Shown piece by piece: positions 1 through 64,000 of a stretch of 64,000 nucleotides of DNA. The translations under genes and the position numbers were made by a program. Below the pieces are notes generated by a model. That model saw only the letters and a program-made list of their open reading frames with translations, searched no databases and had not been told where the DNA came from. Where the stretch lies: assembly GCA_015063005.1 (NCBI GenBank), contig SUTF01000001.1, positions 1 to 64,000 on the forward strand. The letters run 5' to 3'. Every line of letters begins with the position of its first letter. Positions within the stretch are counted from its first letter, which is position 1. This DNA comes from Methanobrevibacter millerae (GTDB taxonomy: Archaea; Methanobacteriota; Methanobacteria; Methanobacteriales; Methanobacteriaceae).

Positions 1-3000
1 CCTGCAACAGCATTATTAACTGCAACAGTTACTTTTCCAGGCAAGGTAGTTTCAGAAGCAATAGCTAATTCAGCATTGTTAGTTCCTTTAGAAACAGTGA
101 AAGTTGCATCAGTCACACCCAACTCATAATTATCCCCATCAGGATTAGACACTGTAGATGCCTTATAAGAACCGGAAGCTAACCTAACAGATTTAGAACC
201 ACTTCCTGAACTAACAGTTACTGTAACTTCAGTTTTTGCAGTATCATTTAAAACAACAACATAATCTCCATCCAAGGCAGCTTCAACATTAATCATTACT
301 TCATCAGGATATGTAGCGCCACTGGAAGAAATAACAACATTATTAGTTCCTTTAGAAACAGTGAAAGTTTTATCCAAGGTTACATCATTATAGTTATCAG
401 CTTTCCAAGTCAATGTAGCATTATAAACTCCAGCAGGGATTAAAACATTATCAGAAGCTGAATTTTCACCGGAATTAACTGTTAATATTACATCTTGAAG
501 AGAGGAATCATTGAATTTGATGGTATAAGATCCTCCAACAGCATTTGAAATTGTGAATAGAACTTTATCATCATAAACAGTGTTTTGAGCGACATCAAAT
601 ACAACAGGATTTGATAAAGCGTTAACAGTTACTGTAATCGGATCAGAGGTTACATCACCATAATTATCATCGTCAGAAACATATCTTGCTGCAATTTGGT
701 ATGTGCCTGCAGGCAATATAATATTGCTTAATGTTTCACCAACATTTACAGCATCCCCAATGTTGGTATTGTTTGAAGAGTAGTAGAATTGGATTTTACC
801 TGTAGCGGTAGCAGGACTGATTTCATGAGTAAATGAAATTGATGTTCCATAGTCCACTCCATTTTCACTTGAACTGATAGTCAATGTAGTTCCATCAACA
901 GTTACGTCAAATAATTTAGAAGCATAAGCTGCAGAATAATTTCCAATAGCTTCAATACTTACGCTTGCATTATAACTATTTTTAACATGTAAAACTCCAA
1001 AGGTGAATGTTTTAAATCCAGTTTCATCAATTTCAACAGTTGTTTTTACTTCATTATCCAATTTGACAGTATAAGTACCTGGAACATTTGCACGTACGGT
1101 ACCTGTTACTTCATTTGGATATACTTTGTTTTGAACTTCAATGGATAACTTAATTGCTGCAGGATTAATTTTAACATCAATAGAGTCGCTTGCTACATCA
1201 TAATCATCATTCAGCAATTCAATTTTAAGTGTATGGGTATCCGCAGATAATTTTGGAAGTTCAATCCATTCATTTGCATTTCCGCTAGCTATTTCCTTGT
1301 CATTTTCATAAACTTTTATTGTTCCAGAAACATCACTTTGACCTTTTATAGCTACCTTATCACCATATGTAATATCAGATGTTGTGTTGATTGAAGCAGT
1401 TACTGTTGCAGTTCCTTTTACAACTTTAAACTCAGCAACTTTGCTTACATCAGAATAGTTAGCATTACTCCATGACAAAGTAGCCTTATAAGAACCGGCA
1501 ACTAAAGAAACGTCTTCAGATGCAGAACCAGTATTGTCGACTGTGATTTTAACCTCAGTGTTAGCCGTATCATTCAATACAACCACATAATCACCAGCAA
1601 CTGCATTATTAATCGTAACAGTTACTTTTCCAGGCAAGGTAGTTTCAGAATCAATAACCAATTCAGCACCATTAGTTCCTTTAGAAACAGTGAAAGTTGC
1701 ATCACTCACACTTAATTCATAATTATCGCCATCAATATTGGATAGAGTAGTGGCCTTATAAGAACCGGCAGCCAACTTAACAGACTTGGAACCGCTTCCG
1801 GAATTAACGGTTACTGTAACTTCAGTTTTTGCAGTGTTATTTAAAACTATGACATAATCACCATCAACATCAGCAACAACATTAATCATAACTTCATTAG
1901 GATAGCTAGCACCATCAGAAGAAATAGTTACAGTATTAACAGCCTTAACAACCTTAAATTCAGTATTTTTACTTACGTCAGAATAATTTTCATTAGTCCA
2001 TGATAATGTAGCCTTATAAGAACCGGCAGGAACAGCAAATTCTTCAGAAGCACTGCCACTATCACCAACAGTTATAGTAACATCAGCAATGGAAGTATCA
2101 TTGAATGAAACAGTATAAACACCTGCAACGGCATTATTAACCGTAACAGTTACTTTTCCAGGCAATGTAGTTTCAGAAGCAATAACCAATTCAGCATTGT
2201 TAGTTCCTTTAGAAACAGTGAAAGTTGCATCAGTTACACTTAATTCATAATTATCGCCATCAATATTGGATAAGGTAGTGGCCTTATAAGAACCGGCAGC
2301 CAACTTAACAGACTTGGAACCGCTTCCGGAATTAACGCTAACAGTTACTTCAGTTTTTGCAGTGTTATTTAAAACTATGACATAATCACCATCAACATCA
2401 GCAGCCACATTGATTGTAACTTTATCAGGATAGCTAGCACCATCAGAAGAAATAGTTACAGTATTAGCAGCCTTAACAACCTTAAATTCAGCATTTTTAC
2501 TTACGTCAGAATAATTTTCATTAGTCCATGATAAAGTAGCCTTATAAGAACCAGCAGGAATAGCAATTTCTTGAGAAGCACTGCCACTATCACCAACAGT
2601 CAAAACAACATCCGCAATGGAAGTATCATTGAAAGAAACAGTATAAACACCTGCAACAGCATTATTGACTGCAATAGTTACTTTTCCAGGCAATGTAGTT
2701 TCAGAAGCAATAACCAATTCAGCATTGTTAGTTCCTTTGTTTACAGTGAATGTAGTTTGCTTGAATGCTTCATTATATTTTTCAGTTGAAGCGAATGTTA
2801 CATTAGAAGAATAATCTTTTGCAGATAACACATCCACATCAACAGATCCTGTGGTTTCACCCTCATTAATTGTAATAGCATATTCCTTACCATTTACACG
2901 AACAACATATGTACCTGGAGTATCTGTCACAATACTAGCTACAGCATTATTCGGATAAGTTGGACTAGTAACTTCAAATGAAGAAATAGTTACATCATGC

Positions 3001-4559
3001 TTTGAAATAACAACAGTGATTGTTACCTCTTCACTCGGATTGTAAGTACCATCAACACCATTATAAACCGCTTTAATATTATAAGTACCTTCAGTTAATG
3101 TGGTAGGCAATGTTAAGGATTGACCTAAACTAATCGTATCTATTACTGTGCCATTTTCATATGAAAATGTTACATCACCTTCACTTACAGCAGTTCCATC
3201 ATCATTAACTGCCACATTAGGAGTGATTGTAATAGTATCACCATATTTGGCATTTATAGGAGTTACATTAGTTAATGTTAATGTTGTATCCTTTGCACCT
3301 GCAGGAGGTTCAACACCAACATAAAATGTGATTGTTTCACTTCTTAAAGTACCCAAAGCAGAAGTTGCAGAATATTCAGCATATACTTCATAAACACCTA
3401 TGGAACTAGGTTCCCAAGTTATATAATTTTTATAAGAAGAGTAACTACTTGGTTCGCTATCCCCATCAACCCATATGGAAGGAGAATATCCGTAAGCTTT
3501 ATTTTTATCCTCTATCTTTTGACCATTCACATAATAAGAAACTGGATTTGAATATGACTGGCCTTGTTGATAAAGAGAGTTTTTGACTTCACTTGTAGAT
3601 AAACCCAAATTATTACATAATTTATTTACAATCCAAAACTCCAAAATTTCATCATATACAAAGGTGGTGTTGTCTTCAGGACCATCGACTTCATAAATTT
3701 TTAAATAATAATCAGGGCAATTAACCATGACAGTTAATTCATTAGATTTCAATTCTTCAATGTCTCCTACTGCAGGCAAGACATAATAAATCGTATGTTT
3801 GCCTTTATTCAAAGTAATTGAATCCGAAGTTGAAATAATACCATCATAACCAAGGTTACCACTACCCTTCGCAACCCCATCAACATAAATTATAGGTTTG
3901 GTAGAACCGACAATTGATTGCAATTGAGATGCAGAGTAAGAATCACCAGTTAAAACACTATGAATACTTAAAGTTACACTATCATCACTGTACTTAATTA
4001 TACTATCATCAGGATGATTTTCTTCATATATATTTAAATTAAATGGAGATGCACTTCCAACATTTACAGTAAATACATCACTTGGATCATTATAATTAGT
4101 ATATGCAATTACTGAATAAGTTCCTTCACTTGTATAAGTATGTGAACCAAAATCAGTCCAGGAATTGGCAAATGTTTGTATCTTACTGGATTGTGATCCA
4201 TCACCAAAATCAACGTATGTATATGTTTTATAAGTAGTCATTGCTTCAAAATTAATTGAATCACCAACTGAAATAGTTACCTCAGTTAAACTAGGATTGT
4301 TTTTATCCCTCACATAAATATACGTTGCACTTAAAATATCATCATCTAAAGACGCCCCAATTGGAGTATCAGTTACAATTTCATTTTCATTTATCTTAAT
4401 ATTTTCTTGTGAAATATCAATAGTGTCAATTTCAGCCATTGACAAAGTTTCGTTATTATCCGTATCGATTGCCGATACCGAACCTAAACTAACCATTAAA
4501 AATGTAAGAATCATCAATAGCATCAATATTCGAGCATTTTTGATACTTACACCTCCCAT
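1..4559 (-). CDS. adhesin-like surface protein with Ig-like repeats, C-terminus outside window
   Basis: The frame is open from an ATG at 4559 to the window edge, about 1,519 codons, with no stop. The N-terminus is a signal peptide with a long hydrophobic core ending in VSA. Near residues 100-160 is a PKD-like module (FGDGS, then HTYTSEGTYSV). The rest is a chain of Ig-like beta-sandwich modules of about 88 residues, recognised by recurring GSYKATLSW, YPDKVTI and VYTVSFND signatures. It resembles the adhesin-like proteins typical of Methanobrevibacter; a wall or membrane anchor is expected beyond the left edge. The start is uncertain: GGAGG lies inside the first codons and sits exactly 7 nt before an in-frame ATC at 4544, so translation may begin there. 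The role in attachment is inferred from family resemblance; substrate unknown. Confidence 0.85.
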   Translation of the reverse strand, partial: MGGVSIKNARILMLLMILTFLMVSLGSVSAIDTDNNETLSMAEIDTIDISQENIKINENEIVTDTPIGASLDDDILSATYIYVRDKNNPSLTEVTISVGDSINFEAMTTYKTYTYVDFGDGSQSSKIQTFANSWTDFGSHTYTSEGTYSVIAYTNYNDPSDVFTVNVGSASPFNLNIYEENHPDDSIIKYSDDSVTLSIHSVLTGDSYSASQLQSIVGSTKPIIYVDGVAKGSGNLGYDGIISTSDSITLNKGKHTIYYVLPAVGDIEELKSNELTVMVNCPDYYLKIYEVDGPEDNTTFVYDEILEFWIVNKLCNNLGLSTSEVKNSLYQQGQSYSNPVSYYVNGQKIEDKNKAYGYSPSIWVDGDSEPSSYSSYKNYITWEPSSIGVYEVYAEYSATSALGTLRSETITFYVGVEPPAGAKDTTLTLTNVTPINAKYGDTITITPNVAVNDDGTAVSEGDVTFSYENGTVIDTISLGQSLTLPTTLTEGTYNIKAVYNGVDGTYNPSEEVTITVVISKHDVTISSFEVTSPTYPNNAVASIVTDTPGTYVVRVNGKEYAITINEGETTGSVDVDVLSAKDYSSNVTFASTEKYNEAFKQTTFTVNKGTNNAELVIASETTLPGKVTIAVNNAVAGVYTVSFNDTSIADVVLTVGDSGSASQEIAIPAGSYKATLSWTNENYSDVSKNAEFKVVKAANTVTISSDGASYPDKVTINVAADVDGDYVIVLNNTAKTEVTVSVNSGSGSKSVKLAAGSYKATTLSNIDGDNYELSVTDATFTVSKGTNNAELVIASETTLPGKVTVTVNNAVAGVYTVSFNDTSIADVTITVGDSGSASEEFAVPAGSYKATLSWTNENYSDVSKNTEFKVVKAVNTVTISSDGASYPNEVMINVVADVDGDYVIVLNNTAKTEVTVTVNSGSGSKSVKLAAGSYKATTLSNIDGDNYELSVSDATFTVSKGTNGAELVIDSETTLPGKVTVTINNAVAGDYVVVLNDTANTEVKITVDNTGSASEDVSLVAGSYKATLSWSNANYSDVSKVAEFKVVKGTATVTASINTTSDITYGDKVAIKGQSDVSGTIKVYENDKEIASGNANEWIELPKLSADTHTLKIELLNDDYDVASDSIDVKINPAAIKLSIEVQNKVYPNEVTGTVRANVPGTYTVKLDNEVKTTVEIDETGFKTFTFGVLHVKNSYNASVSIEAIGNYSAAYASKLFDVTVDGTTLTISSSENGVDYGTSISFTHEISPATATGKIQFYYSSNNTNIGDAVNVGETLSNIILPAGTYQIAARYVSDDDNYGDVTSDPITVTVNALSNPVVFDVAQNTVYDDKVLFTISNAVGGSYTIKFNDSSLQDVILTVNSGENSASDNVLIPAGVYNATLTWKADNYNDVTLDKTFTVSKGTNNVVISSSGATYPDEVMINVEAALDGDYVVVLNDTAKTEVTVTVSSGSGSKSVRLASGSYKASTVSNPDGDNYELGVTDATFTVSKGTNNAELAIASETTLPGKVTVAVNNAVA
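1430..2740 (-). repeat. 528-bp tandem repeats in the adhesin gene (about 2.5 copies)
   Basis: The string acttttcca recurs at 1624, 2152 and 2680, exactly 528 bp apart, and the blocks between match closely (for example 1740-1800 against 2268-2328). One unit is 176 codons, or two Ig-like modules. A diverged copy begins at the left edge of the window (31 onward). Confidence 0.8.
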
Positions 4560-4661
4560 GTTCTATTTAAAAAATCATTTATTCGACATAATCTCCAAGA
4601 GTTATATCTGGTTAAGATTTATCTAATAATGAATATTTAAATATTTAGGTATGACTAAAAA

Positions 4662-6819
<2,158 letters not shown>

Positions 6820-6823
<4 letters not shown>

Positions 6824-7893
6824 TAGATGGAATTACAACCTACGGATCAGAAGAATTGATGAACTATTTAGCAGAAGTAATCGATCCAGTATTTATCTGT
6901 ACAATCGGAACTACAGAAACTTCCCTTATACCCGGACTATCCGGAGCAGGAGCAACACCTGAACTTACAGAATACACACCTGCCGCAGATTCCGAACTGA
7001 TGGTATTGGGTACAGTTAAATGTATGGAGGAAATCCCACAAACAGTAGTTGGAAAAGCTGCTGCACCGACACCGGCAATGCTAACAAAAGCATCACTAGA
7101 AATCGCAGATATCCCATTCATCATTGCTGATGCAGGTTGTAAAATAAAGCCAAATATAGAGTGCATGAGGCTTGGAAAGGAATATGGAAGAGATATCAGA
7201 ACTGGAAAAGGTGTCTTGAACCCATTGGAAATCTATGAAAATGCACGTGAATTAGGTGCCGAGCTTGCAAGACGCCATCCAATGTTGATTATTGGAGAAA
7301 GCATTGCTGCAGGTACAACCACTGCACTTGGAGTCTTAAGGGCACTTGGCTATGATGCCAATGAGAAGGTAAGCGGAAGCATGCCACACAACCCCCATGA
7401 CATGAAGACAAAAATCGTTGATGAAGGACTCAAAAATGCAGGACTGGACCCTGAAACAGACAACATTGATGGCCTTCAGGCAATAGGTGCTGTAGGAGAC
7501 CCTACACTGGCGGCAGTAACTGGATTTGTCTTGGGAGTTGACGAACAAATTCCAATAATTTTAGCTGGAGGAACCCAAATGGCTGCGGCATGTGCTGTTA
7601 TAAAATCAATAAAGCCTGCCTTTGACTTTTCAAAAATCAACCTTGCAACCACTGTCTATGTTGTAGGGGATGAAACTGCAGACCTGTTAGGGCTTTTAAA
7701 ACAGATTGATGAAGACATTACACTCCATTCCGTCGACCCGAAATTCGAGGAATCAGACCATGACGGATTGAAAAATTACCTTGACGGTTTTGTTAAGGAA
7801 GGAGCTGGTGCCGGAGGAGCAATGTTTACTGCATTGGCTCGTGGAATACCAGTCGATAAACTAAGGGAAAAAATAGAAAAAACATGCAGTTAA
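6820..7893 (+). CDS. CobT-like nicotinate-nucleotide phosphoribosyltransferase (UPF0284 family)
   Basis: This 357-residue soluble protein belongs to the archaeal UPF0284/TIGR00303 family, related to CobT, which transfers phosphoribose from nicotinate mononucleotide to a benzimidazole in building the lower ligand of cobalamin. Visible landmarks are the Gly-rich GLSGAGATPELTEYTPAAD near the N-terminus, IGESIAAGTTTALGVLRALG in the middle, ILAGGTQMAAACAVI, and a Gly-rich C-terminal GAGAGGAMFTALARGI. It overlaps the preceding gene by 4 nt. The exact substrate in archaea (ribazole route or other) is inferred from the family. The gene is followed by an A/T-rich bidirectional terminator region shared with the giant adhesin. 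Confidence 0.85.
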
Positions 7894-7904
7894 ATTGAAT
7901 TTAC

Positions 7905-7952
7905 CATTACCATTTAAAAAAAAAAAGAAAAGATTGAGAGTGTTTAACACTC
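7905..7952 (-). terminator. hairpin plus T-tract after the giant adhesin gene
   Basis: GAGTGTT-T-AACACTC at 7938-7952 is a perfect 7-bp inverted repeat. On the minus strand it is followed by a long T-rich run (7905-7930). It lies 6 bp past the adhesin stop and may also serve the converging CobT-like gene. Confidence 0.6.
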
Positions 7953-7958
7953 CCTAAC

Positions 7959-10900
7959 TTATTTTTTGAATCTTCTTATTTGTGTTGATCCAATAGCCAA
8001 TAGCACTAACAATAATGCAATTATTGGATTACCTGTTGCATAACTATCCAATGAAGAACTTCTGCCATTATCCATTTTATGATGATTTACATCTTCAGGA
8101 TGAGCTGGGGTTTCATTGAAATACACTTCCACCTCAGTTATGGTATCATTTGCATCGTATTTTTTATCACCAGAGTATGATGCGTTTACATCATAGTCAC
8201 CTTTGACTAATCCAGGAACAGTAAATACTGCTTTTCCATCTTTAACTTCAGTAGTGTATTGTTTATTGTCAATTGTGATTGTTACTGTTCCAGTAGCATC
8301 GCTTGGAACTTTAACAACAACTGTTGCATCTTTTCCTTGTGGGATTTCATCGCCGGTAGCTGAAATTGGAGTATTGACTTTGGAGACTGTGAACCTCAAT
8401 TGAGTTTCACTTGGCAAGTACTTGTCATCCCCCTCAAATATTACTTCTGCAGTGTATATTCCACTAGGAAGTTCAGGAATGATGATGTTTGCTTTACCAT
8501 TTATGATATCTCCATAGTATCCAACATCATTAATGTTTACAAGTACACGACCATGTGCATCATTTGGTACAAATGCAGTAATTATTTCATCTGTTCCAAC
8601 ATTTATGTCTTTTCCAACAGCATGGATAGTGGATGGAACTTTGGAAACTACAAACTGGCCTGTCGTGTAATTGTCATTATAATTATTATCTCCAGAATAT
8701 TTGACAGCAACAGTCTTATTTCCGAATGCAAGACCGTCAACTTTGAATGTTGCTTTACCTGCAATGATTTCAGTGGTTGTATATTCCTTACCGTTGATTT
8801 CTATTGTTACTGTTCCAGTTGCATCTTCAGGAAGGGTTACTATAACTGTTTCAGTTTCACCGACACTGATGTTTGCAGTTTCAACACTTATTGGAGTATC
8901 ATATTTTGGAATATCGACGACAATGTTTGTTGTATTGGATGAATACTCATCATTTCCATCATATTTTACGACTACCTCATGTTTTCCAGGAGTGGTATTT
9001 TCCAAATTGATTACTGCAGTGCCGTTTATGACTTCAGCAGTGTAATTGTTAAGCCCATCACTTACAGTAACATTTCCTACAGCATCACTTGGAAGAATAA
9101 CTTCAATAGTTCCATTACCTTGATCAATAACATTCATTGGAGTATTCTGTTTGGATACAATGAAAGTAGTGACGTTTTCAGAAGGCAAGTATTTATAATC
9201 CCCATTATATCTTACGCTTACGAAATATTCACCCTTAGGAAGACCACTTATCACAAGTTCACCATTTCCGCCACTGACTGCAACGGAATATTTTTCGCCT
9301 TCCCTATAAACTGCACTAAGCAGACCATTATTTAGATTGAAGTTAAATTCTTCATTGTCAATGACAACAGTCACATTACCTGTAGCATCAATTGGAACAG
9401 TCAATATTATGTTTTCATTTTCACCAACAACAATATTATTTGCAATTGGAATTACGAAAGATGCTATTTTTTCAACTTTAAATGTATCTGAATTTGAACT
9501 AGGCAAGTATTTATCATCACCGACATATGTTAATGCCATGTCATATGTTCCGTTTTCTAAATATGGTATTTGAATGGTTCCAACACCATCAGTAACGTTT
9601 ACATAATATCCAACACCATCAATATCAATTAACACCTGTCCGGTTGCATCTTTAGGCACATGAACAGTTACAGTTACATTTTCACCAACTTTTACATCAC
9701 CCACCTCAACAGTTAAGCTTGAATCAACTTTAGATACGTTGAATTGATTTGATGCATGGGCAGAAGCATAATAGTCTCCGCCACCATAAGTTGCAAACAC
9801 TGATTTTTCACCGGCAATCAAGTTTTCAATCTCAAATATTGCAACACCATCGACAATTTCTTTAGTATAAGTTTTGCCGTCTATTTCAATAGTCACATTT
9901 CCATTGGCATCTTTTGCAAGAGTTACTTTAACTATTGCATTATCTCCAACATGTATGCTGTCAACTTCAACAGTAATTGGAGTAATTCCTTTTGAGACAT
10001 CAATAGTAGTGTTTAATGTTGCATTGGTATGAGCATCATCACCGGAATAAATCACCTCAACATCATGAATTCCAGGAGTAACATTATCCAAAGTAACAAC
10101 AGCCTTACCATCAATTACAGTGGCATTATACTCTTTATCACCAACTTTAATAGTCACATTACCAGTAGCATTATCACCAACGACAACAACCACAGTACCA
10201 TTACCATAATCAACAACAGTCAAATCAGAATCAATCTTAGACTTCTCAACAGTCATATTAGCAACAGTATAGTTACCAGAATAGTTTGAATCACCAGTAT
10301 ACTCAACAGCAATAGTATGATCACCAGCAGAAACATTATCCACAGTAACCACAGCCTTACCAGTAACCGGATCAATCACACCAGTATGATTCTCACCACC
10401 AACATAAACAGTAACATTACCAGTAGCACCAACAGGAACCTCAACAGTAATCACAATCGGCTCACCCTCCTTAGCCTCACCAACAGTAACATTCATACCA
10501 GCATCATACTTAGGAGCAGTAATATTAGCCTCAACAGTCGCATTAGTATGACTATCATCACCAGAATAAATAACCTCAACATCATGAATTCCAGGAGTAA
10601 TGTCTTCAACTGTTATAACTGCAGTACCATCAACAACTGTTCCATTGAACTCTTTATCACCAACTTTAATAGTCACATTACCAGTAGCATTATCACCAAC
10701 GACAACAACCACAGTACCATTACCATAATCAACAACAGTCAAATCAGAATCAATCTTAGACTTCTCAACAGTCATATTAGCAACAGTATAGTTACCAGAA
10801 TAGTTTGAATCACCAGTATACTCAACAGCAATAGTATGATCACCAGCAGAAACATTATCCACAGTAACCACAGCCTTACCAGTAACCGGATCAATCACAC

Positions 10901-13900
10901 CAGTATGATTCTCACCACCAACATAAACAGTAACATTACCAGTAGCACCAACAGGAACCTCAACAGTAATCACAATCGGCTCACCCTCCTTAGCCTCACC
11001 AACAGTAACATTCATACCAGCATCATACTTAGGAGCAGTAATATTAGCCTCAACAGTCGCATTAGTATGACTATCATCACCAGAATAAATAACCTCAACA
11101 TCATGAATTCCAGGAGTAATGTCTTCAACTGTTATAACTGCAGTACCATCAACAACTGTTCCATTGAACTCTTTATCACCAACTTTAATAGTCACATTAC
11201 CAGTAGCATTATCACCAACGACAACAACCACAGTACCATTACCATAATCAACAACAGTCAAATCAGAATCAATCTTAGACTTCTCAACAGTCATATTAGC
11301 AACAGTATAGTTACCAGAATAGTTTGAATCACCAGTATACTCAACAGCAATAGTATGATCACCAGCAGAAACATTATCCACAGTAACCACAGCCTTACCA
11401 GTAACCGGATCAATCACACCAGTATGATTCTCACCACCAACATAAACAGTAACATTACCAGTAGCACCAACAGGAAGCTCAACAGTAATCACAATCGGCT
11501 CACCCTCCTTAGCCTCACCAACAGTAACATTCATACCAGCATCATACCTAGGAGCAGTAATATTAGCCCCAACAGTCGCATTAGTATGACTATCATCACC
11601 AGAATAAATAACCTCAACTTCGTGAACACCAGGAGTAATGTCTTCAACTGTTATAACTGCAGTACCATCAACAACTGTTCCATTAAATTCTTTATCACCG
11701 ACTTTAATAGTCACATTACCAGTAGCATTATCACCAACGACAACAACCACAGTACCATTACCATAATCAACAACAGTCAAATCAGAATCAATCTTAGACT
11801 TCTCAACAGTCATATTAGCAACAGTATAGTTACCAGAATAGTTTGAATCACCAGTATACTCAACAGCAATAGTATGATCACCAGCAGAAACATTATCCAC
11901 AGTAACCACAGCCTTACCAGTAACCGGATCAATCACACCAGTATGATTCTCACCACCAACATAAACAGTAACATTACCAGTAGCACCAACAGGAAGCTCA
12001 ACAGTAATCACAATCGGCTCACCCTCCTTAGCCTCACCAACAGTAACATTCATACCAGCATCATACCTAGGAGCAGTAATATTAGCCCCAACAGTCGCAT
12101 TAGTATGACTATCATCACCGGAATAAATCACCTCAACATCATGAATTCCAGGAGTAATATTATCCAAAGTAACAACAGCCTTACCATCAATTACAGTGGC
12201 ATTATACTCTTTATCACCAACTTTAATAGTCACATTACCAGTAGCATTATCACCAACGACAACAACCACAGTACCATTACCATAATCAACAACAGTCAAA
12301 TCAGAATCAATCTTAGACTTCTCAACAGTCATATTAGCAACAGTATAGTTACCAGAATAGTTTGAATCACCAGTATACTCAACAGCAATAGTATGATCAC
12401 CAGCAGAAACATTATCCACAGTAACCACAGCCTTACCAGTAACCGGATCAATCACACCAGTATGATTCTCACCACCAACATAAACAGTAACATTACCAGT
12501 AGCACCAACAGGAACCTCAACAGTAATCACAATCGGCTCACCCTCCTTAGCTTCACCAACAGTAACATTCATACCAGCATCATACTTAGGAGCAGTAATA
12601 TTAGCCCCAACAGTCGCATTAGTATGACTATCATCACCAGAATAAATAACCTCAACATCGTGAACACCAGGAGTAATGTCTTCAACTGTTATAACTGCAG
12701 TACCATCAACAACTGTTCCATTAAATTCTTTATCACCGACTTTAATAGTCACATTACCAGTAGCATTATCACCAACGACAACAACCACAGTACCATTACC
12801 ATGATCCACAACAATAATCTCTGAATCGGATTTAACTTTCTCAACAGTCATATTAGCAACAGTATAATTAGCAGAATAATTAGAATCACCAGTATACTCA
12901 ACAGCAATAGTATGATCACCATCAGAAACATTATCCACAGTAACCACAGCCTTACCAGTAACCGGATCAATCACACCAGTATGATTCTCACCACCAACAT
13001 AAACAGTAACATTACCAGTAGCACCAACAGGAACCTCAACAGTAATCACAATCGGCTCACCCTCCTTAGCCTCACCAACAGTAACATTCATACCAGCATC
13101 ATACTTAGGAGCAGTAATATTAGCCTCAACAGTCGCATTAGTATGACTATCATCACCAGAATAAATCACCTCAACAGTATGATTACCCGGAACAACATCG
13201 GTAATATTAACAACAGCAACACCATCAACAACAGTAGTATTAAACTCTTTATCACCGACTTTAACAGTAACATTACCAGTAGCATTATCGCCAACGACAA
13301 CAACCACAGTACCATTACCATGATCCACAACAATAATCTCTGAATCGGATTTAACTTTCTCAACAGTCATATTAGCAACAGTATAATTAGCAGAATAATT
13401 AGAATCACCAGTATACTCAACAGCAATAGTATGATCACCATCAGAAACATTATCCACAGTAACCACAGCCTTACCAGTAACCGGATCAATCACACCAGTA
13501 TGATTCTCACCACCAACATAAACAGTAACATTACCAGTAGCACCAACAGGAACCTCAACAGTAATCACAATCGGCTCACCCTCCTTAGCCTCACCAACAG
13601 TAACATTCATACCAGCATCATACTTAGGAGCAGTAATATTAGCCTCAACAGTCGCATTAGTATGACTATCATCACCAGAATAAATAACCTCAACTTCATG
13701 GATTCCAGGAGTCACATTAGTAACGTTGACAACAGCTACACCATCAACAACAGTTCCATTAAACTCTTTGTCACCAACTTTAATAGTCACATTACCAGTA
13801 GCATTATCACCAACTACAACAACCACAGTACCATTGCCGTGGTCGATAACAATGATATCAGAGTCAACTTTTCCAGGTGCGACAGTGAAGTTTGCTAGTG

Positions 13901-16900
13901 TGTAGTTAGCAGTGTAGTTTGCATTTCCACCATATTCAACTATCAATGTCTTATCGCCAGCAGTTAGATTTTCGATTGTTATGACAGCCTTACCATCAGT
14001 AATGTTATCTGTAGTGTATGTTTTACCGTCGATAGTTACTGTTATATTGCCTGTCGCATCAACTGGAATTTCGACAGTTACAGTAGCATTGCCTCCGGCT
14101 TTGGCTTCAGTTACTGTGACATTCATTTTCGTATCATGTTTTGGAATAGTTATCGTAGCGTTAGTTGTAATGGTATTATTTCCATCAGTGTAAATTACAG
14201 TAATGTTATTCACACCAGGAGTCATGTTTTCAAGAGTGATAATTGCACTACCGTTTTCAACAATAACGGTCTTATTGGTTCCATTTGGAAGAACAACAGT
14301 CACATTTCCAGTTATGTTTTCAGGCACAGTTACAACAACTGTAGTACTGTTTACCACAGTTGTTACAGGCAATTGTTTTTCTGCAGCAGTTACATTGAAT
14401 TTTACATCCAATTCTGTTCCTTTATAATTTTTATCATCAGCAAATACTACATGAGCCTCTTTTTCGCCAACAGTTAGTTTAGCCATTTGAATAATTGAAG
14501 CTGCATCACCTGTGTATGTTTCACCACCAACAGTTATTGTCACTTGTCCAGAGTAATCATCAGGAACAACCATTATGAATGTTGAATTCATTGCATCAGT
14601 GACATTTACACCAATTACAGTTGGTTGTAAGTTAATTTGAGTTACATTGAATGTAGTGTCATTTGTTTGGACAGTGTAGTTTTCATCACCATCATAGATA
14701 ACCTCCACAGCGTATTTATCGACATTCAAACCAGTGACATTGAATTTAGCAATACCATTCTCAAGTTTTGCAGTGTAGTTTTTATTAGCTACAGTAATTG
14801 TTACATAACCTGTTTGAGCTATTGGAGTTTGTACAGTAATTTGTGCCACTTCATTGTATGGAGTGTCTTTAACAGTTACATTTACCATAGATTTATGTTT
14901 ATTCACAGTGAATGTGTATGAATCTGATGAGCTTTCATAGTTGTCATCACCAGGATAGTATACTACAACAGTGTGTTTTCCAACAGTTAATTTGGATTTA
15001 TCAATGATTATTCTGTTGTTTTCAAGAGATTTATCATCAATTACTTCATCATCAATATAAACAATAGGATTACCAGTGCATGATACAGTAATATTAATTA
15101 TTGCATCATCGCCGGCACTTAAATCACTAGGAGTTACATTAATTTCAATGTGTGATTGAGCTTTGCTTATGAAGAATTTATAGGTTGTATTTACATCTGA
15201 GTTATAATCATCAGCGCTTGTGAAGGTTACATTAGCTTCCTTAAGACCTGCACCCAATCCATCCAATTCGATTACAACTTCACCATCAGCAATTTCTTTT
15301 GAGTATGTTTTATCTCCGACTTTAATTTCTATAGTACCATTAGCTTTTCCAGATACTTTAACAGTAGCTGTAGCATTATTTGGATAAGTCGTGTCAGTAA
15401 TTGTTACATTTATTGTAGGATTAATAACTGAAACTGTAAATGATGGATTAAGAACCAAATCATTATAGTTATCATCACCATAGAAAGTTACAGTAGCTTG
15501 TTTAGCTCCTTTTAAGAGTTTTTCCATTTCAATAAGTGTTTTTACAGCTCCATCATATTTTACGCTATCAACTTCAATGCTTACATTTCCTTTAAAGTCA
15601 TTGAGGATGGTTATGATGAATGAGATGTTTACATCAACCGTTACGTTTTGAGCTATGACTGAAGCATTCAAGTCCGCTTTTGTAATGTTGAAGAATGTGC
15701 TGTTTTGATTAATTCCGTAAATTCCATCACTCAAGTAAGTTACATTTACTTCATATCTTCCAACATCCAATCCAGAAGCATTGAATGTAGCAGTTCCTTC
15801 TTTGATTTCCAAGACAACATCAATTGCAGTTCCGTTAACAACAACTCTTACATATCCTTTTTGAGCAGCAGGAACTTTAACAGTGATTACTGAGTCATTC
15901 CCATATACGACAGTAGTGGCACTTACATTTACTAATGCATCTTTAAGATCAACAGTATTGTTAGTGGCATTGAAAGCGCTTGTGAAGTTTGCATCACCAC
16001 TATAGATTACAACAACAGTGTTATTTCCATTTGTTAATACATTCTCCAATATTGCCTTGCCATCATCGTTGACATCTTTAAAGTATTTTTTACCGTTAAT
16101 TATGAATGTTACATTACCCGTTGCACCAGCAGAAACTGTAGCGATTACATTTTGACCATCTTGTGTAATGACAACAGTTGAATTTGCCTTACCAATGTTG
16201 AATTTGACAGAAGCAGTTAAATTTGTGTTATAATCATCTGAAGTTGTAAAGTTGACCAATGCATCTTTTACACCTGCAGACAATCCGGTTAAATCAATTT
16301 GAACATGACCATTTGAAATAGTTTTATTGAAGTGTTTATCCCCAACAGCAATATCAACAGTACCATTTGCATAATCTGAAACATCAACAATAGCTACAGA
16401 TTTATTTGGATAAGTTACATCATCAATAGTCACATTAATTATAGGAGTAACTCTTGAAACTTCAAATTTAACTTCAACAGACTTATTATTGTAATTGTTA
16501 TCTCCATAGAATGTTACATTAGCAGTGTAGATTCCAGCAGGTAACTTATCGATAGCGATTAAAGCCTTTGTAATATTATCATAATAGCCCACATCACCAA
16601 TAGCAATGTTTACTTTTCCATTAAAGTCATCAGTAATATTGATTACAAAGCTTGCATTATCTTTGACAGTGACATTTTGACCTATTACCTCAGCAGCAAG
16701 TTCATTATTTTTAGTAATGTTGAAGTAAGTATGGTTTTGGGCAACACCATAATTATCATCACCCAAGTAAGTTACATTAACAATATATTTTCCAGCATCC
16801 AATCCACGAGCATTGAATTTGGCTTCTCCATTTACGATTTTGACAGTCACATTTACAAGAGTATCGTTTACAGTTATGGTCACATATCCGGTTTGAGCAA

Positions 16901-19900
16901 CAGGAACTTTAACAGTGATTTCAGATGCATCACCATAAGTCACATTAGTTGCAGTTACATTTACTGAAGCAGTGTTTTTAGCAATAGGGAAATTAGTGGA
17001 GTTTTTAGATGAAGTAAAGTTAATGTCTCCATTGTAAACAACCACTACAGAGTTATTTCCAATAGTTAAATTATTTTTATCCAATGTTGCAGTATTTCCT
17101 GTTAAATCGACAGTATAATTTCTTCCACCCACATAGAATGTTACGCTTCCAGTAACATTAACAGGAAGTACTGTAGCGATTACATTACCATCTGCATCTT
17201 GTGATAATGCTACATTAGATTCCGCTTGATTGATTAAGAATTTAGTTGAATTTGTTTTACTTAAATATCTGCTGTCACCGGTATAGTTTGCAACAACAGT
17301 ATGTAATCCGCCAGATAGATTATTCAACGTTAAACTACCTTTACCATCATTATCTATCGTGACTGGATGATATTGGCCATCAATTGTTAAGTTCACTCGT
17401 TTATTTTTAATATCACTAGGCAATATTACAGTAAATACAGTATTTTGACCATAAGTATGTGCTTCAACAGACAAACCTAAATTCCAGTCGTCAGTTGCAG
17501 TTACATTGAATTTATTTCCGTTATTGGATTTCAATGCATACACATTATCTCCAGGATATGTCACATTGACAACATATTGACCAGGACTGCTTAAAACAGT
17601 ACTGTTTACGTTTAGAATAGCTAATCCATTATTAACAGATACATTTTCATATTTTGTATTATTCACGAAAACAGTCAAGTTTTTGGTAACTGTAGTAGGA
17701 AGGCTTATGTAAATGGTAGCATTTTCACCAAGTTTTACGTCATTTACATTTACAGTTATATTGTAATTGCTGGTTTGACCAACACGGAATGAAAGTTTTG
17801 TGGAATTGCCGTTGAAGAAATCGTCCCCTCCATAGTCAACTTCAATATTATTATACTCACCTTCAGGAAGATCGAAAACATCGAATTGTGCTTCTCCTTT
17901 TGGATTCAATTTATCATAGTATGTTTTACCACCAACAGTAATGTTTACAAATCCTGTTGCATTCTTTTTGGCATAAGTGTCATTTACAATTACAATAATT
18001 GTTTGTTTTTCACCAACATCAATTATTAGTTTAATTGGAGTTGCATTGACAGTTGTATTTAATTTATATATAGTAAATGAAGTTAAATTGGTTGCATATG
18101 CATAGTATGCATTTTCCTCAAGAACCACACCAACATCATGGTCGCCCGTGGTTAAATACTCATCAACAGTGATTTCAAGTCTACCAGTGTAGTTTCCATC
18201 AGTGCCTTTTTCCATTGTGACATCCTTAACTTCTTTTCTTCCATGCAAATTAAAGTGGACGGTTCCATTGGAGTTTGTAGTGATTAATGCAATAATATTT
18301 TCACCATAAGTTATATTCTCAATATTAACTATAATCCAGGACTGACGTAGATGGATTGTGGATGTGTTAATTGCAATTGAACCAAAGTGATAAGTATCAC
18401 CTGAATAATTTGCAGAGATTGTGTATGTTCCAGCACCCAAATTCATTATAGGCAAGGTTGCATTAGCGACAGACCAGGCAGTGAATTCAGTATTTGGAAT
18501 ATTTCTTTCATCAATATCTGTAATATTGACAGTAATGTTCTTAACAAGATTTCCATCACCATCACATATCAAGAATGTTACATTCTGACCTTTGATGGTG
18601 TAATTACTATCAATAGTAGGTTTTAATGTAGCATTTATTAAAACCCCATCAAAAGTTACATCGATTACATCAATTTCCACAGTTACCGGCATTTTAACAT
18701 TTAATGTACCTTTATAAATCTTATTATTTTTTAAACCTTCATCAATAGGAAGAAGATGGAAATTACCCTGATAGATACATTGAATCGTATCCGCATTATA
18801 TGGTAGGACATAATGATTTCCCGCATCCTGATAAACATCATTTGTAGTATTTAGGGAACGTACAGATATAATTGTGTTTAAATTATCGTCAGTAATGTTA
18901 GCGAAGAATGGGAAATACTCATTCCATGTTACATTATAAGACTCATTATTCAACATTTTTGTTGTAGTTTTTGTCCAGATTGTTCCATTATTATATATCA
19001 CATAATCAAAGTTGTTTTTATCAAGATACAAATTACCGTCGTTCCATATTGCATAATTAACAATATTAGATACAATTTCATCATCAATATCAGTTAAATA
19101 CATTGTATTTTTTGTTGGTTTATTGGATGTGATATTGTTTTTAGATAAATGGACTTCAGCAGTTTTATTGATTAAAATTGTATTTTTTGCATTTTCAAAT
19201 GTACAGTTAACTACAGTTGAATTTCCGGAATGGAAGTATAATGCAGTACCATAATCATCATCTGAATGAGTATCATTGAAAGTCACATTCTCAATTGTAA
19301 CATTACCATCAACATACATTCCACCACCGTAATCCCAAGAGGAGTAAGTAACATTGATAGATGAATTTTTTACATTGATGTCATATACATTGCTTAAATA
19401 GATAGTTCCTCCACAATAGTTAGCTCCAGAATCATAGAAGTAGCTATCTGTAATATTTACATTGTTGGAGTTAATCCATGCAATAGATCCACCATTTCTG
19501 AATGCAGTCTCATCATCAGTAGTCATATTATATACTACAGAATCATTACAGTTATCAGCAGAAATAGATCCACCAGACAAGTGAGCTTCATTATGTTTGA
19601 ATTTTGAATTGTATATTCCCAAATTGGTTGAGTTTTCCCAGTAGATTGCTCCACCTTCACCATAAACAGTACCATCAACATCAATATGGCCTGAAGCAAC
19701 ATTATACTTAAAGTAACAATAGCTGATATTTGCATTATCAGAATTAAATCCTGCTATCGCCCCACCATCAACTTTTGCATCGGAAGAAATGAAATTCGAA
19801 TAAGTGATTGTTACATTATCTCCACATAAGACAAGAGCACCACCGTTTGTTAATGAAGTACATGATGTGAAAGCTGTGTTGTTAATGGTCATGTTGTCAG

Positions 19901-22900
19901 ATCCTTCAGCCACGTATACTGCACCTGCATTAACAGAAATACATCTTGTAAAGTTTGTGTTGATAATTGTACCATTGTTTCCTACCCAATCTATAGCTCC
20001 ACCACGACCAGATATTGCATTGGATACATAATTATCTTCAAATGTTGAATTGTCAACTATACAATTGTCACTTTGAGGACCAACATAAATTGCGGCTCCA
20101 CTGTAGTCAGCAGTGTTGTTGATGAATGTGTAATTGTTAATATGAATATTGGACACACCTAACCAGGCAAGAGCTGCACCTGATACATATGCATGGTTTT
20201 TAGTGAATGTATTGTTTATACCAAATCCTCCAGTAGCTCCTGACTCCCTAGCTAAAGCTGCACCATAATCTGCACGGTTTGAAGTGAATTGGGTATGAGT
20301 AAGGTTTACCAGAGTAGCATTACAGTCAATAGCACCACCGTTTCCAGTAGCAACATTTTCTTCAAATATTAAATGAGACAATACGCTTTCACTTGATTCA
20401 CCGTTCAGGTATAATGCCCCACCATCATGAGCGGAATTTCTTGTGAAGTTGGAAAATGTAATGTTACCTTTTTGTGCGAGCCAATCTATAGCTCCACCAC
20501 GGTTTCCAGCTTCATTTTCATCGAAAATGGAATCGAAAATCATATTAGTAGAACCTTGACCTCCGACATAAACTGCTCCACCATTTCTTACAGCAGCGTT
20601 ATCATAGAAGCGAGTGTCATTTAAACTAACACCAGATGCTACAAGATTAATAGCTCCACCATCATGATAAGCACCGTTGCGTGTGAATGTAACATTTGTA
20701 ATGTTGGTATGGCCTGAATCACCACCGATGTGGATAGCTCCGCCATCAAATGCATGGTTGTTAGTGAAATTGGAATTTTTAATAGTGTTTTCACTTGAGT
20801 CTGCATCAATAGCTCCACCTTGACCATGAGTGGCATTGGTTACATTGTTTCCTTTGAAATCACAATTATTTATAGTGAAATTGTCACTGTGTTGAGTTGC
20901 ATATATTGCCCCACCGCTTTGATCTGCGATGTTGTCTGTGAATATATAATGATTGATGTTGATGTTTTTCACATCCATCCAGGCAAGAGCAGCACCGGCA
21001 ATGCCCGCATGATTTGAGGTGAAATTGTTATATTCACCAAATCCACTAGTAGCGCCGGATTCCCTACATAAAGCAGCACCATACTCACCAGCATAATTGG
21101 ATTCGAATAATGTATATGTAAGGTTCATATGAGTGGCATCACAATCGATAGCACCACCATTTTTAGTAGCATTGTTTGATTTGAAAATCACATGAGTAAT
21201 GTTGGTGTTGCTTGAAACTCCATTAAGATATATTGCACCACCATAATTAGCAGAGTTTCTAGTAAAGTTTGAATCTGCAATGTGGCCTGCATATGCTCTC
21301 CAGAATATTGCACCACCATCGTTTCCAGCCATATTTTCATCGAATTTTGAGTCATAAATCTTATTGGTAGTACCCTGACCACCCACATAAAGAGCACCAC
21401 CATTTCTTACAGCAGTGTTTTCATAGAAACGAGTGTCATTTAAGGTAACTGCGGATGCTTGCAAATTAATAGCTCCCCCATCAATGTCAGCGTTGTTTTT
21501 TGTAAAAGTTGAATTAGTAATATTTGTATTACCGGAATTACTGCCTACAAATAAAGCACCACCATAGAATGCATTGTTGTTTGTAAAGTTAGAGTTGATT
21601 ACAGAAGCATTATCAGCAACTACATCAATAGCTCCACCATGACCACCAGTTAAATTGGTAATATTATTTCCTTTAAATATGGAATTGTCGATTATACAAT
21701 TGTCACTTCCATTACCTATATATATTGCCCCACCGCTTGCATTAGCGGTGTTGTCGTAGAAACGGTAATAATTGATATGGATTCCAGTTACATTCATCCA
21801 GGCAAGAGCAGCTCCCGCAATATCTGCATGGTTTAATCTGAACGTGTTATTTTTACCGGATCCCCCAGTAGCTCCAGATTCCCTACATAAAGCAGCACCA
21901 TACTCACCTGCATAATTTGATATGAAGGTTGTGTTGTAAAGTTTACCTCCAGTAGCATTCCAGTCAATAGCCCCACCATTATAAGTAGCATTATTTCCGG
22001 TGAATGTTACGTTTGTGATTTGACTGTTGTCAGAATTTCCTCCAATGTAAACAGCACCACCATATTCTGCAGAGTTTTGTGTGAAGTTAGTGTTGAATAT
22101 TTGTCCTGCAGAAGCATTCCAGTTAATTGCTCCACCTTTACCATATGTAGCAATATTATTTGTGAAATATGAGGAGTTAATGAAATTGTTTTCACCGGTT
22201 CCTCCCACAAATATCGCCCCACCTTCAGATGCCGTGTTTTCTCTGAAATAAGTGTTATTTACTGCAACAGAAGATGCTGTTAAATCAATTGCACCACCAA
22301 TAGTAATCGCATTGTTTCTTAAAAATCCTGAATTAGTAATGTTAATGTTTCCTGAATCACTTCCAACATAGAGTGCACCACCAGTGTATGCATTGTTATT
22401 AATGAAAGTTGAATTTAAAATATTACCATCAACAGCATACCATTCAATAGCTCCACCATGACCACCAGTGAAATTAGTTACGTTGTTTCCAATGAATGTG
22501 GAATTGAAAATAGTACAGTTAGCACTGCCAACACCAACATATATTGCACCACCACTGAAATCCGCTGTGTTATCAATGAATGTATATGTATCAATGTAGA
22601 TTTTTTCTGCTTTTATCCATGCAAGAGCTGCACCAGCAATATCTGCATGGTTTAACCTAAATGTGTTATTTCTACCTGATCCACCGGTAGCACTTGCTTC
22701 CCTACATAGAGCAGCTCCGTTTTCAGCAACATTTGATTCGAAAGTAGTGTTGTAAAGACGCATTTTGGTAGCATTACAATCAATTGCACCACCATTTTTG
22801 ATAGCTTTATTGTTTGAGAACAGACACTCATCAATAGTACAATCTGAAGCAGATGAATTGTAGTATATACCACCACCATAACTTCCCGCATAGTTATATA

Positions 22901-25595
22901 CAATAGCCGAATTATTTATGATTCCGTTTTGACCAGCCCAGAAAATAGCTCCACCTTTATCTACACTATCATTATATGTTCCGCTCGAATTACCATTGAT
23001 AAATACAATATCATTTAAAATCACATTATTTGCTGTAATATTGAATATTCTGGAATAGCCTAATGCATTAATAGAATATCCATTACCGTTAATTGTAATT
23101 GATTTAGTGATATTCATACAATAGTCGTCAGGATATGTGACTTTATCCCCATAATCTTCCCTGGAAATAAATTCGAAAGACCTTGACAAATTAAGAACAT
23201 CACCATCATTAAGAGGGTCAATTAAAGTTTGAAGATACTTGAAATCACCCATATTCCATATGTCAAGTGTGGTGAAAGTAGCAGTGGCTTCCTTATATAA
23301 ATAAGTGTTATCTTCAAATCCGACTGAAACATCATATTCAGTGCTACGTTCTAAATTTTCCCTGACATTAATAATGAACTTTTCATAAATCCTGTTGAAA
23401 TATGTATCATAACTAGCCGTAGTGTTTAAAATCATCTGAGTAACAGGTGCGCCTTCATGAGTAACATTAATAACTATTCTGTATGAGTTTCTATTAGGAT
23501 CGTTTGGACTTGATATATTAACAATACCCATTATAGTGTTTAAATCAGCTGCAGATGATACGTTTAATAAATAGTCATTGTTATTATTGAAATAAGAACT
23601 TTTGATGTGATTTGCATATGTAGAACCGTCAGCACCTTCAGGTGTAACAGAAGTTCTGCCATTTTCCAATACCCCCTTGCCATCAAATTTGTTATAATCA
23701 CGACAGACTACAGGATTGTCACCAAAACCATCAACGACTACATAGTATACTGCACCACCATTATGAGATGCATTATTATTTATAAAAGTACAGTTTGTAA
23801 CATATAATGCTGAACCTATGCAACCTGCATAGTATAATCCACCACCATTATATGCATTTGATGCATTGATTATCAAATTATTGAAGTATATGTAATTGTA
23901 ACTACCAACATAAAGTGCACCACCATATTTAGTAGCATCACTGCCATAAATAGTTCCATTATCTATAGTTTGATGATCCGCATTAACATATAATGCTCCA
24001 CCATCAGTAGTAGCAGTACAATTAATAAGATTAATGTTTTTAATATCATTTCCCTGAGAGTTTATATATATTCCACCACCATTAACAGCAGTAGAATTTA
24101 TGATAGAAATATCTCTTATAGGATAAGAATTAGTACCTGACCAGTATATAGCACCACCATTACTTTTAGAACTTGAATTAGTAATATTAATGTTATATAG
24201 AGTACCATAACTACCTGTCCAGTATATAGCACCACCTAAACCTGTAGCAGTAGAATTAATTATTTCTACATTTGATAATATTGAACTAGTATCAAACACC
24301 CTTACAGCCCCACCATTTTGAGCTGAAGAATTAATAATAGTTATTTGAGAAAGTGTGCTTCCAACATCATATTTAATATCCAATGAACCTCCATTTTGAG
24401 AGGAACAATTGATAAAAGTAATGTTTTTAAATTGAGAGTATCTGGAATTTAAATACATTCCTCCACCATTAGCATTAGATTTGCCTGTAGTACAATTTAT
24501 AAAACTACAGTTTTCAAAATAAAAATATCTTGAAGCCTGGTTTGAAGAAAATCCTCCGCCCTCATAAACCGCATAATTATTCTCAAAAGTTAAATTGTAT
24601 AAATAGAAATATTCAAATCCATTTTCTGACCCATCCATACGAATTGCTCCACCACGACCAGCATTATTGGATAAAAATGAAGAATTAATAATATTTACAT
24701 TTTTAACCCAATTATTAAAGTGTATGGCACCGCCATAAGCATTAGTAGGGTTGTTAGTTGTCACATAATTTTCTTCGAAGGTATTGTTGATTATATCGAC
24801 ATATCTTGATTGCTCAACAAAAATTGATCCTCCGCTACCATATGCATAATTTTTTCCGAAATAGGAATCCCTAATAATAACATTCTTTTGATTGTCCTTA
24901 ATTTCAATTGCACCACCATGAGTCGCAGCATGATTTTCTTCAAAAGAACAATTAGTTATAAGAGTATTTGTAGCTGTAGTATATACTTCTATAGCACCAC
25001 CACCATAACCATTTCCAGTAAATGAAGCATAATTTCTATAAAAAGTAGAATTTTTAATTATTGAGTTAGTACTTCCTATTCGTATAGCACCACCCTGAGT
25101 TGCGGAGTTATCTTCAAAACTACATTCATCAACGATTAATGTTGAACTACTATCAGTTAAAATAGCTCCCCCATAATTACTGACACCATTTGTAAAAGTA
25201 ATTCCCCTCAGGGTAACGGTTGCACCCTGAATATTAAATATCCTTGCTTTAGAGTTAGCATCAATAATTACATTCCCATTTCCAGTGATAGTTACGTCCT
25301 TTGTTATAGTAATCCCGTTTGACAATGAATCAGAACTACTATAGGTATAATTTTTATCAAGAGTTATATCTCCCCCGTTAGTTACTAAATTTTTCAACGC
25401 TGTAAATGATTCCGAATTCTCATTAACAGACACCATATCATCATTAGTTGATGAAAGTGGGTTTGCAGAGACATCATTTAGCGAGAGTAAATTTTTGTCA
25501 GTTGTATTTAAATCACTATCTGCCGCCGCCACGGATGAAAGTGATAAAAATAAACATAATATTAAACAAACCAATACAATTTTAAATTTATCCAT
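7959..25595 (-). CDS. giant adhesin-like surface protein (~5,880 residues): beta-helix head, Ig-like stalk, membrane anchor
   Basis: The start is ATG 25595, where GGAG lies 9 nt upstream; the in-frame TTG at 25610 is part of that ribosome-binding region. A signal peptide (LCLFLSLSSVAAA) leads into a right-handed parallel beta-helix (about residues 65-635; GGAI, NCTF, NNAT repeats), an unlike interlude (635-780), and a second, longer beta-helix (780-2215) with 819-bp super-repeats. Residues 2280-5830 are about 40 Ig-like modules of about 87 residues (GNVTV, YSGD signatures), including seven near-identical 173-residue pairs. The end is a hydrophobic span (PIIALLLVLLAIGS) followed by RRFKK, a membrane anchor. 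It is very rich in Asn/Thr/Val and N-glycosylation sequons. Surface adhesion is inferred from the family; the ligand is unknown. Confidence 0.93.
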   Translation of the reverse strand: MDKFKIVLVCLILCLFLSLSSVAAADSDLNTTDKNLLSLNDVSANPLSSTNDDMVSVNENSESFTALKNLVTNGGDITLDKNYTYSSSDSLSNGITITKDVTITGNGNVIIDANSKARIFNIQGATVTLRGITFTNGVSNYGGAILTDSSSTLIVDECSFEDNSATQGGAIRIGSTNSIIKNSTFYRNYASFTGNGYGGGAIEVYTTATNTLITNCSFEENHAATHGGAIEIKDNQKNVIIRDSYFGKNYAYGSGGSIFVEQSRYVDIINNTFEENYVTTNNPTNAYGGAIHFNNWVKNVNIINSSFLSNNAGRGGAIRMDGSENGFEYFYLYNLTFENNYAVYEGGGFSSNQASRYFYFENCSFINCTTGKSNANGGGMYLNSRYSQFKNITFINCSSQNGGSLDIKYDVGSTLSQITIINSSAQNGGAVRVFDTSSILSNVEIINSTATGLGGAIYWTGSYGTLYNINITNSSSKSNGGAIYWSGTNSYPIRDISIINSTAVNGGGIYINSQGNDIKNINLINCTATTDGGALYVNADHQTIDNGTIYGSDATKYGGALYVGSYNYIYFNNLIINASNAYNGGGLYYAGCIGSALYVTNCTFINNNASHNGGAVYYVVVDGFGDNPVVCRDYNKFDGKGVLENGRTSVTPEGADGSTYANHIKSSYFNNNNDYLLNVSSAADLNTIMGIVNISSPNDPNRNSYRIVINVTHEGAPVTQMILNTTASYDTYFNRIYEKFIINVRENLERSTEYDVSVGFEDNTYLYKEATATFTTLDIWNMGDFKYLQTLIDPLNDGDVLNLSRSFEFISREDYGDKVTYPDDYCMNITKSITINGNGYSINALGYSRIFNITANNVILNDIVFINGNSSGTYNDSVDKGGAIFWAGQNGIINNSAIVYNYAGSYGGGIYYNSSASDCTIDECLFSNNKAIKNGGAIDCNATKMRLYNTTFESNVAENGAALCREASATGGSGRNNTFRLNHADIAGAALAWIKAEKIYIDTYTFIDNTADFSGGAIYVGVGSANCTIFNSTFIGNNVTNFTGGHGGAIEWYAVDGNILNSTFINNNAYTGGALYVGSDSGNINITNSGFLRNNAITIGGAIDLTASSVAVNNTYFRENTASEGGAIFVGGTGENNFINSSYFTNNIATYGKGGAINWNASAGQIFNTNFTQNSAEYGGAVYIGGNSDNSQITNVTFTGNNATYNGGAIDWNATGGKLYNTTFISNYAGEYGAALCRESGATGGSGKNNTFRLNHADIAGAALAWMNVTGIHINYYRFYDNTANASGGAIYIGNGSDNCIIDNSIFKGNNITNLTGGHGGAIDVVADNASVINSNFTNNNAFYGGALFVGSNSGNTNITNSTFTKNNADIDGGAINLQASAVTLNDTRFYENTAVRNGGALYVGGQGTTNKIYDSKFDENMAGNDGGAIFWRAYAGHIADSNFTRNSANYGGAIYLNGVSSNTNITHVIFKSNNATKNGGAIDCDATHMNLTYTLFESNYAGEYGAALCRESGATSGFGEYNNFTSNHAGIAGAALAWMDVKNININHYIFTDNIADQSGGAIYATQHSDNFTINNCDFKGNNVTNATHGQGGAIDADSSENTIKNSNFTNNHAFDGGAIHIGGDSGHTNITNVTFTRNGAYHDGGAINLVASGVSLNDTRFYDNAAVRNGGAVYVGGQGSTNMIFDSIFDENEAGNRGGAIDWLAQKGNITFSNFTRNSAHDGGALYLNGESSESVLSHLIFEENVATGNGGAIDCNATLVNLTHTQFTSNRADYGAALARESGATGGFGINNTFTKNHAYVSGAALAWLGVSNIHINNYTFINNTADYSGAAIYVGPQSDNCIVDNSTFEDNYVSNAISGRGGAIDWVGNNGTIINTNFTRCISVNAGAVYVAEGSDNMTINNTAFTSCTSLTNGGALVLCGDNVTITYSNFISSDAKVDGGAIAGFNSDNANISYCYFKYNVASGHIDVDGTVYGEGGAIYWENSTNLGIYNSKFKHNEAHLSGGSISADNCNDSVVYNMTTDDETAFRNGGSIAWINSNNVNITDSYFYDSGANYCGGTIYLSNVYDINVKNSSINVTYSSWDYGGGMYVDGNVTIENVTFNDTHSDDDYGTALYFHSGNSTVVNCTFENAKNTILINKTAEVHLSKNNITSNKPTKNTMYLTDIDDEIVSNIVNYAIWNDGNLYLDKNNFDYVIYNNGTIWTKTTTKMLNNESYNVTWNEYFPFFANITDDNLNTIISVRSLNTTNDVYQDAGNHYVLPYNADTIQCIYQGNFHLLPIDEGLKNNKIYKGTLNVKMPVTVEIDVIDVTFDGVLINATLKPTIDSNYTIKGQNVTFLICDGDGNLVKNITVNITDIDERNIPNTEFTAWSVANATLPIMNLGAGTYTISANYSGDTYHFGSIAINTSTIHLRQSWIIVNIENITYGENIIALITTNSNGTVHFNLHGRKEVKDVTMEKGTDGNYTGRLEITVDEYLTTGDHDVGVVLEENAYYAYATNLTSFTIYKLNTTVNATPIKLIIDVGEKQTIIVIVNDTYAKKNATGFVNITVGGKTYYDKLNPKGEAQFDVFDLPEGEYNNIEVDYGGDDFFNGNSTKLSFRVGQTSNYNITVNVNDVKLGENATIYISLPTTVTKNLTVFVNNTKYENVSVNNGLAILNVNSTVLSSPGQYVVNVTYPGDNVYALKSNNGNKFNVTATDDWNLGLSVEAHTYGQNTVFTVILPSDIKNKRVNLTIDGQYHPVTIDNDGKGSLTLNNLSGGLHTVVANYTGDSRYLSKTNSTKFLINQAESNVALSQDADGNVIATVLPVNVTGSVTFYVGGRNYTVDLTGNTATLDKNNLTIGNNSVVVVYNGDINFTSSKNSTNFPIAKNTASVNVTATNVTYGDASEITVKVPVAQTGYVTITVNDTLVNVTVKIVNGEAKFNARGLDAGKYIVNVTYLGDDNYGVAQNHTYFNITKNNELAAEVIGQNVTVKDNASFVINITDDFNGKVNIAIGDVGYYDNITKALIAIDKLPAGIYTANVTFYGDNNYNNKSVEVKFEVSRVTPIINVTIDDVTYPNKSVAIVDVSDYANGTVDIAVGDKHFNKTISNGHVQIDLTGLSAGVKDALVNFTTSDDYNTNLTASVKFNIGKANSTVVITQDGQNVIATVSAGATGNVTFIINGKKYFKDVNDDGKAILENVLTNGNNTVVVIYSGDANFTSAFNATNNTVDLKDALVNVSATTVVYGNDSVITVKVPAAQKGYVRVVVNGTAIDVVLEIKEGTATFNASGLDVGRYEVNVTYLSDGIYGINQNSTFFNITKADLNASVIAQNVTVDVNISFIITILNDFKGNVSIEVDSVKYDGAVKTLIEMEKLLKGAKQATVTFYGDDNYNDLVLNPSFTVSVINPTINVTITDTTYPNNATATVKVSGKANGTIEIKVGDKTYSKEIADGEVVIELDGLGAGLKEANVTFTSADDYNSDVNTTYKFFISKAQSHIEINVTPSDLSAGDDAIINITVSCTGNPIVYIDDEVIDDKSLENNRIIIDKSKLTVGKHTVVVYYPGDDNYESSSDSYTFTVNKHKSMVNVTVKDTPYNEVAQITVQTPIAQTGYVTITVANKNYTAKLENGIAKFNVTGLNVDKYAVEVIYDGDENYTVQTNDTTFNVTQINLQPTVIGVNVTDAMNSTFIMVVPDDYSGQVTITVGGETYTGDAASIIQMAKLTVGEKEAHVVFADDKNYKGTELDVKFNVTAAEKQLPVTTVVNSTTVVVTVPENITGNVTVVLPNGTNKTVIVENGSAIITLENMTPGVNNITVIYTDGNNTITTNATITIPKHDTKMNVTVTEAKAGGNATVTVEIPVDATGNITVTIDGKTYTTDNITDGKAVITIENLTAGDKTLIVEYGGNANYTANYTLANFTVAPGKVDSDIIVIDHGNGTVVVVVGDNATGNVTIKVGDKEFNGTVVDGVAVVNVTNVTPGIHEVEVIYSGDDSHTNATVEANITAPKYDAGMNVTVGEAKEGEPIVITVEVPVGATGNVTVYVGGENHTGVIDPVTGKAVVTVDNVSDGDHTIAVEYTGDSNYSANYTVANMTVEKVKSDSEIIVVDHGNGTVVVVVGDNATGNVTVKVGDKEFNTTVVDGVAVVNITDVVPGNHTVEVIYSGDDSHTNATVEANITAPKYDAGMNVTVGEAKEGEPIVITVEVPVGATGNVTVYVGGENHTGVIDPVTGKAVVTVDNVSDGDHTIAVEYTGDSNYSANYTVANMTVEKVKSDSEIIVVDHGNGTVVVVVGDNATGNVTIKVGDKEFNGTVVDGTAVITVEDITPGVHDVEVIYSGDDSHTNATVGANITAPKYDAGMNVTVGEAKEGEPIVITVEVPVGATGNVTVYVGGENHTGVIDPVTGKAVVTVDNVSAGDHTIAVEYTGDSNYSGNYTVANMTVEKSKIDSDLTVVDYGNGTVVVVVGDNATGNVTIKVGDKEYNATVIDGKAVVTLDNITPGIHDVEVIYSGDDSHTNATVGANITAPRYDAGMNVTVGEAKEGEPIVITVELPVGATGNVTVYVGGENHTGVIDPVTGKAVVTVDNVSAGDHTIAVEYTGDSNYSGNYTVANMTVEKSKIDSDLTVVDYGNGTVVVVVGDNATGNVTIKVGDKEFNGTVVDGTAVITVEDITPGVHEVEVIYSGDDSHTNATVGANITAPRYDAGMNVTVGEAKEGEPIVITVELPVGATGNVTVYVGGENHTGVIDPVTGKAVVTVDNVSAGDHTIAVEYTGDSNYSGNYTVANMTVEKSKIDSDLTVVDYGNGTVVVVVGDNATGNVTIKVGDKEFNGTVVDGTAVITVEDITPGIHDVEVIYSGDDSHTNATVEANITAPKYDAGMNVTVGEAKEGEPIVITVEVPVGATGNVTVYVGGENHTGVIDPVTGKAVVTVDNVSAGDHTIAVEYTGDSNYSGNYTVANMTVEKSKIDSDLTVVDYGNGTVVVVVGDNATGNVTIKVGDKEFNGTVVDGTAVITVEDITPGIHDVEVIYSGDDSHTNATVEANITAPKYDAGMNVTVGEAKEGEPIVITVEVPVGATGNVTVYVGGENHTGVIDPVTGKAVVTVDNVSAGDHTIAVEYTGDSNYSGNYTVANMTVEKSKIDSDLTVVDYGNGTVVVVVGDNATGNVTIKVGDKEYNATVIDGKAVVTLDNVTPGIHDVEVIYSGDDAHTNATLNTTIDVSKGITPITVEVDSIHVGDNAIVKVTLAKDANGNVTIEIDGKTYTKEIVDGVAIFEIENLIAGEKSVFATYGGGDYYASAHASNQFNVSKVDSSLTVEVGDVKVGENVTVTVHVPKDATGQVLIDIDGVGYYVNVTDGVGTIQIPYLENGTYDMALTYVGDDKYLPSSNSDTFKVEKIASFVIPIANNIVVGENENIILTVPIDATGNVTVVIDNEEFNFNLNNGLLSAVYREGEKYSVAVSGGNGELVISGLPKGEYFVSVRYNGDYKYLPSENVTTFIVSKQNTPMNVIDQGNGTIEVILPSDAVGNVTVSDGLNNYTAEVINGTAVINLENTTPGKHEVVVKYDGNDEYSSNTTNIVVDIPKYDTPISVETANISVGETETVIVTLPEDATGTVTIEINGKEYTTTEIIAGKATFKVDGLAFGNKTVAVKYSGDNNYNDNYTTGQFVVSKVPSTIHAVGKDINVGTDEIITAFVPNDAHGRVLVNINDVGYYGDIINGKANIIIPELPSGIYTAEVIFEGDDKYLPSETQLRFTVSKVNTPISATGDEIPQGKDATVVVKVPSDATGTVTITIDNKQYTTEVKDGKAVFTVPGLVKGDYDVNASYSGDKKYDANDTITEVEVYFNETPAHPEDVNHHKMDNGRSSSLDSYATGNPIIALLLVLLAIGSTQIRRFKK
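10063..13695 (-). repeat. seven near-identical 519-bp tandem repeats
   Basis: Seven copies of a 519-bp (173-codon) unit; for instance, the segment encoding KYDAGMNVTV or RYDAGMNVTV recurs seven times at 519-bp spacing between about 10,490 and 13,610. Each unit encodes two Ig-like modules. Copies differ mainly in short interchangeable patches (SDSEII or IDSDLT; NGTVVDGTAV or NATVIDGKAV), which points to gene conversion or unequal crossing-over. Confidence 0.95.
19950..22860 (-). repeat. 819-bp super-repeats in the beta-helix region (about 3.5 copies)
   Basis: The segment encoding GAALAW recurs with gcaagagc at 20167, 20983, 21802 and 22621, spaced 816, 819 and 819 bp. Surrounding motifs (GAALCRESGATGG, NNTFRLNHA) repeat in register. 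A unit is 273 residues, many beta-helix coils. Confidence 0.85.
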
Positions 25596-25604
25596 ATTAA
25601 CAAT

Positions 25605-25645
25605 CTCCAATAAATTAAATATTCATTTTCGAACGTTTATATGGT
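25605..25645 (-). promoter_or_regulatory. probable promoter and ribosome-binding site of the giant adhesin gene
   Basis: On the minus strand CCATATAAAC (25644-25635) is a TATA-box candidate. A transcription start about 25 nt downstream (near 25614) would give a leader of about 20 nt carrying GGAG at 25608-25605 before the ATG at 25595. Confidence 0.45.
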
Positions 25646-25659
25646 ATTAATTAAGATTT

Positions 25660-25966
25660 TCAAAATATATATGCCTTTGTATATTGTATATTAAAAAATG
25701 ATTAAAAAAATTTTAAATAAATATATTATTATTAAACAAAAGTATAAAAAATATATTAATATATGTAAAAAATAAAAAAAATTAAAAATAAATAAAACCT
25801 TATTTAATCTACAATATATAATTGAAAAATCTATTCGCGATAAAAAAAATATAGAAAAAGAGAATAATTTTGAAAAAAAATTAAAATTTTTTTCAAATAC
25901 ACCAACCGTTCACAATTATGAAAGATAATGCCATGAAAAAATTGAAAATTATGAGTTACATACCCA
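25660..25966. other. AT-rich intergenic region, nothing further recognised
   Basis: About 300 bp of extremely AT-rich DNA between the giant adhesin promoter and uppP. It has many A-runs and short TA steps but no ORF, RNA gene or clear repeat. Confidence 0.6.
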
Positions 25967-26800
25967 TTAGAAGATATGGGCAATTGAACCAACAAATACA
26001 ATAATTCCTACAATCCAACAGTAGTAAGCAAAAATATCCAAACTTTTATTTTGAATCAAATCAAGCAGCCATTTGATTGCAAGGTAACCTGAAATGAATG
26101 CTGCAATAAATCCCAACATCACTGCTGCACCATCAGTTCCCATGGACAAACCGATATCCTTTAGCTGGACAAGAAATGCTCCAAAAATTGCAGGTATTGA
26201 CAATATAAAACTGAATTTAGCGGCAAATTCTTTATCAAGACCAACGACAAGACCTGCTGCAATTGTGGTTCCTGAACGGGACAATCCCGGCATGATAGCG
26301 CAAGCCTGACCTAAACCCATGAACAGTGATTGGAACCAAGCCATATGGGACATGTCAATTTGGCCGGATGCCATCCTTTGAGACAAATACAATATCGTAC
26401 CAGTCACGAACAGGAAAAATCCAGGAACATAAAGTGCTCCTGCAAAAAGAGCATCAACCTGACTTTCAAACAAAATTCCAACAAGACCTACGGGAATTGT
26501 TGCTATAATAACATACCATGCAAGTCTTTTATAAGGGTCTGAATAGAATCCCTCACGGAATCTACGCTGCAATATATCGCCGATACTTAAAAGCCATGCA
26601 CGCAACATTTTGTAAATGTCTGCACGGAAGAAAATCAGCACTGCAAGCAATGATCCCAAATGAAGAAATGTGTCGAAAGCAAGAGAGCTTTCAACGCCTA
26701 AAAGTTTTTGGATAAACATTAAGTGTGCGGAACTACTGACAGGTAAAAATTCAGTTAATCCCTGAACGATACCGATGATGATTCCTTGAATAATATCCAT
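25967..26800 (-). CDS. uppP: undecaprenyl-diphosphatase family protein (UppP/BacA)
   Basis: This 277-residue polytopic membrane protein of the BacA/UppP family removes a phosphate from polyprenyl diphosphate so the lipid carrier can be reused in envelope polymer synthesis. The family signatures are intact: near the N-terminus GLTEFLPVSSSAHL (catalytic Glu and Ser cluster) and in the middle PGLSRSGTT. Seven or eight hydrophobic segments are visible. GGTGA precedes the start. It lies 9 bp downstream of ilvE and is probably co-transcribed with it. In a pseudomurein-walled archaeon it plausibly recycles the undecaprenyl-type carrier of wall or glycan precursors; that role is inferred. Confidence 0.92.
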   Translation of the reverse strand: MDIIQGIIIGIVQGLTEFLPVSSSAHLMFIQKLLGVESSLAFDTFLHLGSLLAVLIFFRADIYKMLRAWLLSIGDILQRRFREGFYSDPYKRLAWYVIIATIPVGLVGILFESQVDALFAGALYVPGFFLFVTGTILYLSQRMASGQIDMSHMAWFQSLFMGLGQACAIMPGLSRSGTTIAAGLVVGLDKEFAAKFSFILSIPAIFGAFLVQLKDIGLSMGTDGAAVMLGFIAAFISGYLAIKWLLDLIQNKSLDIFAYYCWIVGIIVFVGSIAHIF

Positions 26801-26809
26801 TTATTCACC

Positions 26810-27733
26810 TTAAATGTAATCTAACCATCCATATTTATCTTCGATTTTGGCTTCAACTATGTCGAAGAATGTTGACTGTATTTTCTCAGCAATAGGTCCT
26901 CTTTTACCTATGCCGATAGTTTTGTGATCAATTGATCTGATTGGAGTTACTTCAGCTGCGGTTCCAGTGAAAAATACTTCATCAGCCAAGTATAATCTTT
27001 CACGGACAATTCTTTCTTCAATTACTTCATATCCTAAGTCACGAGCAACCTTCATGATGGAATCCCTTGTGATTCCTCTTAAGTTTGAAGATCCGAGTGA
27101 TGGAGTGTGTAAAACGCCGTCTTCAACCAAAAAGATGTTTTCTCCACTACCTTCTGAAACATAACCCATATAATCAAGCATTATTGCTTCATCATAGCCA
27201 TGTTCGATAGCTTCAAGTTTAGCCAATTGTGAGTTCATATAGTTAGCTCCACATTTTGCCAATGCAGGGAAAGTGTCAGGAGCAGGTTTTCTCCAGGATG
27301 AAACTCCAATGTCTACACCGTTTTCCATTCCTTCTTCACCGAGGTATGATCCCCAGTCCCATGCGGCAATAACAACATTTACAGGACAATTGAGAGGATT
27401 TACACCTAATTCTCCATATCCCCTAAATACAATAGGGCGTATGTAACATGATTTTAAACCGTTTTCTTTAACTGTTAACTTAATTGCATCTGCAATTTCC
27501 TCTTCGCTGTAAGGAATAGGTATGCTGTAAATTTTAGCAGAATCGAAAAGTCTCCTTACATGTTCTTTTAAACGAAATACTGCAACACCATTTTCATTGC
27601 TGTATGCACGTATACCTTCAAAAACACTTGTTCCATAATGGACTACGTGAGAAAGGGAATGAATTTTTGCATCTTCCCAATTTACTAGTTCTCCGTCCAT
27701 CCATACTTTACTTGCACTGTCATCCCAAGCCAT
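26810..27733 (-). CDS. ilvE: branched-chain amino acid aminotransferase
   Basis: This PLP-dependent fold-type IV transaminase catalyses the last step of valine, leucine and isoleucine synthesis with glutamate as donor. It is 307 residues, the usual length. The PLP lysine lies in [11 protein letters not shown]. Other family marks are [42 protein letters not shown] and [15 protein letters not shown] 27733 is preferred over an in-frame GTG at 27742, because that GTG belongs to a GTGAT ribosome-binding sequence. It is followed by uppP after 9 bp, and its upstream region is shared with the divergent tRNA-Val. Confidence 0.95.
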
Positions 27734-27769
27734 ATTTATCACATCTAAATTTTCTAAATAATTATATTA

Positions 27770-27790
27770 TTTTATGTTTATATATAATTT
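27770..27790 (-). promoter_or_regulatory. probable ilvE promoter (TATA box)
   Basis: On the minus strand GAAAAATTATATATAAAC (about 27793-27776) has a purine-rich BRE-like lead and a TATA element. It is placed for a transcription start near 27755, about 22 nt before ATG 27733. Confidence 0.5.
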
Positions 27791-27795
27791 TTCAA

Positions 27796-27811
27796 CGAAA
27801 GACTTATATAA
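27796..27811 (+). promoter_or_regulatory. tRNA-Val promoter (BRE plus TATA box)
   Basis: CGAAA (27796-27800) followed by CTTATATAA (27803-27811) is a classic archaeal BRE/TATA pair. It is placed so that transcription would start about 25 nt downstream, just before the mature tRNA 5' end at 27837. Confidence 0.7.
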
Positions 27812-27836
27812 TATTAACATCATAATATAATTTGTT

Positions 27837-27908
27837 GGTTCCGTGGTCTAGTGGTATGATACCTCCCTTACAAGGAGGGGATCACGAGTTCGAGTCTCGT
27901 CGGAACCA
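27837..27908 (+). tRNA. tRNA-Val (anticodon UAC)
   Basis: A 72-nt cloverleaf: acceptor stem GGTTCCG (27837-27843) pairs with CGGAACC (27901-27907). The anticodon stem CCTCC/GGAGG encloses loop CTTACAA with anticodon TAC at 27869-27871. The T-arm contains GTTCGAG. Discriminator A is at 27908, the CCA end is not encoded, and there is no intron. It is followed by a T-run (27911-27916), a likely terminator. Confidence 0.97.
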
Positions 27909-28140
27909 CTGTTTTTTTCTATTTAAAGCTTATTTTATTACTTATTATGAAAATTTCTAATTAAATTATATACATACTATTTTAAATATAATGTACATTT
28001 TACCATAAATTATAATATTATTTTAAACATTTAAATAATTAATTATAAATTTTATATTAAACTGAATAAAATAATTAAATAATAAGATTTAAATAATTTT
28101 CTTGTCATATTTAATATTACAAATATAGGAGATTTTTAAT

Positions 28141-28971
28141 ATGGTAGTTAAAATTGCTATTATCAAAAGTGGTAACATTGGTACTTCACCAGTTATCGAT
28201 TTGTTGTTAGACGAAAGAGCAGACAGACCAAATATAGATGTTAGAGTATTTGGATCTGGAGCAAAAATGAACCCAGAACAAGTAGAAGATGTTGTCCCTA
28301 AAATAGACGCATTTGAACCTGATTTCGCAATATTCATTTCACCAAACCCAGGAGCACCTGGTCCTGCTAAAGCAAGAGAACTCTTATCTGAAAAAGACTT
28401 ACCTGCAATCATCATCGGTGATGCACCAGGTAAAGGTAAGAAAGATGAAATGGACGAACAAGGTTTAGGTTACATCATCGTAATGTCTGACCCAATGATT
28501 GGTGCAAAAAGAGAATGGTTAGACCCAACTGAAATGGCTATCTTCAACGCAGATATCTTAAAAGTATTAGCTGAAACCGGTGCATTAAGATTAGTACAAA
28601 AAACCATTGACGGTGTAATCGCTGCTGCTGATGCTGGAGAAGAAATCGAATTACCTAAACTCATTATTACTGCTGAAAAAGCTGTAGAAGCTGCTGAATT
28701 TGCTAACCCATACGCAAAAGCAAAAGCTATCGCTGCATACGAAATGGCTGGATCTGTCGCAAACTTAGACATGAAAGGTTGTTTCATGACCAAAGGATTC
28801 GAAAACTTCATTCCTTTAGTTGCTGCTGCACACGAAATCGCTGCTGCTGCTGCTAAATTAGCACAAGAAGCAAGAGAAATCGAAAAATCCAACGACACAG
28901 TCTTAAGAACTCCTCACATGAAAGAAGGAAACCCTGGTCGTAAAACCGATTTAATCTCAAAACCAGAATAA
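28141..28971 (+). CDS. mtd: F420-dependent methylenetetrahydromethanopterin dehydrogenase
   Basis: Mtd reversibly reduces methenyl-H4MPT to methylene-H4MPT with reduced F420, a core cytoplasmic step in making methane from CO2. The 276-residue length and N-terminal VKIAIIKSGNIGTSPVIDLL are characteristic, as are DVRVFGSGAKMNPEQVE and FISPNPGAPGPAKARELL. The C-terminal half is Ala-rich and helical (AAAHEIAAAAAKLAQEAREIEKS region). GGAG lies 9 nt before the ATG. Synonymous codons look highly biased (TTA for Leu, GCT/GCA for Ala), as expected of a highly expressed gene. It stands alone, with its own leader and a hairpin terminator. Confidence 0.98.
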   Translation: MVVKIAIIKSGNIGTSPVIDLLLDERADRPNIDVRVFGSGAKMNPEQVEDVVPKIDAFEPDFAIFISPNPGAPGPAKARELLSEKDLPAIIIGDAPGKGKKDEMDEQGLGYIIVMSDPMIGAKREWLDPTEMAIFNADILKVLAETGALRLVQKTIDGVIAAADAGEEIELPKLIITAEKAVEAAEFANPYAKAKAIAAYEMAGSVANLDMKGCFMTKGFENFIPLVAAAHEIAAAAAKLAQEAREIEKSNDTVLRTPHMKEGNPGRKTDLISKPE

Positions 28972-28997
28972 GTAGACTAACCTCTACTTATTTTTTT
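28969..28997 (+). terminator. hairpin terminator of mtd
   Basis: TAAGTAGA (28969-28976) and TCTACTTA (28983-28990) form a perfect 8-bp stem with a 6-nt loop, followed at once by seven T. The left arm includes the mtd stop codon. Confidence 0.75.
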
Positions 28998-29014
28998 AAC
29001 TTTTTTTTAAAAAA

Positions 29015-29055
29015 TTAACCAAAAATAAGAAAATAAGAGCTATATTGAAATAGCT
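29015..29055 (-). terminator. hairpin and T-rich terminator of hisB
   Basis: AGCTAT (29038-29043) and ATAGCT (29050-29055) form a 6-bp stem just past the hisB stop. On the minus strand a T-rich tract follows. Confidence 0.5.
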
Positions 29056-29636
29056 TATAAAACACCTTTTGTTGATGGTAATTGATTGTGTTCTACTTTT
29101 ATGGCATCTTTCATTGCCTTTGCAAATGCCTTAAAAATAGCTTCACATTTGTGGTGGTCATTTACTCCTTTTACTTCCCCATAAATATTCAATTTGGCAG
29201 AGGATGCAAAGGATTCGAAGAAATGAACTACAATATCTGCAGTCATATCTCCTATTTTTTCATTTTTAAAGTTTAAGTCCATGTTACAATAGCTTCTTCC
29301 ACTAATGTCAACTGCAACAGTTGCCACGGATTCATCCATTGGAACAATTGCATGAGCCATTCTTCTAATGCCTATTTTATCACCAATAGCTTGACTAAAA
29401 GCTTCCCCAAGTAAAATACCAACATCCTCAATTGTATGGTGGTCATCGATTTCAATATCACCTACAGCATTTATCTCCAAATCAATCATACTGTGTTTTG
29501 AAAATGCTTCCAACATATGATTGAAGAAGTTAACTCCCGTAGAAATATCATACTTTCCTTCACCATCAAGATCCATATTAATTTTAATATCTGTCTCAGA
29601 TGTTATTCTCTCAACATTAGCTGTTCGACTCATCAT
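29055..29636 (-). CDS. hisB: imidazoleglycerol-phosphate dehydratase
   Basis: HisB dehydrates imidazole glycerol phosphate to imidazole acetol phosphate in histidine synthesis. The 193-residue monofunctional form has the duplicated metal-binding motifs: [29 protein letters not shown] and, in the second half, VHFFESFA and [19 protein letters not shown] 29636 (followed by a second ATG at 29633) is chosen because GGAAGGT lies just upstream. It is last in a probable modE-ferredoxin-hisB operon, 37 bp after the ferredoxin gene. Confidence 0.97.
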
Positions 29637-29673
29637 AACTACCTTCCAAATTATTAATTTTAGCTTCAATTAT

Positions 29674-29874
29674 TTAGTCCTGTGGACCATCACGTATAAT
29701 TTTAATGCAGTTTGTAGGACATTCCATTGCACATAGCGTACAAACATGGCAATATCTTAAATCCAATATACGTGCAACACGAGAAATTTTCCAAATTTTA
29801 GCTGCTTTAGGGCAAATCTCATAACACTTCCCGCAGCCAATACACTTAGTCTCATCAACCTCAATTTGTAACAT
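29674..29874 (-). CDS. 2[4Fe-4S] ferredoxin
   Basis: This 66-residue soluble electron carrier has two cluster-binding motifs, CIGCGKCYEICP and CHVCTLCAMECP. Each has the CxxCxxCxxxCP spacing of bacterial-type ferredoxins. ATG 29874 is preceded by GGTGA. It lies between modE (19 bp) and hisB (37 bp), all in one direction. The electron partner is unknown; in methanogens such proteins serve formylmethanofuran dehydrogenase and related enzymes, but nothing here fixes that. Confidence 0.9.
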   Translation of the reverse strand: MLQIEVDETKCIGCGKCYEICPKAAKIWKISRVARILDLRYCHVCTLCAMECPTNCIKIIRDGPQD

Positions 29875-29893
29875 GAACTCACCTATCAATTAA

Positions 29894-30586
29894 TTACAAT
29901 TTTAAAGTAGCCACAGACATTGCCTTAAATCCTATGTATATCTCCTTGCCTATAGTGAGATTTAATTCTTTTTCAGCAGACACAGTAATATCTGAATAGA
30001 TATTTACTCCCCCAACGTCCACATTAACGCGAATAATCTCATTATTAAGCTTCATCTCAACAATAGTACCCTTGATTATATTACGAATACTTGATTTTTG
30101 AGGTTCCAGCATTAAAAAGATATTGTCATAGCTAATTAATGCCAAAACTTTATCTCCGACAACATAGTTTTTATTTAAAGGGATGTTAATTTCAAAACTG
30201 GTCATTTTAACAGTCATTACTCCTTTTGATTCATCAACCGCTAAAACTTCTGCTTCAATCTCATTAACATCCTTGTGAAGCTCCATAATTGCATTAATCT
30301 TTTTACACTCTTTCAAGATAGAATATCCTTCTTCGGTTAAGGTTGTGCCCCCACCACCACCTTTACCTCCTTTAGAAGTACTCACAATTTTTACTTGAAG
30401 AGTAGATTCTATTTTATCAATATAGTTAAGTGCAGTCCTATAAGATATTTTAACTACCTTAGCGGATTCGGTAAGAGATCCGGTATCCAAGATAGATTCC
30501 AATAGCTGATATTTCTTACTATCAAGCAGGAAAGAATTACCATCTACATTAATCTTATATTCAACACCCGCTTTTACATCAGTCAT
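29894..30586 (-). CDS. ModE-family molybdate/tungstate-responsive regulator
   Basis: This is a winged-helix regulator with C-terminal oxyanion-binding domains. Residues about 20-100 are the ModE N-terminal DNA-binding domain (LLESILDTGSLTESAK, then ISYRTALNYIDKIE), ending in the diagnostic glycine run KGGKGGGGG. Residues about 112-165 and 170-230 are two Mop/TOBE domains (the second with SSIRNIIKGTIVEM and KAMSVATL), which bind molybdate or tungstate. ATG 30586 follows GGAGG at 8 nt; the in-frame TTG at 30601 is only the ribosome-binding region. Expected targets are Mo/W transporters and formylmethanofuran dehydrogenase operons, none of which are in this window. Confidence 0.92.
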   Translation of the reverse strand: MTDVKAGVEYKINVDGNSFLLDSKKYQLLESILDTGSLTESAKVVKISYRTALNYIDKIESTLQVKIVSTSKGGKGGGGGTTLTEEGYSILKECKKINAIMELHKDVNEIEAEVLAVDESKGVMTVKMTSFEINIPLNKNYVVGDKVLALISYDNIFLMLEPQKSSIRNIIKGTIVEMKLNNEIIRVNVDVGGVNIYSDITVSAEKELNLTIGKEIYIGFKAMSVATLKL

Positions 30587-30655
30587 ATTATAATCCTCCA
30601 AAGATATATAACATTAACTATTTATAATTTTTATATAAAATAAGGTTTTCTATTA

Positions 30656-32218
30656 TTATTTATTTCTAAATTCTATTTTTTCAACGAAATTAAGAATTTT
30701 ATTTACAATAGATGAAATAGGGCCAAATTTGGAAGATAATTCTCTTAATGATGCAATATCTTCTTTTGTGAAAAATCTGACCAATATCAATGCAAAGAAA
30801 TAAACAATTATACAAAGTATAATGCCCGGGAATAACCATAAAGTAGTTTTTGGAATGAACAAAGCAAAAATACCCATTATAACTGATGCAACAATGATTT
30901 TAAATATGGAAAGCTTTTGGGCCTTGGCCTTGGTCAATTTGAATACAAAATAGATTACAGGCACCATCATCACAAAACAACCGATTGTAGTACCCAGAGC
31001 ACCACCGGCAATTCCCATGAATGGAACCAATATCCAGCACAGTATTCCTGTGACAATAGCTCCGAATATGAGGATGTACATAGGAATACGAGGGTTTCCG
31101 ATACCCTGAACGATACTTGTTGAAATTGAAAATATTGAATAGAATGTCATACCGATGGCCAAAATAGCCAATGCTGAAGCACCTGCAACATATTCAGGTT
31201 TAGCAAAGTACAATAGTCTTAACGTAGGCACTGCAAACAAAGCAAGACCTACACACATAGGAACGACAAAGAGTAATGAATATTTATATGACTCATTTAC
31301 ATACCTTTGCAATGCAGAAATGTCTCTAACTTTAAATGCTTCAGAAGAAGCAGGCAAAATAGTTGTAGCTACAGAAATTGAAATCATCAAAGGCAAACGA
31401 GCAATAGGATCAGCAGCTGCGAAAAATCCGACTGCATCCAAAGTTAAAAACTTACCCATCACAATAGTACATATATTATAAATAAGCATTTCAGCAATAG
31501 CTGTGATAATGACGGGAATGGAAAACTTGACTAATGTACCTGCAAGCCTTAATTCATCTCTTCTTGAAAATTCAAAATCCGGAGAGGCTTCAGGAACATA
31601 TTTAGGCATATGAACTTTGAAAATATAAACAGCAGAAACAGCAGCCATAGCATAACCTAAAACAGTACCCCATAATGCTCCAACAGTGGATAGTCCTATT
31701 AAAACGAATGCAGTTGCAAATAGAATCATACCAAGCTGTTCGATTGCACGAGTATAAAGGATATACTCCATCTTATAAACACCCTGAAATGCACCTCTGA
31801 ATGCACCTACAATTACACTGAATGGAGTGATGAGCCCAACAATCTGTAAAGGAACTAATGCTATAGGTTTATTTAAATAACCATAAGCTAATCCCGGAGC
31901 GACGACAAAAACCATCAGAACTCCAAAAAATAATCCCAGAAACACCATTATTTTAAGAGCCGTGTAAATGGTCTGTCTGGCCATGTCAGTTTCGTTGACG
32001 GCATTATATTCAGCAACATATTTTGCTATGGCCGGCGGAAGTCCTCCAGCAGCCAAAGTCTGAAAAATACCTTGGAATGGCAAAGTAAGTCCCAATACAC
32101 CATACATTGTTGGTCCGAGAAGCATAGCCATCAGGAAACGATAAATATAACCTCCAATACGGAAGATTATGTTTCCTATAAAAATTATTAAACTGCCTCT
32201 AATCAACTTATTTGCCAT
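30656..32218 (-). CDS. polysaccharide/oligosaccharide flippase (Wzx/MurJ-like)
   Basis: This 520-residue protein has 12-14 hydrophobic segments and the MOP-superfamily polysaccharide exporter signature. The N-terminal RGSLIIFIGNIIFRIGGYIYR and LGPTMYGVLGLTLPFQGI, then GGLPPAIAKYVAEY, are typical. The family flips lipid-linked sugars across the membrane for surface polymers or wall precursors. In a pseudomurein archaeon a role in wall-precursor or glycan export is plausible but unproven. It stands alone. Confidence 0.9.
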   Translation of the reverse strand: MANKLIRGSLIIFIGNIIFRIGGYIYRFLMAMLLGPTMYGVLGLTLPFQGIFQTLAAGGLPPAIAKYVAEYNAVNETDMARQTIYTALKIMVFLGLFFGVLMVFVVAPGLAYGYLNKPIALVPLQIVGLITPFSVIVGAFRGAFQGVYKMEYILYTRAIEQLGMILFATAFVLIGLSTVGALWGTVLGYAMAAVSAVYIFKVHMPKYVPEASPDFEFSRRDELRLAGTLVKFSIPVIITAIAEMLIYNICTIVMGKFLTLDAVGFFAAADPIARLPLMISISVATTILPASSEAFKVRDISALQRYVNESYKYSLLFVVPMCVGLALFAVPTLRLLYFAKPEYVAGASALAILAIGMTFYSIFSISTSIVQGIGNPRIPMYILIFGAIVTGILCWILVPFMGIAGGALGTTIGCFVMMVPVIYFVFKLTKAKAQKLSIFKIIVASVIMGIFALFIPKTTLWLFPGIILCIIVYFFALILVRFFTKEDIASLRELSSKFGPISSIVNKILNFVEKIEFRNK

Positions 32219-32280
32219 ATAATTTATTCCATAAAATTAGTTAGTATAATTATAACTAAATTTTAATATATAAATGTAAT

Positions 32281-32310
32281 GTTAAAAATAGAATGTAGAA
32301 AAATCTACAT
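32281..32310 (-). terminator. hairpin after the Ser-rich protein gene
   Basis: ATGTAGA (32293-32299) and TCTACAT (32304-32310) form a perfect 7-bp stem with an AAAA loop, overlapping the stop codon. A moderately T-rich stretch follows on the minus strand. Confidence 0.5.
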
Positions 32311-32766
32311 GAATAATTTTGATATAATAATTGTTGCAAAAAATCCAACGATAAATACGGCAATTAATATAACAATATTTGTTAAAGTGAAAAAATTATC
32401 ATTATTGTTTTCAATATTCGAAGAATTAGCCTCTGAAGTTGTATTATTTGTGTTATTATTTACTGCTTGAGATGCATCACCAGAACCACCATTTCCATTA
32501 GAAGAGGGGTTTGAAGATTGAGATGATCCACTTCCGCCAGATGCCGAACTTGAAGATTGAGAACTAGAACCGCTAGAACTACTATAAGAAGAACCTCCAC
32601 TACTCGAACCAGAACTTTGTGAAGTATGATCGACTGAAGCACTATCTGATGAAGAAGAGACTTCCTCAACATATTCAGTTCCATGACCTGGATGTGCAAA
32701 AGCAATTCCAACACAAGACAACATAAAAATAACTGAAATAATTAAAGCCAAATATTTGTATTTCAT
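32305..32766 (-). CDS. Ser-rich membrane-anchored surface protein with mature N-terminus HPGHG
   Basis: This 153-residue protein has a signal peptide (KYKYLALIISVIFMLS, cleavage expected after AFA). The mature chain would then start HPGHGTEY, followed by a long Ser/Gly/Gln-rich linker, an Asn-rich stretch, and a C-terminal transmembrane helix (IVILIAVFIVGFFATIII). No family recognised. The exposed His-Pro-Gly-His could bind a metal, like the N-terminal histidines of NikL-type transporter accessories; this is inference. GAGG precedes the ATG. It lies 53 bp downstream of the double-FmdE gene, but a strong hairpin sits between them. Confidence 0.8.
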   Translation of the reverse strand: MKYKYLALIISVIFMLSCVGIAFAHPGHGTEYVEEVSSSSDSASVDHTSQSSGSSSGGSSYSSSSGSSSQSSSSASGGSGSSQSSNPSSNGNGGSGDASQAVNNNTNNTTSEANSSNIENNNDNFFTLTNIVILIAVFIVGFFATIIISKLFM

Positions 32767-32779
32767 AATTAAAACCTCA

Positions 32780-32814
32780 AAAAAATAAAAAAAGATTATT
32801 TGAAAATAATCTTT
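32780..32814 (-). terminator. strong hairpin terminator after the double-FmdE gene
   Basis: AAAGATTATT (32791-32800) and AATAATCTTT (32805-32814) form a perfect 10-bp stem with a TGAA loop. On the minus strand a run of T bases follows. It starts 6 bp after the upstream stop codon and ends just before the ribosome-binding site of the next gene. Confidence 0.7.
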
Positions 32815-32819
32815 AAAAT

Positions 32820-35675
32820 CTATTTTTTACGTCTCATATATCCTACACCAAACAATGCACCAATTATCAATACCGCTACAACAGAATAAATAAGATTATT
32901 ATTAGAAGATTTAGTTACTGGTTTTTTAGAAATCTCATAAGATTTTGATTCGCCAGATTCTGATGAAGAATCATCAGGAGAATCTTGTGAAGTTGAAGTG
33001 TCAGAAATTGGCCTTGTGCTTGAAGAAGTTCCTACACTAGAATAGCTTCTTTGTGCATTATTTGAACCAACAGAACTGGATGAGGGAACATTTGAATTAG
33101 GTTGAGTGTTAGTATTAGTATTCATGTTGGTATTAGTATTATTAGATTCTTGTGGATTATTATTTTGCATTGATTTCAACAAGTCTTCTTTACTAATATC
33201 TTCTAAACCTCTTAAATACTTAAGACTACTACCTTCACCACCTGCAAGAATAGTTTGGTATTGTTCTTGTGTAATCCATCTGCTATCACCATGAGCGACA
33301 GTATGATAATTTTCAGTTAAGATAGGATTTGGATTACCATTATACAAATCAATGAATGCTTGAATTTGGGCAGCTCTTTTAGATTCTGAAGTTGCATAAG
33401 CACTTAAATCTGGACTTGGCCATTTATAACTAATAGATACAGCCTGACCAATATTATTTGCTGAATCCCATATGATTAAAATACCTTCTTCATCTAAGTC
33501 GTCTGCACCTTTATATTCATCACTTGTTAATTTTTGAACAAGATAATTACCAAGACCCGGTGATACATCTAAAATGTATTCAAGACTGTCATCTTTACAG
33601 TATTGTTCGTTTGCAATATAGATATAGGATTGATTTTCATTTAATGGGAAATTCTCTTGAATGTAATCAACGATGAAGAATCCAGGTTGTACACCCGGAC
33701 ATGCGTGGTTGTGGAACAAGAATGACATGATTTGATCAAATGCCGGTTTTGCAGACCATGCATTGGAAATACTTTGAATACTGAAGTAATTTCCGTCAGG
33801 ATAAGCACTAGCACTGATTCCTCCAGATAATGCGGAATTATTTAATGTAGTTATATTGATGTTATATACCTGACTTCCATTATAGTCACCAATGAAAAAG
33901 GTTCCGTCTTCGTTATATCTCATATAAATACTCATTAGTGAACCGTCATCTTGTTGCAATAAAAAGTTAAACCATAATGGTGTCCAAATAGCTTTATGAT
34001 CAGGCAATAATGTTTTTCTAGATAACCTAGAACCTAACTCTTCAAATAATCCATCCCAACATCCTTCTGTTGATTGTTCTTTTATCATCACATAACCAGC
34101 AGAAGTTAAAACCATTAAATTAGGCATGTCTTTATGTATTTTAACACCTAATTCTTTAGCATAGATGTCTTTAGCCATACTTGCTGCTTTTTGACCAATA
34201 CCCTTAAAGTCTTCATAAGTTAATGATCCTTTATTTAAGATAACATTATCACGAGTAGCATTAGGTAAATCTAAGCCTTGGATATATGCATAATCCAAAC
34301 CATGTGAATTTGTTGCATTTATTACATGACCTTCCTCGTCTTCATCATCATCTTCAACTCCGACCAAATATAAATATTGTTCTTTGTTTAATCCTTCTTT
34401 TTCAATTAAAATTTTAACAAGACTTGCAGGATTTTTATAGATTCTATTAATCCACCAAGTATTATATTTTAACTGTTCCAGACTACCGTCACCGGTAATG
34501 CCAGTTTCTTTTTCGAACAATTGTTTATTTGTATCTGAGTCATATTCCATTACAACTATAGTTCCTCTGTTTGTTTGACCGTTCCAACGAATAAAACCAA
34601 TCATCTTTTCAGTAGCTCCGGTTGAAGTAGTATTAAATCCTACATATGAAGTTTTACCAGAAGTTGCATCCAAAAAGAAGATGACAGCATCGTTAGCAGA
34701 ATCACCAGGAATACCTAATACTTTATATGAAGTGATATCCCCAGGAGATTGTTTACCATTTCCAGTTTCTTTGATTGGAGGATAATATTGAAGTAATGCT
34801 TTAGTAATTGTGTATCCACCCAGAGTTCCTTCACAGATATGACCGTGGAATGCAGCTTCTTGCAATACATCAAATGTTACTCCATCATTCCATCCATTAG
34901 CTAAACTAGCAAATGAAAATGCATTTTCTCCACCAACGGCTTTAAATAATGCATTCCATTGAGATGTTGTCATATATTCAGAAATTGTACCCAAATATAC
35001 CTCTTTTTTATTTCCATTTAAGAAAATTGCAGCATTTAAATCATTGCCTTTTTTAACAACAAAACAAAAATCAATAGGATCAACAGCGGTTTGGCGTAAC
35101 ATTAGAATATTACCCCTACCATAAGAAATATATTCAGTTGCATAGTTAAGAATTCCATCAATAGCAGCTTCACTAGTTTTACCATTCAATTTAGGTACAC
35201 CAGCAGTAGTAATAGCCAATACTTCATCGGCATTTTTAAAATCAAGTAATGAATCAGCTCTCGCAGTTACATCATGCCCTAGTTTATAGCTTTCACTAGC
35301 TAATAGGTTGAATGATATTGGAGATTTAGCATTAACATCAACTAATTGATATTGTGTTAAATAACCAGGAGCTGAAACAGAAACATTAATTTTATCAGAT
35401 GCGACTGCAGAATTAAACTTAACATCATAATATTTTGATGAAGTGTTATAATCTTGAGAAATAACAGAATTATCCGCAACACCAAATGTTGGAGTAATTT
35501 TGCTATTATCATCTGCATATTCAAAATTAACAGCTATATTAATTTGAGATAAATCAGAATTAACAGAATCTGTTAATAATGAATCATCTGAAGAGATTTC
35601 TTCAGCTGAAACTGCACCAATAAATAAGGTGAACATAATAACCAAACTCATTAGTACAATAAATTGTTTTTTAAT
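32820..35675 (-). CDS. membrane-anchored surface protein with two FmdE-like domains
   Basis: Residue numbers count from ATG 35651 (943 residues). A signal peptide ends in AVSA. Residues 20-120 are a beta-rich module. A domain with LAITTAG...TSEAAIDG (about 126-265) precedes a first FmdE-like domain (AFHGHICEGTLGGY, 267-280; ANDAVIFFLDATSGKTSY, 319-336). The pair recurs: LMVLTSAG...STEGCWDG (about 484-640), then FLFHNHACPGVQPGF (645-659) and YCKDDSLEYILDVSPG. Residues 830-915 are an Asn/Ser-rich stalk and 919-937 a membrane helix before RRKK. Family FmdE domains bind metal through the His/Cys motif. I extend the start to an ATT at 35675: GGGAGG sits exactly 7 nt upstream, and the extension supplies the KK of a normal signal peptide. 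ATG 35651 is the conservative alternative. Function unknown; neighbours suggest metal handling. Confidence 0.85.
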   Translation of the reverse strand: MKKQFIVLMSLVIMFTLFIGAVSAEEISSDDSLLTDSVNSDLSQINIAVNFEYADDNSKITPTFGVADNSVISQDYNTSSKYYDVKFNSAVASDKINVSVSAPGYLTQYQLVDVNAKSPISFNLLASESYKLGHDVTARADSLLDFKNADEVLAITTAGVPKLNGKTSEAAIDGILNYATEYISYGRGNILMLRQTAVDPIDFCFVVKKGNDLNAAIFLNGNKKEVYLGTISEYMTTSQWNALFKAVGGENAFSFASLANGWNDGVTFDVLQEAAFHGHICEGTLGGYTITKALLQYYPPIKETGNGKQSPGDITSYKVLGIPGDSANDAVIFFLDATSGKTSYVGFNTTSTGATEKMIGFIRWNGQTNRGTIVVMEYDSDTNKQLFEKETGITGDGSLEQLKYNTWWINRIYKNPASLVKILIEKEGLNKEQYLYLVGVEDDDEDEEGHVINATNSHGLDYAYIQGLDLPNATRDNVILNKGSLTYEDFKGIGQKAASMAKDIYAKELGVKIHKDMPNLMVLTSAGYVMIKEQSTEGCWDGLFEELGSRLSRKTLLPDHKAIWTPLWFNFLLQQDDGSLMSIYMRYNEDGTFFIGDYNGSQVYNINITTLNNSALSGGISASAYPDGNYFSIQSISNAWSAKPAFDQIMSFLFHNHACPGVQPGFFIVDYIQENFPLNENQSYIYIANEQYCKDDSLEYILDVSPGLGNYLVQKLTSDEYKGADDLDEEGILIIWDSANNIGQAVSISYKWPSPDLSAYATSESKRAAQIQAFIDLYNGNPNPILTENYHTVAHGDSRWITQEQYQTILAGGEGSSLKYLRGLEDISKEDLLKSMQNNNPQESNNTNTNMNTNTNTQPNSNVPSSSSVGSNNAQRSYSSVGTSSSTRPISDTSTSQDSPDDSSSESGESKSYEISKKPVTKSSNNNLIYSVVAVLIIGALFGVGYMRRKK

Positions 35676-35787
35676 ATTTTAGCCTCCCATAATATGTATT
35701 TAATTGAAAAAACATTCCAATTAATACAAAGCATTGTTTGTAGTAATAATAATATATATTTAATTATTACAAAATTAATAAAAAATA

Positions 35788-35801
35788 TAAAAAAGTATTA
35801 C
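35788..35801 (-). promoter_or_regulatory. shared 14-base motif upstream of the double-FmdE gene
   Basis: On the minus strand GTAATACTTTTTTA is identical to 51027-51040. It sits within a perfect palindrome, AAAAAGTA-T-TACTTTTT (35790-35806). It lies about 115 bp upstream of the start and about 26 bp upstream of a TATA-like TTAAATATATATTA (about 35760-35747). Proposed operator or activator site; the regulator is unknown. Confidence 0.45.
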
Positions 35802-35806
35802 TTTTT

Positions 35807-36123
35807 AGAAAACTTGAAAAATTAAAATCCATTAAAAAATAATTAATAACTCAAAATAGGTACATATAATCATGAATTTATATTAAAAGATTATTAAAAG
35901 TCTAAATATTAATAATAATAAAAAAATAAAATTTAATTAAAATTTAAGGAAAAAATATAATATAAAAAAATCAGTAATACTATTAACAATGTTATATTTT
36001 AATTATAAGAATACACATCAAATAAATTTTACAATAACCAAATTATCCAACATTAATAAAAAAAATAGGATAATTAAATTAGAAAATTTGATAAAAAAGA
36101 TATAAAAAAGAAATAAATTTAAA
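35807..36123. other. AT-rich intergenic DNA between divergent genes
   Basis: About 315 bp of AT-rich sequence with no ORF or RNA gene. It holds one further GTAATACT at 35974-35981 but no other clear signal. Confidence 0.55.
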
Positions 36124-36152
36124 TAATACTTTTTTTAAAAAAATTAATATAA
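36124..36152 (+). promoter_or_regulatory. motif variant and TATA region of the CbiM-like gene
   Basis: TAATACTTTTTTTA (36124-36137) is a near-copy of the 14-base motif, about 6 bp upstream of a TATA-like TTAATATAATAAG (36143-36155). A transcription start near 36172 would leave a short leader with GGTGAT before ATG 36195. Confidence 0.4.
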
Positions 36153-36194
36153 TAAGAATAAAATATATTATTTTTGTAATACAAAGGTGATTGA

Positions 36195-36818
36195 ATGCAT
36201 TTACCTGATGGGATAGTACCTCTTAATCAAGCAATAATTTATTGGATAATAACTTTTATAATAATGGCAATTTTTCTTTATAAATTTTCAAAAGATGAAA
36301 ATAAAGAAAAAAGAATAATTTCAATAGCGATTTTTAGCGTTTTTACAATTACAGTAACATCACTGTCTATTCCATCACCATTAGGAGTGCCGATACACTT
36401 CTTTTTAATACCCCTTGTTGCGATTGTACTTGGACCAAATACCTCAAACATTGTTTCATTCATAAGTCTTTTAATGCAATTCCTTGTGTTAAATATGGGA
36501 GGAATAACAATACTAGGGGCGAACTTTCTAGTAATGGGATTCATACTCTCCTATGTAACATATGGATTTTACAGATTATTACAAGATTTGAATAAAAAAA
36601 TTGCCATATTCGCATCAACTATAATAGGAATAATGGCTGCAACATTTGGACAAGTGGCAATTCTACTTTTATCTGGAGCAATGAACTTTGATGTTCTTCT
36701 TGCAACATTAATACCTTTCTATTTATTCATATCAATAATAGAAGGATTTGCTAATATAATAATTATCAGTGCTATTGAAAAGATTAAACCTGAAATAATG
36801 GAGATAAATAAAATTTAA
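36195..36818 (+). CDS. CbiM/NikM-like substrate-binding component of a nickel or cobalt ECF transporter
   Basis: This 207-residue membrane protein with about 6 hydrophobic segments starts MHLPDG. The N-terminal Met-His-x-Pro-Asp-Gly is the hallmark of CbiM/NikM, where the amino terminus and His2 ligate the Ni or Co ion; this also fixes the start. A second conserved region is PIHFFLIPLVAIVLGP and later FGQVAILLLSG. GGTGAT precedes the ATG. The transmembrane (CbiQ/NikQ) and ATPase (CbiO/NikO) partners are not in the window, so this gene is separated from the usual cluster. It is 9 bp upstream of a small anchored protein and divergent from the double-FmdE gene. Nickel (F430, hydrogenase, CODH) or cobalt (cobamide) are both plausible; the sequence does not decide. 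Confidence 0.88.
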   Translation: MHLPDGIVPLNQAIIYWIITFIIMAIFLYKFSKDENKEKRIISIAIFSVFTITVTSLSIPSPLGVPIHFFLIPLVAIVLGPNTSNIVSFISLLMQFLVLNMGGITILGANFLVMGFILSYVTYGFYRLLQDLNKKIAIFASTIIGIMAATFGQVAILLLSGAMNFDVLLATLIPFYLFISIIEGFANIIIISAIEKIKPEIMEINKI

Positions 36819-36827
36819 GGTGATAAA

Positions 36828-37310
36828 ATGAAAAAAATATTAATATTAACAATATTGATTTTATTAGGAATAACCGCAGTATCAGCACATGGAGTTGACG
36901 TGACAGCAGACACCATGGTTATTGCAAATGATACAAACGGACAATTCGTGAAAGATCTGGCTGATGCAAATGGAATTAACATTAGTGTTTATAAATTTAC
37001 ATCACAGGATGAAGTGGAACATATCCTAGAACACAGCGTCAACAACACAAACAAAAGAATATTGCTTGTAGCATATCAGGACAGCGGAAACGAATTTTTA
37101 AAAAATCATCCGGACATGTCCAATAGGATAATTGTTGTCAATGATGTGAATAACGATAGTGTAGTCCAAGGACTAAACAACATCATTAATGCACAAACAC
37201 AACCCACCCAAAGTGGAAGTAACTTTGGTCTGCCATTAGCTATGGGAATAGTGATAGGCTTGATAATCGGGCTTGGTGTTGGTGTTTTAATTATGAAAAA
37301 AAGAAGTTAA
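36828..37310 (+). CDS. small membrane-anchored protein partnered with the CbiM-like gene
   Basis: This 160-residue protein has a signal peptide (KKILILTILILLGITAVSA), after which the mature chain would start HGVDVTADT. A compact alpha/beta domain follows (about residues 22-120; ILLVAY and RIIVVNDVN strands), then a Thr/Gln/Ser linker, and a C-terminal Gly-rich membrane helix (LAMGIVIGLIIGLGVGVLI) ending KKRS. It is 9 bp after the CbiM-like gene with GGTGATAAA before the ATG, so surely one operon. It occupies the place of the small NikN/CbiN or NikL accessory subunit of such transporters, but I see no clear sequence match to either. Confidence 0.8.
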   Translation: MKKILILTILILLGITAVSAHGVDVTADTMVIANDTNGQFVKDLADANGINISVYKFTSQDEVEHILEHSVNNTNKRILLVAYQDSGNEFLKNHPDMSNRIIVVNDVNNDSVVQGLNNIINAQTQPTQSGSNFGLPLAMGIVIGLIIGLGVGVLIMKKRS

Positions 37311-37336
37311 TTTAGGTTCAATACCTAAATATACTT
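37311..37336. terminator. bidirectional hairpin terminator
   Basis: TTTAGGT (37311-37317) and ACCTAAA (37323-37329) form a 7-bp stem, followed by six T on the plus strand. It lies between the converging small anchored-protein gene and the flavoprotein gene and overlaps the latter's stop. Confidence 0.55.
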
Positions 37337-37909
37337 TTTTAAAAACTTTTCAAATTCAGTCAAAGTCCTGTCTAATGATTCCATCCCATATTCATCTTTT
37401 TTAATATCATCCAAGCTATCCTGTGACCAAAATGATGCTCCAAGATTGGATCCGAACGGCCCACCACTTACAGGAATGATTCCATGAATCATGAAATAGG
37501 TGATGTTTTTTAAATGAGCGAAATCCTGTCCACCCGTTCTGTCACCGCCAACGGCAATGCTCATTCCAATTTTTCCACGTAGCAAATTATAGTCAATTGC
37601 TTCCAATGCACGTGTCCTGTCCATGATTGCAGATAAGTTGCTTGAAATTCCACCGCTTTGAACAGGAGTTGCCAAGATTATCCCATCAGCATCCTGCAGG
37701 TTCTCATAAACATCTACCATATCGTCTTCAATGATACATTTCTTATTCTCTAAACAAAAATCACAATGCATACAAGGTTTGATAACTTTACCTGAACAGG
37801 AAAATAAAGTTGTTTCAAATCCATTATCGTTAAGTTTATTCAATGCATTTTTAATAACATAATCTGTCGTGCCTACTCTGGGACTACCACAAATTCCAAA
37901 AACCTTCAT
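37325..37909 (-). CDS. iron-sulfur flavoprotein (Isf family)
   Basis: This 194-residue flavodoxin-fold protein binds FMN and a [4Fe-4S] cluster. The start KVFGICGSPRVGTTDYV is the phosphate-binding loop. CMHCDFCLENKKC is the compact CxxCxxCxxxxxC cluster motif diagnostic of Isf. ILATPVQSGGISSNL and AVGGDRTGGQ are family marks. In methanogens these proteins are thought to take electrons from ferredoxin and help detoxify oxygen or peroxide; the role here is inferred. GTGAT precedes the ATG. Monocistronic, converging on the anchored-protein gene. Confidence 0.92.
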   Translation of the reverse strand: MKVFGICGSPRVGTTDYVIKNALNKLNDNGFETTLFSCSGKVIKPCMHCDFCLENKKCIIEDDMVDVYENLQDADGIILATPVQSGGISSNLSAIMDRTRALEAIDYNLLRGKIGMSIAVGGDRTGGQDFAHLKNITYFMIHGIIPVSGGPFGSNLGASFWSQDSLDDIKKDEYGMESLDRTLTEFEKFLKKYI

Positions 37910-38044
37910 ATTATCACTTCTATTAATACAATATATTTGTTATTACTATATTAATTCTGTTGGAATCTGATTAAATAATTCTAACAAAATATTTATATCA
38001 AACAAACTTCATAAATTAATATAATAGTAATTATGGGGATTAAT

Positions 38045-38887
38045 ATGAGAGTGGGACATGGTATTGTAAAAAAATATTCCAGAGAATATCATAGAACTTT
38101 AAAAACTGGTGAAAAAAAGAAATATACAACAGAACAGATACAAATAACCGTTCCTAAAAATGAAGACATTTATTCTAACGAAGAAGAAGTACTTATTATT
38201 CCTCAAAATGAAATTGAAAACTTCAATAATCTTGAAGATGAATTACATGCAATGAAAGTAGCTAATTATCTATATACTATGGAAGTGGAAAAATTGGAGC
38301 AAGCACTTAATAACGAAAACTCTTCTGAATATGAAAAAATCATAGAAGAGCTAAAAGCAGAACTTCATGCGAAAGAAGATGAAATACTTAATTTAGAAAA
38401 TATTACTAAAGAAACCAAACAAGAATCATTAGCTATCTTAAAAGAGGAAAATACTAATATAAAAACCAAACATTCCCGATTGATTGAAGAAAATGAAAAC
38501 CTTAAGAACAAATACGTGAATATGAAAATAGAAAATGAAAACTTAAAAACCAAATATTCAAGTATTAAAGAAGAAAATAAAAATCTTAAAACAAAATGCT
38601 CCAATTTAAGAGAAGAACATGCTGACATTAAAGACAGCTACGCCAAAGTCAGCGACAAATATGATCAATTAAAACAAGAGAATCTCAATACCAAAACCAG
38701 CTATGCTGAAATTTTTGAAGAAAATGAAAGCTTGGAAAAAGATTATGATGAATTACGTCTTGACTATAATGATTTAGTTGATAAATACAACAGCCTAGAA
38801 GAAGAGTTGTATGTCTTGAAAACAACTAAAAGTCGTGACGAATATATCGCCAATAAAGTTAAAGAATTTATTTTAAATAAAGAATAA
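38045..38887 (+). CDS. long coiled-coil protein of unknown function
   Basis: This protein is about 280 residues. Residues 1-65 are a small basic/beta-rich head (RVGHGIVKKYSREYHRTLK; EEVLIIPQNEIEN). Residues 70-265 are an almost uninterrupted heptad coiled coil of Glu, Lys, Asn and Leu. The middle has 14-residue repeats of the type ENLKTKYSSIKEEN. No signal peptide or membrane helix. ATG 38045 is preferred, with GGGGAT four nt upstream; ATG 38033 is in frame. Structural or scaffold function is possible; no family recognised. It ends 1 bp before the converging zinc-ribbon gene. Confidence 0.8.
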   Translation: MRVGHGIVKKYSREYHRTLKTGEKKKYTTEQIQITVPKNEDIYSNEEEVLIIPQNEIENFNNLEDELHAMKVANYLYTMEVEKLEQALNNENSSEYEKIIEELKAELHAKEDEILNLENITKETKQESLAILKEENTNIKTKHSRLIEENENLKNKYVNMKIENENLKTKYSSIKEENKNLKTKCSNLREEHADIKDSYAKVSDKYDQLKQENLNTKTSYAEIFEENESLEKDYDELRLDYNDLVDKYNSLEEELYVLKTTKSRDEYIANKVKEFILNKE

Positions 38888-39166
38888 TTAAAATTGATAA
38901 TCGTCCTTAAATTCAGGATTCCATCTTTTAAGGCCAGGAATAAAAGTAGTAGTAATACCTGTTGCAGTAGTTTCTGGCAATCTTGGATTTTTTTCCATCA
39001 TCTCTTTTGATTTGCGGACAATCATTTCGGTTAATGTTATATCCGGTTCTGTGTATTTGCCGTCCTGATAACAGTCCTTACAAAATTCCGGATTTAAACT
39101 GCCATCCTCATTAGTGCCATAGTCTTCCTTTACGATAGGCCTTCCGCAAGAATTACAAAAACCCAT
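38888..39166 (-). CDS. small zinc-ribbon protein
   Basis: This 92-residue soluble protein has an N-terminal treble-clef or ribbon-like zinc site, CNSCGRP then FCKDCYQDG (two CxxC pairs). The following GKYTEPDITLTEMI and C-terminal PRLPETTATG match the small putative zinc-ribbon family found fused to regulators or alone. No DNA-binding domain is attached. It is divergently placed to nothing and converges on the coiled-coil gene. Function unknown; a regulatory or metal role is only inference. Confidence 0.8.
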   Translation of the reverse strand: MGFCNSCGRPIVKEDYGTNEDGSLNPEFCKDCYQDGKYTEPDITLTEMIVRKSKEMMEKNPRLPETTATGITTTFIPGLKRWNPEFKDDYQF

Positions 39167-39213
39167 AAAAATACCTCTTTTTAAAAAAAATAGAAAATAA
39201 ATTAGAAATTAAT

Positions 39214-40449
39214 CTAATTTACTTGTTCGTCTTCATCCATTGCAAGTCTCATATTATCAGGGTCAGGTGGGAAGTGTGCTAAGAAGTCTTGAGCAGATCT
39301 TCTGACATCTCTTGAACCGATAATGTATCTACCTGCAATAATTACATCTGCACCTTTATCGATAGCTTCTTCAACATTATCAGGAGTGATTCCTCCAGCC
39401 ACTGCAATAAGGCCACCGCCAAGGATTTCTTTAATCTTTTTGATGTTACCCCATTCGGTCATTTCACTTACGTCTTCACCTTTTTCAGCTTTGTAAGTTT
39501 CAAGGTCAACGTTTCTGTGTAATAACACTATATCAGGTTTTAAATCATCAGGCAATTGTGATAACTTATCTTCAAAGTCAGCTACATTCATCATATCAAG
39601 AATAGCATAGATACCTTGTTTTTGGGTTTCATGAATAGCTTTCTTGATTGATTCAATGGTACCTAGACCGGAAATAGCTACTGCATCAGCGGTTGCATCA
39701 GCTGCCATTTTAATTTCCACACGTCCGACATCCAAGGTTTTTAAATCAGCAATAATGAATGCGGATGGACGGAGTGCTCTGATGTCTTCAACTACACCGA
39801 CACCGAATTTTTTAACGAGTGGTGTACCTGCTTCAATGAGAACTCTTTCTTTGTCCGGTAAATCGTTAAGGATTTTAGCCATTGCTTCTTTGCTGTCCAA
39901 GTCAAGTGCAACTTGCAAGTAAGGTGGAGACCAAAGTTTTTGTACTCTGAATCCCATGATTGGGTGAGTTCCACGGTCTTTTTCTGCGAGAACTTTGTCG
40001 ATTGAAGGGTATCCTTCCATAGCTCTTCTGATAGCCAATTTGGTTGCTCCATAATTATATTGATAGATTTTTCTGAAATCTTTTGCAGAAGGATCAATGA
40101 AAACACTGACATTGATTACAATATCTTCAACAATATCTTTTGGAATGTATCCGTCTTCTACTGCATCAGCTACTGCTCTTGCAACAGCAGTTTGTGCAGG
40201 TCCAAATATTTTACTAGCATCGTCTAAATCACCAACAGTTACTTTAGGAATAATTAAAGTAGCTGGTTTAGTCATTAAGTTTGGTCTGATTACGCTGGTT
40301 AATGGAGTGTGTCCAACTGAGAGATTGGATAATCCAGTAGCGAAAGCTTGACCAACAGGGCCGAATTTGTCACCAATTAATAAATCAATGTGTGCTAATT
40401 CTGGGCCGTCTCCAATAAGAGCTTCTCCTATTCTATACATTGGGTCCAT
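39214..40449 (-). CDS. bifunctional formaldehyde-activating enzyme / 3-hexulose-6-phosphate synthase
   Basis: The 411-residue fusion has an N-terminal Fae domain (about 1-165), which condenses formaldehyde with H4[23 protein letters not shown] and [22 protein letters not shown]. The C-terminal Hps domain (about 175-400) is an OMPDC-fold aldolase acting on formaldehyde and ribulose 5-phosphate: [28 protein letters not shown], and [20 protein letters not shown]. In methanogens lacking an oxidative pentose pathway the Hps side runs in reverse to make ribulose phosphate, and Fae captures the released formaldehyde. GGAGG lies 7 nt before ATG 40449. It is 57 bp downstream of nothing co-directional except thrS upstream, whose transcript start is separate. 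Confidence 0.97.
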
Positions 40450-40506
40450 TAAATTTCCTCCGTTATATAATAACACTTTATAATATATTTTTATTTGTAA
40501 ATATAA

Positions 40507-42330
40507 TTATTGGAAGTTAATCCTCTTTGAGATATCCTTTGGTAAAGGCAATTTTCTGAAAGGCATTCCTTTGGTTTTTTCATTAATCTCAGCAATTAAT
40601 TCATCAACATCCATATCAACTTTTTCACCGCTTTCACGAACAGTCACTTGGAATTTGCCGGATTCGACTTCCTTGTCCCCGATAACGAATATGTAAGGAA
40701 TCCATTCTTTGGAAGCGTTTCTGATTTTCTTACCGACACTTTCGTCACGGTCATCGATATCTACACGAATGTTTGATGCATTAATCTTTTCATAAATCTC
40801 TTGTGCAAACTCTTCATGTGCTTCTCCAACAGTAATGATTCTTGCCTGAATTGGGCTTAACCAGGTTGGCAACATTGGAGACTTTTCATTTAACTCAATA
40901 GCTGTCTTTTCAAGCATTGCACATAAAACCCTTTCAATACTTCCTGTTGGTGAACAGTGAAGGATTGTAGGATTGTGCTGTTTGCCGTCTTCTCCCAAGT
41001 ATTCAACATCAAATCTTTTTCCACTTTCAACATCGATTTGAACAGTTGGATTTTCAATCGGACGGCCTAAGTAGTCGATGTTTGCCAAATCGATTTTGCA
41101 TACCCAGTAATGATGTCTTTCAGGCAATACTTCTAAAAGAATTGGTTTGTCGAATTTAGATGCGATTTCATACATCCATTCTTTATTTTCATCAAAGAAA
41201 TCCTGGGTTGCTCTGAAAATTACTTCAAAGTCCAAGTTCAAGTCATTACCTGTTTGCAGACACATGTCGGTTTGGGTTGCAAACTCTTCCAAGGATGCCG
41301 GTACGTCAGCACAGAAAGAGTGGAAATCAGGCATGGTGAATGCTCTTAATCTTTTAAGACCGACAACTTCTCCTTTTTTCTCATATCTGAAACTGTAATG
41401 AGTTAATTCAAAAATCTTGGCAGGCAAGTTTTTCCAGGTCAGGAATGAATCGCTCATTAGTCTGAATGCACCGAAACAAGCTGCAAACCTAAGCATCAAA
41501 TTCTTTTTGGTGTCGGTTCTGTACTGCCTTTCACCGAATTTGTAAGCATGTTCATAAATTGCCTGGTTGTCCAAATCATAAAATATTGGAGTTTCAACAG
41601 GCATTGCGCCACGATCAACCACCAAATCATAAACGTAATCATCCAATAAATCCCTGATTAATTTTCCTTTTGGATACCAGCGGAGGTTACCTACATCAGA
41701 TGCAGGTTCATAATCACAGATTTCCTTTTCCCTCATCAATTTGACGTGAGGAGGTTCACCTTCATCGGATGCACCTTGTCCTAATTCATAATCGACAAGC
41801 TGTTTGAAAGCCCTGTTTTCAAATTTAAAATCTTCAATTTCAGTGATTTTATTTCCTTCAAGAATTTGCCATTTGGAAGGTTTTCTTTCAATTTTTTCCT
41901 CATCTGAATCTGCAGTGATAGTTCTTGAAAGTTCACTTAGCGGGTGACCTTTACAGGATATTTCAAATGCCTTATACCATCCGAAAGGTACTCTTTGAAC
42001 ATTTAAGTCTTCTGCCAAAAGAGCTTCTTCAGCATCTTTTAAAATTCCAACAGCTACTTTTGGTGAGCTTAATGAAGAAGATAAATGGGCGTATGGATAT
42101 AAAACAATATTTTCTGCTTTAACTTGGTCATTAGTTTTTAAAACTTCTTTAACTAAGTTTTTAGCAATTCCTTGTGGATTATCTTCGTCTTCTTTTTCAA
42201 CAGCTGTGAATACTACTAAAGAGTCATCAAATGAACCGTTATGTTTGGCTTCTTCGATTTCTTCAGCCACAGGCGTTTTCTTTTTTACATTATAATTTAA
42301 ATAATCAGAATGAATTAATAATATTCTCAT
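40507..42330 (-). CDS. thrS: threonyl-tRNA synthetase, archaeal type
   Basis: This class II synthetase charges tRNA-Thr. The 607-residue protein opens with the archaeal N-terminal editing domain (about 1-140; [19 protein letters not shown]), which is D-Tyr-deacylase-like and removes mischarged serine. The catalytic core shows motif 2 ([15 protein letters not shown]), [14 protein letters not shown] and motif 3 with [13 protein letters not shown]. The C-terminal anticodon-binding domain starts near [19 protein letters not shown] precedes the ATG. Standard length, no anomalies. Confidence 0.97.
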
Positions 42331-42578
42331 TTGACCACCATATATTATGACATAATTTTTATTTTTAATATTATATAAAATGATTTAAAAACACATCAAA
42401 TTTTTAGTTTTAATATTTTCGCAATAGTGATTTATAATATCATGTTAAATAACAATGTAAAATATAGAACAAAATTGAATAAAATTATCAAACCAATATT
42501 AGTTTATTTTTAATATATCAAATACAATTCCATTTATTTTAAATTTCCTCAACTTACGGAACATTCCTAACACCCTAA
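42331..42578. other. AT-rich spacer upstream of the ORF remnant
   Basis: The thrS promoter must lie in the left part, where there are AT-rich TATA-like stretches. No ORF or RNA gene seen. The composition becomes less AT-rich at about 42,550, where the remnant begins. Confidence 0.45.
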
Positions 42579-43565
42579 CTAGTAAACGATCGTGTAGCTG
42601 ATGAATCCGCAAGGAAATTCAATGTAACATGGAATCGCATAACTCCATCATGTGTCTCATTATGCAATGACTACAACAGCCTATACATTACAGGCGAGTC
42701 AAATCATTTAATTGGCCGTGAAGCAAAAGAAAATATAAGTGATGTTTGGAAGTTTAATTTCGCCACAAGCTTCAGCTTCAGCCTAATAGAACAGCTAGTT
42801 GGAAACAACATATGGAACTCAACAATAATCGGAAGCGTAACACTAGGATTAATAGAAAGTTATATGAACAACAAAACATTAGAAATATTCACCAGCAACG
42901 GACATGTTTTCATTAAACATGCAGACGACAATACTACACTGCTGTTTCTAGATTTACAAACAGGCACTGTTCGTGATTGTTTCACTTATTACGGATTGCT
43001 TGGAACAATGCCATGCTACCACGACAAAATAACAGACAATGCATGGAAATACGGAAATAACTTGCTTAATCACAGTAGTAATGCATATAGTGGTTTAAAA
43101 AATATTTTTAGTGTTAGCATATTCTCCTCAGTGTTTGTTGAAGGCGGAAGTTTAATGTTGGAAGGATTTATTGGCATTTCATTGGGTGCTGCAGCAGTTA
43201 TTGCAATCCCATTGTTTATTACTCTTTTCCCAGATCATGCAAATGAACTCTGGAAAAAATTCGTGTATCTATTAAATCCAAATTACAAAGAATATCCAAA
43301 CATACCCATAATTGAAAATAATGACCCACAATATATTATAAATACTAATGTATTATATTTAAATCAACAAAAACCAATAACTTATAAAATAATAACACTA
43401 AACGATGATTTTAGGAATTATCCTTATGATAAAACAACAGATAAAACCAGAAAACAAGTATTAATACAGAATATGAAAATTAATCAGCCTACTCTTAATG
43501 CTCCTGCGGGCGATACTCCAAATAGTACTGATGGAACATGGAATGATGTAGGAATCATTAGTTGA
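42579..43565 (+). pseudogene. ORF remnant lacking a start; fragment of a probable membrane-associated protein
   Basis: The frame is open from 42579 (just after an in-frame TAA at 42576) to 43565, about 328 codons. Its first ATG is only at 42864 and has no ribosome-binding site, and no GTG or TTG occurs earlier in frame. The part before the ATG reads as real protein (FNVTWNRITPSCVSLCND, LYITGESNHLIGREA). After it come a globular stretch, a hydrophobic helix (GAAAVIAIPLFITLF) and a C-terminal tail (NAPAGDTPNSTDGTWND). I read this as a 5'-truncated gene; alternatively the intact protein is the 233-residue ORF from 42864. Family unknown. Confidence 0.55.
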
Positions 43566-43771
43566 TCATTTTCCATCAACGTTAGATAACTAATATCCAC
43601 TTCAGCCATTGATCCATCACTATTAGCATTTTTGTTAGGACATCTCCCAGGGAATTTACCTGGAAAGTTGAATAACTCATGCATTGTTGGACAATTATTG
43701 TCAAATAGTCTTTGATGGAGATGATCCATTGGCTTATCTAAACGATAATCATCTAAATTTTCTTCAGACAT
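43484..43771 (-). CDS. small hypothetical protein, 95 residues
   Basis: GGAG lies 8 nt before ATG 43771, a strong initiation signal, so the gene is probably real. The first 70 residues look like true protein: acidic start, then HLHQRLFDNNCPTMHELFN, FPGKFPGRCPNKN. The last 27 codons are antisense to the end of the converging remnant and may be an artefact of read-through past a lost stop. Two Cys and several His are present without a recognised motif. Function unknown. Confidence 0.55.
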   Translation of the reverse strand: MSEENLDDYRLDKPMDHLHQRLFDNNCPTMHELFNFPGKFPGRCPNKNANSDGSMAEVDISYLTLMENDQLMIPTSFHVPSVLFGVSPAGALRVG

Positions 43772-44130
43772 GATAATCTCCTATTTCCGGAAATTAAAAT
43801 AAACTTACGTAAGCAATAATATGATTTAAAAAAAAGATATGTTTAAGTTATTTAAAATTTTTAAGACAATATAACCGGATTAAATCAATTTTAGCATTGA
43901 AAAGTTAAAATAATTGATTAAAAACAAATAAAATAGGTTATATAAATTAATAATGATGCTGGAAAAAATTTAATATTATAATTAGTTTCAAATTCAATTG
44001 TAAAAATTGTTCATACCTTAACTAAAATATGAAATAATTCAATGCGTTTAAATGAAAAAATATGAAAAAATATTTGAATACAAAATTTAAAAGGTAACCT
44101 TTTTTAATTAACAAATGAAAATTAAATATC
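43772..44130. other. AT-rich intergenic region
   Basis: About 360 bp without an ORF. It should hold the promoter of cfbB and of the small gene at 43771, but no element stands out. No hairpin or repeat of note. Confidence 0.5.
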
Positions 44131-45474
44131 ATGAGAGTTATTTTAGCAGGAACTGGTAGTGCAGTTGGAAAGACTACAATTGCAACTGGAATCATGAAAG
44201 CCTTGTCTGAAAAATATAATGTTCAGCCGTTCAAAGTGGGACCTGACTATATCGATCCGTCATACCATACCTTAGCGACTGGAAACACATCAAGAAACTT
44301 GGATTCATTCTTTATGCATGACGGACAGGTCAGGGACTCATACAACAAGGCCATGAAAGATAAGGATATTGCAGTTATTGAAGGAGTAAGAGGACTATAT
44401 GAAGGAATTGACTCAATCAATGACATTGGAAGCACTGCTTCAATTGCAAAATCCCTTAAGGCACCAGTGATTTTAATCATTAACTCAAGAAGTCTGGTTA
44501 AAAGTGCTGCGGCATTGGTATTGGGCTTTAAGACATTAGATCCTGAAATTAACATTGCAGGAGTAATTCTCAACAAGGTAAAAAATAAGGCTCACTATGA
44601 AAAGACCAAAAAATCCATTGAAGAGATTACAAATACGGAAGTCATCGGCGGAATCATACGTGATGACAATATCTCAATAGAGCAAAGGCATTTGGGTCTG
44701 GTTCCTGCACGAGAGAGAGAAAACTCATTGAAATTCATTGACATTTGGTGCGAAACAATTAAAAATTCAATCGATTTGGACAGATTAGTCGAGATTGCCA
44801 AAACAGCCCCTAAAATCAACTCCGATTTGGAACCTATATGGAATAAGCTAAACAGACAAAAGGTAAAAATCGGCGTTGCATATGATGAGGTTTTCAATTT
44901 TTATTATAAGGAAAATATCGAGTCTTTGGAGGCTAATGGTGCGAAAATCGAATATTTCTCACCATTAAACGATGAAAACCTGCCCGACATTGATGGACTA
45001 TACATTGGTGGAGGATATCCTGAACTCTTTTCAAAAGAGCTATCAAATAATGAAAGAATGCTTAAAGATATCAAGGACTTCCACCTAGACAACCATCCTA
45101 TCTTTGCCGAATGTGGTGGTTTAATGTATCTTATGAAATCAATCGATGAAGATGCTGTGGTAAATGTATATCCTTACAAGTCAATTTTGACAGAACGTGT
45201 GCAGGCATTGAAATATACCATCGCAGAAGTTCAAAAGGACAACATCATCTCCAAGAAAGGCGAAGTCTTCCACGGACATGAATTCCACTACTCAAAAGTC
45301 ATAGTCGATACACCTAAGCATGACTTTGCATTCAAGATTACTCGTGGAAAAGGATCATATGACTTCCAGGATGGATTTATGGAAAAAAATACACTAGCAA
45401 GCTATGTACATACACATGTTGCTGCAATGCCTAACTTTGGAGGAAACCTATGTCTTTCAGCCCTAGAAAAATAG
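44131..45474 (+). CDS. cfbB: CfbB/CbiA: Ni-sirohydrochlorin or cobyrinate a,c-diamide synthase
   Basis: This ATP- and glutamine-dependent amidase converts the a and c acetate side chains of a tetrapyrrole to amides. The 447-residue protein has an N-terminal P-loop dethiobiotin-synthetase-like domain ([28 protein letters not shown]) and a C-terminal class I glutaminase-like domain ([20 protein letters not shown] with the nucleophile Cys; HGHEFHYS). Methanogens use this family for coenzyme F430 (CfbB, Ni-sirohydrochlorin) and cobamides (CbiA); sequence by eye cannot separate them, so the symbol is provisional. No ribosome-binding site is seen, suggesting a leaderless transcript. The last 25 nt overlap the next gene. 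Confidence 0.9.
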
Positions 45475-46505
45475 ATTTCTTTCATCCATATATTGTGCCA
45501 ATAGCAATACTCATTTTTTTGGTGATGGGCTATATCGGATCATTCAACTACCGCTTTGAAGACCCGTTAAACACCCAGACAATACTTACGATAATTTTTG
45601 CTGCAATATTATTTATTTTAGCAGCATTCATCACTTCAAAGAAGTTTAAAATAGAAAAAGCAAAGGAAATCAAGTTCCTATCAGAAAAAGTTTTAGTAAT
45701 ATTGATAATAATAGCATTAATCTTGCAAAGCCTAAATATGGTATTGCTTGGAGGAATACCACTATTCAATAGCGTTTTAAAAGCAAATGCAACAACCAAC
45801 CTTTGGAGAATTGCATATCCATTATTTTTGATTTTGATAAACATATTGCTTGCAAAATACTACAATCGCAAATATTTAATCCTAGTCTTACTTGGAGCAT
45901 TAGTTTTCGGTCTTAACGGATACAGAACATCAGTGATTGGAATTCTTGTAAGCGTATTCATTACCATGTATTATCTTGGAAAGATTTCAAAAAAATTCGG
46001 AATCATATTTGTTGCAATAATTGCAATCGGAGGGCTTGCCGTAGGATACATCGCATCCCAATCAATAGCAACGCAGACATGGACGCTGAATCCCATTGAA
46101 CTGATTTTCTACAGGGCAGCATTCACACAGGAAGTGTTTGAAAAAATCATTCCTCTTGCAGGCACAACCCATGGGCACATATTATCAATGATATTTTCAT
46201 CAGGAAGCCCTAGATCATTTATAGGAAATTATGTCCTTCACTACGATGTCTGTCTGACTTCAACAATGTTTGGGCCAGTGATGCTTGATTTCGGATATAT
46301 CGGCCTTGCAGTTCAAATGTTATTTATGGGAGCTTTTTTAAAAATAATTCATTCAATTGCTAAAAAAGGAGTTGGAATCGGAATATACTCAATAATATTA
46401 ACCCATACATTAATATGGATTGAAACCGGACCAACTGACATAATGATTTGGTTTTTATATCTTTTAGGATTGATACTGATTATATTAGAATTAAAAAAGG
46501 ATTAA
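45450..46505 (+). CDS. membrane protein resembling oligosaccharide repeat-unit polymerases (Wzy-like)
   Basis: This 351-residue protein has about 10 hydrophobic helices. A central cytoplasmic/extracellular stretch carries [28 protein letters not shown] and the loop [20 protein letters not shown]. The Arg-containing loops and topology resemble archaeal O-antigen polymerase-like families. Its start lies 25 nt inside the cfbB end, so translation is probably coupled. The functional tie between tetrapyrrole amidation and a surface polymerase is unclear. It converges on the Mrr-like gene. Confidence 0.7.
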
Positions 46506-46585
46506 AAATCCTCATCTAACTTTAAAAAGTTAAATTAAATGTTTGAATTCATTTTGACAAAAGTATTTTCTACAAAATACAAAAA

Positions 46586-47488
46586 TTAAATGAATATTAA
46601 AATAATCAATATTATAAGTGAAATGAAGAATATTACAGTACCGCGAGTAATAAAGAACCTTGATCTGTCAGCAAATATGAATGTTAGACCATAAGACAAT
46701 AACAATGCCACAATCATTTCAATTAAACCGCTTATACCATAATCTATTTTCAATACATTACCGAATAAGTAAGACAATAAATATGAAATAATTACAACCA
46801 GTGCAATTGTTACGAAAGGATTGCTTAAAATAGGTTGCAGACGGTCAAACCAGGTCGGACCTGAAGAATAGTTATAACCATATAAATCCGCAGGATATGA
46901 GTTATTTCTTTGCCTATTTCTATATTTATCCAAGAATGAAAAAGGAGACTTTCTTGAATTATACTCTTCAACTTGAGGATATAAAGTATTTTTATAAACA
47001 ACAGGGTTTTCATCCCTTCTGCGCATTATATACTCCATATCAGAAGCATCATAAGTGTATTCCGGATAATCTTCCTCAACATATGAAACATCACCCGTAG
47101 AATAATTGCTGTCTAAAGTAGTTTGCTGAGAATTGTCCTGGTATCTTTTAGCCAATTCCGTTAATTTATCCCTATCAACCAATTTGATATTTTTTCTTAA
47201 CGCATAATTAGTAGCCTGACTGTTAAAATAAGCAGATGTAACAACAGCTACTTTTGAAGCCTTTAAGCTTTCAGCTGCATCTTCCATCTCTTTCAATACA
47301 TCAATGCCAACTTCGAACTCCTTATCATAATTGTTACATGCCATAACTACCCCAAAGTCCCCAATAGTTGTTGGCAGTACAGCATATATGTCAATAACTC
47401 GTTGTGATGTCTTAAAGTTCTTATAAACCTTAAAACCAGAATCCTCCAATACTTTAGCTATAAAATTAATCAATTGTGGTTTTTCCAA
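46586..47488 (-). CDS. Mrr-like nuclease-fold domain fused to C-terminal membrane helices
   Basis: This 300-residue protein starts with TTG after GGTGG. Residues 1-115 look like an Mrr/PD-(D/E)xK fold: KVLEDSGFKVYKNF, VIDIYAVL with the acidic residue, GVVMACNNYDKEF, VAVVTSAYFNSQATNYA. The usual (Q/E)xK catalytic pair is replaced by ACN, so nuclease activity is doubtful. Residues 115-205 are a Tyr/Asn/Arg-rich low-complexity linker. Residues 220-300 hold three or four membrane helices. The N-terminal domain would face the cytoplasm. Possible roles are sensing or binding DNA at the membrane; function unknown. Confidence 0.75.
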   Translation of the reverse strand: MEKPQLINFIAKVLEDSGFKVYKNFKTSQRVIDIYAVLPTTIGDFGVVMACNNYDKEFEVGIDVLKEMEDAAESLKASKVAVVTSAYFNSQATNYALRKNIKLVDRDKLTELAKRYQDNSQQTTLDSNYSTGDVSYVEEDYPEYTYDASDMEYIMRRRDENPVVYKNTLYPQVEEYNSRKSPFSFLDKYRNRQRNNSYPADLYGYNYSSGPTWFDRLQPILSNPFVTIALVVIISYLLSYLFGNVLKIDYGISGLIEMIVALLLSYGLTFIFADRSRFFITRGTVIFFISLIILIILIFI

Positions 47489-47593
47489 AATTCCACCCGC
47501 ATGTGTTTCAGTAATATTTATTTATAAATTAAATTATTATTAAAGTTTATTATTGAAAAAAATTTTAATAATTAAAAAAAATAATAGAATACT

Positions 47594-48373
47594 ATGAAAG
47601 CATTAATATCTAATGATGATGGAGTAACCGCATCAGGAATATTTGCATCAAAAAAAGCAGTAGAAGACTTATGCGATACACTAGTTATTGCACCAGAAAC
47701 ACAGCAAAGTGGAATAGGACATGCATTAACATTATATGAACCATTAAGAGTTAAAGAAAGAATTCTAAAAGATGGTAGTATTGCATATGGAGTTACAGGA
47801 ACACCAACAGATGCAGTGACAGTCGGGTTATTCCAAATGCTTGATGAAAAACCTGATTTAGCAATATCCGGAATTAATACGGGTTTCAATATAGGTCAAG
47901 CTGAATTAACCACATCAGGAACTGTAGGTGCTGCACTTGAAGCAGCCAGCTTTGGTATTCCAACAATTGCTATTTCACAAGAAGTGACAAAAGACGATGT
48001 CAAATTTGAAACCGGAGAAGTGGGAATTGACTTTAGCTTTGCTCAGAAAATGCTTAGGAAACTGGCCAAAATTGTACTGAAAAAAGGATTGCCAGAAGGA
48101 ATAGATTTACTGAATGTAAATGTTCCCGAAAATCCAGTCAACGATGAATTTGAAGTTGTTAGACTAGGAAAAAGAATGTATGTTCCAGTAATGGAAAAAA
48201 GATTAGATCCAAGAGGTCAGCCTTACTATTGGATTGGTGGTGAGCCTTATGAATCTGATGAAAAGGGCAGTGACGGTTACGAATTGAAAGTAGCTCAAAA
48301 AACTACAATAACTCCGTTAAAAATAGATTTAACTGGAGATTTAGGCTTATTAAAAGAATTCTTAGAGATTTAA
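47594..48373 (+). CDS. surE: 5'-nucleotidase SurE
   Basis: This metal-dependent phosphatase acts on nucleoside 5'-monophosphates, in the cytoplasm. The 259-residue length is usual. Metal-site residues are visible: SNDDG (Asp pair near residue 9), the Ser in APETQQSGIGHALT, and the Asn in SGINTGFNIG. PTDAVTVGL and GTVGAALEA are further family marks. No ribosome-binding site is seen before the ATG, suggesting a leaderless message. It overlaps the converging small ORF by 12 nt. Confidence 0.96.
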   Translation: MKALISNDDGVTASGIFASKKAVEDLCDTLVIAPETQQSGIGHALTLYEPLRVKERILKDGSIAYGVTGTPTDAVTVGLFQMLDEKPDLAISGINTGFNIGQAELTTSGTVGAALEAASFGIPTIAISQEVTKDDVKFETGEVGIDFSFAQKMLRKLAKIVLKKGLPEGIDLLNVNVPENPVNDEFEVVRLGKRMYVPVMEKRLDPRGQPYYWIGGEPYESDEKGSDGYELKVAQKTTITPLKIDLTGDLGLLKEFLEI

Positions 48374-48505
48374 ATCTTTAAGAATCTTATCACGTTCTTC
48401 ATAAAGTTCATTGAAGATTTTTTCATCAGTGCAGCCGTCTTTTTTAAGTTGTGCTATTGTTCTAGTAATAGCTTCCAAATTGCTTTCTAATTGATTAATT
48501 GACAT
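48362..48505 (-). CDS. small protein, 47 residues, helical
   Basis: From ATG 48505 the ORF encodes a 47-residue charged, helix-prone protein (SINQLESNLEAITRTIAQL; FNELYEERDKIL). A longer frame reaching 48589 would cross the promoter region of the lsm gene. There is no clear ribosome-binding site, so it may be leaderless. It is divergent from lsm and overlaps the end of surE by 12 nt. It may be a hairpin-forming coiled coil; no family recognised. Confidence 0.55.
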   Translation of the reverse strand: MSINQLESNLEAITRTIAQLKKDGCTDEKIFNELYEERDKILKDLNL

Positions 48506-48578
48506 AGTAATATATTGAAACATTAAAGTATTTAAATTTAAAAAATAAATTATAATATACATTAAGGGATGTTGAAAT

Positions 48579-48776
48579 ATGACAGACAAAGATCAAGTTA
48601 ACAAATTATTTAACCAGTTTAAAAACAAAAACGTGACTGTAGAATTAAGAGACAATAATCAGGCTGAAGGTAAAATTATTGCCATTGACAATTATTTAAA
48701 CATTGTTCTTGAAAATGAGAATGGTATAGAAACTTTAAAAGGTGGAAATATTGTTTTCGTTAGCTTAAAAGAATAA
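48579..48776 (+). CDS. archaeal Lsm (Sm-like) RNA-binding protein
   Basis: This 65-residue LSM-fold protein would form a ring and bind U-rich RNA. The Sm1 part reads NKNVTVELRDNNQAEGKIIAID with NYLNIVLENE (the Asp-x-x-x-Asn pattern that forms the RNA pocket), and Sm2 is LKGGNIVFVSL. It is at the short end for the family and has a nonstandard N-terminus (TDKDQVNKLFNQF), so it may be a divergent paralogue of the main SmAP. GGGATG lies upstream of the ATG. It converges on the marker-12 gene. Confidence 0.85.
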   Translation: MTDKDQVNKLFNQFKNKNVTVELRDNNQAEGKIIAIDNYLNIVLENENGIETLKGGNIVFVSLKE

Positions 48777-48797
48777 ACCCACCATTTATCATTTCTA

Positions 48798-49805
48798 TTA
48801 ATTTAAATCAACATCAATACCAAGGATATTATCTTCACCATTATAAACATCATATGCGATTTGGGCTGCGCCGATAGCTCCGGATTCTTTGGAGATTACT
48901 TTCAATTCATATTTGTTTTTGAAATACTTGTTGATTTCATACTCAAAGTTGAACGGTTCGGTTGCACTTCCCACAGAACCAGTAAGAACTATTCCTTCGA
49001 TTTCATTTTCGCAAACTACATCAAGTCCGGCTATTTCCATTGCAACAGTCATGATTAATGTATCAATAGCCAGCTTTGCATTTTCATCACCGTTTCTGTA
49101 ATTTTCCAGCAGCTGGTCTTTCATATTTGCCACTTTACCATCGATTCCGGCAATCTTTATTGCACCTGCATGTGAAAAGCATTCATTGGCCGTTCTTCTT
49201 CCTTCATCAATGTCACGTATCATTTCCAAATCGATTGGACCGTGAACTATACCCATTGCACCAAGACACGCATCGATTGCGCCTTTAATCTTTGAATCTT
49301 CAATCAATATGTTAACGCTGTTTGAGGATATATCCGCCACGATAAAATTTTGCCATCCTGTTTCCTTGATTGCATTATATGAAATACTCACCTTCTCAGG
49401 ACTGGCCTGATGTGAATACGCTGCATTAAATAAAGCGTCTAATGAAGTAGAATTCCTGTGAAGACCAGGTATCATAATGCTTGGAATTTTTGAATTTTCC
49501 AACTCGGAAAATACAGAGGTTCCGCCTCCAGTGACCTTGCCTGCACCATTTATGGATAAGATACCCCTATCTTCTACTTTTTCAGTAGGTAAAATCTTGC
49601 TTATTCCATCACCCATTGCATAAGTGATGGCCATTAAATTTACTGATTTCAAGTCGCATCTTTTTGATAATTCCTCAATAGCTGAAACTTTGCCGCTTTT
49701 GGAATCTTCCCTATCGATTTTAAAAATATCTATTATTTGAGCATCATCATCCATTATGCAAAAAGAGATTCCTGTAGTACCATGATCCATTCCAATAAAA
49801 GCCAT
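48798..49805 (-). CDS. methanogenesis marker protein 12 (UPF0285, ASKHA fold)
   Basis: This 335-residue protein is found across methanogens and is of unknown biochemical role. The N-terminal FIGMDHGTTGISFCIMDDDA is an actin/hexokinase-like phosphate loop. VTGGGTSVFSEL, HGPIDLEMIRDID and the C-terminal EGIVLTGSVGSATEPF complete the ASKHA nucleotide-binding pattern, followed by SKESGAIGAAQIAYD. GGGGGAG precedes the ATG. It lies downstream of ilvC by 100 bp in the same direction, probably as a separate unit. Confidence 0.92.
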   Translation of the reverse strand: MAFIGMDHGTTGISFCIMDDDAQIIDIFKIDREDSKSGKVSAIEELSKRCDLKSVNLMAITYAMGDGISKILPTEKVEDRGILSINGAGKVTGGGTSVFSELENSKIPSIMIPGLHRNSTSLDALFNAAYSHQASPEKVSISYNAIKETGWQNFIVADISSNSVNILIEDSKIKGAIDACLGAMGIVHGPIDLEMIRDIDEGRRTANECFSHAGAIKIAGIDGKVANMKDQLLENYRNGDENAKLAIDTLIMTVAMEIAGLDVVCENEIEGIVLTGSVGSATEPFNFEYEINKYFKNKYELKVISKESGAIGAAQIAYDVYNGEDNILGIDVDLN

Positions 49806-49905
49806 ATAAAAAACTCCCCCATTTAAATATAGTTTAAAATCAATAGTTAAAAAAAGTTATGTTTTTAAAAAAAATAGTAGTAAATAAAAAAAGTTAAAGA
49901 TGAAT

Positions 49906-50898
49906 TTAATCATCTTTTTGTAATCCGCAAGCTTTTCTTAATCTTTCACCAACAATTTCGATGTCTGCTTGCTGTTGAGCTGCTCTCATTTCTTTTAAGT
50001 TAGCTCCGTCAGTAGCGTTTTCATCAGCCCATTGTTTTTTGAAAGTTCCGTCTTGGATTTCAGTTAAAACTTGTTTCATACCATCTTTTGCTTCTTGAGT
50101 AATGATTCTATTTCCTCTGGTTAAACCACCATATTCAGCAGTGTTACTTACATCATGCCACATTCCTTGGAAACCTTTTTCATAGATTAAGTCCACAATG
50201 AGTTTTACTTCGTGGCAGGTTTCAAAGTATGCGATTTCAGGTTGGTATCCGGCTTCAACTAAAGTAGTGAATCCTGCATTGATTAATTCAGTAATACCGC
50301 CGCATAAAACGGTTTGTTCACCGAATAAGTCAGTTTCGGTTTCTTCTTTGAATGTGGTTTCTAAAACACCAGCTTTGGTTAATCCACAAAGTTTTGCCAT
50401 ACCTAATGCTAATTGTAAAGCGTCCCCGGTAGCGTCTCTTTCAACTGCAACCAAACCAGGAATACCGAAGCCTTCTTCATAAGTTATTCTTACCCTAGAT
50501 CCAGGTCCTTTTGGTGCAAACATTACAATGTTTACATCTTCTGCAGGGTCAATTAATCCGAAGTGAATGTTATATCCGTGAGAGAATGAAATGGTATTTC
50601 CGCTTTCAACGTAAGGAGCGATTTGTTCATTGTATACTTTTTCCTGGATTTCATCAGGGAGTAAAATGTGAATAATGTCAGCTTCTTTAGCAGCATCTTC
50701 AATAGTTTTTACAGTCATGCCGTCTTCTTTGACTAAATTCCAAGAACTTCCATTTTCACGAACACCGACAATAACATTAGCACCACTGTCAGCCATGTTT
50801 CTGGATTGTGCTCTTCCTTGAGAACCATAACCTATTACGGCAATGGTTTTTCCTTCAAGCGCATCTGTATTTACATCTGCATCATAATACATTTTCAT
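49906..50898 (-). CDS. ilvC: ketol-acid reductoisomerase
   Basis: IlvC converts acetolactate or acetohydroxybutyrate to dihydroxy acids with NADPH and Mg2+ in valine and isoleucine synthesis. It is 330 residues, the short class I form. The Rossmann motif is [16 protein letters not shown]. Mg-site residues lie in [19 protein letters not shown] and [19 protein letters not shown] is upstream of the ATG. It is unlinked to ilvBN. Confidence 0.97.
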
Positions 50899-51026
50899 TT
50901 TTTAACGTCTCCTATTAAAATAATTAGATAAAAATTATCATTATTAAATATATTTTTCAATATTTAAATAAGTAACTAGTACATTAACAGTTAAATTTTT
51001 TTAAAACAAAGAAGAAATATTCTATT

Positions 51027-51054
51027 GTAATACTTTTTTAGTATTGCTATAAAT
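51027..51054 (+). promoter_or_regulatory. 14-base motif, inverted repeat and TATA box of the anchored protein gene
   Basis: GTAATACTTTTTTA (51027-51040) is identical to the motif upstream of the double-FmdE gene. It forms half of a hyphenated palindrome AATACT-TTTTT-AGTATT (51029-51045). GCTATAAATC (51046-51055) just after it is a TATA candidate. A start near 51076 would leave a 30-nt leader with GGAG. Confidence 0.5.
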
Positions 51055-51107
51055 CTATAGTGGATATAATTAAGAAATTGATTATACATCAAAATAGGAG
51101 ATTATTG

Positions 51108-52538
51108 ATGAAACATGGTGTAATCATGGTTTTTTCATTGATTTTAGCACTGTGTTTAATTGGTGTTGTTTCAGCAAACGAAAATGTAACTGATGTTTGC
51201 GAAGATAGCGAAATTTATGCAGAAGATATTCAGTTTGCTTCAATTGATATGCAAGAAAATGAATATGATTCGGATTTAAGTGAAAATAAAATCATTTATT
51301 CGCAATATACAAAAGAAAATGAATATGATATATCATGCATAATTGATAGTAATCCCAAACTGAATATGGAACATGGAAATTTGGAAATTAACACTAACAA
51401 TATTAGTGTAGAAACTTTCAAATTAACTAAAATTAATGATATAACCGAAAAAAATGTTTTAAATATTAATTCTCCTAATGGATATGTAACTTATAATGAT
51501 GGTAATCTTTTGATGTTACCTTTAATTGAAAGAAACATGACTGATGAATCTTTAATTAATAATGAAAATAGAACTGAAAAAATACTATTCTCTAGTAATG
51601 ATGGTTTTTCCGCTAATCTTTGGAATGATGATTCCTTAATTACTGGAATTTCAAGTAGCAATACTTTAAATAAAGAACCACTTAACACTGGATTCATAAG
51701 TAATCAAAATAATTATAATATTTATCCACAAATTGATTTACCTCTTGGACATGCTTCAGATACAATATTGGGCGTTTCAAGAGACTTTGATGATAATGCT
51801 TTTATTTGGTCAAAAAGATCAGGTGAAGAAGCGTATCTCACTGTTGATATGGTAAACAAATCTACGGATGAAGTTCTAGATTTAAGCCTTAATGAAAATG
51901 TGATTAAAGAAATTGGTATTAATGCTTCCATAAAAGCTTTAAATTATTTCAAATCACAAGGTATTAATATTCAGAAAGGTTATCCATATCTTTATGTATT
52001 AACTTCAGCAAGTGAAGTTAAAATAAATGACACAAGTACCGAAAGTGCAATCGATGGAATTTCCGAGGTACTTGGATTGGAACTAAATAAAAATATATTT
52101 CCTATACATAATCCATTATGGCAGGATTTAATATTTTATTATTTATGGGTAAACAGCATCGATAATACTGATATCTGCTCATATGCATTAGTATATGATT
52201 CTGAATTGTCTGTATCCAATGATATTAAAAAACAAGGAGACGATATGGCATATAAAATGGGATTATATAAAAAACATTTCCCACCGAAAAATAATTACTA
52301 TAACAATATTGGTAAAAAGATGATTAATAGGTTTATATATGAAACCAATGTTAATTCAACAGATACCACTAACAAGACAGATGATAACATTAATGCAACT
52401 GTTGTTGGTAATTATAAGGAAAATATCCCTAATTCAATAGCATTCAGCGGTAATCCTTTTAATCTTGTATACACTGCAATTGCAATAATCATTTTATTAG
52501 GTATTTTTGTCGCTGGTTATTCAAGACGCAATATGTAA
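51108..52538 (+). CDS. membrane-anchored surface protein sharing a domain with the double-FmdE protein
   Basis: ATG 51108 is chosen because AGGAG lies 7 nt upstream and gives a clean signal peptide (IMVFSLILALCLIGVVSA); an in-frame start at 51060 would add 16 residues before it. The 476-residue protein has an Asn/Glu-rich, poorly ordered N-terminal half. A domain at about residues 240-400 (YLYVLTSASEVKINDTST, AIDGISEVLGLEL, HNPLWQDLIFYYLW) matches residues 484-600 of the double-FmdE protein. It has no HxHxC motif, so the FmdE part is absent. The end is a Thr/Asn linker and a membrane helix (TAIAIIILLGIFVAGY) followed by SRRNM. It shares a promoter motif with the double-FmdE gene. Function unknown. 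Confidence 0.85.
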   Translation: MKHGVIMVFSLILALCLIGVVSANENVTDVCEDSEIYAEDIQFASIDMQENEYDSDLSENKIIYSQYTKENEYDISCIIDSNPKLNMEHGNLEINTNNISVETFKLTKINDITEKNVLNINSPNGYVTYNDGNLLMLPLIERNMTDESLINNENRTEKILFSSNDGFSANLWNDDSLITGISSSNTLNKEPLNTGFISNQNNYNIYPQIDLPLGHASDTILGVSRDFDDNAFIWSKRSGEEAYLTVDMVNKSTDEVLDLSLNENVIKEIGINASIKALNYFKSQGINIQKGYPYLYVLTSASEVKINDTSTESAIDGISEVLGLELNKNIFPIHNPLWQDLIFYYLWVNSIDNTDICSYALVYDSELSVSNDIKKQGDDMAYKMGLYKKHFPPKNNYYNNIGKKMINRFIYETNVNSTDTTNKTDDNINATVVGNYKENIPNSIAFSGNPFNLVYTAIAIIILLGIFVAGYSRRNM

Positions 52539-52572
52539 TATTTCACATTTTTGTGAAATATTTTATTTTTTT
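52537..52572 (+). terminator. hairpin terminator of the anchored protein gene
   Basis: AATATTTCAC (52537-52546) and GTGAAATATT (52553-52562) form a perfect 10-bp stem with a 6-nt loop. TTATTTTTTT follows. The left arm overlaps the stop codon. Confidence 0.8.
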
Positions 52573-52631
52573 AAATTTTATATAAGTTAAACAATAAATT
52601 TAATTATAACAACATATAAAATGGGATTTCA

Positions 52632-53069
52632 ATGAACAGAGGCATTGCACGATATTTAATAATTACTTTTATATCAGCTTTAATAATTACATATGTAATA
52701 TGCTATTTTTTACAGATGCATGGACTTAAAGAGGTATTGTATATTGCCTGTTTGTTCGGACTCTATTTTTCAGTAATATATGCAGTAAATGTGCTTGTTG
52801 AGGAAAAAGTAGTTCCAAATAATTATAAAAGGTTTCTTCTTGTAGTGGCACTTATTCTTTTATTTGATGTTGTTTTTATTGTTCTGGTGCCATTTATATT
52901 CAAATTTGATTTATTCTCAACAAATGATGTGATTTCTTTAACTTTTAATGGTGCAACATATAATTTAATGTTAAATGGAATATTTTTCATTGCATTATTT
53001 TCCGTACTAATACTGATTTTAAATTACATATTATACCGATCAGATAAAAAAATCGAAAATAAAAACTAA
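52632..53069 (+). CDS. small four-helix membrane protein
   Basis: This 145-residue protein has four strongly hydrophobic helices (YLIITFISALIITYVICYF, a second near 38-55, LLVVALILLFDVVFIVLV, and MLNGIFFIALFSVLILIL). The termini are charged; the C-terminal tail DKKIENKN is probably cytoplasmic. GGGAT precedes the ATG. The stop overlaps the converging ogt stop by 4 nt. No family recognised. Confidence 0.75.
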   Translation: MNRGIARYLIITFISALIITYVICYFLQMHGLKEVLYIACLFGLYFSVIYAVNVLVEEKVVPNNYKRFLLVVALILLFDVVFIVLVPFIFKFDLFSTNDVISLTFNGATYNLMLNGIFFIALFSVLILILNYILYRSDKKIENKN

Positions 53070-53563
53070 AACTCTGGATTTTCATGCTTTAAAAGAAATA
53101 TTTTTCTATTTAAGCCACCGGCATATCCGGTTAAGCTACCATCACTTCCAACAACCCTATGGCAGGGAATTATAATTGAAATCGGATTGTGTGCGACTGC
53201 TCCTCCAACAGCCTGTGCAGACATTTTTTCGATTCCTCTTTTTTGAGCTATTTTTTGAGCAATATCATTATAGCTAAGAGTTTTTCCATAGGGAATCTCT
53301 CGAAGAATATTCCACACTTCACATCTAAAATCTGTGCCTTCAGGTGCCAAATCAAGCTCGCCAATAGCTGGTTTTTCACAATTGAAATATCTGTCAAGCC
53401 AGTCTTGAGCTTTCAATAGAATTTCATCATCCCTTTCAACAGTTCCATCAATTCCTGGCGAAAAATACTTCTGACCTTCAAACCATGCCCCAATTAACCT
53501 GTTATTTTTAGAAGCAAGCAAAATTTCACCAATAGGTGATGAATAGAGTGTTGAATTAATCAT
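53066..53563 (-). CDS. ogt: methylated-DNA-protein-cysteine methyltransferase
   Basis: This suicide repair enzyme transfers the alkyl group from O6-alkylguanine to its own Cys. It is 165 residues, with the C-terminal active site IIIPCHRVVGSDGSLTGY (nucleophile Cys in PCHRV) and an upstream helix-turn-helix (LSYNDIAQKIAQ). The N-terminal part (INSTLYSSPIGEILLASKNN) is the usual variable domain. It is 27 bp downstream of the carbonic anhydrase gene and possibly the last gene of the ilvBN transcript. Confidence 0.95.
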   Translation of the reverse strand: MINSTLYSSPIGEILLASKNNRLIGAWFEGQKYFSPGIDGTVERDDEILLKAQDWLDRYFNCEKPAIGELDLAPEGTDFRCEVWNILREIPYGKTLSYNDIAQKIAQKRGIEKMSAQAVGGAVAHNPISIIIPCHRVVGSDGSLTGYAGGLNRKIFLLKHENPEF

Positions 53564-53590
53564 TTTAAAAAAAATAGAAAAATAGATGAT

Positions 53591-54118
53591 TTAGTAACCA
53601 TCTACCAATACTTTTAACTCGCCAGTTACAATATCTATGATAAGGCCGTGAACTGGTACATCAGGGATTAATGGGTGGTTTTTGATTTTTTCCACAACAT
53701 CAATTACATTCTGTTCTTCTGATTCAAATCCTCCAATCCATTCGGCTAAATCATAATTAGCTATGTCTTCTTCCTTAATGCCTCTTGCAAGCATTTTTTC
53801 CTTTAAAGCATCAGCGTCAGCACCAGCCATACCACATTCAGTGTGACCAACAACCATTACCTCTTCAGCTCCAAGATTATATAAAGCTGCTCCGATTGAT
53901 CTGATTGCATCCTCACCTACAATGGAGTTACCTGCATTTCTAACGATTTTTGCATCTCCTCTTTTAAGACCTAAAGCAGGTTCGAAAAAGTCAATCAATC
54001 TGCAATCCATACATGTTAGGATAGCTAACTTTTTAGCTGCATGGTGAGACATTTCTTCGCCTTCAAAGTTTTCCACAAATTCCTTATTGTCTTTTAAAAC
54101 ATTATCTAATATTGTCAT
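53591..54118 (-). CDS. beta-class carbonic anhydrase
   Basis: This enzyme interconverts CO2 and bicarbonate. The zinc ligands and catalytic dyad are visible: CMDCRL (Cys, Asp-Arg) and GHTECGMAG (His, Cys). GDAKIVRNAGN is the conserved core strand. At 175 residues it is the short cab-type beta enzyme known from Methanothermobacter. GGGGAG precedes the ATG, and the gene starts immediately after ilvN with no gap. It is clearly in the ilvB-ilvN operon, so it may supply or remove CO2 near acetolactate synthase; that link is inference. Confidence 0.95.
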   Translation of the reverse strand: MTILDNVLKDNKEFVENFEGEEMSHHAAKKLAILTCMDCRLIDFFEPALGLKRGDAKIVRNAGNSIVGEDAIRSIGAALYNLGAEEVMVVGHTECGMAGADADALKEKMLARGIKEEDIANYDLAEWIGGFESEEQNVIDVVEKIKNHPLIPDVPVHGLIIDIVTGELKVLVDGY

Positions 54119-54604
54119 TTAAACTCCCCTCGCCATTGCGGTAAGACCGGTTCTTGAAATCTTTTTGATTCCATAACCTTTTAATAAAGATATAAATGCA
54201 TTGATTTTCTCCATATCTCCAGTAATTTCTATTATTAATGTTTCTTCACTCACATCAACAATTTTTGCTCTGAAAATATTGGCATATTGCATTATTTCAG
54301 CTCTTGCCTTTTCATTAGGAATATTGACTTTTATAAGACATAATTCCCTTTTAACTGCATTTTTAGAAATATCTTTAATCTTGATAACATCAACTAATTT
54401 ATTTAGTTGCTTCGTAACTTGTTCCAATAGTTTTTCATCAGCTTTTACAGTTATAACCATTCTTGCAAGCCCGTCAACTTCAGATTGACCTACTGTAATG
54501 CTGTCTATATTGAAATCTCTTCTAGTGAATAATCCAGCCACTTTCTGTAAAACTCCAGGTCTGTTTTCTACAAGCGTACTTATAACATGATATTCCACAT
54601 CCAT
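54119..54604 (-). CDS. ilvN: acetolactate synthase small (regulatory) subunit
   Basis: This 161-residue regulatory subunit carries an N-terminal ACT domain (VISTLVENRPGVLQKVAGLF, then FNIDSITVGQSE). A second ACT-like C-terminal domain follows (LIKVNIPNEKARAEI, GDMEKINAFISLLKGYGIK). It confers valine feedback inhibition on IlvB in known enzymes. It follows ilvB directly (0 bp) and precedes the carbonic anhydrase directly. Confidence 0.96.
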   Translation of the reverse strand: MDVEYHVISTLVENRPGVLQKVAGLFTRRDFNIDSITVGQSEVDGLARMVITVKADEKLLEQVTKQLNKLVDVIKIKDISKNAVKRELCLIKVNIPNEKARAEIMQYANIFRAKIVDVSEETLIIEITGDMEKINAFISLLKGYGIKKISRTGLTAMARGV

Positions 54605-56299
54605 TTAAATCACATCTTTTTCGAGTTTGTATTCACCAATCATTTCATTAATGCCTGCTCCTGGAGGCAACATAGGCAAAGCCTCTTCAGAATCAATTAC
54701 AACATTAATTAATATTGATTCATTATCTTTTATTGCTGATTTTAAAGCATCTTTAGTTTCACCTGGTTTTTCTACATTTACTGCATTAACACCGAAACTT
54801 TCGGCCAATTTGACAAAGTTCGGACTGTCACCGAATTCAGTTTGTGAGTGTCTTCCATCATACAAAAGACTTTGCCATTGATATACCATTCCCAAAGTTC
54901 TGTTTTCCAATACTATTGCAATGACAGGTATATCATAATCATGAACTGTGGCCAATTCCTGACAATTCATCAAGAATCCTCCATCACCGTTAACTGAAAC
55001 GACAACATCTTCAGGACATGCGACTTTTGCACCGATAGCTGAAGGGAAACCGAATCCCATTGTTCCAAGTCCACCGGATGAAATAAATTTGCGTGGCTTT
55101 TGAGTGTCATAAAAATGAGCTGCCCACATCTGATTTTGACCGACATCTGTTGTTAAAATTGAATCAGCATCCAAAACTTCGCTGATTTCTTTAATAACAG
55201 TTTGTGGTTTTAAAGGGACATCATCATAGGTAACTCTTGGCAATAAATCAACTTTTCTTTGTTTGATTTTATCAACCCATAAATTAACATCATCTGTTAC
55301 TTTATAACCATTAAATAAATCATTTAATGAACTTAAAATATTTTTAGCATCACCCACAATAGGCAAGTCCACATCCACATTTTTGCCTATTTCCGCAGGA
55401 TCTATATCAATATGAATTACTTTGCTGTCTGGAACAAAACTGTCTAATCTGCCAGTAGTTCTGTCTGAAAATCTTATACCAATAGCTATCAACAAGTCGC
55501 ATTCATTGATTGAATCATTGGAAACTTTTCTTCCATGCATTCCAAGCATTCCTAAAGCCAATTCATCAGTTTCATCAAAAGCGCCTTTTCCTAATAATGA
55601 GGTCATTACGGGTGCATTTATTAAGTGTGCAAATTCGTTTAATTCTCCACATGCATTGGCTAAAATGACACCAGCACCGACAAGAATTAATGGCCTTTTA
55701 GCTTCCTTGATTAATTCATAAGCTTTCTTGATTTGTCTAGGATTACCTTTTAGAGTTGGATTGTAACCTGGAGTTTGAATCAAATTATCTTTGAATTCTG
55801 TTAATTCTCCTTCCTGGACTTCTTTAGGAACATCAATTAAGACAGGCCCAGGTCTTCCGCTTGCAGCTAATTCGAAACTGGTCTTTACTATAGAAGGTAT
55901 TAAATTAGGATCTTTTGGCTGAAAACTATGCTTGACAATAGGCATGGTTATACCAATAATATCTGCTTCCTGAAAAGCATCATTTCCAATTAAATGAGTT
56001 GGAACTTGCCCAGTTATAGCTACAATAGGAGAAGAATCCATAAATGAAGTAGCAATCCCAGTCACTAAGTTGGTTGCGCCAGGTCCAGAAGTTGCCAAAC
56101 ACACACCTACTTTACCTGAAGCTCTTGCAAATCCATCTGCTGCATGAGCCGCTGCCTGTTCATGTCTAACTAAGATATGATTGATGTCAGCATCATATAA
56201 CATATCATAGAAAGGTATGGTCTGTCCACCAGGATAACCAAATATTGTTTCGACCCCCATTTTCTTAAGGGATTCAATTATTGCTTCTCCGCCTCTCAT
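54605..56299 (-). CDS. ilvB: acetolactate synthase large (catalytic) subunit
   Basis: This TPP- and FAD-dependent enzyme condenses two pyruvates (or pyruvate and 2-oxobutyrate) with release of CO2, the first step of branched-chain synthesis. It is 564 residues. The N-terminal catalytic Glu lies in LVRHEQAAAHAADGFAR. The TPP/Mg motif is GDGGFLMNCQELAT. FAD-domain marks are ALGMLGMHG and IHIDIDPAEIGKNV. It is first in the operon ilvB-ilvN-carbonic anhydrase. GGTTTTAGAA before the ATG is one arm of a 10-bp inverted repeat flanking the promoter. Confidence 0.97.
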   Translation of the reverse strand: MRGGEAIIESLKKMGVETIFGYPGGQTIPFYDMLYDADINHILVRHEQAAAHAADGFARASGKVGVCLATSGPGATNLVTGIATSFMDSSPIVAITGQVPTHLIGNDAFQEADIIGITMPIVKHSFQPKDPNLIPSIVKTSFELAASGRPGPVLIDVPKEVQEGELTEFKDNLIQTPGYNPTLKGNPRQIKKAYELIKEAKRPLILVGAGVILANACGELNEFAHLINAPVMTSLLGKGAFDETDELALGMLGMHGRKVSNDSINECDLLIAIGIRFSDRTTGRLDSFVPDSKVIHIDIDPAEIGKNVDVDLPIVGDAKNILSSLNDLFNGYKVTDDVNLWVDKIKQRKVDLLPRVTYDDVPLKPQTVIKEISEVLDADSILTTDVGQNQMWAAHFYDTQKPRKFISSGGLGTMGFGFPSAIGAKVACPEDVVVSVNGDGGFLMNCQELATVHDYDIPVIAIVLENRTLGMVYQWQSLLYDGRHSQTEFGDSPNFVKLAESFGVNAVNVEKPGETKDALKSAIKDNESILINVVIDSEEALPMLPPGAGINEMIGEYKLEKDVI

Positions 56300-56379
56300 T
56301 TCTAAAACCTTTATTATAATCTTTTATTATGAAATAATTTTTGTATTGTTCAATATATATAATTATCTTGGTTTTAGAA
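56300..56379 (-). promoter_or_regulatory. ilvB promoter region bracketed by a 10-bp inverted repeat
   Basis: TTCTAAAACC (56300-56309) and GGTTTTAGAA (56370-56379) are perfect reverse complements. Between them a minus-strand TATA-like ATAATTATATATATTG (about 56367-56352) is suitably placed. The near arm directly abuts the ilvB ATG. Confidence 0.4.
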
Positions 56380-56404
56380 TTGAAAATTAAAAAACTGAAA
56401 AATA

Positions 56405-57032
56405 CTACAATTTAACAATGATAGAAAACAATATTTTCTTTTGAGAATCAGACAATTTTAACTTATCAGCATTACGATTAATCTCAGAAAAAAACCGTTT
56501 ACTACTTTCTCTAATAGACTCATACTCTTTTTTAATTGCATCATTTTCAGCTTTTGCATCAGCAAGAGCTTTTTTTAATTTATTTTCGCGTTTTTCAATA
56601 ATAAATGATGATGTCATGGTTATCACTCCAATAAGTTCATTTTTCAAAAATTCATCATTGACAAATAATTCAACAAGAATCAACTGACAAAGACAGATTG
56701 AATCAATATCCTGTTCAGAAATATTTAGTTCATGAGTAATTTTACATAATTCTTCAACAAGTTTTTCCTCATCGGAATATTTGTGATTCGTTAATGGAAG
56801 AATAGAAAAAACGTATTTTTCATATTCTGTTAGTTCTCGGTTAGTTTTAATTTTATTTTTTTATACTATTTAATACTTCACCCCCATCAAAATTCAGAAC
56901 AAAATAATAATTTCCAATATAAGAATTAATAGGAGTTATTTGAATCTTTTCTACAGACTTTCTGTCAATATCAACAACAACTATCCTTTGATCAATGGTT
57001 TTGCCATCATCCATATAATGCTGAGACGCATA
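56405..57032 (-). pseudogene. frameshifted gene remnant, family uncertain
   Basis: Two adjacent minus-strand reading frames encode protein-like sequence. The upstream one (57032-56853; IDQRIVVVDIDRKSVEKIQ, NYYFVLNFDGGEVLN) ends at a TAA right after an A7 run at 56856-56862. A +1 shift there continues (56854-56405) as TNRELTEYEKYVFSILPLTN, KLVEELCKIT, and a charged helical end. A further in-frame TGA at 57035 precedes it. This looks like a decayed gene with a homopolymer frameshift. The LPLTN...EELCKIT pattern faintly recalls Rpn/PD-(D/E)xK transposase-associated nucleases, but this is a guess. A sequencing error could explain the A-run shift, not the upstream stop. Confidence 0.5.
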
Positions 57033-57163
57033 TCAAAATCGCAACCCAAATCTCTCTTTTTTACATGTAGTTTCTTTTTATACAATATAACCTTATTAAA
57101 ACAATATTTTAATGAAAAAGGAAAATTTAATTGATTTAAAAAAAATAGAATGATGGAAAAAAA

Positions 57164-57661
57164 TTAAAATGACATCCTAAACGGAATGAATCTATTAGTT
57201 GTTTGGCAATATAAAACATAGTCATTTCCGAATTTTTCCATAAGCCATTTCTCTTCAGTTTTTGCCATCGCAATTGATAGTATAATCCAAAAAATAATCG
57301 GCAATACCAAAAGAAGCAAGTTTTGAGAAAACAAAACCAGTGCTATGCATAATTGTAGCCATGCAGAATAGATTGGATGGCGAACCAACGCATATACTCC
57401 ATCAGTTACCAGCTCACCGTTTTTGATTCTATCATCGATTTTTGAAATCCTAACTGCAGCAATCCACAAAAATGCTGCATCGACTACAAGGACAATAGCT
57501 AAAATTATCAAAAGCCAATTCAATGAATCGAATGAATAAACAGGTATGAATCCATAAAAAGATAATATTACTGATAAAATAGAAACAACCACCATCGGAA
57601 TGATTAGATAGGGACCAACGCCATAACTTGGCAAAGCATTTTCAGTATTGATAACAATCAC
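57164..57661 (-). CDS. isoprenylcysteine carboxyl methyltransferase-family membrane protein
   Basis: The protein is about 165 residues with four or five membrane helices and the C-terminal ICMT/PEMT signature: LVTDGVYALVRHPIYSAW followed by KTEEKWLMEKFGNDYVLYC. The family methylates lipids or small substrates with S-adenosylmethionine at the membrane; the substrate is unknown. The annotated GTG at 57661 lies inside GAGGTGAT, which looks like the ribosome-binding site; an in-frame ATC at 57652 is then ideally placed, so the true start may be non-AUG. It is divergent from the DUF2085 gene. Confidence 0.85.
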   Translation of the reverse strand: MIVINTENALPSYGVGPYLIIPMVVVSILSVILSFYGFIPVYSFDSLNWLLIILAIVLVVDAAFLWIAAVRISKIDDRIKNGELVTDGVYALVRHPIYSAWLQLCIALVLFSQNLLLLVLPIIFWIILSIAMAKTEEKWLMEKFGNDYVLYCQTTNRFIPFRMSF

Positions 57662-57738
57662 CTCTGATAGTATATAAGAAAAGTTAATATATTTAAAAAT
57701 TAAAATAATTTAAACACAATTAACTAACTTAGATTATT

Positions 57739-58083
57739 ATGAAATACTCAAAAATTTTATGCCATAGGATACCTGAGAGAAGTTTTTTCTATAAAAACCA
57801 TCAGTTTCCAGTCTGTGCAAGATGTACAGGGTTTTATACAGGTTTAGCAGTATTTTTAATTTATAATTTATTTTATCCAGTAAATTATACATTAAATCTG
57901 TTCATAATTTCAATAGTACTTATGATACCTGCTGCAGTTGACGGCTTTACACAACTATTGAAATTAAGGCAAAGCAATAATAATCTGAGATTCATAACCG
58001 GATTTGTTGGTGGAATTGGGTTGATAATCTTTATGAAAATAGCTGTAAGAATCTTTTATTATCTCGTAGGTGCATATTTATGA
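57739..58083 (+). CDS. DUF2085 family membrane protein
   Basis: This 114-residue protein has three hydrophobic helices. The N-terminal LCHRIPERSFFYKNHQFPVCARCTGFYTG, with its Cys-His and Cys-x-x-Cys residues, is the DUF2085 signature, together with PAAVDGFTQL in the middle. Family function unknown; the Cys/His set suggests metal binding. The last 4 nt overlap the next gene's ATG (ATGA), so the two are coupled. Confidence 0.85.
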   Translation: MKYSKILCHRIPERSFFYKNHQFPVCARCTGFYTGLAVFLIYNLFYPVNYTLNLFIISIVLMIPAAVDGFTQLLKLRQSNNNLRFITGFVGGIGLIIFMKIAVRIFYYLVGAYL

Positions 58084-58358
58084 TATATTGTCCAGAATGC
58101 GGTGAAGAAAATCCTGACGGAAGTAAATTCTGTAGAAAATGTGGTGTTAATCTAGTCTATGATGAACCTAAAAAAGAGACAACTGCCAAAAAGGTTACAG
58201 TTGAAATAGACGAGGGCCCAATTAGACCAAAAACTGTTAATACAAACTATTCAAACACCAACACCAGCGCTAAAAAAGATAATGATGATAAATGGTGCTG
58301 GGGATGCTGCATCTGCATGTTCTTCCTATTTATAATATTTGCAATTGCAGGCCATTAG
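58080..58358 (+). CDS. zinc-ribbon protein with C-terminal membrane helix
   Basis: This 92-residue protein has an N-terminal zinc ribbon (CPECGEENPDGSKFCRKCG), a Lys/Thr-rich linker, and a C-terminal hydrophobic segment (CICMFFLFIIFAIAGH) rich in Cys. It is tail-anchored, with the ribbon probably cytoplasmic. It overlaps DUF2085 by 4 nt upstream and converges on argF with a 4-nt stop overlap. Function unknown. Confidence 0.8.
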   Translation: MIYCPECGEENPDGSKFCRKCGVNLVYDEPKKETTAKKVTVEIDEGPIRPKTVNTNYSNTNTSAKKDNDDKWCWGCCICMFFLFIIFAIAGH

Positions 58359-59263
58359 TCTTTCAAGTAATAATATAAAACGGCCTTTTGTGCATGAAGC
58401 CTATTTTCAGCCTCATCATAAATAACTGACTGCGGTCCATCAATTACCTCAGCAGTGACTTCCTGACCTCTAACTGCAGGCAAGCAATGCATAAATATGG
58501 CGCCTTCATTAGCCAAATTCATTAATTCCTGATTGACCTGATAAGGTGAAAGATCTTTTTCTCTTTGTGCCTTTTCGGCCTCATCACCCATACTTACCCA
58601 AACGTCAGTATAAACCACATCAACATTGTCCAGAGCAACATTGACATCAGAAGAAACAGTGATTTCAGTATTGTTTTCTTTAGCATATTCATTAGCTATC
58701 TTTAAAATATCTTCATTTGGCTCATAGCCTTCAGGGCATGCTACAGACATGTCCATTCCTAAAAGAGGAGCGATTAATAAAAGGGAATTGCATACATTGT
58801 TTCCATCACCAACGAAACATATCTTTTTATTTTCAAAAGTGCCGAAGTGCTCTTTGATAGTCAACACATCAGCCAATGCCTGACAAGGATGCTCCAGATT
58901 AGTTAATCCGCTGATTACAGGCACATCAGAATATTTAGCCAGTTCAATAACATCGTCGTGTTCAATGGCCCTTATCATGATTCCGTCAACGAAACGGCTT
59001 AAGACACGTGCGGTATCTGAAATAGGCTCTCCCCTACCCATCTGCAAATCACTGGAAGATAAGAAAATTCCCCTTCCACCTAGCTGATACATTCCAACAT
59101 CAAAAGAAACCCTAGTTCTTGTGGAAGATTTTTGAAAAATCATGGCCAAAGTCTTGTCTTTCAATGGCTTTTCTTCAGTTTCACCCGCTTTTATTTTACA
59201 AGCTAAATCAATTATATAAGATACATCCTCTTTTATATCACAAATAGATAATAGACTATCCAA
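58355..59263 (-). CDS. argF: ornithine carbamoyltransferase
   Basis: ArgF makes citrulline from ornithine and carbamoyl phosphate in arginine synthesis. It is 302 residues. The carbamoyl phosphate site SSTRTRVSFD, HPCQALAD, and the ornithine-binding HCLPAVRG are all present. VSMGDEAEKAQRE is the SMG loop. It starts with TTG after GGGGAT. Its upstream spacer is shared with the divergent ilvD. Confidence 0.96.
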   Translation of the reverse strand: MDSLLSICDIKEDVSYIIDLACKIKAGETEEKPLKDKTLAMIFQKSSTRTRVSFDVGMYQLGGRGIFLSSSDLQMGRGEPISDTARVLSRFVDGIMIRAIEHDDVIELAKYSDVPVISGLTNLEHPCQALADVLTIKEHFGTFENKKICFVGDGNNVCNSLLLIAPLLGMDMSVACPEGYEPNEDILKIANEYAKENNTEITVSSDVNVALDNVDVVYTDVWVSMGDEAEKAQREKDLSPYQVNQELMNLANEGAIFMHCLPAVRGQEVTAEVIDGPQSVIYDEAENRLHAQKAVLYYYLKD

Positions 59264-59481
59264 TTAAATCCCCTCTAATAAAATAAAATATTTATAAATT
59301 ATATATATTAAATGTTATGTTTTCATTCTAATCATTATTCCCTGATGGTTGAGATTACCGGAATCGGAAGGAACAGAAAGATGAAGTTTATAGAGATTAA
59401 ATATTTTATGGAAAAATATGATTAAAAAACTAATGATTTAATTATATAGAAAAACATAATAATAGTTCAGTAGGCGATTAA
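59264..59481. other. intergenic region between argF and ilvD with a less AT-rich island
   Basis: About 218 bp. Positions 59335-59395 have notably more G and C than the flanks (for example gattaccggaatcggaagg) but no ORF. Otherwise AT-rich promoter DNA. Confidence 0.4.
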
Positions 59482-61131
59482 ATGAAAAGTGATAATATTA
59501 AAAAAGGAATTAAAAGAGCTCCCCACAGGTCTCTTTTAAGAGCTTGTGGGCTTGATGATGATGATTTTAAAAAGCCATTTATCGGTATAGCAAACAGTTT
59601 TACCGATATTGTTCCAGGCCACATACACCTTAGGGATTTAGTTGAATTCGTGAAGGATGGAATCATAGCTGCCGGCGGTGTTCCTTTCGAATTTGACACA
59701 ATGGCAATTTGTGATGGAATCAGTATGAACCACGAAGGAATGAAATATTCCCTTCCTTCAAGAGAAATCATTGCCGCAACCGTTGAAAGCATGACAAAAG
59801 GACATGCATTCGATGGATTGGTATTGATTCCAAGCTGTGATAAGGTCGTTCCAGGAATGATTATGGGGGCATGCAGAGTAGACATTCCAAGTATTGTGGT
59901 TACCGGAGGCCCAATGGCTGCAGGTAACTTTAAAGGAAAAAATGCAGATTTGATTACAGTTTTTGAAGCTGTCGGTGAACATTCTGCAGGTAAAATTTCA
60001 GAAGAGGAAGTCTATGAAATGGAAAAATGTGCCTGTCCGGGACCGGGTAGCTGTTCAGGATTGTTTACGGCAAACACAATGGCATGTATCTCAGAAACAT
60101 TAGGTTTATCCCTCCCATTATGTGCCACAACACATGCAGATACTGAAGAAAATAACCAAATGGCTTATGAATCAGGAAAACAGATTGTAGAGCTTGTCGA
60201 AAAGGACATCAAGCCATCAGACATATTGACACAGGAAGCATTCAACAATGCAATTGCAATAGACATGGCATTAGGTGGATCATCCAACACTGCACTCCAT
60301 ATTCCGGCAATTGCACACGAAGTTGATGGCGTTGACGTAGATTTGGAATTATTCGACAAAATTAGCCGTGAAGTTCCGCATCTCGCATTAATTTCACCTG
60401 CAGGTGAAGATACAATGATGGACTTGCATTTGGCTGGAGGAATCCCTGCTGTTTTAAAAACATTAGGAGATAAAATCAATATTTCACCACTTACCGTTAC
60501 TGGAAAAACAATTGGGGAAAATCTGGAGAATGTGGAAAACAAAAACACCGATGTTATCCACACATTGGACAATCCAGTTCACGAAGATGGAGGAATTGCA
60601 ATCCTTAAGGGAAATATTGCTCCAAACGGAAGTGTTGTCAAAAAAGGTGCAGTTGCAGAGGAATTGATGCATCTTAAAGGACCTGCAAAAGTTTACCATT
60701 CCGAAGAGGAAGTGACAGAGGCTATATTCAACCATGAAATCGAAGAAAGAGACATTGTGGTTATTATCTATGAAGGTCCTAAAGGAGGTCCTGGAATGAG
60801 GGAAATGCTAAACTCAACATCAGCCCTTGCAGGAATGGGAATCAAGGATGTTGGCCTTATTACCGATGGAAGATTCTCTGGAGGAACCCGTGGACCATGC
60901 ATAGGACACGTTTCACCTGAGGCTATGGCATCAGGACCTATTGCAGCCGTTCAAAATGGAGACATAATTGAAATTGACATCAACAACAGATCAATTAATG
61001 TGGAGCTGAGTGATGAAGAGATAGCTGAAAGATTGAAATCCGTAAAACATCCTGAAAGTGATGTTGACGGCTGGTTAAGACTGTATCAAAAATTAGTCCA
61101 ATCAGCTGACAGTGGAGCTATTTTAAGGTAG
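59482..61131 (+). CDS. ilvD: dihydroxy-acid dehydratase
   Basis: This Fe-S enzyme dehydrates dihydroxy acids to the keto acids of valine and isoleucine. It is 549 residues. Cluster cysteines lie in [20 protein letters not shown] and [18 protein letters not shown]. The C-terminal domain has [11 protein letters not shown] and [21 protein letters not shown]. It precedes hisD by 7 bp, likely a two-gene operon. Confidence 0.97.
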
Positions 61132-61138
61132 TGTTTAT

Positions 61139-62413
61139 ATGGACATATTAAAATATGAAGAAATAGACCTGGCTGAAACCATTAAAAGATCAGAACAGGA
61201 CGTCAATAATGTTTTAGATACTGCGTCTGATATTTTAAATAATGTTAGGGATAATGGTGATGAAGCCGTAAAATCATATACCGAAAAATTTGACGGTGTT
61301 TTGGTTGATGATTTGAAAGTAAGTGATGATGAAATTAAGGAAGCCTATGATACGTTAGATGACTCATTGTTGGCCGCATTGAAACAAGCTGCACAAAATA
61401 TTGAGAAGTTCCACAAAAAACAGATTCCTCAGGAATGGGAAATTGAAGTAAATCCAGGAATTGTTGCAGGCCAAATCGTAAGACCAATCAACTCTGCAGG
61501 ATGTTATATTCCTGGCGGAAGAGCAGCTTATCCTTCATCAATATTGATGACAGTCATTCCGGCAAAAATTGCAGGCGTTGAAAAGGTAGTCTGCGTTACA
61601 CCACCACAAAAGGACGGGAAAATTCTGGATGCAATTCTTGTTGCGGCCGACATTGCAGGAGCAGATGAAATCTATAAGGTAGGTGGAGCACAGGCGATTG
61701 GAGCACTAGCTTACGGAACAGAATCAATTCCTAAAGTTGAAAAGATAGTGGGTCCTGGAAACATTTTCGTTACTGCAGCTAAAAAACTGGTCTATGGCCA
61801 GGTGGACATCGAGTTTCCGGCAGGTCCATCCGAAGTGCTGATTCTGGCGGATGAAAGTGCTGAAGCTGAATTTTTGGCAACAGATATCTTAGCTCAAGCG
61901 GAACACGATCCTAATGCATCATGCTTTTTGGTAACTGACGATGAGAATTTGGCTAAAGAGACTTATGAATATGTTTTGAAACTAACCGAAATTGCACCAA
62001 GACGTGAAATCATTGAGGAATCATTGACAAAAAGTGGAAAAATCATTATCACTACTACATTTGAGGAAGCTATTTATGTTACAAATGAATATGCGCCTGA
62101 ACATTTAATCATATCCACAAAAGATGACGATGAAACACTCTCACAGATTAAAAACGCAGGTTCAATATTTTTAGGAAAATATTCCCCAGTAGCGGCAGGA
62201 GATTATGGATCTGGAACAAATCACGTATTGCCTACTGGCGGTGGGGCAAAAATGTATTCTGGCCTTTCAACTGAAGCGTTTATCAAAAAGCCTACAGTTC
62301 AAAGAATAACAAAAGAAGGTTTAGCACAATTATCCAAAACTTCAGTCCCAATAGCTGAATATGAAGGATTTTTCGCTCATTCAGATTCCTTTAAAAGAAG
62401 ATTAGAAAAATAA
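61139..62413 (+). CDS. hisD: histidinol dehydrogenase
   Basis: HisD oxidises histidinol to histidine with two NAD+ and zinc. It is 424 residues with the usual marks: [70 protein letters not shown] (Zn/catalytic His), and [12 protein letters not shown]. It starts 7 bp after ilvD and is co-transcribed, tying histidine to branched-chain synthesis in one unit. Confidence 0.97.
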
Positions 62414-62583
62414 TTTCTATCTTCAAAACTTTTTTTAGAATTCGCCACTCTCTTTTTTTAATTCAACTAGTCAATTTTTCTAAATTTTCTTAATGATTTT
62501 GTTTAGACTTCAATCATGCTAAATCCTAAATTTTATAATAATTAATATCAAATATACGAATATAAAATTAAGGAGTTAATACA

Positions 62584-63126
62584 ATGGAAGAACTAGTAGA
62601 TATGCGTGAAATGACAGAACAAGAACTAATAGAAGCAGGACAAATGGCTGAAATCGTATTTAAATTAAACCATACATTACCAAACAGCGAAGAATACAAC
62701 AATCTATTAAAAGAATTGTTAGGCAATAATCTAGGCGAAAACAGTACAATTATAGCACCAATAGCTGGAGCCGCATTTGATCATATAAAAATCGGAGATA
62801 ATGTTTTCATCAACTCAAATATCCTTTTGATGGCAAGAGGCGGAATAACAATAGAAGATAATGTGATGATTGCAGGAAATGTTCAGCTTCTTTCAAATAA
62901 CCATGACGAGTATGACAGACAAATTCTAATCTGCAAACCTATTTTGATTAAAAAGGGAGCATGGATTGGAGCTGGGGCAAGCATATTGCCTGGAGTTACC
63001 GTTGGAAAGTATGCAATCGTTGGTGCCGGAGCAATAGTGACAAAAGACGTTCCCGACTATGCAGTTGTAGTAGGTTCACCTGCGAAAGTTGTTAAAACCT
63101 TAGACAAGGAAAAATTCGAAAAATAA
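62584..63126 (+). CDS. hexapeptide-repeat acyltransferase
   Basis: This 180-residue left-handed beta-helix protein of the maltose/galactoside O-acetyltransferase-like group carries [20 protein letters not shown], then NNHDEY (catalytic His region), [17 protein letters not shown] and [20 protein letters not shown]. The N-terminal 55 residues are helical. It probably acetylates a sugar or small molecule from acetyl-CoA; the substrate is unknown. GGAG precedes the ATG. Single gene. Confidence 0.9.
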
Positions 63127-63159
63127 TTAAAGCATTACTTTATTGATGTTGTATAAATT

Positions 63160-63196
63160 TTATAAAAAAAGAAGAGAAGTGATATGAAATCACTTA
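63160..63196 (-). terminator. hairpin terminator of the pseudomurein-binding gene
   Basis: AAGTGAT (63177-63183) and ATCACTT (63189-63195) form a perfect 7-bp stem with loop ATGAA, followed on the minus strand by a T-rich tract. Confidence 0.6.
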
Positions 63197-63922
63197 AATG
63201 TTTATAGATGCCGGCAAATTATGGGTGTTTCCATAATCTATCATAATACTTACACAGATATCCAACATTCTTGATGGTGAAATGTCAGCCACACCACCTG
63301 TGTAAACTCCAACATAATTTGGAAGAGCGCCGTTTCTATCAATCCATGATGAGAACCTGTTTGACATGTCCACATAATTTTCACGAGCAATAGTCTGTGA
63401 ATTATCACGACCGCTTGGATGAGGTGCACCTGAAGGATTTCCCACAGAAATTGTTGCATCAGGATTGCCTTGACCAATCAAAGCAACAGATTTGGATAAA
63501 ATATATGTACACTGCTCTTTTGTAAGAGAAAGTGACTGGAATTGCACTGGGAAATTACCGCCGGAATTCTTAATAGCCTGAGCTAATGCCGGAGCTTCAC
63601 TTACAGGAAAACTGCTTAATGAAACAGCTTTGGAGCTTGAAGGAGCTGCCTGTTGAGATTGACTGCCAGCAGTTGCACTGCTGGAAGAATCGCCATTGAA
63701 TAAACCAGTTCCAAAACCTACAAAAACAATTGCCAAAACAACAATAGCTGCAATCAAAACACCTATTATGATTTTTTTAGTTTTTTCATCATCATTGGAT
63801 GAAGTATTCACATTATTAGAAGCAGCATTGTTTACAGCATTTTTCTGCTTGATTTGGCTCCCACAATGTTTACAGAATTTTGAACCATCTTTAATTTCTT
63901 CCCCACATTTAGGACAATACAT
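63194..63922 (-). CDS. zinc-ribbon membrane protein with pseudomurein-binding repeats
   Basis: The 242-residue protein has an N-terminal zinc ribbon (CPKCGEEIKDGSKFCKHCG, residues 3-21), an Asn/Ser linker, one membrane helix (IIIGVLIAAIVVLAIVFVGF, about 50-70), a Ser/Gln linker, and an extracellular part. The latter matches pseudomurein-binding repeats: TKEQCTYILSKSVALI, then ENYVDMSNRFSSWIDRNGAL, PNYVGVYTGG and ISPSRMLDICVSIM. It thus spans from the cytoplasm to the pseudomurein wall. GAGG precedes the ATG. Possible roles are linking the envelope to the cell interior, or wall sensing. Confidence 0.88.
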   Translation of the reverse strand: MYCPKCGEEIKDGSKFCKHCGSQIKQKNAVNNAASNNVNTSSNDDEKTKKIIIGVLIAAIVVLAIVFVGFGTGLFNGDSSSSATAGSQSQQAAPSSSKAVSLSSFPVSEAPALAQAIKNSGGNFPVQFQSLSLTKEQCTYILSKSVALIGQGNPDATISVGNPSGAPHPSGRDNSQTIARENYVDMSNRFSSWIDRNGALPNYVGVYTGGVADISPSRMLDICVSIMIDYGNTHNLPASINI

Positions 63923-64000
63923 AAAATACCTCTAAATCAATTATCTACTTAATTATTCTATGTTTCTTATTTAAAATATTTTTTTTATAAAATAAAAAAA

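Follow-up and report, generated by a model that had tools for sequence, protein, structure and literature searches.

A predicted surface nickel-acquisition locus with a double-FmdE protein and a solitary CbiM in Methanobrevibacter millerae

Genes and features of the locus

The window analyzed here is a 64,000-nucleotide stretch of Methanobrevibacter millerae DNA. A first-pass annotation of its sequence had placed four genes around one intergenic region, and open reading frame coordinates confirmed all four in position. This four-gene locus is real and conserved. Three of its products are called HPGHG, FMDE2 and HGVD below, and the fourth is a CbiM. Its features are as follows:

32305-32766, minus strand: HPGHG, 153 aa, with a signal peptide, predicted mature N-terminus HPGHG, Ser-rich stalk and C-terminal TM helix
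32820-35675, minus strand: FMDE2, predicted surface-anchored protein with two FmdE modules (32820-35651 if counted from the first ATG)
34425-34850, minus strand: FmdE domain 1 of FMDE2, HGHICEG, with H269, H271 and C273 and without the fourth ligand Cys
33453-33716, minus strand: FmdE domain 2 of FMDE2, HNHACPG, with H647, H649, C651 and C685
35673-35675, minus strand: ATT proposed as start codon of FMDE2, 7 nt downstream of GGAGG (35683-35687)
35743-35770, no strand assigned: GTAATA-N16-TATTAC, a predicted operator of NikR type that overlaps the TATA box of FMDE2
36195-36818, plus strand: solitary CbiM/NikM-type ECF S component, MHLPDG (PF01891, 2e-42, 145.7 bits)
36828-37310, plus strand: HGVD, 160 aa, with a mature N-terminal His, Rossmann-like domain and C-terminal TM helix

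The motifs named in the annotation were all found, HGHICEG at residues 269-275 and HNHACPG at residues 647-653 of FMDE2, and MHLPDG in CbiM. The proposed FmdE similarity was not rejected by profile search, as FMDE2 matched Pfam FmdE (PF02663) in two stretches (8e-21, 74.9 bits against a curated cut-off of 22.9), each domain exceeding the cut-off when scored separately. Structure search agreed: the AF2 model of FMDE2 (pLDDT 76.7, pTM 0.77) had 2glz as its best Foldseek PDB match (prob 1.00, TMt 0.59, E 6e-3). A PDB sequence search with FMDE2, and with FMDE2 and HGVD profiles, returned nothing useful. The ligands of the Zn/Ni site of DSY1837 (2glz) are H15, H17, C19 and C55 (PMC2954224), to which H647, H649, C651 and C685 of domain 2 are equivalent. 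Both His/Cys motifs are thus present as claimed, but domain 1 has no fourth ligand Cys and only domain 2 carries a complete site. Relatives of FMDE2 keep H269/H271/C273 and H647/H649/C651/C685. FMDE2 is predicted to be secreted, and its C-terminal end consists of a stalk of low complexity and a TM helix. An ordinary FmdE of 189 aa is also encoded in the window's genome, beside an ABC importer; the plasmid records searched held no FMDE2.

The extent given for FMDE2 needed one change: the gene is in place, but the ATT at 35675 probably serves as its start, which adds eight codons ahead of the first ATG (35651). Most FMDE2 relatives have no ATG preceded by a ribosome-binding site. They have instead GGAGG or GGGGG, then 7-8 nt, then ATT-(K/R/N)-K, from which a proper signal peptide results (homologous sites in loci L067-L106 and L124-L150). 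ATT occupies this site in about 25 genomes and ATA or ATC in none, with ATG there in two relatives, whereas ATT makes up only 55% of the Ile codons of these genes. FMDE2 thus probably has a conserved AUU start, as judged from this comparison. GGAGG followed by ATT, ATA or ATC, with no usable ATG, was also seen in HPGHG homologues, surface CobN and some adhesins. In a crude test, AUH starts were not enriched in secreted genes (6/30 secreted against 32/150 other genes).

The predicted mature ends also stood, with cleavage placed between VSA and HGVD and between AFA and HPGHG, and the His is kept across relatives. HGVD and HPGHG each have a signal peptide, predicted cleavage just before the His, and a C-terminal TM helix. 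H21 (mature residue 1), H65 and H69 of HGVD are invariant in 33 sequences. The HPGH motif is kept in the HPGHG family, whose members were found in 26 of the loci examined, adjoining FMDE2 or CbiM. Neither HGVD nor HPGHG matched a Pfam or NCBIfam family above cut-off; nor did 32 HGVD relatives, which gave no assignment to CbiN, NikN, NikK or NikL. The predicted structure of HGVD is a small Rossmann-like domain, and Foldseek returned generic Rossmann-like matches only, none at E 0.001.

The suggestion that the locus holds part of an ECF transporter was borne out for CbiM, in which the PF01891 match spans the whole length. M1, H2 and H68, which we take to be the ligand positions of NikM, were kept in 33/33 sequences. 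However, the gene is solitary: no CbiN, CbiQ or CbiO is encoded in the window locus, which therefore does not hold a complete ECF Ni/Co transporter with a Q T unit and an O ATPase. Given that two other cbiM genes in the window's genome each lie beside their own CbiQ and ABC ATPase, we regard this CbiM as an extra, solitary S component.

Elsewhere in the window there is a very long, adhesin-like open frame of 5883 aa (7959-25610, minus strand). The product of 51060-52538 (plus strand) is a second anchored protein, which has no FmdE domain and is related to the other (non-FmdE) module of FMDE2; a membrane protein follows at 52632-53069 (plus strand); relatives' proteins of the 51060-52538 type adjoin a DUF2162-ExbB-DUF2149 module.

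Conservation and gene neighbourhood in relatives

We searched 139 Methanobacteriaceae genomes, counting FMDE2 at full-type similarity. FMDE2 was present in 40/139 and HGVD in 47/139, with both in 37 genomes, FMDE2 only in 3, HGVD only in 10 and neither in 89 (Fisher 5e-21, indicative only, as the genomes are related and P is overstated). The neighbourhood check upheld the proposed association, since the genes co-occur and co-localize across genera, mostly side by side. Linkage of FMDE2, HPGHG, CbiM and HGVD persists though all flanking genes change, and the order FMDE2-HPGHG-CbiM-HGVD-DUF2162-ExbB-DUF2149, or a similar one, occurs in several genera. The divergent arrangement of the window recurs in another clade, and most named relatives that carry the locus belong to Methanobrevibacter. 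In the genome of one relative, FMDE2 has a CbiQ gene next to it. In a second family the HPGHG-CbiM-HGVD trio was found in 4/4 loci examined, without an adjacent FMDE2, and HGVD in 8/8 genomes searched. HypE lies near the trio in that family and in two Methanobacteriaceae loci.

Four loci (L130, L148, L142 and L149) come from MAGs labelled Bacillales, Clostridia and Actinomycetota. L130 and L148 have the appearance of methanogen contigs binned in error. At 37% identity, L142 is divergent; an ExbB gene lies near its FMDE2.

This linkage bears on what FMDE2 might be. Solved FmdE structures hold Zn at the site (PMC2954224), region 829-943, the anchor region of FMDE2, is common to large surface proteins, and related A-type modules without FmdE exist (the 51060-52538 protein), all of which would suit an extracellular enzyme or adhesin with structural Zn and coincidental neighbours. 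We consider this quite unlikely, given that FMDE2 is tightly linked to CbiM and HGVD in several genera and has an operator, described below, in common with nickel genes. A link to molybdenum or tungsten appears more improbable still. FmdE was named after the molybdenum formylmethanofuran dehydrogenase operon, and a ModE/Mop-type regulator gene (29894-30601) lies about 2.2 kb off and is kept in the closest relatives, but a ModE-like gene is not nearby in most other genera, and both the operator geometry and the companion genes are of nickel type.

Many relatives have DUF2162-ExbB-DUF2149 as the next genes of the operon. The window locus has no ExbB module and likewise no Hmu-type CobN with a T-U-V module; a surface CobN followed by DUF2162-ExbB-DUF2149 is encoded elsewhere in the window's genome (L115 9671-11392). 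CobN-DUF2162-ExbB-DUF2149 operons in which CobN has a signal peptide were seen in Methanobacteriaceae at L115, L120, L123 and L131. CobN-HmuT-ExbB-DUF2149 is the hmuSTUV gene order (PMC10434189). A nicotianamine synthase gene (PF03059) lies beside the locus in three genera (L085 3380-4177, L095 3844-4647 and L100 389-1189). In two of these three a GNAT acetyltransferase gene stands between the synthase and the locus, and a GNAT relative is found near nikA in the window's genome (L175 9233-9805).

These neighbours raise the possibility that the surface proteins bind a nickel chelate (a nicotianamine-like metallophore or an F430-type tetrapyrrole) and free or pass on its nickel in the manner of HmuS/CobN. 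In its favor, DUF2162-ExbB-DUF2149 comes after CobN or after the FMDE2-CbiM-HGVD genes, as in the hmuS-T-U-V order (PMC10434189), and the synthase adjoins the locus as above. However, neither the ExbB module nor nicotianamine synthase is adjacent in the window, and the synthase occurs in 95/139 genomes and is not tied to FMDE2. We hold this reading to be doubtful, though the least improbable of the alternatives. An extended form of it is just as tentative: in Methanobacteriales, a nickel-repressed surface machinery in which the double-FmdE protein replaces the CobN chelatase of Hmu-type systems might, with ExbB-type power, pull nickel from metallophore or F430 chelates and feed a solitary NikM.

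An inverted repeat at the FMDE2 promoter

Alignment of the intergenic regions of nine divergent loci revealed a single long stretch of conservation, GTAATA-N16-TATTAC, which surrounds the TATA box of FMDE2. This 28-bp repeat was present in 9/9 aligned loci with at most one half-site mismatch, and shuffles of the window give an expectation of 0 occurrences. Within 300 bp upstream of genes, the exact repeat was found at 14/33 FMDE2 genes against 1/442 background genes, and with at most one mismatch at 21/33 against 11/442. The sole exact background case is next to an FMDE2 gene, to which the site probably belongs. In the window, CbiM-HGVD has a separate promoter, in which no convincing 28-bp NikR-type repeat was found.

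Exact copies were also found at other nickel-related genes. One lies 82 bp before a NikA-like gene in the window's genome (C6:61828, L175), and such copies stand upstream of NikA-like genes in four genomes, the window's own included. In relatives they occur 45 bp before a cbi/nikMNQO operon, 56 bp before hmdC, upstream of hmd and around hypA (further exact-repeat loci: L197, L199, L200, L205-L207, L209 and L210). An exact copy was also seen before a gene for a MinD/CooC-like ATPase. Some exact repeats are intragenic or show no connection to nickel. Genome-wide, one-mismatch matches were not enriched (30 against 48 in the reversed control), so the repeat alone is not diagnostic, and we argue regulon membership from exact, gene-proximal, cross-genome sites only. 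On these, GTAATA-N16-TATTAC marks a predicted NikR regulon in Methanobacteriaceae.

In the second family (L159-L162), conserved AGTATTACTTTT half-sites lie upstream of HPGHG, near a TATA-like stretch; AGTAATAAAAG half-sites are present in 3/4 of these loci, at a wider spacing from AGTATTACTTTT than in the 28-bp repeat.

NikR is known to bind inverted repeats of 27-28 bp; reversed half-sites of the form GTAACAC-N13/14-GTGTTAC occur in D. psychrophila (PMC545781). The FMDE2 repeat shares this 6-16-6 geometry (6-bp half-sites 16 bp apart, 28 bp in all), but its half-site is GTAATA(A/C) and not GTATGA or GTAACAC; when the seventh base is C, GTAATAC differs from GTAACAC by one base per 7-bp half-site. 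As the geometry is that of NikR operators, nickel is the most likely metal, and nickel limitation would be expected to induce FMDE2. NikR_C was detected in 14/14 relatives tested, and NikR was not found in the window's own genome, which is 89.5% complete. Hmd is a nickel-free hydrogenase. Expression of hmd is raised under nickel limitation (PMC3087415; PMC12350162).

The first-pass annotation had read the genes as a joint metal-capture stage for nickel or cobalt. The predicted operator, common to FMDE2 and to nickel genes, supports that reading and indicates nickel rather than cobalt. Cobalt, taken up by the same machinery for corrinoid supply, seems unlikely. The CbiM family accepts Co2+ or Ni2+, the NCBIfam matches, which lie below cut-off, bear cobalt-type names, and surface CobN genes neighbour the locus in one genus. 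Nickel is favored because a NikR-type operator is common to nikA, nikMNQO, hypA and hmd/hmdC. An Rfam scan of the window found one tRNA only and no cobalamin or other riboswitch, and HypE near the trio in the loci named above also speaks against cobalt, as does CobN1 of M. marburgensis, which is abundant only under nickel limitation (PMC12350162).

Proposed mechanism and comparison with known systems

Taken together, the locus is probably a nickel-limitation-induced cell-surface nickel-acquisition apparatus, although we infer metal binding, relay, transport and the identity of the regulator from sequence. NikR or a NikR-like repressor at the TATA box would keep FMDE2 off when nickel is sufficient and leave the promoter upon nickel limitation. 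FMDE2, HPGHG and HGVD would be secreted, each anchored by its C-terminal TM helix, and would hence act outside the membrane. Surface FMDE2 would capture Ni2+ or a labile nickel complex via its FmdE His/Cys sites, and HPGHG and HGVD, with their exposed N-terminal His, would pass nickel to the M1-H2-H68 site of CbiM. HGVD may stand in for the extracytoplasmic part of CbiN, NikN or NikK. CbiM could then import nickel with HGVD alone as its N-type partner, or with CbiQ/CbiO borrowed from other cbi operons; the minimal transporting unit in a known system is CbiM with CbiN (PMC7689651). In many relatives, energy from the proton-motive force may come via the HmuTUV-like DUF2162-ExbB-DUF2149 encoded in the same operon.

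The nickel demand of methanogens is among the highest of all organisms, owing to Mcr with F430, [NiFe]-hydrogenases and CODH. How gut and rumen methanogens are supplied with nickel is unsettled; the locus puts names to surface components, points to a metal and has an operator of a predicted regulator type, and it also suggests a role for an extracellular FmdE protein. If exposed, such nickel-capture proteins would be candidate targets to lower ruminant methane. The findings bear as well on a question raised by the HmuS authors, namely the archaeal use of CobN-type chelatases with a partner module (PMC10434189). The surface parts of this variant of ECF-type nickel acquisition appear to be new, being undescribed in the openly accessible literature covered here.

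Compared with the FmdE family (solved members DSY1837/2glz and Ta1109/2gvi), FMDE2 has the core fold, the H-x-H-x-C...C site and a metal-transporter neighbour; metal-ion transporters adjoin most FmdE genes according to Axelrod et al. (PMC2954224). It differs in being predicted to be secreted and anchored, in its two FmdE domains with an extra module before each, and in having no zinc-finger tail. With NikMNQO, CbiMNQO and NikKMLQO the locus shares a CbiM/NikM S component with M1-H2-H68 and an extracytoplasmic partner encoded alongside, whereas it has no Q or O component and adds a surface FmdE protein. HGVD shows no detectable similarity to CbiN (PF02553), being built of one C-terminal TM helix and a Rossmann-like domain. 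Finally, the relatives' operon ends in DUF2162-ExbB-DUF2149, as hmuT-U-V does in the Hmu heme system of Bacteroidota (hmuYRSTUV), but FMDE2-HPGHG-CbiM-HGVD take the place of CobN/HmuS, and there is no outer membrane.
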